Positions 1 through 35,372 of a stretch of 35,372 nucleotides of DNA are shown piece after piece; the stretch's first letter is position 1; every line of letters starts with the position of its first letter. This stretch comes from Methanosaeta sp. PtaU1.Bin112. Lineage in GTDB: Archaea; Halobacteriota; Methanosarcinia; Methanotrichales; Methanotrichaceae. The stretch spans positions 1 to 35,372 of the forward strand of contig MVRL01000165.1 of NCBI GenBank assembly GCA_002067705.1, in the 5' to 3' direction. Made by a program: the position numbers and the translations under genes. The notes beneath the pieces are model-generated. The model saw only the letters and a program-made list of their open reading frames with translations. It did no database searches and was not told the origin of the DNA.

Positions 1-380
1 GTAACCGTGATGGCGGCTATACTCCTCGCCCTCGTAGCATCCTGCATAGAGATTTCCTGCTCCGGCCAGTACCGCCGCAAGACTATTTCCTCGGGCTCTG
101 GCATCAGCGGCAAAGGCATCAGTGCTATCGCCGTCTGTTCCCGCCGCTATGAAGTCTGCGGAAGCGCTGCTATGCCCACCAATGCCTAATGCGCCGGCTA
201 AGGCTCCCTGAACGCCGATATATTCACCGCCGCTGTAATCGTAACCGTGATGGCGGCTATACTCCTCGCCCTCGTAGCATCCTGCATAGAGATTTCCTGC
301 TCCGGCCAGTACCGCGGCAAGACTATTTCCTCGGGCTCTGGCATCAGCGGCAAAGGCATCAGTGCTATCGCCGTCTGTTC
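1..380. repeat. 240-bp tandem repeat within the secreted-protein gene
   Basis: Bases 1-140 recur at 241-380 with a single difference (position 76 versus 316, synonymous in the minus-strand frame). The neighbouring parts of each 240-bp unit (141-240 versus 381-480) have diverged. The period equals 80 codons, so the reading frame is kept. This indicates a recent unit duplication or gene conversion limited to part of the repeat. Confidence 0.9.
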
Positions 381-1716
381 TAGCTCCTATGAAGTCTGCG
401 GATGCCTTGCTATCCTCACCAGCTCCGACTGCTAGCGCCAAAGAACCCTCCGCGCCAATGCCTCTGTACTCTTCCCATAGGAGATTATGCCTGGAGCGAT
501 AATAGGAACCTTCTGCGCCGCATCCTATGCTTCCTGCGGCAGCACCAACAAGTGCCAATCCATTGCTCTCGGCTTTTAGGCGATCTCCCATAGCTAAAGT
601 TCTGCTGCCATCGGTAATCGCACCAATCCAGCTTGCTTTGGCCTTGCTGTCGTCACCAATGCCAGCTGCTCCGATGATAGCGCCCTGTAAGTCAAGGCCT
701 TCATAATAAAATGCCATCACGGATCTGTCGAATGGCTGAAAACCGAAAATTCTTTGCAGCTCGAAATTGCCTGCGCCAGCAGCCACAATGGCAGCTTCAT
801 CGCCTTTTGCCTTTGCATCAACCTCGAATGCCGAAGTTTCACGACCATCTGTTTGGGCCCGTATATAATCTACAGACGCTCGACTGTTTTCGCCGATTCC
901 CACAGCTCCCGTAATAGCTCCTTGACCATCAAGGCCAATGAAATTCGCGAATTGGTTCCGTGTCCGGAAGCCTTGCAGAGCACCAGCGCCAGCGATAATT
1001 CCTGCCGCTTCATCTCCTTGTGCAATAATATGGGAACCATAAGCAACCGGATCTATGGCATCTGAAACCTTGACTACTTCAGCACCCATAAATCCGCTGA
1101 TGCTTCCCTCATTGCTGGCACCTGCCACGATGAACGCACCCAGATCATCAAAGGAATTGATGTCATGTGAGGTAATAAGCGCGTACCCTATTGCTAGAGG
1201 ATTAATGCCGTTTGCATGGAAATACTGACAGGAATAGATGCTTCTTCCCAAGCTCAGCGCCTGCACTGTGCCTAATATTCCGTTTTCTACGCCTACATAT
1301 TGGCCAGTGAACGCCGTGCCGCCCATATAATCCTGGGATCCTATCAGGAAGGACTGAGCCTGAGTGCCTGCGATATTTGCACCCTGGGTAGCACTCAGAG
1401 TTGTCGAGGTTAGATGAGCGCTGCTCTGCACCGATCCAGAATCAGCTCTTATGCCTGATGTGGCACTATAGCTATTTGATGAGAATCTCTGCTCTAAATT
1501 TTTTTTACCACCGCCAGAGACCTCCCTATAATCATTGACAGTTGTCGGTTGCGGATCTCCGGATACCTCTTCATAAACATAAACTGAGTCATCGACATCA
1601 TACAGACTGCTAATACTTACATCATTTAATGAATAATCGATTTCTATCCCAGAAACCGATTGAATAAAGAAAAAAATTGCAATTATTAATAACACTAACG
1701 CTGACACGCATTTCAT
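1..1716 (-). CDS. Large secreted repeat protein, 3' part beyond left edge
   Basis: The minus-strand frame stays open from an ATG at 1716 to the window edge, giving 572 codons with no stop, so the C-terminus is missing. A GGAGGG ribosome binding site (1728-1733) lies 11 nt upstream and fixes the start. Residues 1-23 form a signal peptide (MKCVSALVLLIIAIFFFIQS), so the product is exported. From residue 273 the protein is a tandem array with an exact 80-residue period, with units starting at 273, 353, 433 and 513. Each unit opens with a G-I/A-G-x-x-S-x-A motif, followed by a TDG motif and a Gly/Ala-rich GAGN-type segment. The last two visible units are nearly identical. I do not recognise a named family. 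The Gly/Ala-rich period suggests a repetitive beta fold at the cell surface, which is an inference. Forward-strand frames over this stretch are antisense shadows. Confidence 0.85.
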   Translation of the reverse strand, partial: MKCVSALVLLIIAIFFFIQSVSGIEIDYSLNDVSISSLYDVDDSVYVYEEVSGDPQPTTVNDYREVSGGGKKNLEQRFSSNSYSATSGIRADSGSVQSSAHLTSTTLSATQGANIAGTQAQSFLIGSQDYMGGTAFTGQYVGVENGILGTVQALSLGRSIYSCQYFHANGINPLAIGYALITSHDINSFDDLGAFIVAGASNEGSISGFMGAEVVKVSDAIDPVAYGSHIIAQGDEAAGIIAGAGALQGFRTRNQFANFIGLDGQGAITGAVGIGENSRASVDYIRAQTDGRETSAFEVDAKAKGDEAAIVAAGAGNFELQRIFGFQPFDRSVMAFYYEGLDLQGAIIGAAGIGDDSKAKASWIGAITDGSRTLAMGDRLKAESNGLALVGAAAGSIGCGAEGSYYRSRHNLLWEEYRGIGAEGSLALAVGAGEDSKASADFIGARTDGDSTDAFAADARARGNSLAAVLAGAGNLYAGCYEGEEYSRHHGYDYSGGEYIGVQGALAGALGIGGHSSASADFIAAGTDGDSTDAFAADARARGNSLAAVLAGAGNLYAGCYEGEEYSRHHGY

Positions 1717-1989
1717 GACGACATTATCCCTCCAAATTGTCAGTTGCATTCATGATATATAATCTAGATGGTACATTCATTTGTATAACGGTTTTTATGC
1801 AGGGTATTTTCCAGTAAGTTTATGTAGTCAACTACCCGCCAATGAATTGACTGGCATGTGACCCGCCGATGCTGGAGGCGTGTAGCTGCGCAAAAAATCG
1901 ACTCTGGGGTAACAAGACCAACTTGTACGTGGCACAAATATGACTGAGGCGCTAACCATATTAGCTCTCATAATCCATACTTATCTTCT

Positions 1990-2052
1990 GGCTATGCTGT
2001 GGCAAGCATGACATGCGTTTCTCGCCCTACAATGGTGTGCCTCAGCATAGCC
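1990..2052. terminator. Long hairpin between two minus-strand genes
   Basis: GGCTATGCTG (1990-1999) is perfectly complementary to CAGCATAGCC (2043-2052). After one T-T mismatch the stem continues with GGCA/TGCC (2001-2004 with 2038-2041). The loop holds a smaller palindrome, GCATGACATGC. It lies about 30 bp past the stop of the minus-strand membrane-protein gene, so it may act as that gene's terminator. It could also be a remnant of a small mobile element. The rest of 1717-2084 holds no feature that I can support. Confidence 0.4.
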
Positions 2053-2084
2053 TCAAAATGCAAATTATAATACATTAGCTAATA

Positions 2085-2756
2085 TTATAGATGTATATTT
2101 GTGCCTTCTTTTAATAAATACCAGCAAGTAATTGAGCCGGCCAAGAAGCAAATCAAGATCGTTATAGAGACCCGATCCACCGATTCATTTCCGATGCTAT
2201 TATTGAAAATTAGGTACACCATATAGCCAGAGATCATACAGAGAACAGGTATAGTTACAAACCAACCAGATTTATCGTTTTCGATAATTCCGTTTTGATA
2301 AAATTTTTTTATTGAACTGCCTAATATATATGAATACGCACCAAATCCGGAATAGAAAGCACTCCATAATGGAACATTTTGTATTTTTAGATCACCATAG
2401 TGATATGTCAAGTATACAAAACACATTGTAAAGATCACGCTGTATATTATTGAATATAGTCCCGAATTTTTAAATGAGTACGAGATCGTTCGAGGAGAAT
2501 GAATCCTGTATCCGTTGACAGACCACTTATTATTATTTATGGCAGCTATAAGTTCGTGATTGGCTCTATCATAATAAATAAAAGCGTCTTGTTCATTAGA
2601 TTTATTCAATTCTTTTAAAGCCAAAACATAGAATTCATAACTATCTTTTATGTCTATAGATGATCTGCTCGCATTCTCTAATTTGTTTCCCATGAGACGT
2701 AGTCTCTTATTTAGATCTTTTTCAGGCTTTAGTTGAACTGAAGCGCTTTGCATCAT
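2085..2756 (-). CDS. Orphan four-helix membrane protein
   Basis: This 223-residue protein is not one I recognise. Residues 1-95 are soluble and charged, with a stretch around residues 40-75 that could be helical (YEFYVLALKELNKS and YYDRANHELIAAI). Four hydrophobic segments follow, at about 97-117, 130-147, 165-186 and 195-214, with a short hydrophilic C-terminus. The soluble region may be a small alpha-helical (TPR-like) domain, but that is a guess. The gene is much richer in A+T than the metabolic genes further right and sits beside insertion sequences, which suggests acquired DNA. There is no Shine-Dalgarno sequence. A TATA-like run at 2781-2790 lies about 25-35 bp upstream of the ATGATG, as expected for a leaderless archaeal transcript. 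Confidence 0.65.
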   Translation of the reverse strand: MMQSASVQLKPEKDLNKRLRLMGNKLENASRSSIDIKDSYEFYVLALKELNKSNEQDAFIYYDRANHELIAAINNNKWSVNGYRIHSPRTISYSFKNSGLYSIIYSVIFTMCFVYLTYHYGDLKIQNVPLWSAFYSGFGAYSYILGSSIKKFYQNGIIENDKSGWFVTIPVLCMISGYMVYLIFNNSIGNESVDRVSITILICFLAGSITCWYLLKEGTNIHL

Positions 2757-2780
2757 TATTAAAATTTAAGTCGAAATCCA

Positions 2781-2790
2781 ATATATATAT
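2781..2790 (-). promoter_or_regulatory. TATA-like box for the orphan membrane protein
   Basis: An alternating TATATATATA run sits 25-34 bp before the ATG at 2756. With usual archaeal spacing, transcription would start within a few bases of the start codon, so the mRNA would be leaderless. Position is the only evidence. Nothing else is recognisable in 2757-3049. Confidence 0.35.
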
Positions 2791-3064
2791 ATCTTTGCAA
2801 ACAATTGAAAATTTTATTCGACAATGATCTTATTATAGTGGGATGAATTTGGAATGCTATCCGCGCTAATAGGATTTATTGATACGTTTTTTAAAAAAGA
2901 ATAATCTTATGAGGAGAAATATATATAATTAGCCACAAAGACTTTGATAACAGAAGCAATATCTTGAGAAGATGGCTCTAAGATAGGCCCAAATTCGCGA
3001 CGTTTTTCACCTTAGGTCGACTTCCTCGGTTGAATAATGGTCATCAGACTAGTGTTCTGTAACA

Positions 3065-3738
3065 TTAATTTTGCAATTTTGAATAATGCCTTTGAAGCTT
3101 TACTCTGGCCTTGTCTTTATTAAATCTCCATATAACAGTTACCCCAATTTCATTCCGATCTCGCTCCCAAGAACTAACCTCATCGGACAACTTCTTCATA
3201 TCTGCAATCCGGCGATCCAAACATTGCTTTGAAAGCGCAGAGAGTTCTATCTCCGCCATATTGAGCCAACTTCGCTTCTTTGGTGTATAATGATACTCGA
3301 ACCTTTTCGCAAGCTTGAAAGCTTCCTCAGGTGGAAGTGCCTCATAAAATCAACCTACAGTATGTGTATTGAGGTTGTCTTGAACCAATCGAATGGCCTC
3401 GGCTTCTGGATACTGATTAGCAAGCATTTTCATAAAATCCGCATAATCAACCATTGTTCGACGCACCTTAACGCGAACAAATCCCTTGCCTTTATGAGGT
3501 TCGAAAGCCATAAATATGCAGCAAGTACCATTTCGGACATATTCGTAATGCTCTTTCTTGGGGCTTCCTGGCTTTATAGGAATAGGCACTATCGCATCGC
3601 CGATCAACTGGCATGGCCTCTCATCGAAACAGAGAACCGAGTGTTTTGGATCATAAGGCTGCTCATAAATATCCAGGACGTCTTCCATGTGCCAGATGAA
3701 ATCACTCGTGATCTTTCCTATGCACCAACGAGTCTTTA
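3065..3738 (-). pseudogene. IS630 transposase, DDE catalytic part with internal stop
   Basis: In the -1 frame relative to the helix-turn-helix part, the catalytic domain can be read down to a TAA at 3065-3067. The three acidic residues are recognisable: Asp in VLCFDERP, Asp in VQDNLNTHT, and Glu in RSWLNMAEIEL. A TGA at 3350-3352 interrupts the frame just after NTHTVG, where relatives normally continue into FYEALPPEEA. That sequence follows directly after the stop, so a single-base change (for example TCA to TGA) explains it. The stop removes the catalytic Glu, so the protein should be inactive unless read through. Confidence 0.8.
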
Positions 3739-4194
3739 GCCAAGGTTTAATTTCATTTTTTTCAATTGCCTCTGAACACTCATATGGGAAATAGACTCTA
3801 CAACCTCCATCTCGACAAGCTTATCCGCCAGGAGCCTGACCGTCCACTTTGATCTGCCATCCGGTGGCTCAGAACAGGCGAGAAGGGTCAGTTGCGCTTC
3901 AATCCTTCCGTCTATTTTGGGTGGAGCTCCGCTGCGGGACTTTTCATTTAAGGCAAAATCCAAACCGCCCTCATGATATCTCTTTCTTATTCTGCCTACT
4001 GTTGATTTGCTAACCATTAGCGCTTCAGCGATTTCCTTATCCTCCTGTCCTTCATCAGCCAAGAGAAGTATCCTGGCTCGCGTGAGAAACCGTGTTGAGG
4101 ACTTACCTTTGCGAAGATACTGTCTTAGGTCTTTTCGTTCCCTTTCCGTCAGCTCAACACTGTGCAGTTTTTTTCTTGCCATAATCTTTATCAT
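3736..4194 (-). CDS. IS630 transposase, N-terminal helix-turn-helix part
   Basis: This 152-residue product binds the element ends. Residues 12-125 show the IS630 N-terminal double helix-turn-helix layout: a basic LTERERKDLRQYLRKGKSS segment, ARILLLADEG, then DKEIAEALMVSKSTVGRIRK, and a second winged part around GRSKWTVRLLADKLVE. The frame ends shortly after a run of seven A residues on the coding strand (T7 at 3756-3762). A -1 slip on this run joins the frame to the catalytic part and restores the family sequence KPWLKTRWCIGKI. The split is therefore either a programmed frameshift, as known for many IS elements, or one indel. The methionine at residue 5 (MARKKLHS) is an equally good start. 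Confidence 0.75.
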   Translation of the reverse strand: MIKIMARKKLHSVELTERERKDLRQYLRKGKSSTRFLTRARILLLADEGQEDKEIAEALMVSKSTVGRIRKRYHEGGLDFALNEKSRSGAPPKIDGRIEAQLTLLACSEPPDGRSKWTVRLLADKLVEMEVVESISHMSVQRQLKKMKLNLG

Positions 4195-4410
4195 ATGGCA
4201 ATTTATAAAATTTAAAACTTTCGTTACAGAGCACTAGTTATCAGTTATTGATAAATGAAGTGGCTAAACCTCGATTATTTCAGATCTCATTAATTTCTAT
4301 GCAGGAAAACTGACTATTTTCGTGAACTATTGATTTAACTCCACATCAATTAGATCACATCTAGTTATCACAATCAACTATATATATTACTAATGACAGC
4401 TACTAATTTG

Positions 4411-4477
4411 TCTATGATAAGAGGCATTGAACTGAATTGAGATCGCTCTATGATAAGTGGTTCTGCTGAATTGAGAT
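4411..4477. repeat. Imperfect short tandem repeat
   Basis: Two direct copies (4411-4443 and 4447-4477) both begin with TCTATGATAAG and both end with CTGAATTGAGAT. They differ by a few bases and a 2-bp gap and are separated by CGC. They lie between the IS630 element and a transposase remnant and are probably debris of an older insertion. No gene is seen here. Confidence 0.6.
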
Positions 4478-4480
4478 AAA

Positions 4481-4534
4481 CGTATATGTTTTAGCTCGCC
4501 AATAGTTCATCCTTAGGCGAGCTAATCATATACG
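4481..4534. repeat. Long near-perfect hairpin (19-20 bp stem)
   Basis: The left arm runs CGTATATGTTTTAGCTCGCC (4481-4500). The right arm (4516-4534) is its reverse complement apart from one substitution/indel near the middle. The loop is 15 nt. It immediately precedes the transposase remnant. Candidates are a MITE-like element end, a terminator, or a regulatory RNA hairpin. There is no T-run on either side. Confidence 0.6.
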
Positions 4535-4689
4535 AGCTATTAATATCGGAAATCCGCGAGGACTACCTCAAAGGCTTGTATTATTGGGCTACGCATAGAA
4601 GGCTCGATCCTGTGATCGAATGCGCTAAAATGATAAAGAATCATTGGAATGTCGTAACTAATTATATTAAAACCAGCATGATTCGTTGA
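4528..4689 (+). pseudogene. ISL3-like transposase C-terminal remnant
   Basis: A frame without an ATG reads into YLKGLYYWATHRRLDP and then VIECAKMIKNHWNVVTNYI before a TGA at 4687-4689. This resembles the C-terminal part of ISL3-type transposases, in which a WATHSRLEP-like motif is followed by AKMIKRHWDGILN. The rest of the gene is missing on both sides, so it is a relic. The match is from memory of the family pattern and needs a search. The stretch 4690-4973 beyond it has no supported gene apart from a doubtful 50-codon frame at 4754-4906. Confidence 0.5.
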
Positions 4690-4984
4690 CTCATACACAG
4701 AAGATGAAAATCGATACGTAACGAGAGATTTTCATGGGAAACAAAGGTCGATAATGGTATCCTATAAGGAACAAATAGTCAGTCTGCAAAGGACAGCGCC
4801 AGAGGTTTCAGATCAACAAAAAGATAGGGAGGCTAAAATTAAATTTGCCCACAGGAAACAGCAAGGTGACTTAATAATGATTCAAAGTGCTCCATTAAAA
4901 CAATAGATCAATCAAACTGCGCTCGGCCACCCCACCCTAAACACCCATGATCCTTAAGGCTCATACGTGGCGGATGAAAAACCT

Positions 4985-5154
4985 CTCATGCTTTGCTAGC
5001 TATGTTTAGTCTGATATGGGCAGTGAAGGCAGTCACCCTTTTAGGACTATGATCCACTTCCCTAAACTAGCCAATAATCCCGCGAATACGGGGCTGCGTC
5101 ATCGAACGCGTATGGGAAATTGCCCCTTTTGAGGGATAAATCATCTGCCCATAT
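4985..5154 (+). ncRNA. Candidate IS110 bridge RNA region
   Basis: The noncoding left end of the element is rich in complementary segments. ATATGGGCAG (5014-5023) pairs with CTGCCCATAT (5145-5154). GCTAG (4995-4999) and TTTAG (5005-5009) pair with CTAAACTAGC (5062-5071), leaving an asymmetric bulge. CCCG (5079-5082) and CGGG form a small hairpin around GCGAATA. IS110-family recombinases are known to use a structured RNA from this region with loops that pair to target and donor DNA. The exact boundaries and loops cannot be fixed by eye. Confidence 0.45.
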
Positions 5155-5168
5155 AAGGAGCGACATAT

Positions 5169-6443
5169 ATGGGCAAACGAAGAAATAGAGTTTGTGGAGC
5201 CGATGTCCATAAAGATCTCATAGTTGCCACGATCCAAAGTGCCGATGGGACAGAATTCCAGGAAAAGTTTGGCACAACTTATTCTGAGCTTGAGAGATTC
5301 AGAGACTGGCTTTTAACCAATAATTGTGAGCAAGTAGCCTTCGAAGCCACTGGTGTTTACTGGTTTCCAGTCTACGATGCTCTGAGTCCGTCAATCGATA
5401 CAATTGTTGCAAATCCCTGGATGATCAAAGGCATCCCAGGGAATAAATCAGATGCTAGCGACTCTAGATGGATTGCAGAGAATTGTTTGGATGGCAAAAT
5501 TAAGAGGTCAAGAATTTTTTCCAAAGAGGATAGAAACCTCAGAACTATGACCCGTGCCAGATCAGGGTATACAAAGACCCGAACGCAACTTAGGAATAGA
5601 ATTCATAAGTATCTGGCACTTTGCGGCATAAAACTGAGTTCCTGTATCTCGGATATCTTTGGAAAATCGGGCCGGCATATTCTGGATGGACTGGTCGAAG
5701 TGAAGGAAATAGATGAGATCCTGGACAGCATACCTTCAGGAAAGGTGAAGAAAAAGCGAGACCTTATAAAAGCGGCTCTTGGGAATAGTCTTGATGACGT
5801 TTCGAGAATGCTTGTTAAGGATACTCTAGAGCTTCTGGATCACCTGGAAAAGAAGATGGAGAAAACAAGCCTGGAGATACTTAGCAGACTTCAGAAAAGA
5901 GCTAAAGACCTGGCAATAGTCATGTCGGTTCCAGGAATAGGATTCACATCAGGCTCGATCATCTTGGCAGAGATCGGTGACTATCGCGATTTCCATACCC
6001 CTGAACAACTGGCTAAATGGTGTGGTCTGGCTCCGGGACTCAACGAATCTGCAGGTAAGAAGAAACCATGCGGTATTACTAAACAGGGATCTAAGAGTCT
6101 AAGAACTGTACTTGTGGAGATAGCTCAAGTTGTTGCCAAGATGGGCAATAACAAGTTTTCAAGGTTCTTCCATAGATTGAGGACCAGAAAGAACTACAAT
6201 GTAGCAATCACTGCTTCGGCCAGAAAATTAATCACCATAATTTATCATCTGTTGATCAATCAAGAGCTATATCAAGAGAACAACTGCAATACGGCTACAT
6301 CAAAACCCGTTAAAAAGGATCTCCTCTATCTATCCAAAGAAGAGCGATTAAAGGATGGAGTAGCTGCAATCGTAGATGCCTTTTATCACTTGAAGAATAG
6401 ATATTCGGAAGGGGTGGATAGGATAGCACCCCCTAGCCATTAA
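5169..6443 (+). CDS. IS110-family DEDD transposase
   Basis: This 424-residue recombinase moves the element without a classical DDE mechanism. The N-terminal RuvC-like DEDD domain shows Asp12 (GADVHKD), Glu59 (AFEATG), and Asp95 and Asp98 (NKSDASDS). A helical linker with a Lys/Glu-rich coiled-coil stretch (about 215-250) follows. The C-terminal Tnp domain has SVPGIG at 253-258, then a CGLAPGLNESAGKK block with the likely nucleophile Ser294 and GITKQGSKSLR. The length is normal and there are no interruptions, so the copy could be active. AGGAG at 5156-5160 lies 8 nt before the ATG. That ribosome binding site directly follows the inverted repeat that closes the candidate guide RNA, so folding of the RNA may mask translation. 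Confidence 0.92.
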   Translation: MGKRRNRVCGADVHKDLIVATIQSADGTEFQEKFGTTYSELERFRDWLLTNNCEQVAFEATGVYWFPVYDALSPSIDTIVANPWMIKGIPGNKSDASDSRWIAENCLDGKIKRSRIFSKEDRNLRTMTRARSGYTKTRTQLRNRIHKYLALCGIKLSSCISDIFGKSGRHILDGLVEVKEIDEILDSIPSGKVKKKRDLIKAALGNSLDDVSRMLVKDTLELLDHLEKKMEKTSLEILSRLQKRAKDLAIVMSVPGIGFTSGSIILAEIGDYRDFHTPEQLAKWCGLAPGLNESAGKKKPCGITKQGSKSLRTVLVEIAQVVAKMGNNKFSRFFHRLRTRKNYNVAITASARKLITIIYHLLINQELYQENNCNTATSKPVKKDLLYLSKEERLKDGVAAIVDAFYHLKNRYSEGVDRIAPPSH

Positions 6444-6504
6444 TCGGCAAGGTTTAAGGTTTTTCATGGGAAAGGATGGGGAATTCGTTACCCCCCACAC
6501 CCGG

Positions 6505-6541
6505 TGCATTAATTCACATTAATGCATACTAATAAAAAAAA
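6505..6541 (-). terminator. Oligo-T and hairpin after the aminotransferase gene
   Basis: On the minus strand an eight-T run (A8 at 6534-6541) lies about 23 bp past the aminotransferase stop, which is typical of archaeal termination. Just beyond it is a perfect 9-bp inverted repeat, TGCATTAAT/ATTAATGCA (6505-6513 with 6518-6526), around a TCAC loop. Confidence 0.5.
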
Positions 6542-6563
6542 GCGAAAGATATGACCGCATGGC

Positions 6564-7700
6564 TCAACTCAGGATCTTCTCAATCCTCTCCAGAGCCTGT
6601 TTGATCCGGGTCTGCGAGGTGGCATAAGATAGCCGGACATAATCCGCGCCACCCGGCCCAAAGGCCGATCCGGGCGTGGCCGCGATGAGGGCATCCTTAA
6701 GCAGCTTATCGGTGAAAGCGTCTCCCCCGCCCAATGCGGATACATTCGGAAACAGATAGAAGGCCCCACCGGGCACGTTGCAAGGTATTCCAAGGTCCTT
6801 GAGACCCGAGATGAGCATATCGCGACGGATCCTAAACTCTTTTGCCATGTAGGCGACCTCATCCTGAGGCCCTTGCAGGGCAGCGATTCCCGCACTCTGC
6901 ACAAAGGTGGTAGCCTGAGATACGGAATGAGAGAGAAGCCGGTTGATCCATTTCATGATTTCTTTGGGACCGGCGAGGTATCCAAGTCGCCACCCGGTCA
7001 TGGCATAAGCCTTAGAGAAGCCGTTGATGGTCACGGTCCTCTCCTCCATTCCCGGCATTGAGCCAATGCTTATGTGCTCGCGATCATAAATTATTTTCTC
7101 ATAAATCTCATCGGAGATAACGAAGAGATTGTGATCAACTGCCAGATCAGAGATCTCCTTGAGCACATTTTTGCCAAAAACAGATCCGGTGGGATTGGAG
7201 GGAGAGTTGATTATTATGAGCTTTGTACGGGAATTGATCTTTTCTGCCAGATCAAGAGGCATAAAATTATCATCAACATCTCCCCAGGCGACAGTCGCCC
7301 CAGCAAAAGCCACACATGGCTCGTAGCTCACCCATGACGGTCCGATGAGAACGCACTCATCGCCCTCGGAGAGAAGCGCCTGGATGGCGGCAAATACTGC
7401 CATCTTGGCACCGGGAGTGACTGTGATATCATCTGCAGAAACGCGAAGGGAATTCTCCCTGACCAGCTTATCAGCTATAGCTTGGCGAAGCAGGGGAATG
7501 CCAACGGTAGGAGCATAGCGAGTCTCACCATTTCTAATCGAGACACATCCCGCCTCAACAATATGTTTAGGCGTATCAAAATCCGGCTCACCGACGCCCA
7601 TATCGATGACATCAAGGCCACTGGCTGCCAGCTTTTTGGCCGTGGCCGAGATTTTCATGGTGGTAGATTCGTGAATGGAAGCCATTCGCGAGGAGACCAT
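6564..7700 (-). CDS. PLP aminotransferase class I (aspartate aminotransferase type)
   Basis: This 378-residue fold-type I enzyme transfers amino groups between amino acids and 2-oxoacids using pyridoxal phosphate. Visible motifs are GVGEPDFDTP (35-44), SNPTGSV (168-174), Asp197 in SDEIYEKI (cofactor ring nitrogen), the Schiff-base Lys230 in NGFSKAYAMTGWRLGY, and Arg356 in YVRLSYA (substrate carboxylate). The pattern fits the archaeal and bacterial Asp aminotransferase 1-gamma group, but the exact substrate cannot be read from the sequence. GGAGGGTG lies 8 nt before the ATG, inside the 3' end of ribH, so the two genes are co-transcribed with 3 nt between them. Methionines at residues 6 and 15 are less likely starts. 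Confidence 0.92.
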   Translation of the reverse strand: MVSSRMASIHESTTMKISATAKKLAASGLDVIDMGVGEPDFDTPKHIVEAGCVSIRNGETRYAPTVGIPLLRQAIADKLVRENSLRVSADDITVTPGAKMAVFAAIQALLSEGDECVLIGPSWVSYEPCVAFAGATVAWGDVDDNFMPLDLAEKINSRTKLIIINSPSNPTGSVFGKNVLKEISDLAVDHNLFVISDEIYEKIIYDREHISIGSMPGMEERTVTINGFSKAYAMTGWRLGYLAGPKEIMKWINRLLSHSVSQATTFVQSAGIAALQGPQDEVAYMAKEFRIRRDMLISGLKDLGIPCNVPGGAFYLFPNVSALGGGDAFTDKLLKDALIAATPGSAFGPGGADYVRLSYATSQTRIKQALERIEKILS

Positions 7701-7703
7701 AGA

Positions 7704-8114
7704 CTAAACACCCTCCATCCTCTGCAGAAGCTTGACCGCCGCCTCGACTGCCCTCTTGGCGTAATCCACTCTTTTATGAGCATCAGGCCGGGACATCTTT
7801 GGTCCGGTGATGCCGAGGGTTACGGGCTTATCAAATTCAAGTGACAGATCCATCAGCTTCCGAGCCGCCTGGGAAACGACGATCTCATCATGAGCGGTCT
7901 CACCCTGAATCACGCAGCCGATTGTCACGACCGCATCAACGTCCTCGCGACCGAGAAGCCTCTTTACAACCAGAGGCATGTCAAAAACGCCCGGAACATA
8001 AACGACGCGAGATACCTCTGCTCCCAGGAACTGGGCATGCTCCCTGCCTAAAAGCTCCATCTGATAGGTGATGTCTCTATTGAACTCTGAGACTACGAAA
8101 CCAAGTCTTGCCAT
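7704..8114 (-). CDS. ribH: 6,7-dimethyl-8-ribityllumazine synthase, archaeal type
   Basis: RibH condenses 5-amino-6-ribitylamino-uracil with 3,4-dihydroxy-2-butanone 4-phosphate, the penultimate step of riboflavin synthesis in the cytoplasm, and normally forms a pentameric or icosahedral shell. The 136-residue length is normal for archaea. PGVFDMP (41-47) and GCVIQGETAHDE (66-77) form the active site, with His75 as the catalytic base. The C-terminal GPKMSRPDAHKRVDYAKRAV is a strongly archaeal signature. In methanogens the product also feeds F420-type deazaflavin chemistry through the shared ribitylaminouracil precursor. It is the first gene of a two-gene operon with the aminotransferase and is divergent from ilvE. 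Confidence 0.95.
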   Translation of the reverse strand: MARLGFVVSEFNRDITYQMELLGREHAQFLGAEVSRVVYVPGVFDMPLVVKRLLGREDVDAVVTIGCVIQGETAHDEIVVSQAARKLMDLSLEFDKPVTLGITGPKMSRPDAHKRVDYAKRAVEAAVKLLQRMEGV

Positions 8115-8251
8115 AAGCTGCCAACCCCGTAGAAAGTAGCCTTCATCCTTTTATCCCAGGCTAATAAATCCATCGATTCATTCCATAGCCAACTTGCTTT
8201 GCAATCAAAACGCATTTATCCTCAGCAATTGTCCGATGACGAGGGTGCCAT
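8115..8251. promoter_or_regulatory. Divergent promoter region ribH / ilvE
   Basis: These 137 bp separate two divergent start codons. On the plus strand a CATTTATCC segment at about 8211-8219 could be the ilvE TATA box, with GAGGGTG (8241-8247) as its ribosome binding site. On the minus strand a TTTATTAG motif near 8160-8168 or ATAAAAGG near 8150 could serve ribH. No operator palindrome stands out. Confidence 0.4.
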
Positions 8252-9124
8252 ATGAGCTTAATTTATCTTAACGGAAAGTTTGTTCCGGCGGAACAGGCTG
8301 CAGTTTCGGTCTTTGATCACGGATTTCTATATGGAGATGGAGTCTTCGAGGGAATTAGAGCCTACGGAGGGCGCGTCTTCCGACTCGAAGACCATGTGAG
8401 GAGGCTCTTTGACTCGGCAAAGGCCATCTTACTCTGCGTTCCCATGAGCGAGGAGGAGATGTGCGAGGCGATACTGGAGACCTTAAGGAAGAATAATCTG
8501 CGTGATGCTTACATCCGGCCCATTGTTACCCGAGGCTATGGCGACCTTGGCCTGGACCCCAATAAGTGCAGCCTGGCATCGGTCATCATCATCGCTGTCG
8601 AGTGGGGCGCAATGTACGGAGACCTCTATGAGGTTGGACTTACGGCCATATCCGTCTCCGTGCGCAGAAATGCTCCGGACGCGGTGCCACCCAATATCAA
8701 GAGCCTCAATTATCTGAATAATATCCTGGCAAAGATCGAGGCCAACATCAAGGGCGGCAACGAGGCCATAATCCTCGACTCAAATGGATTGCTGTCAGAG
8801 GGAAGCGGAGACAATATATTCGTCATCAAAGGTGGAAAGATCCGCACCCCACACACGATAAACAACCTCAAAGGAATAACCAGGGAAGCAGTCATGGAGC
8901 TGGCAGCCGCTCGAGGCTATGATCTTATGGAGAGCGATCTGGGACTGTTTGACCTCTACACTGCAGACGAGGTATTTGTTACAGGAACAGCAGCAGAGGT
9001 TGCGCCAGTCACCAAGGTGGACGGCAGGACGGTCGGAAACGGCAAGCCGGGTCCGGTCACAAAGGATCTCATGGCGGCCTTCAAGGTGCTTGCCAATACC
9101 ACAGGCACAGCCATATACAAATAA
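8252..9124 (+). CDS. ilvE: Branched-chain amino acid aminotransferase
   Basis: This 290-residue fold-type IV PLP enzyme performs the last transamination to Leu, Ile and Val from their 2-oxoacids, using glutamate. Family features are [18 protein letters not shown] (21-38), Tyr/Arg substrate residues in [12 protein letters not shown] (86-97), Schiff-base Lys150 in [17 protein letters not shown], Glu183 in [11 protein letters not shown] (cofactor nitrogen), and GTAAEVAPV near the C-terminus for phosphate binding. The length is standard. A D-amino-acid or aminodeoxychorismate-lyase relative is possible, but the KSLNYLNN pattern is typical of IlvE. GAGGGTG lies 4 nt before ATG. The gene converges on the yjbQ-like gene across a shared hairpin. 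Confidence 0.93.
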
Positions 9125-9173
9125 TGCAAACAATAGTGCAATAAGGCTAAAAGTACGAAAAGGGCAAAGGATC

Positions 9174-9189
9174 GAGGGATTTTTCCCTC
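9174..9189. terminator. Bidirectional hairpin between convergent genes
   Basis: GAGGGA (9174-9179), a TTTT loop, and TCCCTC (9184-9189) make a perfect 6-bp stem. It lies 50 bp past the ilvE stop and 15 bp past the stop of the convergent minus-strand gene, so it can serve both. Confidence 0.5.
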
Positions 9190-9204
9190 ACCTCTTCTCA
9201 AGCT

Positions 9205-9603
9205 TCAATCTGCAAGCAATTTTACAGAGACTCTTCTTTTCCTTGGGCCATCCAATTCAAAGAAGAGTATCCTCTGCCACATTCCCATGATCAGTCTCCT
9301 CTTCTCAAAGGGAATCAGGAGGCTATTTCCGAGCAGCATGGCCTGCAGATGGGCATGAGCATTGCCGTCCCCCCTATCATGCTGATAGCCTGCACCCCGG
9401 GGAGCAATCCTTTGCAGAAGATTTAGGATATCATTTATCAATGCTTCATCAGCTTCATTGATGGCCAATCCAGTGGTAGTATGGAGAGAATAGACGAGCA
9501 CGACGCCGTTTTCTGCGCGGCTCTCTTCCACTGCCCTTTCAACCTGATCAGTGATATCGATAACATCAACTGATTTGCGGCTTTCAATCTCGATCATAAT
9601 CAT
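9205..9603 (-). CDS. YjbQ / UPF0047 family protein
   Basis: This 132-residue protein belongs to the YjbQ (UPF0047) family of small homotrimeric cytoplasmic proteins. Some members have been linked to a side activity of thiamine-phosphate synthesis, but the physiological role is not settled. Conserved landmarks are the SLHTTTGLAINEADEAL segment (39-55), the His-rich YQHDRGDGNAHAHLQA block (73-88), which is a probable metal or substrate site, and the C-terminal GMWQRILFFELDGPRKRRV (106-124), close to the family's GTWQ-EL-DGPR pattern. Length is normal. Translation could begin at the first ATG or two codons later (MIEIE); no strong ribosome binding site decides between them. Confidence 0.9.
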   Translation of the reverse strand: MIMIEIESRKSVDVIDITDQVERAVEESRAENGVVLVYSLHTTTGLAINEADEALINDILNLLQRIAPRGAGYQHDRGDGNAHAHLQAMLLGNSLLIPFEKRRLIMGMWQRILFFELDGPRKRRVSVKLLAD

Positions 9604-10254
9604 CTACATAGACTATCGCAAAAGACATAGATTTAAGCCAATCGACTCTGAGCATCTTAAGGGAAGGATCCGGGTTCTGTTCATCTTGAGGGGATGGATG
9701 ACATAAAATTGCTAAGAAATCCCGGACCCGATTGTAGCTTATCGTTGATCATATATAAATTTTACTGTATAAGGTATAGAAAATTTCATTAACAAGATTT
9801 TTGTCTCCATACACAGCCATCGGTTTGAAAAATGCAGAAGTTAAAAATATATCATTGCATAAAACACCGGCACCATATTTAGCATATGCTCGATAATCCC
9901 ACATTATACCGGATGTTCAAACAGACATGCAAATATCACAGAATCATATGTGCTAGATTCTCGGCGGCCTTCAGCAATAAAGCTGTAGAATATCGCGAAA
10001 TGCAGCCGATCTGCCATATCGCAAACCAAATAAAAGACATCCGCAAATCAGGAATAACGCTGAATGTACAAGCGATCATAATAAGATATAGGATCTATTC
10101 ATATCGCTTCTCGACAGAAGTCATATAATTACATGACAAAAAGATTTCTCATTAAAAATATATCACAACATTTAACACTATTATTAATTTATATTTTAAG
10201 AGCAACAATTTAATAATAAGATCGTCCATTAGCAATCCAGGAGGGAATAAGACT
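9604..10254. promoter_or_regulatory. 650-bp intergenic region upstream of the acetate transporter
   Basis: This stretch is AT-rich and holds no gene I can support; an 80-codon frame at 9886-10128 has no ribosome binding site and no recognisable sequence. The last 80 bp carry a plausible promoter, with an AATTTATATTTTAAG segment at about 10185-10199 as TATA box, and then GGAGGG at 10240-10245, 9 nt before the transporter ATG. The long AT-rich leader is in keeping with a highly expressed, regulated gene, but I see no clear operator. Confidence 0.45.
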
Positions 10255-10854
10255 ATGCAAGAAACGAGGAAACAAAATATAGATACTCTGATCCTCAAAG
10301 ATACCACCGCCAATCCGGCGCCTCTCGGCCTGCTTGGCTTCGGACTGACCACAGTGCTGCTGAATATCCACAATGCCGGCTATTACGAGCTGAACTCAAT
10401 GATCCTGGCAATGGGAATATTCTACGGAGGCCTCGCCCAGATTATTGCAGGAATCATGGAATGGAAGAAGAACAACACCTTCGGGACCACTGCCTTCACA
10501 TCCTACGGCCTATTCTGGCTCACACTGGTAGGTTTGCTCTTCCTGCCAGAGCTCGGGCTTGCCGAGGCCACATCAAAGCCAGCCTTTGCAGCTTACTTCT
10601 TCATGTGGGGCCTCTTCACATTTGTCATGTTCCTGGGAACCCTGCGAGTCAACAGGGCTCTGCAGTTCGTCTTCCTCTCGCTGACCATCCTGTTCTTCCT
10701 GCTTGCCGCCAGGGATTATCTGGGAAGCGCCGCAATCGGAACACTGGCCGGATACGAGGGAATCATCTGCGGACTGTCCGCAGTCTACACTGGACTGGCC
10801 CAAGTCCTCAACGAAGTATACAAGAAAGTTGTAGCTCCATTGGGTCCGGTTTAA
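10255..10854 (+). CDS. Acetate uptake transporter (GPR1/FUN34/YaaH, AceP/SatP type)
   Basis: This 199-residue inner-membrane channel/transporter of the acetate uptake family moves acetate or succinate with protons. The signature [11 protein letters not shown] (20-30) begins helix 1. Six hydrophobic segments follow at about 23-39, 46-67, 81-98, 109-128, 134-151 and 157-184, with [13 protein letters not shown] (76-88) as the second family motif. For a methanogen this is the expected acetate importer for aceticlastic growth, and it is a main reason to place the window in Methanothrix or Methanosarcina relatives. It is monocistronic with its own GGAGGG site, which suggests strong translation. Confidence 0.93.
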
Positions 10855-10872
10855 AAGGTGACGAAATTTGGC

Positions 10873-10895
10873 AAGATCCAGTTTTCCGGGATCTT
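10873..10895 (+). terminator. Hairpin after the transporter gene
   Basis: AAGATCC (10873-10879) pairs with GGATCTT (10889-10895) around a 9-nt loop, 19 bp past the transporter stop. Only a short T-stretch (ATTTTAA) follows, so the call rests mainly on position. Confidence 0.4.
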
Positions 10896-10970
10896 CCACC
10901 CATTTTAATGACCAATCCGATCAAAGCAAAGCTGATGAATGAAAATAAAAAAAGATAGATTGCCGATTTT

Positions 10971-11840
10971 CTAGCAATCTATGCCGTCGCAGACAGCGCG
11001 ATCCTTTTCCGGCACTGGATTCTCATGGAACTTGATGGTCTTCTCTGCCTCGAATACTCCGGAGAACATCTCGTGCGCCTTGATGTCCTTGTAGAATATC
11101 TTGTGCATGGAAGCATCCGTTCCCCATGTGCCGTTGAAGGAATTCCTGGTCTCAAGACCGATCAAATGGGCCGGATTATTGCCCATGAGTTCGGCAACCC
11201 GCGCGGTGTCCCTTCCCGCATCCTTCAGCTTCTTGATGAGCTGCTCAGGAGTTATGGTGTGCGTGGCCTGTGCCATGTACTGGGCATATTCCTGCGGATA
11301 GTACAATGCCAGAAGCTGCAGGTAGTCCCGGTTGGCAGGAACTGCCGGCTCCTGAGGATTGTATGGCGTGGTTGAAACGAAGAAGGCGGTCTGGTCCTGT
11401 TCCATCTCATAGACTGCAAAATTCTCCTGGACCTTGGCACCTATTCCACCGTAAAACGCCTTGGAATGCATGAACTTGGAGCCCATGAGAGGCGTGTCCT
11501 TGCTGGCATAGGTCATCTTTGTGCCCTCATACAAATTGAGCTGGCTCTTATTTCCGCCGTTTGCCGAGGAGATATTTCTCTGCAGCTTATCGGAATTCTG
11601 CGAGTAAGCATGCTCCTGATCAAGCTCAAAGTCGCCGTTGCCGGCCATATTGTTGAAGTACTCCAGAGCGATCTTCTTATCGACTATTGATGTGCTCATG
11701 TCGATAACTCCGCTCCCGGAGATCTTTTGCGCTTCACAAAACTGTTCGTACTGTACTGGCGGCACCAATGGAGGATTCGCCAATGCGGTACAGCAGCATA
11801 GCAATAGAATTAAAGCTGTCGCTATTACTACTCCCTTCAT
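10971..11840 (-). CDS. Secreted protein of unknown function
   Basis: This 289-residue protein has a clear signal peptide (residues 1-21, LILLLCCCTALA before NPPL) and no further membrane segment, so it should be released or held in the envelope. I do not recognise a family. The mature part begins NPPLVPPVQYEQFCEAQKISGSG. It has about seven Asn-x-Ser/Thr-like sites and hydrophobic beta-like stretches such as FAVYEMEQDQTAFFVSTTPY. Cys34, together with the two Cys of the C-terminal CDGIDC, could form disulfides. GGGGTGA lies just upstream of the ATG. A TATA-like element and a palindrome lie 50 bp upstream, and the gene is divergent from another secreted-protein gene. Confidence 0.8.
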   Translation of the reverse strand: MKGVVIATALILLLCCCTALANPPLVPPVQYEQFCEAQKISGSGVIDMSTSIVDKKIALEYFNNMAGNGDFELDQEHAYSQNSDKLQRNISSANGGNKSQLNLYEGTKMTYASKDTPLMGSKFMHSKAFYGGIGAKVQENFAVYEMEQDQTAFFVSTTPYNPQEPAVPANRDYLQLLALYYPQEYAQYMAQATHTITPEQLIKKLKDAGRDTARVAELMGNNPAHLIGLETRNSFNGTWGTDASMHKIFYKDIKAHEMFSGVFEAEKTIKFHENPVPEKDRAVCDGIDC

Positions 11841-11880
11841 ACTGATTCACCCCTATACTCTATCGAGTATACGAAGAATC

Positions 11881-11900
11881 TCCCTTGAAGGGATATAAAC
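11881..11900 (-). promoter_or_regulatory. Promoter with overlapping palindrome
   Basis: On the minus strand GTTTATATC (plus 11892-11900) is a good archaeal TATA box about 50 bp before the ATG at 11840. A perfect palindrome, TCCCTT-G-AAGGGA (11881-11893), overlaps its downstream edge, where a repressor would block transcription. A half-site-like TTCAAGGGA recurs at about 11927-11937. Confidence 0.45.
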
Positions 11901-12138
11901 ATATCGAAAGAAATTATCATATGAATATTCAAGGGAATGATGGTAATAATAATATTGGAAACGAAACCAGACTCTGTAAAATTATTAGCAACTGTTTCCG
12001 CCACAGGACGGAGCGAAATGCAGGCATAATTACAAAATAATTTTGATGTATATTCGCGAAGCTACCGGGATTGACAACAATAATAGTGTGAATAAATTTG
12101 ATTTTCAAATAAATGATATAAAAATAAAATTTTTGATT

Positions 12139-12150
12139 ACAAATATTTGT
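12139..12150. promoter_or_regulatory. Perfect 12-bp palindrome in the divergent spacer
   Basis: ACAAATATTTGT is self-complementary and lies in the 494-bp AT-rich region (11841-12334) between two divergent secreted-protein genes. A TTTATAAAT box at about 12178-12186 lies nearby but is 150 bp from the plus-strand start. It is a possible operator; AT-richness alone could also produce it. The rest of this spacer shows no gene. Confidence 0.3.
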
Positions 12151-12334
12151 GCATAAAAAATAATTGGCAAACCAGCTTTATAAATGCGATTTATGAACTG
12201 AATTAACTCGCAACCTGCACTAATTATACCAATAATTTTTTAAAATGTTTTTTACAATATAATTTAATTAGTATACCTAAAATGCATAAGTTTTTAAGTT
12301 TACTAATCATATTAGTTACAAAAGAGGTGTTAAT

Positions 12335-13174
12335 ATGAATAATAGACTGTCGATATGCATTCTGCTAAGCCTGGCGATACTCGCATCCGGCCTGGCGGAA
12401 GCGCAAGGAACATATGGAACGAAGGTGCAGGCAGGAGACCCTGATATAGGACTGCCACTATCGGATTTTGCGCCAATACCCGTTCCAGGTGCAGCCGATC
12501 CATTATGGCAGAATAATTTCTGGATATCCTATTGGGACTTAAATGCCAATGGCTTGTACGATGCTCAAGATGTCCCCTATCTCCAATTTGGCAGCTCTAA
12601 CGTGATTCAAGCACAAAGAATAGTTCGAGCTAACAATATTCGCCTTGCAGCATGGGGAAGCTATCCGGCAGGATCATATGTGAAAGCCAGTGATCCGGAT
12701 ATTGGACAGCAATTAAATACAGTTCCTCCTTTTGCATATGCCTTGCCTTCCGGATTTTTTACAGGATTCTACTATCTGAATGTAGCAGGAACTGCAGGAT
12801 ATGATATGGAGGACCCAGTTTATCTGAAAGTATTATCTAATCCACTTCCCATCCAATTAGGAACTAATGACATAAGGATAACAGGATATGCGAATTATCC
12901 AGCTGGATCAAGAGTATCGATTACCGATCCGGATGCCGGAAAAGGACTGTCGTTATTCAAGTTCCCCGCCGGATTCGGAAATGGAGGACCAACTATAACA
13001 ACAGCAGGGCAAATTGGCACCTTCATGTTCTTTAACGCAAATGGAAATATTGCCACAGTGCCTCCAAATCCCGCGTTTTCCGCAATATTCGATGATGGAG
13101 ATGTAGTGTATTTCCATGTGGGAGCAGGCGGAGCGGGAGCTGCCGTGGGTCCCAATGATATTCGCATGTTTTAA
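12335..13174 (+). CDS. Secreted three-repeat envelope (sheath-like) protein
   Basis: This 279-residue exported protein has a signal peptide ending near residue 23 (LAEA before QGTYG). The mature chain is three imperfect repeats of about 80-95 residues (25-103, 104-182, 183-278). Each has a Tyr-x-Ala-Gly start, a DPDIG or DPDAG turn, an aromatic FWISYWDLN/FYYLNV/FMFFNANG strand, a D-x-x-D-V-Y segment (QDVPYLQ, EDPVYLK, GDVVYFH) and an N-x-I-R end (NNIR, NDIR, NDIR). The Asp-rich turns may bind calcium. The architecture (signal peptide, no anchor, triplicate beta-rich repeat) would suit the Methanothrix sheath, whose major protein is a functional amyloid. That link is an inference and not a recognised match. 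GAGGTG at 12324-12329 supports the start. Confidence 0.75.
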   Translation: MNNRLSICILLSLAILASGLAEAQGTYGTKVQAGDPDIGLPLSDFAPIPVPGAADPLWQNNFWISYWDLNANGLYDAQDVPYLQFGSSNVIQAQRIVRANNIRLAAWGSYPAGSYVKASDPDIGQQLNTVPPFAYALPSGFFTGFYYLNVAGTAGYDMEDPVYLKVLSNPLPIQLGTNDIRITGYANYPAGSRVSITDPDAGKGLSLFKFPAGFGNGGPTITTAGQIGTFMFFNANGNIATVPPNPAFSAIFDDGDVVYFHVGAGGAGAAVGPNDIRMF

Positions 13175-13252
13175 GCAATATCTTTAATATTTTTTATTGA
13201 ATTCTACTCGTAATCAGCAGGTTGATATTTCTTAATCTCCATAAAGGTTTTC

Positions 13253-15376
13253 ATGAAGGACGAATCCAATGCAAGCAGAAGCAAGCCAGAAATCCTTCCC
13301 CCATCCAACCGCCTCCTCTCCGAAAGGAGCCCCTACCTCCTCCAGCACGCCCACAACCCTGTGGACTGGTACCCCTGGGGCGAGGAGGCCTTTGCCATAG
13401 CCCAAAAGGAGGACAGGCCCGTCTTCCTCTCCATCGGCTACTCCACCTGCCACTGGTGCCATGTCATGGCCCATGAGTCCTTCGAGGACGCCGATGTTGC
13501 CGCCCTATTAAACCGGGCCTTCATCTGCATAAAGGTTGACCGGGAGGAGAGGCCGGACATCGACCAGATCTACATGGGCTTTGCTCAAGCCATGACCGGC
13601 AGGGGCGGCTGGCCTCTTACTATTATCATGACCGCCGATAAGAAGCCCTTCTTTGCCGCCACCTACATTCCTAAAACCGGGCTGCACGGCCAGGCAGGAA
13701 TGATGCAGATCATACCGAAAGTCCAGGAACTGTGGGAGAAAAACAGAGAGCAGCTTCTGGATTCAGCAGATAAGATCATCGATTTTATCCGGGGGCAGAG
13801 CCGGCCACCCGCCGGGGCGGATGCGGCGAGTCTGGACGAGACCGCCCTCGACCGGGGGTACGAGGCCCTCTCCTCAATCTACGATCCCCAGAACGGCGGC
13901 TTTGGCACCGCACCCAAGTTTCCCTCGCCGCACAACCTCTTCTTCCTCCTGCGCTACTGGAAAAGAACTGGAGATACTCATGCTCTGCAGATGGTCGAGG
14001 AGACGCTTCAGGCCATGCGCCAGGGCGGAATCTACGATCATGTGGGATTCGGATTTCACAGGTACTCCACAGACGCCCGGTGGCTTGTCCCCCACTTCGA
14101 GAAGATGCTCTACGACCAGGCCCTGATGGCCATTGCCTACACCGAATGCTTCCAGGCCACAGGAAAAAAGGAGTACGGGAGAACGGCAGGCGAAATCCTG
14201 GATTACGTGCTCCGGGACATGACCGCGACCCAGGGAGCCTTCTTCTCGGCAGAGGATGCCGACAGCGAGGGCGAGGAGGGCAAATTCTACCTCTGGACTG
14301 CCCAGGAGCTGAAGGAAAGCCTGGACAGCGAGGAGTTCAGGCTCCTGATCCGGATCTTCGATGTCTACGAGAGCGGAAACTTCGAGAAGGAAAGAAACAT
14401 CCTCCGCTTGAGATCATCGCTGGAGGATGCGGCTGCCGTCCTGAAGATAAGCCTGCCCGATCTTTCCGCCCGGATGGAAAGGCTGAGGAGCAGGCTATTT
14501 CTTGCCAGGGAGAAGAGAGTGCATCCTCTGAAGGACGACAAGATTCTCACCGACTGGAATGGATTGATGATCGCCGCCCTGGCGAGAGCTGCCCAGGCCA
14601 TGCCCGGGGCAAAAGGGGCGGAATACGGGAGAGCAGCAATAAAGGCCGCCGATTTTATCCTGCAGGAGATGATGACCGCCGATGGCCGGCTGCTGCACCG
14701 CTACAGAAATGGGGCAGGCATTGCTGGCAATTTGGATGATTACGCCTTCCTGATCTGGGGCTTGCTCGATCTCTACGAGACGGTCTTTGATGCCAGGTAT
14801 CTGAAGAGTGCTCTAAAGCTAAATGATGCCATGCTGGAGCATTTCTGGGACAGGGATCAGGGCGGCCTGTTCTTTTCTGCTGACGATGCCGAGGGCCTTC
14901 TGCTGCGCAAAAAAGAGTATTATGACGGAGCAATTCCATCCGGAAATTCCATCGCCATGCATAACCTTCTGCGGCTTATGCACCTATCCGGAAGGACGGA
15001 ACTGGAAGAGAAGGCCTGGGAGCTGGCACGCGGCTGGGCCAGGACATCCGGCCAGATCATGGGCGCAAGCATGCTCCTCTGCTCTCTGGACTATGCTCTC
15101 GGGCCGGCCTCAGAAGTAGCTCTGCTGGGAAGCATTGAGGACGTGAGGATAGCGGAAATGCTCCGGGCCATGAGATCTCATTTCCTGCCCAACAAATCCA
15201 CAATGCTGGTGAACGGAGAAGAGATCAGAGAGATTGTGCCGTTCACCCGCAGTCTGCCCCTGGATGGAGAGACTACCGCTGCCTACGTATGCACCGATCA
15301 TGTCTGCAGCCTTCCGGTGCCAGGACCAAAGGAGTTGATGATGCTTCTCTCCGGCGATTCGCGTAAAACGCACTGA
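13253..15376 (+). CDS. YyaL / SSP411-type thioredoxin-domain protein
   Basis: This 707-residue protein matches the conserved YyaL (DUF255) family, related to human SPATA20. An N-terminal thioredoxin-like domain (about 18-180) opens with [21 protein letters not shown]-like sequence and has a CHWC redox motif at Cys66 and Cys69, followed by DREERPDID and GRGGWPLT. The rest is an alpha/alpha-barrel resembling N-acylglucosamine 2-epimerases, with [15 protein letters not shown] and the [10 protein letters not shown] block typical of the family. The cellular role is unknown. A cytoplasmic location is likely, as there is no signal peptide. Length and motifs are complete. The ribosome binding site is weak. 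GC content is higher than in the surrounding secreted-protein genes. Confidence 0.93.
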
Positions 15377-15669
15377 GACCTATTCATCGAGAGGGAAATA
15401 TAACGATCTTTAACGAGACTGCAATTCCAGCAGATAGCGATAGTCTTGGCAGAGGGGCTAGAGCCAGAGATGATGAGAGCCAGTGGTCGACAACAATAAA
15501 TACTACCAGCTAGCTGTATGCCAGCAGAGGAGATCCAAATTTCTGAGAAAGAAATGGCATCCGATTCCGATGGGCACCGTAGTCTAAATAAATACCGTAG
15601 GGTATCCTACGCAAAAAAAGCAGCAAACAGATCTATTTTCTCACGCGCAGGTTATGCGGTGATGTTTTA
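15377..15669 (+). promoter_or_regulatory. Upstream region of the ATP-grasp operon
   Basis: No gene is visible in these 293 bp. CGTAGG (15596-15601) and CCTACG (15606-15611) form a small hairpin about 60 bp before the operon start, next to an A7 run. GGTGATG (about 15658-15664) is the ribosome binding site of the first gene. A TAAATAAATA segment at 15585-15594 is the best TATA candidate. Confidence 0.35.
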
Positions 15670-16323
15670 ATGAACAAACGACGAGAACATGTTCCTAAAA
15701 AAGACATCATGTATACTTTAAAGGAAGATGACTCCCAATATATTGTTAATGAGAGTTACTTTTACAAGACGCAGCCGTACTATACCATCGTCAAGAGCGA
15801 AAACGATGGCATAAAGACCACGCCCAGCAGCAGCGATGTGCTGGATGCCTATATCGTTCCCATCTGCCTGGAGAAGGCAAAGCTGGCTGGAATACCGGTC
15901 TGCGACTGGATCATATCCAACCAGTACGTCTCTCTGCCGGCCATAGTCTACGGTTTGAATTACTTCTCCACACCATCCGACCACTTCCTGATCAGGGAGC
16001 TAGAGGAAGCAAAAAGGGTGATCAAGCATGTCACCAATCACGGCAGGTACCCCTTCTGCTACCAGAAGATAGGCGAGACCACAACAGTCGGCAAATGCGT
16101 TTCCATCTTCGGCAAGACCATCAATTGCTGTGAGATGGCCAGGTCGCTCGCAGAGAAGATCTATGAGGTCTTCCGGCTGCCTCTCGTGGAAGTTGTGCTG
16201 GTCAAGGATGAATCCGGCTGTCGGCTATCTTCCCTGGCTCCGGTCAAATATTCGCATTTATCAAAGGATGAAACGGAAATGTTACAGGACCTTCTGAATA
16301 AGAGGGTGAGACGCTTTGAGTAA
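15670..16323 (+). CDS. RimK-associated N-terminal domain (RLAN-type) protein
   Basis: This 217-residue protein resembles the domain often found fused to, or encoded just before, RimK-like ATP-grasp ligases. Visible blocks are ESYFYKTQPYYTIVKSENDG (28-47), VPICLEKAKLAGIP and DWIISNQYVSLPAIVYGLNYFS. Its exact activity is unknown. It may supply substrate or partner specificity to the ligase encoded next to it. The second half (GRYPFCYQKIGET, CVSIFGKTINCCEMA) contains four Cys that could bind metal. It is the first gene of a four-gene operon and its 3' end overlaps the ATP-grasp start by 8 bp. The family call is from recalled sequence pattern and context. Confidence 0.65.
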   Translation: MNKRREHVPKKDIMYTLKEDDSQYIVNESYFYKTQPYYTIVKSENDGIKTTPSSSDVLDAYIVPICLEKAKLAGIPVCDWIISNQYVSLPAIVYGLNYFSTPSDHFLIRELEEAKRVIKHVTNHGRYPFCYQKIGETTTVGKCVSIFGKTINCCEMARSLAEKIYEVFRLPLVEVVLVKDESGCRLSSLAPVKYSHLSKDETEMLQDLLNKRVRRFE

Positions 16324-17335
16324 ATTAGGCATCTTCGTCAATAGACAGACCTTAAGTAGCTCTGAACAGCTCACGGCCGTGGTTAAATGCCGGGACGTGG
16401 CTGAGAGCCTTGGCCACACAGCTGAGTTCATCTTCCCGGTGGACATCAAAAAGATTCCCAAACTGGACGCGCTCTTCATCCGCGCCAACACCGATCCCAT
16501 GAACATCACCTATGTGGCGTCCAGAATGGCGGAAATGTACGGAATACCGGTAATAGACGACCCAAGCTCAATCCGGATCTGTGCCGACAAGATCAACATG
16601 TACATGCACCTGATGAAGAAGAACATCTCCATGCCCAGAACCAGGTTCCTGAAGAAGAAAGAGCTGGATGAAAGCTCAGCCGCTCAGCTCTTCGAAGAGC
16701 TGGGCACGCCACTGGTGCTGAAGGAGCCATCCACATCATTCTCAGTCCGGGTGGAAAAGGTCTCATCCTCTGACGAGCTATTGAAGGTCGCAAAGAGATT
16801 CTTCAAGCTCTCAGACTGGATTGTGGTGCAGGAGTACATCGAGAGCAGGTTTGACTGGAGAGTCGGAGTCATAAACGGACAGCTGCTCTATGCCTGCCGC
16901 TATATCATCCCCTCAGAGACCTTCAAGATCCAGGCCTCGGTGAACGGACATATCGTCTACTGCGATGTGGAGAGCGTTCCTGCCGATCAGGTTCCCCCGG
17001 AGGTCATAAAGCTGGGGCGGGAAGCAGGAAACGCCATTGGCAATGGACTATATGGTGTGGACATCAAAGAAAGCAACGGGAAGCTCTATGTCATTGAGGT
17101 CAATGATAATCCCTCTCTGGAAGGAGGGGAGGATGCCCATTATCCGGATATGTTCCATAAGATCATCTCCTACCTGATGACTGGAGACGCATGCAGCTAT
17201 GCTGGAGATCTCTCAGAGAAGGCATTGGGTCCTCATGGATTCGAAGGCGAGTACGGCCTGGGAGCTGCCGCTGGCATCTGCAGCCAATCCGCCCTGGAAG
17301 AAAAGGCGGCATACTCCTACAAGATCGACTTCTAG
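16316..17335 (+). CDS. RimK-like ATP-grasp ligase
   Basis: This 339-residue enzyme should join an amino acid or amine to a carboxylate through an acyl-phosphate, using ATP and Mg. The start is TTG at 16316 with GAGGGTGAG 7 nt upstream; it overlaps the previous stop. ATP-grasp landmarks are Lys92 (CADKINMYMHLMKK), then PRTRF, Lys136 in PLVLKEPSTSFSVRV, QEYIESRFDWRVGVING (172-188), Asp249 in GLYGVDIKE, and Glu261/Asn263 in VIEVNDNPSLEGG for metal binding. The KEPSTSFS loop differs from the Gly-rich loop of E. coli RimK and is typical of the subgroup paired with RLAN domains. Substrates are unknown. The neighbouring GCS2-type ligase suggests a peptide-like or glutamyl product. Confidence 0.88.
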   Translation: MSKLGIFVNRQTLSSSEQLTAVVKCRDVAESLGHTAEFIFPVDIKKIPKLDALFIRANTDPMNITYVASRMAEMYGIPVIDDPSSIRICADKINMYMHLMKKNISMPRTRFLKKKELDESSAAQLFEELGTPLVLKEPSTSFSVRVEKVSSSDELLKVAKRFFKLSDWIVVQEYIESRFDWRVGVINGQLLYACRYIIPSETFKIQASVNGHIVYCDVESVPADQVPPEVIKLGREAGNAIGNGLYGVDIKESNGKLYVIEVNDNPSLEGGEDAHYPDMFHKIISYLMTGDACSYAGDLSEKALGPHGFEGEYGLGAAAGICSQSALEEKAAYSYKIDF

Positions 17336-17352
17336 ATAGGGATGATAAATCA

Positions 17353-17853
17353 ATGGAAGATTACCTTTGTGAAGCCTTGAGCCGGGCCTGCAGCAATTGC
17401 CATCTGGACGGAGGCTGCTGCTTCGAAGCGCGTCCCCCCCTGAGCCAGGAGAGAATCGACATTCTTATGAAAAATGGCGTCCCTGAGAGTGCTGTAGAGT
17501 TTGTCGGATACAAGAGGCTCCGCCTGAAGAAGGATGGATTTTGCGTCCTCTTCCAGGACGGAAGATGCAGCATCCACTCCATCAAGCCCGAGACCTGCGT
17601 CGCCGGACCCTTTACCTTTGACATAAAAGATAACGTCCTGCAGATATTCATCAAAAGAGAGAGCATCTGTCCGATGGTCCGATTCCTCAGGGCTGATAAA
17701 AAAGCCTACGACGGGCTTTTCGAGACGGCGGTCGAGAAAATCATTCATCTGATCAAGGCCATACCCGCGGCAGAGATGGCAGAGATCCTTAAGATCGAGG
17801 AGCCGGAGACGGATCTAGTAGCAGAGATACCGCTCTCCGATAAAAGGCGATGA
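17353..17853 (+). CDS. YkgJ-type cysteine-cluster protein
   Basis: This 166-residue protein has the Cys arrangement of the YkgJ / CxxCxxCC family, predicted to bind Zn or an Fe-S cluster. Cys13, Cys16, Cys22 and Cys23 lie in RACSNCHLDGGCC, then come Cys64, Cys72 (GFCVLFQDGRCSIHSIKPETC) and Cys82. The pattern C-x(7)-C-x(9)-C around SIHSIKPETC is typical. The start at 17353 has AGGGATGAT upstream. A longer upstream frame exists, but it overlaps the ATP-grasp gene and lacks its own site. It sits between the two ligase genes and overlaps the next start (ATGA), so it probably belongs to the same pathway, perhaps as a redox or modifying enzyme. Confidence 0.8.
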   Translation: MEDYLCEALSRACSNCHLDGGCCFEARPPLSQERIDILMKNGVPESAVEFVGYKRLRLKKDGFCVLFQDGRCSIHSIKPETCVAGPFTFDIKDNVLQIFIKRESICPMVRFLRADKKAYDGLFETAVEKIIHLIKAIPAAEMAEILKIEEPETDLVAEIPLSDKRR

Positions 17854-19013
17854 CAAAAGCAATTCACAGGGCTCTGAGCGCTGCATCTCCCGTAGGAACG
17901 GAGCACGAGTACTCCATAAATGACAAGAATTGCAGGCCTTTGCCCATCTCCGACCGGATAATCGAGAGAATCGCCGGACGGCTGGATCATGAGGTGCATT
18001 TCGGCGGGATACTGGTCTCCAAGGAGCTTCAGAAGCATGCCATTGAGCTGATCCCCAAGAGGCCAGGAAGCCTGAGTTTTTTGGAGAGCAACCTCTACCA
18101 GGGCCTCCGCGAGCTTTACCGGGCCACCAATTACGAGTATGGATTTATGGGCCTGGGAATGCATCCGCTCCTCAAACTAAATGAGACAACCTACTGGGAT
18201 CACGATGAGCAGGAGTACTATCAGGCATACGACCGGCTTTTCAATATCAAGCAGCACGGCTGGCTGAATATCCAGGCTCTGCAGATCAACATCCCTTACT
18301 CTGACAATGAGGAGCTGCTCGCCATGCATAGCAAGATCCGCTCGCTTATGCCCTATCTGGTCGCAGTCTCCGCCTCCTCGCCGATGGTAGAGGGAAAGCT
18401 CACCACATACATGGATAACCGACTGGTCTATTATCGGGAAAATCAGGCTGCCATCCCCGAGATCTGTCATGACATACTGCCTGAAAAGCTGCATAGCGTG
18501 GACGATTATGTGAGGATCAACCGCCAGATCTACAGCGAGCTGAAGAGATGCAATGCTGAGATTCTCTGCCGGGAGTGGGTCAACTCTCGAGGTGTGATCG
18601 TCCGCTTCACCAGAAAATGCCTGGAGGTCAAAGCCATCGATGAGCAGGAGTGCCTTCATTCTGACATGGCGTTCTCGGCATTTTTGCTCGCCCTGTTGCG
18701 CTCTGAGATCTCGCTGGAAGAGGAGGAGAGCGCTCTTCAAGAGACTCTGGAAGAAGCCATGCGGCACGGAGTTGCCGGAATGCGACCTGAGCTGGAGAAG
18801 CTCTTCGCCGCCGCCGAGAAGAGCGCAACTGCTGAAGAGAAGCGGTATCTTCCCCTGATTGCAAAGCGCATTGAGCAGGGAAGCCTCGCAGAGATCATTG
18901 TGCAAAAGCTAAAGAGCGAGACTAACGGCAGGATCGAGCCGATAATGCGGCATATGCAATGGTGCCTGAAGGAAAATAGACCGTATTCTGCCGAGCCGGG
19001 AAGATGCGGATAG
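17850..19013 (+). CDS. GCS2-type carboxylate-amine ligase
   Basis: This 387-residue protein belongs to the glutamate-cysteine-ligase family 2 group, a glutamine-synthetase-like amidoligase fold. The opening PVGTEHEYSI puts Glu18 and Glu20 at the metal site, as in the family's G-x-E-x-E motif. HEVHFGG (52-58) is followed by a helix carrying a further acidic residue (ELQKHAIELIPKRP), and MGLGMHPLL carries the usual His. A buried LQALQINIPYS strand and the conserved RFTRKCLEVKAIDEQEC block follow. It would form an amide or peptide bond with ATP. Together with the ATP-grasp enzyme, two successive ligations are implied. It starts inside the previous stop (ATGA overlap), so translation is coupled. 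It ends the operon at a bidirectional hairpin. Confidence 0.8.
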   Translation: MTKAIHRALSAASPVGTEHEYSINDKNCRPLPISDRIIERIAGRLDHEVHFGGILVSKELQKHAIELIPKRPGSLSFLESNLYQGLRELYRATNYEYGFMGLGMHPLLKLNETTYWDHDEQEYYQAYDRLFNIKQHGWLNIQALQINIPYSDNEELLAMHSKIRSLMPYLVAVSASSPMVEGKLTTYMDNRLVYYRENQAAIPEICHDILPEKLHSVDDYVRINRQIYSELKRCNAEILCREWVNSRGVIVRFTRKCLEVKAIDEQECLHSDMAFSAFLLALLRSEISLEEEESALQETLEEAMRHGVAGMRPELEKLFAAAEKSATAEEKRYLPLIAKRIEQGSLAEIIVQKLKSETNGRIEPIMRHMQWCLKENRPYSAEPGRCG

Positions 19014-19074
19014 TCTGCAGGATAGAATACAAATTTTTTAACAACACTTTAAAAAAGATGGCGGAAAAAGGAAA

Positions 19075-19095
19075 ATAGGGCTTTTTAGCCCCTAT
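19075..19095. terminator. Bidirectional hairpin between convergent genes
   Basis: ATAGGGCT and AGCCCCTAT pair, with one bulged base, around a TTTT loop. The hairpin lies 60 bp past the GCS2 stop and overlaps the stop region of the convergent secreted-protein gene. A TTTTTTAA run at about 19034-19041 is a further plus-strand signal. Confidence 0.45.
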
Positions 19096-19952
19096 CTCGT
19101 CCAGTGCGATCCTGCAAAGCCTCCGGTCTTGGAAACGGCCACCAGTTCGTTGTTGGACACAATCTGAAGGACCAGATTTCCGTTCTGCATTACGCTTCCC
19201 TTGGGAACATCGGACCATTCTGCGTTGATCATGTCGCCGCTGATGATTCCGCGCATGACATTGGACCAGCTGGGTGTATTTGGATCCCGCTCGCCATACC
19301 ACCAGACGGTTGCCCCTAGCTGGCGAACATAGTAAATGCCGCCGTCATCGCATTGCCAGACGCCGGTCAGATCTATCAGAGCCGGTGTGCCGCCGGGTGT
19401 CGTTCCGCCTGGACCCATGCTACCTGGGCCAGTGTCACCGGGACCGGTCTCACCTGGACCTGTTGCCCCAGGGCCGCTCTCTCCAGGACCTGGTGTCTCT
19501 CCGCCTGGAACGGGCGTTGCACCCCCAGCTGCTGCCTTTTGGAAGGTATAGCTAGCCAGGTAATTGGCTCTGCCGCTATTGTCCAGGAAGCGATCATAGG
19601 AGTCCACTTTAAGTCGGTTGCTGGCAGGCTTAATGACCAGAGTGGTCTCAGAGAATGACGTTTTAAAAACTGCAATCAGGGTATCAGCACCGCTGATGAG
19701 GTCAGAGGAAACGCCGGGCCCAAAAGCCTGAGCCTGCACAGCTCCCCAATCACAATCAGTGGGATGACATTTTCCCCAGGCATGCACCTTTGCATTGCTG
19801 CCCATCACGGAAATGTCCAGATTGGTGATGCCCCTGGTATTGGCATCCACATTTGTCCAGGATCCAGCAAACTGGTTCATGCTGGCAAGACCCCCGGTGG
19901 CAGTCAACAGAAGCAACAGGACTGCGGCCAGGCAAGGATAAATCAATCTCAT
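19092..19952 (-). CDS. Secreted two-domain protein with Gly-Pro linker
   Basis: This 286-residue exported protein has a signal peptide (1-23, AAVLLLLLTATGGLA). Domain 1 (about 25-135) starts FAGSWTNVDANTRGIT and carries the motif VHAWGKCHPTDCDWG, whose His and two Cys could bind metal or form a disulfide. A flexible linker of GPGxTGPG-type units (about 143-188) separates it from domain 2 (about 190-286), which begins DLTGVWQCDDGGIYYVRQ and has WWYGERDP, a beta-rich lipocalin-like pattern also seen in other secreted proteins. Function is unknown. It is probably a tandem partner of the paralogue immediately upstream, which has only domain 1. Confidence 0.8.
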   Translation of the reverse strand: MRLIYPCLAAVLLLLLTATGGLASMNQFAGSWTNVDANTRGITNLDISVMGSNAKVHAWGKCHPTDCDWGAVQAQAFGPGVSSDLISGADTLIAVFKTSFSETTLVIKPASNRLKVDSYDRFLDNSGRANYLASYTFQKAAAGGATPVPGGETPGPGESGPGATGPGETGPGDTGPGSMGPGGTTPGGTPALIDLTGVWQCDDGGIYYVRQLGATVWWYGERDPNTPSWSNVMRGIISGDMINAEWSDVPKGSVMQNGNLVLQIVSNNELVAVSKTGGFAGSHWTR

Positions 19953-20006
19953 ATAACAACCTCTAATGTCTCTTATATCTCATTTCTTCAACTTTTTTTG
20001 CGGCCT

Positions 20007-20522
20007 TTATGCGATTATTTTCCTAATGGGAAGAATTTCCTGCAGTTCGTACTTTTTAATGGGTTGAATCTCGGCGATCGACCCAACAGCGCTTATGGAA
20101 GTACTCTTCCCGAAGAGGTCGCTGGACCCATAGTTGCTTCTTCCGCTGCCGTCCGTAAAGCGAGTATAGGACTGCACAGATAGCCGGCTGCCCTGGGGAC
20201 TGATGAAGAGAGTGGTCTCAGAGAAAGAAGTAACATATGTTGCCATAAGAGCCTGCGCCTGGCTGACCGGATCAGAGGAGACATCGGGTGCGAAGGCGAA
20301 GGCATTGACTCCACCCCAGTCGCAATCGGTGGGATGACACTTGCCCCAAGCATGCACATTAGCAGATGCTCCAGAGATGGCAATTCTCAATTTGGTTATT
20401 CCTCCCGAATTCGGGTCAACATTGCTCCAATCCCCGGCAAACTGGGCCAGGCTGGCGGAACAGGTGGACAGCGAAATGAGCAATAAAAGAGATGCTGCCA
20501 CTGTAGATAGAATTAGTTTCAT
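20007..20522 (-). CDS. Secreted single-domain paralogue of the downstream gene
   Basis: This 171-residue protein has a signal peptide (1-24, LLLLISLSTCSAS) and one domain (FAGDWSNVDPNSGGITK, then VHAWGKCHPTDCDWG, then TSFSETTLFI) that is clearly homologous to domain 1 of the neighbouring 286-residue protein. The 15-residue WGKCHPTDC-centred motif is identical in both. It lacks the Gly-Pro linker and second domain and ends with a short basic tail (LPIRKIIA). The 54-bp gap and same orientation suggest tandem duplication and perhaps a joint transcript. Function is unknown. Confidence 0.8.
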   Translation of the reverse strand: MKLILSTVAASLLLLISLSTCSASLAQFAGDWSNVDPNSGGITKLRIAISGASANVHAWGKCHPTDCDWGGVNAFAFAPDVSSDPVSQAQALMATYVTSFSETTLFISPQGSRLSVQSYTRFTDGSGRSNYGSSDLFGKSTSISAVGSIAEIQPIKKYELQEILPIRKIIA

Positions 20523-20801
20523 ATTCCAACCTCACACCAAAACTCTCGCATTTATGATGCATCCATTTATGGTGTTTTATAAGTATAAATTATTTTGGAC
20601 TAAAACAAAACTCTCTTCTCCATGATATTTCCGTTAGCTTCAAAATCCTGAGATAGAATATTGAGATAAAATGCAATCTCTTCATTGAAAGAACGCAAAT
20701 AAATGCCACGTTATAGCCTCAAGACCATTCAATGATTCTACAAAGACTTAATAATGGAATAGACTATACATCTGCATAATAAATGCTGAGTGTGATATTG
20801 G

Positions 20802-23156
20802 ATGACGAGAGGTAATGATCTGGCGCTGGGAATGAAGGTGCTAATAGTAGACGATGAGATCGATATGCCCACCGCAGAAGGTAGGGCTGTGCGCGCCCTG
20901 GTGGATGAGATTAAAAAGGAAGCTGCCACGGTGATAAAATCATGCTCTGCAGACGATGGCAGGTCGGTAATTCTCTCCGATCCCTCAATCCAATGCATTC
21001 TCATGGATTGGAGTCTTTCCGACGATGATCCCACCCATGACAAAGCCAGAGAGCTCCTCAAGCTGATACGCACCAGAAATAGCCTCATGCCTGTCTTTCT
21101 CATGTCCGACAGCGAAAAGGCGCCGCTGATCAATGCCGAGGTTATGAGCCTGGTGGACGAGTTGGTCTGGGTCTTGGAAGACACCCCCACGTTCATTGCC
21201 GGGCGAGCACTGGCGGCCATGAATCGATATCGTGAGCAGATCGAGCCGCCCTTTACCAAAGCCCTCATGGACTTTGCAAAGGTCTCCGAATACTCCTGGC
21301 ATACCCCAGGCCATGCGGGCGGAACGGCTTTCCTCAAGTCGCCCGTAGGCAGAGCCTTCTTCCAGTATTTTGGCGAAAACCTTCTTCGGTCCGATCTCTC
21401 CATATCTGTGGGAGAGCTTGGCTCTCTCTTGGACCACTCCGGCCCGATCGGCGAGAGTGAAAAATATGCTGCCCAGATCTTTGGAGCGGATCGATCTTAC
21501 ACCGTAACCAACGGCACCTCTGCCTCAAACCGCATTGTTTTCATGGCAAGCGTCACCCGCGGCGATCACGTTCTGGTTGACAGAAACTGCCACAAATCCA
21601 TTGAGCAGGCATTGATTATGACCGGTGCGATTCCTGCCTATATGAAGACCTCACGAAATTACCTGGGATTGATTGGCCCCATCTATCCTGAGAACATCGG
21701 CAAAGAAGCAGTCTTGCAATCTATTCTCGCCCATAACCTGTCTGTTTCACCCGAAAACGATGAAAAAGAGGACCATTCTGATGCTCTTGATACTGCAAGT
21801 GCGAAGCACAAGCGGCCTGCACATGCCATTATCACCAACTCCACCTATGACGGCCTCTGCTACAATGTAAAGCGAGTCCTGGAGATATTGGGCGATAGCG
21901 TCGATCGCATCCATTTTGATGAGGCATGGTACGGCTATGCCAGATTCAACCCGCTCTATAAAGAACGATACGGCATGTTTGAGAAGAGCAGACATGATGA
22001 TGGCCCCACGGTATTTACTACTACCTCGACCCATAAGCTGCTCGCTGCCCTCTCCCAGGCATCCTTCATTCATGTCCGCGACGGCAAAAAGGCCATCCCT
22101 CACGACCGGTTCAACGAATCGTTTATGATGCATTCCTCTACATCGCCCCAATACGCCATTATTGCCTCAAATGAGGTCTCTGCAGCCATGATGTCCGGAG
22201 AGAGCGGACCGGCTCTGACCAGAGAATCGATAGATGAAGCCATTGCATTCCGCCAGAGCATGCGCAAGATATGTAAGGAGGCTCAGGAGAATGGAGAGTG
22301 GTTCTTCGACGTCTGGAATGCTGACAAGATCAAAGGGGTGGACTTCGAGAGAGTATCGCCCAAAACGCTGGCCGAGGATCCTGATTGCTGGGTGCTGCAT
22401 ACCAAAGACAGGTGGCATGGCTTTTCCAATATGGAGGAGGGCTACTGTATGCTCGACCCCATCAAGGTCTCTGTGGTAACACCTGGGGTTGAGAGGGACG
22501 AAACTCTCAGGAAGGATGGAGAGGTCAGGATACCGGCGATGCTGGTCACATCTTACCTGGACAACCGGGGCATAGTGGTGGAAAAGACGACGGACTTTAC
22601 AATTCTCTTCCTCTTCTCGATGGGAATCACCAAAGGCAAATGGGGAACTCTGGTCAATGCTCTATTGAGGTTTAGAGATGACTATAACAAGAACACTCTG
22701 CTAAAAGAAGTTCTGCCAGACAAGGTGCTGCTGGACCCGGACCACTATCAGAATATGGGACTGATGGATCTGGCAGAGGAGATGTTCATTAAGTTAAAGG
22801 AACTGAAGCTGATGGACCTTCAGAAGGAAATTTATGCATCAAAATTGCCCAGGCAGGACAAAACGCCAAACCAGGCTTATCAGAAGTTTGTGCACGGCCG
22901 CGCCGAGCTTCTGCCATTGAGGGAGACCGCCAATCGAACCGTAGCTACGGGAATAATCCCCTATCCTCCGGGCATTCCCATGCTGCTCTCGGGAGAGAAT
23001 ATCGGACAGGCCAGCGGCCCCCATCTCAAGTACCTCTGCGCTCTGCAGAAATGGGATATGCATTTCTGGGGCTTTGGCCATGATATTCACGGAGTGGAAA
23101 TTAAAGATGGGAAGTACTATATCCATTGCCTTAAGGAAATTGTCATGGATGTGTAG
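20802..23156 (+). CDS. Orn/Lys/Arg decarboxylase-family PLP enzyme with receiver-like domain
   Basis: This 784-residue protein has the layout of bacterial inducible Lys/Arg/Orn decarboxylases. An N-terminal CheY-like wing domain (about 12-145) is followed by the PLP aspartate-aminotransferase-fold core, with SEYSWHTPGHAGG (162-174), DRNCHKSIEQ (260-269), NSTYDG, Asp373 in HFDEAWYGYA, and Schiff-base Lys412 in TSTHKLLAALSQAS, and then the C-terminal domain ending in YPPGIPMLLSGE. The wing domain keeps a receiver-like acidic pocket (VDDE at 16-19, Asp69 in ILMDWS) and Lys106. The amino acid decarboxylated cannot be assigned; arginine for polyamine synthesis is plausible. A GTGAT motif lies 7 nt before the ATG. 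Residue 11 is an alternative start. A paralogue follows 1.1 kb downstream. Confidence 0.88.
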   Translation: MTRGNDLALGMKVLIVDDEIDMPTAEGRAVRALVDEIKKEAATVIKSCSADDGRSVILSDPSIQCILMDWSLSDDDPTHDKARELLKLIRTRNSLMPVFLMSDSEKAPLINAEVMSLVDELVWVLEDTPTFIAGRALAAMNRYREQIEPPFTKALMDFAKVSEYSWHTPGHAGGTAFLKSPVGRAFFQYFGENLLRSDLSISVGELGSLLDHSGPIGESEKYAAQIFGADRSYTVTNGTSASNRIVFMASVTRGDHVLVDRNCHKSIEQALIMTGAIPAYMKTSRNYLGLIGPIYPENIGKEAVLQSILAHNLSVSPENDEKEDHSDALDTASAKHKRPAHAIITNSTYDGLCYNVKRVLEILGDSVDRIHFDEAWYGYARFNPLYKERYGMFEKSRHDDGPTVFTTTSTHKLLAALSQASFIHVRDGKKAIPHDRFNESFMMHSSTSPQYAIIASNEVSAAMMSGESGPALTRESIDEAIAFRQSMRKICKEAQENGEWFFDVWNADKIKGVDFERVSPKTLAEDPDCWVLHTKDRWHGFSNMEEGYCMLDPIKVSVVTPGVERDETLRKDGEVRIPAMLVTSYLDNRGIVVEKTTDFTILFLFSMGITKGKWGTLVNALLRFRDDYNKNTLLKEVLPDKVLLDPDHYQNMGLMDLAEEMFIKLKELKLMDLQKEIYASKLPRQDKTPNQAYQKFVHGRAELLPLRETANRTVATGIIPYPPGIPMLLSGENIGQASGPHLKYLCALQKWDMHFWGFGHDIHGVEIKDGKYYIHCLKEIVMDV

Positions 23157-23167
23157 AGGTATACGTT

Positions 23168-23899
23168 ATGAAGAAGACCATACTAATTTCGGTATTGCTC
23201 TGTTTGGCCTGGATTGGGTCTGTCTGCAGTTCCCAAACAGCCTCGAATGAGAATGGTTCTGCAGAAAACGCGGTGAACGCGACCACAACCTACATCTTTC
23301 TCCAGGAGGCAACGAATGGCAGTTTCGAAAAGGATGAATCCGGCAACTATACATTAACTATCAAAGAGGTTGTTCCATACACCGTCTTCTTCTCAGACCG
23401 CCCTGCGCGCGATGCTGGCTTTTTAGATATGGATAGGTTTCTCAAAGCATTCGACTTTGATCTCATCAACCCACCGAATGCCCTGGTAATGATCGAGGAT
23501 GGAAACGAAAGCAGTGATGCGATCATAGTGGAACTAACCTTGCCTAAATACGATATGGCAAACAGAACCCTGACATACACGGCGAAGGTAATCGATGATT
23601 ACGCATTCGAATCAGAATGGCCAAAGGATCTTCTCTACAGGGCAGATAAAGCGATTCCGGAGCACTTTGGCAAGGTCGCCATTGTCATTGATAATAAAGC
23701 CAAGCTCTCCTGCTCCAATTCGGTTGTATTCTGCGGCAATGAAAACAAAATTTGCGGTTCCGTCAGCACGGGTTGCTGTTGGTCATGGTTGGGCGGGCAG
23801 TGCGAACCGTGCCATAGCGCCAGCACATACGATGCAGAATGCAAGGCGAAATACGGCAATAATTGCGGGTACACCGGCGAAAATCATTGCTATGCCTAG
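23168..23899 (+). CDS. Exported Cys-rich glycoprotein of unknown function
   Basis: This 243-residue protein starts 11 nt after the decarboxylase stop with GAGGT in between, so the two are probably co-transcribed. Residues 1-22 are a signal peptide (TILISVLLCLAWIGSVCSSQ). The mature part has at least six Asn-x-Ser/Thr sequons, consistent with archaeal N-glycosylation. A middle domain (about 40-165) contains YTLTIKEVVPYTVFFSDRP and INPPNALV, a pattern I recall from uncharacterised secreted proteins of bacteria and archaea. The last 65 residues contain 10 cysteines (including GCCWSWLGGQCEPC), a likely disulfide-rich module. Why a surface protein is placed with decarboxylases is unclear. Confidence 0.75.
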   Translation: MKKTILISVLLCLAWIGSVCSSQTASNENGSAENAVNATTTYIFLQEATNGSFEKDESGNYTLTIKEVVPYTVFFSDRPARDAGFLDMDRFLKAFDFDLINPPNALVMIEDGNESSDAIIVELTLPKYDMANRTLTYTAKVIDDYAFESEWPKDLLYRADKAIPEHFGKVAIVIDNKAKLSCSNSVVFCGNENKICGSVSTGCCWSWLGGQCEPCHSASTYDAECKAKYGNNCGYTGENHCYA

Positions 23900-24032
23900 C
23901 AATCTCCTCTTGCTACACAATGAATCCTTGCAGGAGCAGGCATAATCTTTTTTTTGTTAGTTAGATCTGAGGATCACTCATTGCCAGGTTATTGGATAGA
24001 TTTGATTCCAAAAAATATATCTGTAATAATGA

Positions 24033-24197
24033 AGAATCTCTCCCCATGACCAATACAAGGAGCTGCAGGAGATCGGATGCGTGCAGTATGTCGACAAGAC
24101 GGTGCAAGTATTGGCCGGAAGGGAACTGGAATACATCAAGGAGAATCAGACCTGTCAGAGTGCAGGCCGGAAGAAACCAAAGAAGAATTTAAAATGA
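24033..24197 (+). pseudogene. Possible coding remnant before the second decarboxylase
   Basis: In the 337-bp gap 23900-24236 one frame without a start codon reads YKELQEIGCVQYVDKTVQVL and then AGRELEYIKENQTCQ, ending at TGA 24195-24197. It follows directly on a TGA at 24030-24032. The Lys/Glu-rich, helix-like composition looks more like real protein than random frame. I do not recognise it. It may be the tail of a broken gene. AAGGTGAAGGA at 24224-24233 is the ribosome binding site of the next gene. Confidence 0.3.
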
Positions 24198-24236
24198 AGA
24201 ATTAAAATTGAATAGATGGCAAAAAGGTGAAGGACA

Positions 24237-26762
24237 ATGCCGCATAAGCTCTCTATATTGATCATCTCCGCTAAGAAGGAGGATGGAAAATCGGCCACAA
24301 TTCTGGCCATGAGCCGACTTGAGGAAGCAATAAAGAGCCTTGGTTACCCGACCGTCCTGGCGAACACGGCAAGCGACGGAAAAGGCCTGGTCAGCTCCTA
24401 TCACGGGTTTGGGTGCATCATACTGGATGCGGATATTCCGAGCGAAGAAGAGCTGAGACGGCGGGCAGAGCTGCAGGCAGCACTGAGAGCCGGGCAGGCC
24501 AACGCCGCCGATGCCGTGAGAGCCGTAAACGCAGTGGACATCATCCAGGCCATCCGGTCGATGGACAAAAAGGTTCCCATATTCCTGACGGCAGACAGGA
24601 CAGAGCTCAGGGATATTCCTCTGGAGATAATAAGCGAGGTCCATGAGTACATTTATCCTCTCCAGGACACTGCGGACTTCATAGCCGGAAGGGTGGACTT
24701 TGCCACGAGGCGCTATTACGAACAGCTGCTTCCCCCATACTTCGGGGAGCTGAAGAAGTTCACTGAAGACGCCGCATACAGCTGGGATGCGCCCGGCCAT
24801 ATGGGAGGGGTGGCCTATCTCAAGCATCCGGTGGGCATGCAGTTTCATCAATTCTTCGGCGAGAACATTATGCGGGCTGACATAGGGATCTCCACCGCCC
24901 AGATGGGGGACTGGCTGGAGCACATCGGCCCATCGAATGAGTCGGAGTGCAATGCCGCCCGCATCTTTGGAGCCGACTGGACCTTTTATGTTCTGGGAGG
25001 GTCATCGGCCTCAAACCGGATAGTCTGCCAGGGAGCGATAGGCGCTGAGGAGATGGTTGTGGCGGACAGAAACTGCCACAAGTCGCTCAACCACGGCCTG
25101 ACCCTCAGCCGGGCGAGAGCGGTTTACCTCAAGCCGACCCGCAACAGCTACGGGATGATAGGCCCGATTCAGAGGAAATGCTTTGAGCCGCAGCATATTA
25201 AGGAGCTGATCGACAAGAGCGAACTCAAGAAAGGAGCCGTTTCGCCCGATCCAACATACGGAGTGGTTACCAACTGCACCTATGACGGTTTCTGCTATGA
25301 TGTCAATTCTGTGGTGGACCTGCTCTCCATGAGCGTGGACCGGATTCATTTCGATGAGGCCTGGTATGCTTATGCGAAGTTTCATCCAGTCTATGCTGGC
25401 CGGTTTGCCATGGGATTGGACCGGGAGCTGGACAGGACCACCATCTTTGCAGTGCAGTCGACTCACAAGATGCTGCCTGCCTTTTCGATGGCCTCCATGA
25501 TTCACATCAAAGTCAACAAGGTAAAGCCGAATCTGGAAAAGGACCAGTTTAATGAGGCATTCATGATGCACGGCACCACATCGCCTTTCTATCCCATGAT
25601 TGCCTCTATTGATGTGGCAACCTCCATGATGGATGACCCTGCCGGTCGCACCATGATGGACGAGACTATTGAAGATGCCATCGGCCTGCGAAAAGCGATC
25701 GCCTCTGTTGGCAAGCGCATCAGGGAGAGCGATGAGAAAAATAAATGGTTCTTCGGCTGCTACCAGCCCGACAAAGTTGTCGATCCGAAGAAGCCCAATG
25801 AGCCCATCGATTTCGAGGATGCGCCTGACAGCCTGCTGGCCAATGAGCCGTCTTGCTGGACCCTCAAGGAGAGCGACACCTGGCACGGCTTCCAGAGGGA
25901 GGACCTGTCCGGGGATAACTACTGCATGCTGGATCCAACGAAGGTTACCATCCTCTGTCCGGGCATAAATGCCAGGGGAGAGATGGATGGCCACTTTGGC
26001 ATTCCTGGGACTATTCTGACCCACTTCCTGGACTCTCGCAGAATTGAGATCGCCCGGACAGGAGACTACACAGTGCTGGTGCTCTTCTCGGTGGGAACGA
26101 GCAAAGGCAAGTGGGGAACCCTTCTGGAGGCGCTGCTCGAGTTCAAGCGCCTTTACGACAGCGGTGCCAGCGTGGCTGAGGTTCTTCCGGAGCTAGCCGA
26201 GAAATACCCGGAGGAGTACGGCAGAGACGCCAATGGCCAACCGAAGATCTCCCTGAAAGAGCTCTGCCAGAATATGCACTCCTGGATGAAAGAGAATAAT
26301 CTGCCCAAGCATCTCAACGATGCCTGCAATGTCATTCCCCCCGCCAGGTACTCATCTGCAGAGACCTACCAGAAGCTGATCCGGGACCAGACTGAGAGGG
26401 TCAGGATCTCTGAAATTGCCAGGCAGAAAGATCGGATTGCCGGGCATATGCTCGTGCCCTATCCACCGGGAATACCAATCCTGATGCCGGGAGAGGTCCT
26501 GGAAAAAGGCAATCCTCAGATAAAATTCCTGCTGAAGCTGGAGAAGTTCAATGGCAAGTTCCCGGGTTTCGAGAGAGAGATTCACGGCGTAGAGATCGAC
26601 GAGAATGGCAACTTCTGCATGCGAGTGGTCAAGAGTGACCTGGGCGAGAAGGAAGAAGAGACTGAGGAGATGAGGCTCAAGCAAGGAGAAGCCGCTCCGG
26701 CCTTCAAGCCGGCGATCAGGCGGCGCGTCATGTCCAGGGCAGTGAAGAGAGGTCGATCGTAA
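24237..26762 (+). CDS. Second Orn/Lys/Arg decarboxylase-family PLP enzyme
   Basis: This 841-residue paralogue of the enzyme encoded at 20802 has the same domain order. Core landmarks are YSWDAPGHMGG (181-191), DRNCHKSLNHG (277-287), NCTYDGFCYD, Asp373 in HFDEAWYAYA and Schiff-base Lys411 in QSTHKMLPAFSMAS. It differs from the first copy in the wing domain. The receiver acidic pair is lost (IISAKKED), Asp64 remains (IILDAD), and a 30-residue Ala/Arg-rich helix is inserted (about 70-98). It also has an extra basic and acidic C-terminal tail of about 40 residues (GEKEEETEEM, then RRRVMSRAVKRGRS). Arginine or lysine decarboxylation is inferred only from the family. AAGGTGAAGGA precedes the ATG. 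Confidence 0.88.
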   Translation: MPHKLSILIISAKKEDGKSATILAMSRLEEAIKSLGYPTVLANTASDGKGLVSSYHGFGCIILDADIPSEEELRRRAELQAALRAGQANAADAVRAVNAVDIIQAIRSMDKKVPIFLTADRTELRDIPLEIISEVHEYIYPLQDTADFIAGRVDFATRRYYEQLLPPYFGELKKFTEDAAYSWDAPGHMGGVAYLKHPVGMQFHQFFGENIMRADIGISTAQMGDWLEHIGPSNESECNAARIFGADWTFYVLGGSSASNRIVCQGAIGAEEMVVADRNCHKSLNHGLTLSRARAVYLKPTRNSYGMIGPIQRKCFEPQHIKELIDKSELKKGAVSPDPTYGVVTNCTYDGFCYDVNSVVDLLSMSVDRIHFDEAWYAYAKFHPVYAGRFAMGLDRELDRTTIFAVQSTHKMLPAFSMASMIHIKVNKVKPNLEKDQFNEAFMMHGTTSPFYPMIASIDVATSMMDDPAGRTMMDETIEDAIGLRKAIASVGKRIRESDEKNKWFFGCYQPDKVVDPKKPNEPIDFEDAPDSLLANEPSCWTLKESDTWHGFQREDLSGDNYCMLDPTKVTILCPGINARGEMDGHFGIPGTILTHFLDSRRIEIARTGDYTVLVLFSVGTSKGKWGTLLEALLEFKRLYDSGASVAEVLPELAEKYPEEYGRDANGQPKISLKELCQNMHSWMKENNLPKHLNDACNVIPPARYSSAETYQKLIRDQTERVRISEIARQKDRIAGHMLVPYPPGIPILMPGEVLEKGNPQIKFLLKLEKFNGKFPGFEREIHGVEIDENGNFCMRVVKSDLGEKEEETEEMRLKQGEAAPAFKPAIRRRVMSRAVKRGRS

Positions 26763-26768
26763 GGAAGG

Positions 26769-26836
26769 TGTGCTGGCAGCGGGCTGCCGGAGCGACCTGC
26801 TCAAAGCCGATGCCACCGGCAGCACATCTTTTTTTG
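26769..26836 (+). terminator. Strong hairpin plus T-run after the second decarboxylase
   Basis: TGTGCTG (26769-26775) pairs with CAGCACA (26820-26826), followed at once by TCTTTTTTT. Inside is a second perfect stem, GGCAGC/GCTGCC. It lies 7 bp past the stop codon. Beyond it, 26840-27015 shows no gene. Confidence 0.65.
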
Positions 26837-27015
26837 CAGTAGGATAATGGCTCAGGCTCTTTTCCGTCCCGGCACTTCTTCAATGCAGATGGATAGGTTA
26901 TCCCGGCCAGCTACAATTCGTACATATCTCAGGAAGCGCAAATGATATAAATATTGAGTCAGGATAGCAGCTTGCTTGATTTGGTAAACAGGCCCCCGAT
27001 TTATCGGATACATTC

Positions 27016-27223
27016 GAGCCAGACGGATGAATAGCAGGACGGAGAACGTCCTATTTCACGAGCCTGGGTGGCATCCAGTTTCCTGGGAGGCTCGTGAAAT
27101 ATCAATGCATATCGAAAATGCCCTTGACAGGCAGTCTACACTCTAAACATTTTAGTAAGAGTCAAGGCGGCTCGTGAAAATCGCATTTTTTTCGATATCT
27201 GTAAAAGCCGAAAAATCGCCGCC
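27016..27223 (+). promoter_or_regulatory. CRISPR leader 1 (mini-array)
   Basis: These 208 bp are homologous to the leader of the large array at 31651-31861. The order is GCCAGACGGA; a hairpin AGGACG-gagaa-CGTCCT (27036-27052); motif copy A, a perfect 14-bp inverted repeat with copy B (27052-27065 with 27088-27101, core TTTCACGAGCCT / AGGCTCGTGAAA); GCATATCGAAAATGC; and copy C, GGCTCGTGAAA (27169-27179), 80 bp after B. The final 44 bp match leader 2 at about 36 positions and contain TTTTTTTCGATATC. Leaders hold the array promoter and direct Cas1-Cas2 integration at the first repeat. Confidence 0.8.
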
Positions 27224-27332
27224 GTCTCCATGACTGAAAAGTCGTGGCTCAATTGAAACTTCAAACATTTCCTTCTCGGGGGCTACTATGATCACCGTCT
27301 CCATGACTGAAAAGTCGTGGCCCAATTGAAAC
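27224..27332 (+). CRISPR. CRISPR mini-array: two repeats, one spacer
   Basis: A 36-bp repeat (27224-27259) and a second copy (27297-27332) flank one 37-bp spacer (27260-27296). The first copy is identical to the main-array repeat. The second has one T-to-C change (GTGGCCCAATTG), as often found in a leader-distal terminal repeat. The orientation is the same as in the main array, with the leader on the left. A 14-bp palindrome, TGCCCGGCCGGGCA (27338-27351), follows immediately. A forward frame over 27337-27552 is not supported as a gene. Confidence 0.9.
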
Positions 27333-27474
27333 CGTCATGCCCGGCCGGGCACCCATGAGGCATGAAAATGTGTCATGGCTTGATGGCATGCCGGAAACAT
27401 TAATCGCATGCAGGAACGGTTGCACCGATATGCGTGAGGCCCATTTTCATATCAAACTCATTGGAGTAACAAAT

Positions 27475-29256
27475 CTATTCACAAGCTATTTTAAAAAAAT
27501 GCCGAATCATGGAAACCAAACCGGAAAGCATGCCGCCATCCTTATCAAATGACCAATCCTTTCCAACCTTCACATCGGTCAGGCAGGGAATCACCTTCAA
27601 TATCTCATTTCCCGCTTCCTCCATCACGCTGCTCAGCAGCCGAGAAGCTTCTTTTTTCCGCTTATCCGGAACCTCCAGGAGAATGCTGTCATGAACCGCA
27701 TTAATTAGCCGGAAATCGCTGTACTGGGGCGACGCAATCTTTTCGTAGAGCCTTCCCAGAGCAATCTTTTGCAGATCTGCACCCGTCGCCTGCACAGGAG
27801 TGTTGATCATGGCATTTCTATGCCTGGGATCAACATGCCTAATTCGACCCAATGCCGATCTGGAAATTTTGTATGCCTGCCCATCGACTTCCACTTCCCT
27901 GGCGCCGTCTGTGACCATGCGCTGCCAGCGCTGCAAATCCGGATAGGCATCATAAAAACGGTGCAGGAATTCCCTAGCCTGTTCTTCGCTCAGGCTGGGC
28001 AGATTGCTGAGAATCATATTTGCTCCCCCGCCGTAAATCGTGCCGTAATTCAGGGTCTTGGCAATCTGCCTCTCTTCATCCGAGACCTTTTTCTTTTGAA
28101 AGATGACCTGGGCTGTCTGGCGGTGAGGATCAAGACCATTCTTGAAGATCCTTTGCATGGCTTTATCGCCGGAGAGAACAGCGATGATCCTCATCTCAAT
28201 GGCCGAGAAGTCAGCCTCCACAAAGACCATTCCCTTTGAGGCGACAAAGAGCTTTTTGAGTAGCGGGTCTCTTGGAACCTGCTGAATATTGGGCCGGGAA
28301 CAGGTGATGCGGCCGCTTCTGCCGCCAAGCTGCGTCAGCCTGGGATAGATGCGATTCTCTCTGGCACAGTCTATCCAATTTTTCAGAAAACCGATCTTCT
28401 GCCTCAGCTCTCTGTACCTCAGAATCGATTTTACGAAAAGCTCTTTGGGATGCTCGGATAGTATTCTTTCCAGATCAGCAGCCGATGTGCTCTTCAGACC
28501 GTACCCACGGCTCTGCAGCAGCCTTTTCACGTGAACAGGATTGCGGGGATTGAATCCTCTGAATTTCGCCCCCTTTGCATGCTGCTCAAGCTCTCTTTCC
28601 AGCCGGTCTTTCTCATCTATCAGGCTCTCTAAAAGCCGCCTGCCTCTCTCACCGTCAAAGCCTATGCCGCTATATTCAATCTCCACTAATGCAGGCAGCG
28701 CTTGAAACTCAATTCGGGCTATGTCTTCCATGCGGTTCATCCTGATAAGAGACATCTGTTTGGCCTGAATACTCTCCAGGACTGCGCAGACTCTGGAGGC
28801 ATAATCCATCTCTCTGGCCGAGGGATTGCTGCTTTTGCCTGAAGCTCTGCCCGATGCCTCAGGGCTGTCGCCAAAATGCCACCCCAACAGGTCCCTGCAA
28901 ATCGATTGCAGAGACGATTCCTTGCTGCAAAGGCCATTGTCGAGAAGCTGTGAGGCCAGCCGGGTATCCCAGAGATTTGTGAGCTGAAGTCTCCTGCCGA
29001 TCTCATTTCTGATAATTCCGAGATCGAAAAGCAGATCGTGGCCCACAACCCGACAGGATGGGCACTCCAGAAGAGGGACGATCTCTGGGAGCAAATTGGG
29101 AGCCAGCAGAGCCTGGCCGTAGTCACCGGCAATGGAGATAAACCTGAGATGAGATGCACAGGGCATAAAACCACCGTCAGTTCTCAAATGCAGAAAGATG
29201 GTGGAGGGCTCATTTCTCGGCTCGCAGGACCAGGAAGAGAGAAGCGCTTTGACCAC
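27475..29256 (-). CDS. CRISPR-linked family A DNA polymerase with dead exonuclease domain
   Basis: This 593-residue protein has the Klenow layout: an exonuclease-like domain (about 15-165), then thumb, palm and fingers. The polymerase motifs are intact: motif A Asp349 in VEADFSAIEMR, motif B Arg396-Lys400-Tyr404 in ERQIAKTLNYGTIYGG, and motif C Asp523 in NAVHDSILLEV, although Ser524 replaces the usual Glu. In the exonuclease domain motif I is lost (LHLRTDGG in place of a D-x-E), motif III lacks Asp (YASRV), and only Asp78 of motif II remains, so proofreading should be absent. There is no 5' nuclease domain. The start is GTG with GAGGAGGT 9 nt upstream. Family A polymerases are uncommon in archaea. 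The divergent arrangement with cas4-cas1 suggests gap filling or end processing during spacer acquisition. Confidence 0.88.
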   Translation of the reverse strand: MVKALLSSWSCEPRNEPSTIFLHLRTDGGFMPCASHLRFISIAGDYGQALLAPNLLPEIVPLLECPSCRVVGHDLLFDLGIIRNEIGRRLQLTNLWDTRLASQLLDNGLCSKESSLQSICRDLLGWHFGDSPEASGRASGKSSNPSAREMDYASRVCAVLESIQAKQMSLIRMNRMEDIARIEFQALPALVEIEYSGIGFDGERGRRLLESLIDEKDRLERELEQHAKGAKFRGFNPRNPVHVKRLLQSRGYGLKSTSAADLERILSEHPKELFVKSILRYRELRQKIGFLKNWIDCARENRIYPRLTQLGGRSGRITCSRPNIQQVPRDPLLKKLFVASKGMVFVEADFSAIEMRIIAVLSGDKAMQRIFKNGLDPHRQTAQVIFQKKKVSDEERQIAKTLNYGTIYGGGANMILSNLPSLSEEQAREFLHRFYDAYPDLQRWQRMVTDGAREVEVDGQAYKISRSALGRIRHVDPRHRNAMINTPVQATGADLQKIALGRLYEKIASPQYSDFRLINAVHDSILLEVPDKRKKEASRLLSSVMEEAGNEILKVIPCLTDVKVGKDWSFDKDGGMLSGLVSMIRHFFKIACE

Positions 29257-29337
29257 TTTTGCAATACCTCCTCAAACAGATCGTATCTCTGAAAACCTAT
29301 ATATCTTTTTGAGGACAAGAGCGAATCGGGGTTTTCG
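29257..29337. promoter_or_regulatory. Shared divergent promoter, polymerase / cas4-cas1
   Basis: Only 81 bp separate the two start codons. TATATAT at 29298-29304 is the best TATA box for the plus-strand cas4-cas1 gene, about 35 bp before its ATG, which would give a short leader or leaderless mRNA. Being nearly symmetrical, it may also serve the polymerase. GAGGAGGT on the minus strand (29266-29273) is the polymerase ribosome binding site. Confidence 0.55.
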
Positions 29338-31134
29338 GTGATGGAGAATTCTGGATCAAAGGCAGATGTACCGGACCTAATCCCGGCTCGCATGCTCAGC
29401 GAATTCGCATACTGCCCGCGGCTCTGCTACATTGAGTGGATAGATGGGGAGTTTTCAGACAATGAGGATACTGTGGAGGGCAGATTTGCGCATCGCCGGG
29501 TGGACGCAAAGGAAGATGACATTGCCAGAGACGGAATCGAGAACGAGAATGAAAAGGAGAACGAAAAAGAGAATGGAAAAGAGACGGAAACGGGGAGAGA
29601 AGCTTTTCACGCCCGAAGCCTGTTTCTCAGCGGCCCGAAGGCTGGCATCACCTGCCGGATAGATCTCCTGGAAGGGGATGGCGAGAGGGTAACGCCCATA
29701 GAATACAAGAGGGGAAAAGCGCCCGGCATTCCCGAGGGTGCATACGAGCCGGACCGCGTCCAGCTCTGCGCCCAGGGGCTGGTGCTCAGGGAGAACGGCT
29801 TCAGATGCGATGGCGGAATCGTTTACTTTGTCCGCTCGAAGAAACGGGTTGCGGTTGACTTTGATAAAGCTCTGATTCGCAGGACCAACGATCTTATCGC
29901 CGATCTGAGGACGGCAGCAGAAAAGCGGGAGATTCCCCAGCCATTGCAGGATAGCCCCAAGTGCAATCGATGCTCGTTAGCGGGCATCTGCCTTCCCGAT
30001 GAGGTAAATCTGCTCAGAGAGACAGATTCAAATGAAGCTGCTGAGAGAGGATTTCTGGCAAGGATCAGAAAGCTCATCCCGTCTAGGGACGACACCATGC
30101 CGGTATACGTCCTGGGGCACGGAAATACGGTTCGCAAAAAGGGCGATCTACTGGAAATATGGTCCCGCGGTGATGATGATGAGAAGACAGGCAAGGAAGG
30201 CAAATCAAAGCAGGTCAGGCTGAGAGAGATCTCCCAGGTCAATCTCTTTGGAGGAGTTGATGTCTCTATGCCTGCTCTGGTCGAGCTTATGCAGCGAGGC
30301 ATTCCGGTCCTGCATTTTACAAGAGGAGGATGGTTTCAGGGATTGAGCTGCGGGCATACCCACAAGAATGTGCAGCTGCGCATGCGGCAGTTCTCCTGGG
30401 CCGAGGATAAAAAGAAATCCCTATCCATTGCCCGATCTGTAATCTACGGCAAGATCAGAAACTGCCGGACTCAGGTTCGCAGGAATGACGATAAAACCGA
30501 AGAAAAAGCCGACGGCAAATCCGCTAAAGATGCTTTGGACAGGCTGGAGCGGCTTTCCAGGGATGCAAGAAATGCGTCCAGCATCGAAAAGCTACTGGGA
30601 ATTGAAGGTGCAGCCGCGGAGGTTTACTTTGGCCGTCTGGGCCAGATGCTAAAAGCCGATCAGGGTTTCTCCTTTGAAAACAGGAACCGAAGGCCGCCCA
30701 AAGACCCGGTTAACGCAGTTCTCTCTTACCTTTACGCGGTTCTTGCCAAAGACGTTTTCGTCTCTCTTCTCGCGGTGGGATTTGATCCGTATCTCGGTTT
30801 CTACCACCGGCCCCGCTATGGCCGCCCGGCATTGGCGCTGGACATGATGGAGGAGTTCCGGCCCACTATTGCTGATGCCACTGCCATCACTCTATTCAAT
30901 AAAGGCGAGCTATCGGAAAGGGATTTCATCAATACCGGAATAGGAGTATCTCTTACATCCAAAGGAAAGAAAACGGTCATAGCAGGCTACGAAAGACGAA
31001 TGGAATCGGAGATCACTCATCCGCTATTTGGCTATTCTGTCAGCTACCGGAGGATACTGGAAGTGCAGGCGCGGCTATTGTCCAGAGTCATTTCCGGCGA
31101 GATCAAGGAATACCCCGCATTTTACAGGAAGTGA
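29338..31134 (+). CDS. cas4-cas1: Cas4-Cas1 fusion protein
   Basis: This 598-residue protein is two adaptation enzymes in one chain. Cas4 (about 12-225) is a RecB-like PAM-selecting nuclease: Cys26 in FAYCPRLCYIEW, His52 in GRFAHRRVD, Asp109 in CRIDLLEG, Glu122-x-Lys124 in IEYKRG, and the Fe-S cysteines Cys209, Cys212 and Cys218. Cas1 (about 253-598) is the integrase: Glu423 in GIEGAAAEVYF, His490 in LGFYHRPRYGRP, and Asp502 with Glu505 in LDMMEEFRP. An acidic Glu/Asn-rich insertion (about 57-89) lies in the Cas4 part. Such fusions are typical of type I-G (former I-U) and V-B loci, but the type cannot be fixed without effector genes. cas2 follows 6 nt later. Confidence 0.95.
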   Translation: MMENSGSKADVPDLIPARMLSEFAYCPRLCYIEWIDGEFSDNEDTVEGRFAHRRVDAKEDDIARDGIENENEKENEKENGKETETGREAFHARSLFLSGPKAGITCRIDLLEGDGERVTPIEYKRGKAPGIPEGAYEPDRVQLCAQGLVLRENGFRCDGGIVYFVRSKKRVAVDFDKALIRRTNDLIADLRTAAEKREIPQPLQDSPKCNRCSLAGICLPDEVNLLRETDSNEAAERGFLARIRKLIPSRDDTMPVYVLGHGNTVRKKGDLLEIWSRGDDDEKTGKEGKSKQVRLREISQVNLFGGVDVSMPALVELMQRGIPVLHFTRGGWFQGLSCGHTHKNVQLRMRQFSWAEDKKKSLSIARSVIYGKIRNCRTQVRRNDDKTEEKADGKSAKDALDRLERLSRDARNASSIEKLLGIEGAAAEVYFGRLGQMLKADQGFSFENRNRRPPKDPVNAVLSYLYAVLAKDVFVSLLAVGFDPYLGFYHRPRYGRPALALDMMEEFRPTIADATAITLFNKGELSERDFINTGIGVSLTSKGKKTVIAGYERRMESEITHPLFGYSVSYRRILEVQARLLSRVISGEIKEYPAFYRK

Positions 31135-31140
31135 TTCAAT

Positions 31141-31443
31141 TTGAGCGGAAGGAACTGCTATGTTGTAAGCTACGACATCATGGACCAGAGACGATTGCAG
31201 AAAGTGCACAAGATCATGAAAGGCTTCGGAGAGGCTATCCACTATTCGGTTTTCCGATGCGATCTTACCGGCAAAGGTCGAGTGGAGATGATAGCAGCAC
31301 TTACAGATCTTATCAAGCACGACCAAGACAGGATCATGATATTGGATCTTGGACCTACGGACGGCAAAGTGGATCAGAGGATAGAATTTCTCGGCGTCCA
31401 TGCCAAAGATCCGGACTCCCCCCGAAGGGCAGTCATCATTTAA
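31141..31443 (+). CDS. cas2: Cas2, CRISPR adaptation subunit
   Basis: This 100-residue Cas2 dimer would bridge two Cas1 dimers in the integration complex. The start is TTG at 31141, with GGAAGTGATT overlapping the end of cas4-cas1, so translation is coupled. The first strand ends in YVVSYDI with the conserved Asp12. HKIMKGFGEAIHYSVFRCDL and IMILDLGP follow, in the usual ferredoxin-like order. Length is normal (about 90-110). No interference genes follow. The next 418 bp hold the leader of the large array. Confidence 0.92.
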   Translation: MSGRNCYVVSYDIMDQRRLQKVHKIMKGFGEAIHYSVFRCDLTGKGRVEMIAALTDLIKHDQDRIMILDLGPTDGKVDQRIEFLGVHAKDPDSPRRAVII

Positions 31444-31629
31444 GGACGCAAGGATATTGATGGCGGCTGAAGGCATTCGGCACTTTTTTCGCGTAAACGC
31501 AAAGAAAATCAGAAGATATGATAAAGCTTCGATTCAATAGAAGCCAACGCTTTGAAGACAATAGCGATGGGGAAAGTTTAGATAGTAGTAATGCCATCAT
31601 GTTGTTCGCACAAGATCTGGCGAGCAAAC

Positions 31630-31644
31630 CCCTGCCAAGCAGGG
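31630..31644 (+). terminator. Hairpin between cas2 and the leader
   Basis: CCCTGC-caa-GCAGGG is a perfect 6-bp stem, 187 bp past the cas2 stop and just before the leader homology begins. No T-run follows, so a terminator role is uncertain. The stretch 31444-31629 shows nothing else that I can support. Confidence 0.35.
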
Positions 31645-31650
31645 CCGTTC

Positions 31651-31861
31651 GGGCCAGACGGACGGACTTGATGGGACACAGAATGTCCCAGTTTCGCGCA
31701 TCGAGGTGGTGTCCAATTTCCCAGGAGATGCGCGAAAGGTCTGTGCATATCGAAAATTGCAGATTACAAACATTAACTTTTTGAAAGTATTCTAATAAGT
31801 TAACAACATGCGCGAAAACCGCCTTTTTTTCGATATCAGCGAAGGTCGAAAAATGGCCGCC
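31651..31861 (+). promoter_or_regulatory. CRISPR leader 2 (main array)
   Basis: This 211-bp leader is homologous to leader 1. It has the same order with different motif sequence: hairpin TGGGACA-cagaa-TGTCCCA (31672-31690), copy A TTTCGCGCATC (31692-31702), copy B GATGCGCGAAA (31727-31737, perfect inverted repeat of A), GCATATCGAAAATTGC, and copy C ATGCGCGAAA (31808-31817), 80 bp after B. Copy C ends 44 bp before the first repeat, as in leader 1. The last 44 bp include TTTTTTTCGATATC and TCGAAAAA in inverted relation. Confidence 0.85.
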
Positions 31862-34800
31862 GTCTCCATGACTGAAAAGTCGTGGCTCAATTGAAACCCA
31901 AATTGACCTTAGCATTAGTGTGCCTGGCTACATTGTCTCCATGACTGAAAAGTCGTGGCTCAATTGAAACAGCAGATGCAGCTATTGCATCATTAGGTCC
32001 TACTCTGTCTCCATGACTGAAAAGTCGTGGCTCAATTGAAACCAGAACCCCCATCGGAGGGACAGAGCCATTATCTGGTCTCCATGACTGAAAAGTCGTG
32101 GCTCAATTGAAACTGACATCTTTGTCGCACAATCCATAATGCTATCTGTGTCTCCATGACTGAAAAGTCGTGGCTCAATTGAAACAGCAAGTAATTCATT
32201 CACTTGAGCAACAGGATTCTTTGTCTCCATGACTGAAAAGTCGTGGCTCAATTGAAACCGCACTTTAGATGGAATATCCCATCTTCCCTTTTGATCCGTC
32301 TCCATGACTGAAAAGTCGTGGCTCAATTGAAACCACTCCTAGGCTGTCAACGATAAATTCGATATTTTCAGGTCTCCATGACTGAAAAGTCGTGGCTCAA
32401 TTGAAACTGGAAACGGAAAGCTCTGGAGACCTTCACCAATCCAGTCTCCATGACTGAAAAGTCGTGGCTCAATTGAAACTGTCAGACGGCGATACGTCCA
32501 AATAACCACCACAAGCACAAGTCTCCATGACTGAAAAGTCGTGGCTCAATTGAAACGCTGATCAACACTAATGTTGTGTTACTCATTGTGGTCACGTCTC
32601 CATGACTGAAAAGTCGTGGCTCAATTGAAACATTACCTTAAAATTTTTACTTCAAGTAAATTTCCTGGTCTCCATGACTGAAAAGTCGTGGCTCAATTGA
32701 AACAATTTTTTCGCGCTATTTGCGATGCAAGATTTGCGACGTCTCCATGACTGAAAAGTCGTGGCTCAATTGAAACCTTGATAGGACAATTTTATAAGCC
32801 AATCGTAGCCACAGTCTCCATGACTGAAAAGTCGTGGCTCAATTGAAACGATATTGCTTTTTTTCGCTGCTGCTGAGAATTAGCGGTCTCCATGACTGAA
32901 AAGTCGTGGCTCAATTGAAACTCATCTACATCACCCTTATCTCACCTTTTTCTTATTGTCTCCATGACTGAAAAGTCGTGGCTCAATTGAAACGCGGCTC
33001 AATTAGCTCAATAGTAAGGCACGGCGAAAGGAGGGTGTCTCCATGACTGAAAAGTCGTGGCTCAATTGAAACCGCGTATTTTAGTGGATAAACGACCACA
33101 TTTTTTTGTCTCCATGACTGAAAAGTCGTGGCTCAATTGAAACTTTATCGATACAGATTTCTCATTATAATCGATTCTTGTCTCCATGACTGAAAAGTCG
33201 TGGCTCAATTGAAACTTCTTTTGAATACTCCATTAAATGGCGGGATATTAAGTCTCTATGACTGAAAAGTCGTGGCTCAATTGAAACTTTCTTCCATTTC
33301 CTGCAACCGCAGGGACATTTTTGTCTCCATGACTGAAAAGTCGTGGCTCAATTGAAACTTTTTTAAATGAGCTATTCATTCTATTCCTCCTTGTTGTCTC
33401 CATGACTGAAAAGTCGTGGCTCAATTGAAACGAGGGTGTAGTAATTGTAGTAATCCTCCGTGCCGTAGGTCTCCATGACTGAAAAGTCGTGGCTCAATTG
33501 AAACAACCCTGCGCACTCGCAATCGAAGTACTTGCAGTGCCGTCTCCATGACTGAAAAGTCGTGGCTCAATTGAAACACCGCAAGTTCGCGCAGGCGGTC
33601 AAGCTTGGTCATGCTTGTCTCCATGACTGAAAAGTCGTGGCTCAATTGAAACACGATGACAACACAAATTTCAGCTGCTTCGTATAACGTCTCCATGACT
33701 GAAAAGTCGTGGCTCAATTGAAACTGTACGGGGTGTACGAAATTGACTCAAGATGCAGGGAGTCTCCATGACTGAAAAGTCGTGGCTCAATTGAAACGGT
33801 TCTTGGAAACATTTCTGCTGCGCTCGATTTACCGTCTCCATGACTGAAAAGTCGTGGCTCAATTGAAACTTTCTCTGGATCCTTAACGTCATCGACAACT
33901 CTGTCAATGTCTCCATGACTGAAAAGTCGTGGCTCAATTGAAACCACAAGAGCTTGAGACACTGCATGAGCAGATGCCGACAGTCTCCATGACTGAAAAG
34001 TCGTGGCTCAATTGAAACCTTTCCCTTTACAGCATTTCACCTGAACTGTCGTTCCGTCTCCATGACTGAAAAGTCGTGGCTCAATTGAAACTTTCTTAAT
34101 GGATCGAGGTGGTGATCGGCAAACATTTGTCTCCATGACTGAAAAGTCGTGGCTCAATTGAAACGTATTGAGCAAAACAACCATAACAAAAGCACACAAG
34201 CTGTCTCCATGACTGAAAAGTCGTGGCTCAATTGAAACTATCTACTGGCTAAACCGTCGTATCGATCCATTGTTACCGTCTCCATGACTGAAAAGTCGTG
34301 GCTCAATTGAAACTTTCTAGAATGCTCAATGTCTCGTTCAATGAGCCAAGGTCTCCATGACTGAAAAGTCGTGGCTCAATTGAAACTTTCCGTTAACGCA
34401 TAGCCAGACTGAGTTGAAGTTGTCTCCATGACTGAAAAGTCGTGGCTCAATTGAAACCCTCTGATGTTTGATGCTTAAGCTCCATTGTTAAATAGTCTCC
34501 ATGACTGAAAAGTCGTGGCTCAATTGAAACTCGACGAACCTTGCATCCCGCAATTCCGCAAGCTTACCCGGAGTCTCCATGACTGAAAAGTCGTGGCTCA
34601 ATTGAAACATCTCTCTCACCTTTCCATTTTTTAAACTGTTGTTCTGTCTCCATGACTGAAAAGTCGTGGCTCAATTGAAACGCGGAGAGGATAATGCCAA
34701 ACCTCTCAATCTTGCGAGGTCTCCATGACTGAAAAGTCGTGGCTCAATTGAAACGCAGCCGTCCGGCCCTAAATAGACCTGAGTAATTTCGTCTCCATGA

Positions 34801-35324
34801 CTGAAAAGTCGTGGCTCAATTGAAACCTTTCGGGAAGTTCCACCATGTATCCTTCCTCTGTTTGTCTCCATGACTGAAAAGTCGTGGCTCAATTGAAACA
34901 GGGCCGCGAAGACGTGGGCACCATCTCAGGCACTTGGGTCTCCATGACTGAAAAGTCGTGGCTCAATTGAAACAGGTCGGCAAAGGACAGGTGGCAATGC
35001 CGCCAAGCCGTCTCCATGACTGAAAAGTCGTGGCTCAATTGAAACATTACCCGGTCCAGGCCGTCTAAGAGCTGGCTCATGTCTCCATGACTGAAAAGTC
35101 GTGGCTCAATTGAAACTTGGCGTGCTGACACTGACCCGATATAGCAGGCGCGGTCTCCATGACTGAAAAGTCGTGGCTCAATTGAAACAGGCCATGTATG
35201 CCCGGCGTTTCCGGGCAGCTATCTCGTCTCCATGACTGAAAAGTCGTGGCTCAATTGAAACTGCGAATCCCAAAGCAACTGTTCTTTTTCTTGATGAAGT
35301 CTCCATGACTGAAAAGTCGTGGCT
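31862..35324 (+). CRISPR. Main CRISPR array: 48 repeats, 47 spacers
   Basis: I count 48 copies of a 36-bp repeat beginning GTCTCCATGACTGAAAAG and ending GTGGCTCAATTGAAAC, with 47 spacers of 35-43 bp. All full repeats read as identical except the one at 33252, which has C to T at 33257. The last copy (35299-35324) is cut after 26 bp, marking the leader-distal end. CATGACT-GAAA-AGTCGTG forms a 7-bp hairpin with a GNRA-type loop, and the 3' end ATTGAAAC would be the crRNA handle after Cas6-type cleavage. The leader and cas4-cas1/cas2 are on the left. Minus-strand frames across the array are translations of the repeat and not genes. The last 48 bp of the window show nothing. Confidence 0.98.
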
Positions 35325-35372
35325 TCACATACCAACCAACTATAACCGCCAAGTATCCAAGCCTGCCCCGGC

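Follow-up and report, generated by a model that had tools for sequence, protein, structure and literature searches.

A four-gene RLAN, ATP-grasp, CxxCxxCC and GCS2 operon of archaea as a candidate route to a small peptide-like metabolite

What is made by four genes that place two different amide-bond-forming enzymes side by side in an archaeal genome? The question was raised by a window of 35,372 nucleotides (positions 1 to 35,372 of contig MVRL01000165.1) from Methanosaeta sp. PtaU1.Bin112. The first-pass annotation of this DNA had described the product in archaea as not established, and no product was found in the literature searched, either for these genes or for the RLAN-RimK family. Since the set contains two different amide-bond enzymes, it probably builds a small peptide-like compound. 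The preferred reading, with a probability of roughly 0.55, is a dedicated biosynthetic operon whose two ligases, by the route proposed below, make a small, probably anionic, peptide-like metabolite.

Gene layout in the window

The four genes lie on the forward strand. RLAN occupies positions 15670–16323 (217 aa, ATG start) and scored 34.2 bits against PF14401. The RimK-like ATP-grasp ligase, here called GRASP, occupies 16316–17335 (339 aa, TTG start; PF08443, 48.0 bits). The YkgJ-type CxxCxxCC cysteine-cluster protein lies at 17353–17853 (166 aa; PF03692, 35.3 bits), and the GCS2/YbdK-like carboxylate-amine ligase at 17850–19013 (387 aa; PF04107, 139.3 bits). The Pfam gathering cut-offs are 25, 21, 23 and 21 bits, respectively. 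All four proteins exceeded them, which confirmed the four domain names given in the first-pass annotation. RLAN and GRASP overlap by 8 bp, GRASP and CxxCxxCC are separated by 17 bp, and CxxCxxCC and GCS2 share an ATGA overlap; on re-check, the open reading frames and spacings reported earlier were exact to the base. Because of the gene overlaps, the four genes can be regarded as a putative single translational unit. The dN/dS values were 0.04–0.17 across the four genes, indicating purifying selection on all of them.

The host genome is 3.4 Mb in size and 99% complete. It has one GCS2, one RLAN, two RimK-type matches and nine CxxCxxCC matches, and its closest named relatives are Methanothrix MAGs (GCS2 identity 87%). 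The upstream neighbour, a DUF255/DsbH thioredoxin-domain protein (PF03190), lies at 13253–15376 on the forward strand. It was rejected as a fifth operon gene because it is confined to Methanotrichaceae and its median gap is 338 bp. It is probably a separate transcription unit.

Distribution and nested occurrence

The operon proposed in the first-pass annotation is real, as the order RLAN-GRASP-CXXC-GCS2 recurs across families, being shared by Methanotrichaceae and Methanomicrobiales. It was found in 20 of 20 regions examined in Methanotrichales, the order of the host, where 39 of 50 genomes carry the GCS2 gene; the majority of loci in a scan of 80 loci from named genomes have it too. Relatives in that scan were from Methanothrix/Methanotrichaceae, Methanoregula, Methanolinea and other Methanomicrobiales, and further from Methanomassiliicoccales, Candidatus Methanoperedens and Archaeoglobaceae. 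The carriers include what we take to be M. soehngenii/concilii GP6, M. thermoacetophila, A. fulgidus, Methanoregula formicica and M. boonei, and presumably Methanocella arvoryzae is a genome with RLAN-GRASP only. Archaeoglobaceae have both the RLAN-GRASP and the GCS2-CXXC pair in a rearranged order, and Methanomassiliicoccales retain GRASP, often at another genome site. In all 64 adjacent RLAN-GRASP pairs the genes are no more than 1 bp apart, and they mostly overlap (median −8); the CXXC-GCS2 spacing did not exceed 30 bp in 62 of 65 cases (median −4). The operon was absent from all listed genomes of the family taken as Methanosarcinaceae, and also from one Methanotrichaceae genus.

Legionella carries a bacterial version of the system without the CxxCxxCC gene, and in the plasmid collection it was the only source of bacterial GCS2 partners. 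No viral relatives of GCS2 were found. Since Archaeoglobaceae and Legionella carry versions, this is not a methanogen system. The set nevertheless occurs in widespread methane-producing archaea as well as in Archaeoglobus.

The presence of the genes was surveyed in 393 Halobacteriota genomes. GRASP was present in 58, GCS2 in 52 and CxxCxxCC in 49. GRASP accompanied GCS2 in 51 of 52 genomes, the single exception being 73% complete, and GCS2 was present in all 49 genomes with CxxCxxCC. Seven genomes had GRASP without GCS2, and nine had GRASP without CxxCxxCC. The co-occurrence gave a Fisher p < 1e-52, a value that ignores shared ancestry; the nested pattern recurs in several families. GCS2 thus depends on GRASP, whereas GRASP does not depend on GCS2. 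This nesting suggests that the ATP-grasp probably acts first and provides the basis for GCS2 and the Cys protein, which supports the stepwise synthesis put forward in the first-pass annotation. In genomes without GCS2, the first step could differ. The nested distribution supplies an order of steps and makes carriers and non-carriers directly comparable.

Clustering of all neighbours found no fifth gene common to most lineages; an acyl-CoA-synthetase-like neighbour was found only in the Methanoregula group. The DsbH gene and other neighbours limited to one lineage show that mere synteny can last within one family, and the four genes could likewise be functionally unrelated neighbours held together by chance or slow rearrangement. 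However, they remain linked across families despite differing flanks, and the nesting of their occurrence holds at the level of single genomes. This explanation is extremely improbable and is effectively refuted.

Protein families and proposed mechanism

The AlphaFold model of RLAN had a pLDDT of 87.9 and a pTM of 0.83. Among the best 50 PDB matches listed for it, almost all were ATP-grasp enzymes (E down to 1.4e-9); Foldseek matches to ArgX, LysX and RimK had E values between 1e-9 and 1e-7 and TM scores reaching 0.63. The predicted structure speaks against RLAN as an unrelated helper. By sequence, profile comparison detected no homology between RLAN and GRASP, and no solved structure matched RLAN significantly. 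In 79 RLAN sequences, 27 columns were conserved at ≥90%; none of them is Lys and there is no ExN. The conserved catalytic Lys pair and the Mg-binding D, E and N of ATP-grasp are lacking. RLAN is therefore read as a degenerate, probably catalytically dead, ATP-grasp fold. RLAN-RimK fusions occur in bacteria, and the stand-alone RLAN matched the RLAN domain of the fused proteins (profile E 1.4e-6). No papers on the RLAN domain were found in the literature searched; hitherto listed merely as an N-terminal domain, it is suggested by its model to be a degenerate ATP-grasp.

The two amide-bond-forming folds named in the first-pass annotation, ATP-grasp and GCS2, are indeed unrelated. Virtually every one of 84 GRASP sequences retains K92, K136, R182, D249, E261 and N263. 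The best solved relatives of GRASP were RimK (5zct/4iwx), with ArgX (3vpb) lower in the ranking. It is similar to RimK (the ribosomal protein S6 glutamate ligase), LysX/ArgX, MptN and CofF in fold and catalytic residues but is below every equivalog cut-off: 91 of 143 bits for rimK_fam, 72 of 350 for MptN, 39 of 300 for CofF and 74 of 276 for LysX. No protein of the operon attains the cut-off of a characterised equivalog. To our knowledge, none of RimK, LysX/ArgX, MptN and CofF is partnered with GCS2 or RLAN. The Ngg system (N-acetylglutaminylglutamine synthetase) also differs from the operon and is not known to include an RLAN, GCS2 or CxxCxxCC protein.

The GhExE signature of GCS2 enzymes, described in PMC2588565, reads GTEHE in the operon protein and is near-invariant. 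The GCS2 model matched the YbdK-type structure 1tt4 and the plant GCL 2gwc with E of 1e-15 to 1e-14, and also 1r8g, at about 13–16% identity to solved members. The operon GCS2 thus shares the common fold and the signature with YbdK- and GshA-type ligases but differs from them in being far below the curated cut-offs and linked to RLAN-GRASP. In the CxxCxxCC protein, eight Cys together with E150, P151 and T153 were conserved at 99–100% in 79 sequences, in which the C-terminal IxEPxT motif was conserved at 92–100%. The conserved EPxT lies about 13 residues before the end. No solved structure matched this protein significantly by sequence.

In the proposed mechanism, GRASP would use ATP to activate a carboxylate as an acyl-phosphate and then join it to an amine. 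RLAN, encoded by the overlapping gene, would be its non-catalytic partner; bacteria have both as one protein. GCS2 would take the GRASP product and add a second amide bond, most likely via the gamma-carboxyl of glutamate. The CxxCxxCC protein would assist GCS2, serving either as its metal or redox partner or as a carrier. We infer complex formation, the order of steps, the gamma-linkage and a metabolite rather than a protein as the target.

Partners of RLAN-RimK operons are GCS2, GNAT-peptidase, M20 peptidase and a metal-cluster protein. Iyer et al. 2009 (Mol Biosyst 5:1636) reportedly predicted peptide ligase systems in operons that combine an RLAN/RimK-type ATP-grasp with genes for GNAT-peptidase, GCS2 and metal-cluster proteins. 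As in those operons, RLAN is here adjacent to a RimK-like ATP-grasp, and GCS2 and CxxCxxCC are the linked second ligase and partner. Here, however, RLAN and ATP-grasp are encoded separately, by overlapping genes, and the four-gene core has its own type of CxxCxxCC protein and no GNAT-peptidase. A passage of PMC4431377 cites Iyer et al. 2009 on RLAN-RimK operons. The kind of system is not new, since RLAN-RimK operons with linked ligases were predicted earlier. New here are the predicted degenerate ATP-grasp fold of RLAN, the nested occurrence, a citrate/arsenite-type transporter beside the genes in two lineages, the IxEPxT motif specific to the Cys protein of the operon, and an operator-like repeat with one perfect copy per genome. 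The four parts are defined sharply enough for laboratory testing.

Linked RimK-like ligases may act on proteins too. Both ligases of the operon could modify the CxxCxxCC protein near IxEPxT, giving a LysW-style carrier or a tagged protein. Every genome with CxxCxxCC also has GCS2 (49 of 49), and IxEPxT, nearly as conserved as the Cys residues, is absent from the eight other CxxCxxCC paralogues of the host genome. Moreover, RLAN is structurally closest to ArgX/LysX, enzymes with the zinc protein LysW as their target, and GCS2 has a fold in common with the Pup ligase PafA. However, nine genomes have GRASP but no CxxCxxCC, the Legionella operon also lacks that gene, and IxEPxT may be an ordinary structural motif. 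A LysW-type carrier is a small acidic zinc protein with a modified terminal Glu, whereas the CxxCxxCC protein has 166 residues and eight Cys, and its EPxT is internal. Protein modification is therefore unlikely, and a metabolite is favoured over a protein tag. A bolder and distinctly improbable version has RLAN and GRASP as a dead/live heterodimer and the CxxCxxCC protein as a metal-cluster carrier, on which the Glu of IxEPxT would be extended by GRASP and then by GCS2; this would be a carrier system unrelated to LysW in methanogens and Archaeoglobus.

The relation of GCS2 to YbdK and GshA, and the thioredoxin-domain gene upstream in Methanotrichaceae, raise a glutathione-like thiol instead, with gamma-glutamylcysteine made by GCS2 and the third residue added by GRASP. 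The archaeal-thiol review PMC7278568 lists GshA-family matches in archaea and counts those of methanogens, Archaeoglobi and Thermoplasmata as possible makers of gamma-glutamylcysteine; these matches probably include the operon GCS2. Against this, GCS2 reached 46 bits where the YbdK subfamily model TIGR02050 has a cut-off of 176, and it was lower still for all other models and far under every GshA model. The seven genomes with GRASP but without GCS2 are the opposite of the order needed, and GSH and gamma-GC were not found in five methanogens in an early survey, according to the passage of PMC7278568 that cites it. Such a thiol is quite unlikely, and archaeal GCS2 genes should not be named glutamate-cysteine ligases without a test. 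It is very improbable that the operon adds glutamate tails to a known archaeal coenzyme, be it F420, tetrahydrosarcinapterin or methanofuran with its extra glutamates. The RimK-like ATP-grasps MptN and CofF do such work, and no ligase is assigned to the additional methanofuran glutamates (PMC8141765). However, the scores of GRASP are far under the MptN, CofF and LysX cut-offs, and a separate MptN-like gene (324 bits) lies elsewhere in the host genome. The operon is also absent from the presumed Methanosarcinaceae and the one Methanotrichaceae genus noted above, while Archaeoglobaceae and Methanomassiliicoccales have it, as does Legionella in part. From this distribution, the F420 or methanofuran acceptors suggested in the first-pass annotation are unlikely. 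On cut-offs and distribution, the operon was rejected both as GSH enzymes and as F420, H4SPT or methanofuran enzymes.

Genomic context and upstream elements

A CitMHS/ArsB-type permease (citrate/arsenite type) was found directly before GCS2 on the same strand, at 0–12 bp, in five Archaeoglobaceae loci; in three Methanomicrobiales loci it follows GRASP or GCS2 after 10–70 bp. Most genomes, including that of the host, have no transporter beside the operon. Where present, the permease probably transports the product or a substrate. The Legionella gene order is a fused RLAN-RimK, then GCS2, then an N-formylglutamate amidohydrolase-like gene, and in Azospirillum a GNAT-peptidase C39 gene precedes RLAN-RimK; GNAT-C39 and GCS2 variants of RLAN-RimK operons were thus both observed in bacteria. 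In a Methanoperedens-type genome, a RimI-like GNAT lies beside the RLAN-GRASP pair and faces it. Together, the permease, amidohydrolase-like and GNAT neighbours favour a small carboxylated, at times acylated, compound as the product.

No known RNA element in the window reached the gathering threshold. RNAalifold on 11 sequences upstream of RLAN gave a possible hairpin over the ribosome-binding GGTGA of RLAN (15641–15662, forward strand). It is suggestive only, because its pairs are mostly invariant with almost no covariation. An operator-like direct repeat, ACCGTAG-N11-ACCGTAG, lies at 15576–15600 on the forward strand. It was kept upstream of RLAN in most of 12 aligned Methanotrichaceae sequences; in one of them (L040), the first copy reads ATGGTAG. 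The perfect repeat occurs once per genome, solely at this site, in G000, G003, G016, G017, G030 and G039.

Direct repeat upstream of the operon

The direct repeat ACCGTAG-N11-ACCGTAG, a putative operator-like element, was located at 15576-15600, 5' of the operon formed by the RLAN, ATP-grasp ligase (GRASP), CxxCxxCC and GCS2 genes. In six genomes, a perfect copy of the repeat occurred once per genome, only 5' of this operon.

Methanoregula loci

In Methanoregula sp. SKADARSKE-2 (loci L185 and L093), RLAN and GRASP were each broken into two frames; these split genes could be either pseudogenes or sequencing errors. A 690-aa protein, labeled acyl-CoA-synthetase-like by eye rather than via a family search, was found near GCS2 in about 29 loci of the Methanoregula group (L093-L098 and the named Methanoregula loci).

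CRISPR region and other genes of the window

The CRISPR array (31860-35372) reached the window end and consisted of about 47 copies of a 36-37 nt repeat, GTCTCCATGACTGAAAAGTCGTGGCTCAATTGAAAC, at a spacing of about 73 nt. A Cas4-Cas1 fusion was encoded at 29338-31134 (NF049935, 725 bits). The ORF after it (31131-31460; 109 aa) occupied the place expected for Cas2 and had no Pfam match. The CRISPR genes were adjoined by a minus-strand gene (27475-29256) for a family-A DNA polymerase with a 3'-5' exonuclease domain; such a polymerase is unusual in an archaeon. The window also carried two Orn/Lys/Arg decarboxylase genes near each other (20802-23156 and 24237-26762) and an IS110-family transposase (5169-6443).

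Follow-up and report, generated by a model that had tools for sequence, protein, structure and literature searches.

A phased three-box element in CRISPR leaders of Methanosaeta sp. PtaU1.Bin112, a candidate docking site for the Cas4-Cas1-Cas2 adaptation module

IHF-linked upstream leader motifs were reportedly described by Santiago-Frangos et al. (2021) for type I-E, I-F and other systems, and, to go by its title, the work of Kieper et al. (2019) is said to have found that conserved type I-D leader motifs set the level of acquisition. According to the available sections of the published accounts, inverted repeat leader motifs of type I-F contact Cas2 (PMC12259127), and in Sulfolobus type I-A a distal motif (-143 to -94) binds Csa3a, a proximal one (-25 to +7) binds Cas1, and Cas1 prefers stem-loop DNA (PMC9456107). 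For M. barkeri type I-G, the corresponding sections report that Cas4/1-Cas2 alone sited 80–90% of the leader-side events of a processed prespacer correctly on a full-leader plasmid (PMC10504553), and an excerpt of a further paper has the I-G integrases finding their site by "yet unknown factors" (PMC13034035).

The locus considered here carries a probable type I-G adaptation module between two arrays. It lies on contig MVRL01000165.1 of Methanosaeta sp. PtaU1.Bin112, and the window is the whole stretch of DNA that was analysed, 35,372 nucleotides; features are on the + strand unless stated. The cas4-cas1 fusion (Cas4g/Cas1g, 29,338–31,134) scores above the curated cut-off of NF049935 (724.7 bits against 560), and directly downstream of it come a cas2-like ORF (31,131–31,460), named by its place and size and with no Pfam or NCBIfam match at 1e-3, and array 2 (31,862–35,372, first repeat at 31,862), whose repeats run to the end of the contig. 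Array 1 (27,224–27,332, first repeat at 27,224) has two repeats. A family A DNA polymerase gene (27,475–29,256, - strand; PF00476, 5e-65) stands beside the adaptation genes, as it does in relatives. Effector genes had no match among the up to 12 ORFs of the window that were scanned, and Rfam covariance models gave none up to E=1 at positions 26,000–32,500.

Both leaders hold three short boxes, A, B and C, as the sequence-only reading had stated; the letters were read directly and the boxes recomputed. In leader 1, a TATA-like box, TATAAAT (26,946–26,952, -278 from the first repeat), precedes the first conserved helix by 34 nt. The hairpin H1 (AGGACG/CGTCCT, 27,036–27,052) is followed by box A, TTTCACGAGCC (27,054–27,064), by its inverse, box B, GGCTCGTGAAA (27,089–27,099), by the helix strand E, ATATCGAAAA (27,109–27,118, helix 5), by box C, again GGCTCGTGAAA (27,169–27,179), and by a T7 run with the helix strand E', TTTTCGATAT (27,186–27,198), the T7 being invariant in a 15-leader alignment. 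Leader 2 repeats this order: a TATA-like box, TTTAGATA, at -285 (31,577–31,584), H1 (TGGGACA/TGTCCCA, 31,672–31,690), box A, TTTCGCGCATC (31,692–31,702), box B, GATGCGCGAAA (31,727–31,737), strand E, ATATCGAAAA (31,747–31,756), box C, CATGCGCGAAA (31,807–31,817), and the T7 run with E' (31,824–31,836). Between its boxes B and C lies an inverted repeat D (TTAACTT/AAGTTAA, 31,773–31,803; helix 6, 83.8% paired). In leader 1 and leader 2 alike, B and C are 80 bp apart, and 44 bp separate the end of C from the first repeat. The two hairpins H1 differ in paired fashion, as had been claimed (helix 3; both partners altered in three of seven pairs). Box A of leader 1 and box A of leader 2 disagree at four of 11 positions, and B and C carry the corresponding change at each of the four. 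The further claim that all copies agree within each leader needs a small correction: B equals C in leader 1, but C of leader 2 has 10 of the 11 letters of B. By chance, a 10-nt inverted-plus-direct triple arose in one of 20,000 Markov shuffles for leader 2 and in none of 20,000 for leader 1.

How far does this layout extend? Leaders for comparison came from the best 80 of 260 relatives, from related genomes and from 12 of 89 plasmid records, some of them without a leader; 120 leaders were scored, with groups assigned by the ending of the repeat, and the archaeal I-G group (47 leaders) takes in several stray single-repeat matches that are not true leaders. A box C with a TCG core, 49–54 bp before the repeat, occurs in 18 of 21 bacterial I-G leaders (2.27 expected), in all eight V-B leaders (0.99 expected) and in 13 of 15 bacterial I-C leaders (1.01 expected); at that distance it was found in just 3 of 18 archaeal I-C leaders (1.4 expected) and in none of five leaders of I-D/I-B type. 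A-B plus C occur together in 15 of the 21 bacterial I-G leaders, where 0.01 would be expected. Cas12b exceeds the NCBIfam cut-off at all eight V-B loci, Cas3g or Cas8g does so at L079, L085 and L099 and falls below it at L065, Cas8c is identified by NCBIfam at L105 and L116, and plasmid records among those scored carry I-U/I-G and I-C annotation. Since the leader L094, whose neighbour is an I-D type Cas3, also carries the three-box element, this is not confined to I-G, V-B and I-C. The layout recurs in distant bacteria and archaea that have related spacer-capture genes, across effector types.

The distance from C to the repeat is conserved across phyla, in the 120-leader scoring and in hand-listed distances. 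The latter were taken with search windows of 48–55 (C) and 32–38 (A-B), from leaders that yielded both sites. All 19 bacterial leaders among them have C at -49 to -51 and an A-B distance of 36 or 37; this set includes the untyped L090 and also L094, the leader next to an I-D type Cas3. Where found, the A-B spacing is 36–37 bp, and 33–34 in I-C. The 80-bp spacing of B and C, to which the sequence-only reading had given weight, turned out to be a family trait: it is 79–81 in Methanotrichaceae, 80–82 in V-B, 87–90 in I-C and 77–119 in bacterial I-G. Outside the family the distance varies, possibly in helical steps. In a post hoc test, a period of 10.5 bp fitted the B-C distances of 16 lineages or loci (R=0.56, p=0.007), with a broad peak (R 0.51–0.56 across 10 to 11.5); eight Nitrospira values, among them L073 with 119, entered as one median, and L174 had no site.

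Another question is whether the copies match within a leader more than a common motif would require. In matching and distance tests the box windows were placed partly by hand; they were fixed because, in many leaders, a first triple search and a C-blind hairpin search had settled on stems rich in A and T. Across 15 Methanotrichaceae leaders, 92.6% of A:C is paired and the covariation reaches 0.545, compared with a mean of 0.230 for shuffles and 0.223 for the best slid register, although two of five measures (pairs, types) were no higher than in shuffles. When own boxes were compared with swapped ones, A:C matching was evident in Methanothrix class I (n=9, p=0.0007; L034 excluded as a near copy of L016) and in bacterial I-G. 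The bacterial set of 13, which aimed at one leader per lineage, included L062 and L073, both Nitrospira, as well as the I-D-like L094 and the untyped L090, and the test was rerun with 12 leaders (one Nitrospira; p=0.00035) and with 10 (without L090 and L094; p=0.0008); B=C matching gave p=0.0001 in both sets. In class III, B=C gave p=0.00015 (n=8, hand-aligned). Neither V-B (n=6) nor I-C (n=7), whose boxes show little variation, gave A:C or B=C matching. A:B matching in I-C had p=0.0097 or 0.064 in two counts, and the swap test gave none in V-B.

Selection for identity between the copies, as first proposed, is supported in Methanothrix class I and bacterial I-G, but not all copies are matched in relatives. 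Class II alone gives p=0.37 for A:C and p=0.99 for B=C, A:C reaching p=0.0045 only after L210, L216 and L217 are added; its leaders mostly have A=C with a different B. Box A was searched for in class III leaders and none was found, and in the Methanothrix leaders L015 and L032 the boxes are mismatched. Mismatched or missing copies are among the exceptions that the sequence-only reading had named as evidence against itself, and in relatives such evidence has in part turned up. The first two repeats of L015 share a substitution, so that its array has probably grown since that substitution arose. Array decay was considered as the cause of mismatch and set aside: the arrays of L015 (four repeats) and L032 (one) are small, yet L014 and L018, with a single repeat in the sequence available, are largely matched. 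L018 and L016 may be intermediates biased towards matching.

What might the boxes be for? The sequence-only reading had offered two candidate roles, sites for a dimeric factor on a looped segment or a structure in which A pairs alternatively with B or C. The reading that we prefer, at about even odds (a probability near 0.5), is that A, B and C form a phased leader docking element of the Cas4-Cas1-Cas2 adaptation module. The core of every box is nearly constant, being TCG(C), or CG(C/T)GAAA in the class I leaders of Methanothrix; a further part of 3–4 nt varies from leader to leader and tends to be common to the copies of one leader. The motif keeps a constant distance from the first repeat, as do phased docking motifs of the I-E/I-F kind. 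Box C, some 50 bp before the integration point, would be read jointly with the first repeat; B is found upstream of C, and A, inverted, 33–37 bp upstream of B, an arrangement in which a folded leader could bring the three boxes together at a single integration complex. We infer both the docking of the integrase and the folding of the leader from the layout. Docking alone leaves the matching of the variable part unexplained, because a single Cas4-Cas1 gene can be flanked by leaders with different versions of it. At L043, one Cas4-Cas1 is surrounded by three leaders with two different kinds of box. The leading and most economical addition that could account for the matching is that A base-pairs with B or C.

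Such pairing could also belong to an RNA, and a doubtful but possible alternative to docking is that the leader is transcribed into a structured RNA with two alternative states, which starts after the TATA-like box, forms a row of hairpins and lets A pair with B or C. A:C would cross E:E', which holds the T7 run, so the choice of partner could decide between termination and readthrough into the array (in Methanothrix), or govern processing. The mutually exclusive helices A:B and A:C, which both use A, do covary, in the manner of attenuators and riboswitches; when 15 leaders were scanned for Watson-Crick pairs only, A:C came out as the top helix (9.9) and A:B as the second (9.5). Taken jointly, six helices have 90.5% of their cells paired and a covariation of 0.229, against 0.134 when shuffled and at most 0.081 when slid, and E:E' is 97.3% paired. 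A TATA-like box fits the pattern in 9 of 15 leaders, the remaining six being recognized by eye only, and RNAalifold gives -29.5 for the + strand against -24.1 for the - strand. Folding energy of the whole leader was rejected as proof of RNA: z is -4.0 for leader 2 and -3.3 for leader 1, but the minus strand of leader 2 folds equally well (z=-4.0). The T7 run, present in 15 of 15 Methanotrichaceae leaders, was likewise dropped as a general terminator, none being noticed by eye in the printed bacterial leaders (no count was made). Moreover, an RNA needs neither a fixed distance from C to the repeat nor the possible helical phasing of B and C. A:C mismatches in 51 leaders (L053, L174, L057, L088, L103 and L105, without a site, were excluded) show no wobble preference (GU 28, CA 27), against GU 7 and CA 3 in the 15-leader scan. 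Among A:B mismatches, G.U outnumbers the opposite-strand wobble (32 vs 16, swapped p=0.001), which hints at RNA rather than duplex DNA, but without fixed windows the count is 20 vs 21; since the outcome shifts with the choice of window, no weight is put on this test.

A simpler account, which we hold to be unlikely, takes the boxes as ordinary copies of one protein site, matching through shared ancestry, base composition and short-range template switching between inverted copies, with no selection on identity. Template switching can correct imperfect palindromes; A:C or B=C matching in excess of the common motif is absent from V-B and I-C, as it is from class II taken alone. Against this account, correction of a hairpin cannot make B match C, a direct copy at a distance of 80 bp; the swap tests hold in two separate groups, also after thinning; and between leader 2 and its close relative L014 one box position differs, a change mirrored in all three boxes. 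Less probable still is a pairing code of each leader's own, in which a transcribed A-B stem-loop, complementary to its own C box, would let leader RNA or an extruded strand direct Cas4-Cas1-Cas2 to its own array by base pairing; if true, leader recognition would be nucleic-acid guided and array-specific. A tracrRNA-like anti-repeat was discarded, box A having by eye no complement in the I-G repeat.

As a docking element, the boxes resemble the IHF-linked motifs of I-E, I-F and other systems in being short, in fixed phase from the repeat and presumably an aid to Cas1-Cas2 docking; unlike these, they are present in triplicate, with one copy inverted, and have a variable part that is specific to the leader and matched within it, and the archaeal hosts here are not known to have IHF. 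Two annotated I-D leaders that were scored have no TCG-core element, and a looser triple search gave p=0.033 (L177) and p=0.049 (L184). Type I-F, in the part of the account available, offers inverted leader motifs touched by the integrase, but there the motif is fixed per subtype and no Cas4 is involved (PMC12259127). Unlike the Sulfolobus type I-A motifs, as far as the excerpts describe them, the boxes are copies of each other, and C lies near -50. If the variable part truly must match, recognition of the leader would involve a within-leader code, for which the literature searched gave no description; the most relevant surveys of leader motifs fall outside its scope, and novelty is provisional.

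M. barkeri type I-G has the same kind of Cas4/Cas1. All three boxes, with C at -50, are present in a Methanosarcina genome (G518) whose repeat is the one published for M. barkeri I-G, and a primer quoted in the account of that system falls in the G518 leader just past C; the available sections of the account do not mention the leader boxes (PMC10504553). The arrangement points to the boxes being a previously unrecognised part of how the integration site for new spacers is found. With the exact boxes, their distances and their natural variants now given, all can be mutated in the in vitro reconstituted M. barkeri I-G system.

The two CRISPR leaders of the window each carry three short boxes, A, B and C, with A inverted relative to the other two. 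The sequence-only reading had placed them in leader 1 (first repeat at 27224) and leader 2 (first repeat at 31862), with B and C 80 bp apart and C ending 44 bp before the repeat, and positions and distances were confirmed in both. Its claim that the copies agree within each leader also holds: all four differences in A between the leaders are mirrored in B and C. Such a triple arose in 1 and 0 of 20,000 shuffled leaders. The three-box element is real, selected, and far more widespread than the window.

Array 1 is short, with two repeats, and a family A DNA polymerase gene (27475-29256, minus strand) lies between it and a cas4-cas1 fusion. The fusion exceeds the cut-off of the NCBIfam Cas4g/Cas1g family, which makes the adaptation genes type I-G; a cas2-like ORF, without a family match, is named by position, and leader 2 precedes the long array 2. 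Among the matches listed, the nearest relatives of the window are Methanothrix and Methanotrichaceae assemblies. The polymerase has homologues in the flanks of other Methanothrix-family Cas4-Cas1 loci examined, with 56-73% identity at L042/L197, L068/L198, L043/L034, L145 and L220 and 34-36% at L051 and L150, and is possibly an adaptation-linked polymerase. Two Orn/Lys/Arg decarboxylase-family genes lie near each other at 20802-23156 and 24237-26762.

Three sources supplied leaders for comparison: relatives of the Cas4-Cas1 protein (the best 80 of 260), related genomes and 12 plasmid records. With groups set by repeat ending, 120 leaders were scored, C being a TCG core between -49 and -54 and A-B a CGA...TCG hairpin. 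C was found in 18/21 bacterial I-G leaders (2.3 in shuffles), 8/8 V-B (1.0), 13/15 bacterial I-C (1.0), 25/47 archaeal I-G (4.1), 3/18 archaeal I-C (1.4) and 3/6 others (0.6). Ten leaders of Methanothrix class I, including both from the window, have a variant core, CG C/T GAAA; the TCG test counts just leader 1 and L059 of them. The hairpin, expected at most 0.24 times by shuffling in every group, was found in 16/21, 3/8, 5/15, 12/47, 3/18 and 1/6 of the same groups, respectively. I-D/I-B type leaders gave 0/5 by either scoring (0.45 expected for C).

As for types, Cas12b scores above the NCBIfam cut-off at all eight V-B loci, I-G Cas3g or Cas8g does so at L079, L085 and L099 and falls below it at L065, and I-C Cas8c is identified by NCBIfam at L105 and L116. 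At L094 (Abditibacteriales, grouped with the others) the element adjoins an I-D type Cas3 gene. Archaeal I-C leaders (L155, L166, L163, L164 and others) keep a GCGAACC...GGTTCGC hairpin directly after cas2, mostly without a C box. At Cas12b loci, going by eye on L110, a stretch upstream of box A is apparently complementary to the repeat end (CCGCC...TTCAGT), as expected for a tracrRNA anti-repeat. An anti-phage ProA family gene (L069:112-5403, 2128.8 bits) lies just upstream of a Nitrospira Cas4-Cas1.

Do the boxes match in relatives, as the sequence-only reading expected? In bacterial I-G and in Methanothrix class I, boxes within one leader match better than boxes across leaders of the same group. 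Swap tests, in which boxes are exchanged between leaders, gave A:B p<5e-5, A:C p=0.00035 and B=C p=0.0001 for 12 bacterial I-G leaders including one of Nitrospira; without the untyped L090 and the I-D-like L094 (10 leaders) A:C gave p=0.0008 and B=C p=0.0001, and a larger set of 13 gave A:C p=0.00115. For class I (n=9) the values were A:B p=5e-5, A:C p=0.0007 and B=C p<5e-5. In 15 aligned Methanotrichaceae leaders of classes I and II, A:C is the top-scoring helix, paired at 92.6% vs 89.6% for A:B. In most class II leaders A matches C (ACCTCTCG) and B is different; the A:C swap test was negative for class II alone (p=0.37) and gave p=0.0045 with L210, L216 and L217, which have other box versions. 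Class III, in which no box A was found, keeps matched B and C (n=8, hand-aligned, p=0.00015). The expectation did not extend, however, to V-B and I-C, where swap tests showed neither A:C nor B=C matching (two runs of the A:B test in I-C gave p=0.0097 and p=0.064), nor to two leaders with mismatched boxes, L015 before four repeats and L032 before one. The first two L015 repeats share one substitution, so this array has probably grown since. The leaders of L014, L018 and L032 look intact and are followed by a single repeat, without an array in the sequence examined.

Spacing was measured on hand-listed leaders with both sites found. In class I the end of C is 44 bp from the repeat in 9/10 leaders and 46 in the other, and all ten have a B-C distance of 79 or 80. 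The position of C is -49 to -51 for I-G and V-B and -51 to -54 for I-C; A-B, counted from CGA to TCG, measures 36 or 37 in the former two and 33 or 34 in I-C. The 80-bp B-C distance is not universal: Methanotrichaceae have 79-81, Methanosarcina 79, V-B 80-82 and I-C 87-90, and bacterial leaders on the I-G list range from 77 to 119, clustering near 77, 87-88, 98-102, 107-111 and 119. Over 16 lineages or loci these distances agree with a period of 10.5 bp (R 0.56, p 0.007) in a post hoc test conceived after the numbers were seen, with a broad peak (R 0.51-0.56 for 10 to 11.5).

We infer that docking on DNA would be the base layer of three-box function; the constant separation of C and the integration point in three subtypes, the fixed A-B spacing and a possible helical phasing point this way. 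Pairing may be a second layer. Several features speak for RNA: the Methanothrix leader is a series of covarying helices preceded by a TATA-like box (by pattern in 9/15, by eye in the remaining 6), 30/42 leaders carry an RTGRYG motif between -200 and -120, where the A-B loop lies (7.3 expected), and A:C crosses helix E:E', whose E' strand holds a T7 run invariant across 15 leaders, as would suit a switch. However, the fold of leader 2's minus strand is equally stable, and A:C has no wobble preference across 51 leaders, which counts toward DNA. It is also possible that a Cas4-Cas1 or Cas1 paralogue serves one of the window's leaders: the genome has six Cas1 genes (contigs C165, C128, C180, C13, C151 and C77), two within long Cas4-Cas1 ORFs and four others, although leaders 1 and 2 have identical repeats. 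A simple protein site alone is not enough, because one Cas4-Cas1 gene is flanked by leaders with differing box versions, two in the window and three in the related locus L043.

The same genome holds a third leader of this kind (L009, start of contig C189, cut by the contig end), with yet another box version (A GCGAGAGGTT, C AACCTCTCG). An ORF adjoining the genome's second module (L128, C128:1000-2000) has, by eye, repeated stretches and an acylphosphatase-like start.

How does this compare with known systems? Leader motifs have reportedly been found in I-D, and the C box, at least that of I-C, may already be listed in published leader-motif surveys. Docking motifs are described for I-A (PMC9456107) and I-F (PMC12259127) leaders. 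IHF is involved in docking for I-E and I-F, and site finding by I-G integrases is ascribed to yet unknown factors (PMC13034035). Cas4/1, Cas2 and a leader-repeat array sufficed for V-B adaptation in E. coli (PMC9419969), and M. barkeri Cas4/1-Cas2 integrated correctly in vitro into a full-leader plasmid (PMC10504553). All three boxes are present in a Methanosarcina genome with the M. barkeri I-G repeat; its C box is at -50, and a primer sequence given by the latter paper falls directly behind that box, so a test system exists. The surprising part of the finding is the leader-specific matching in I-G.
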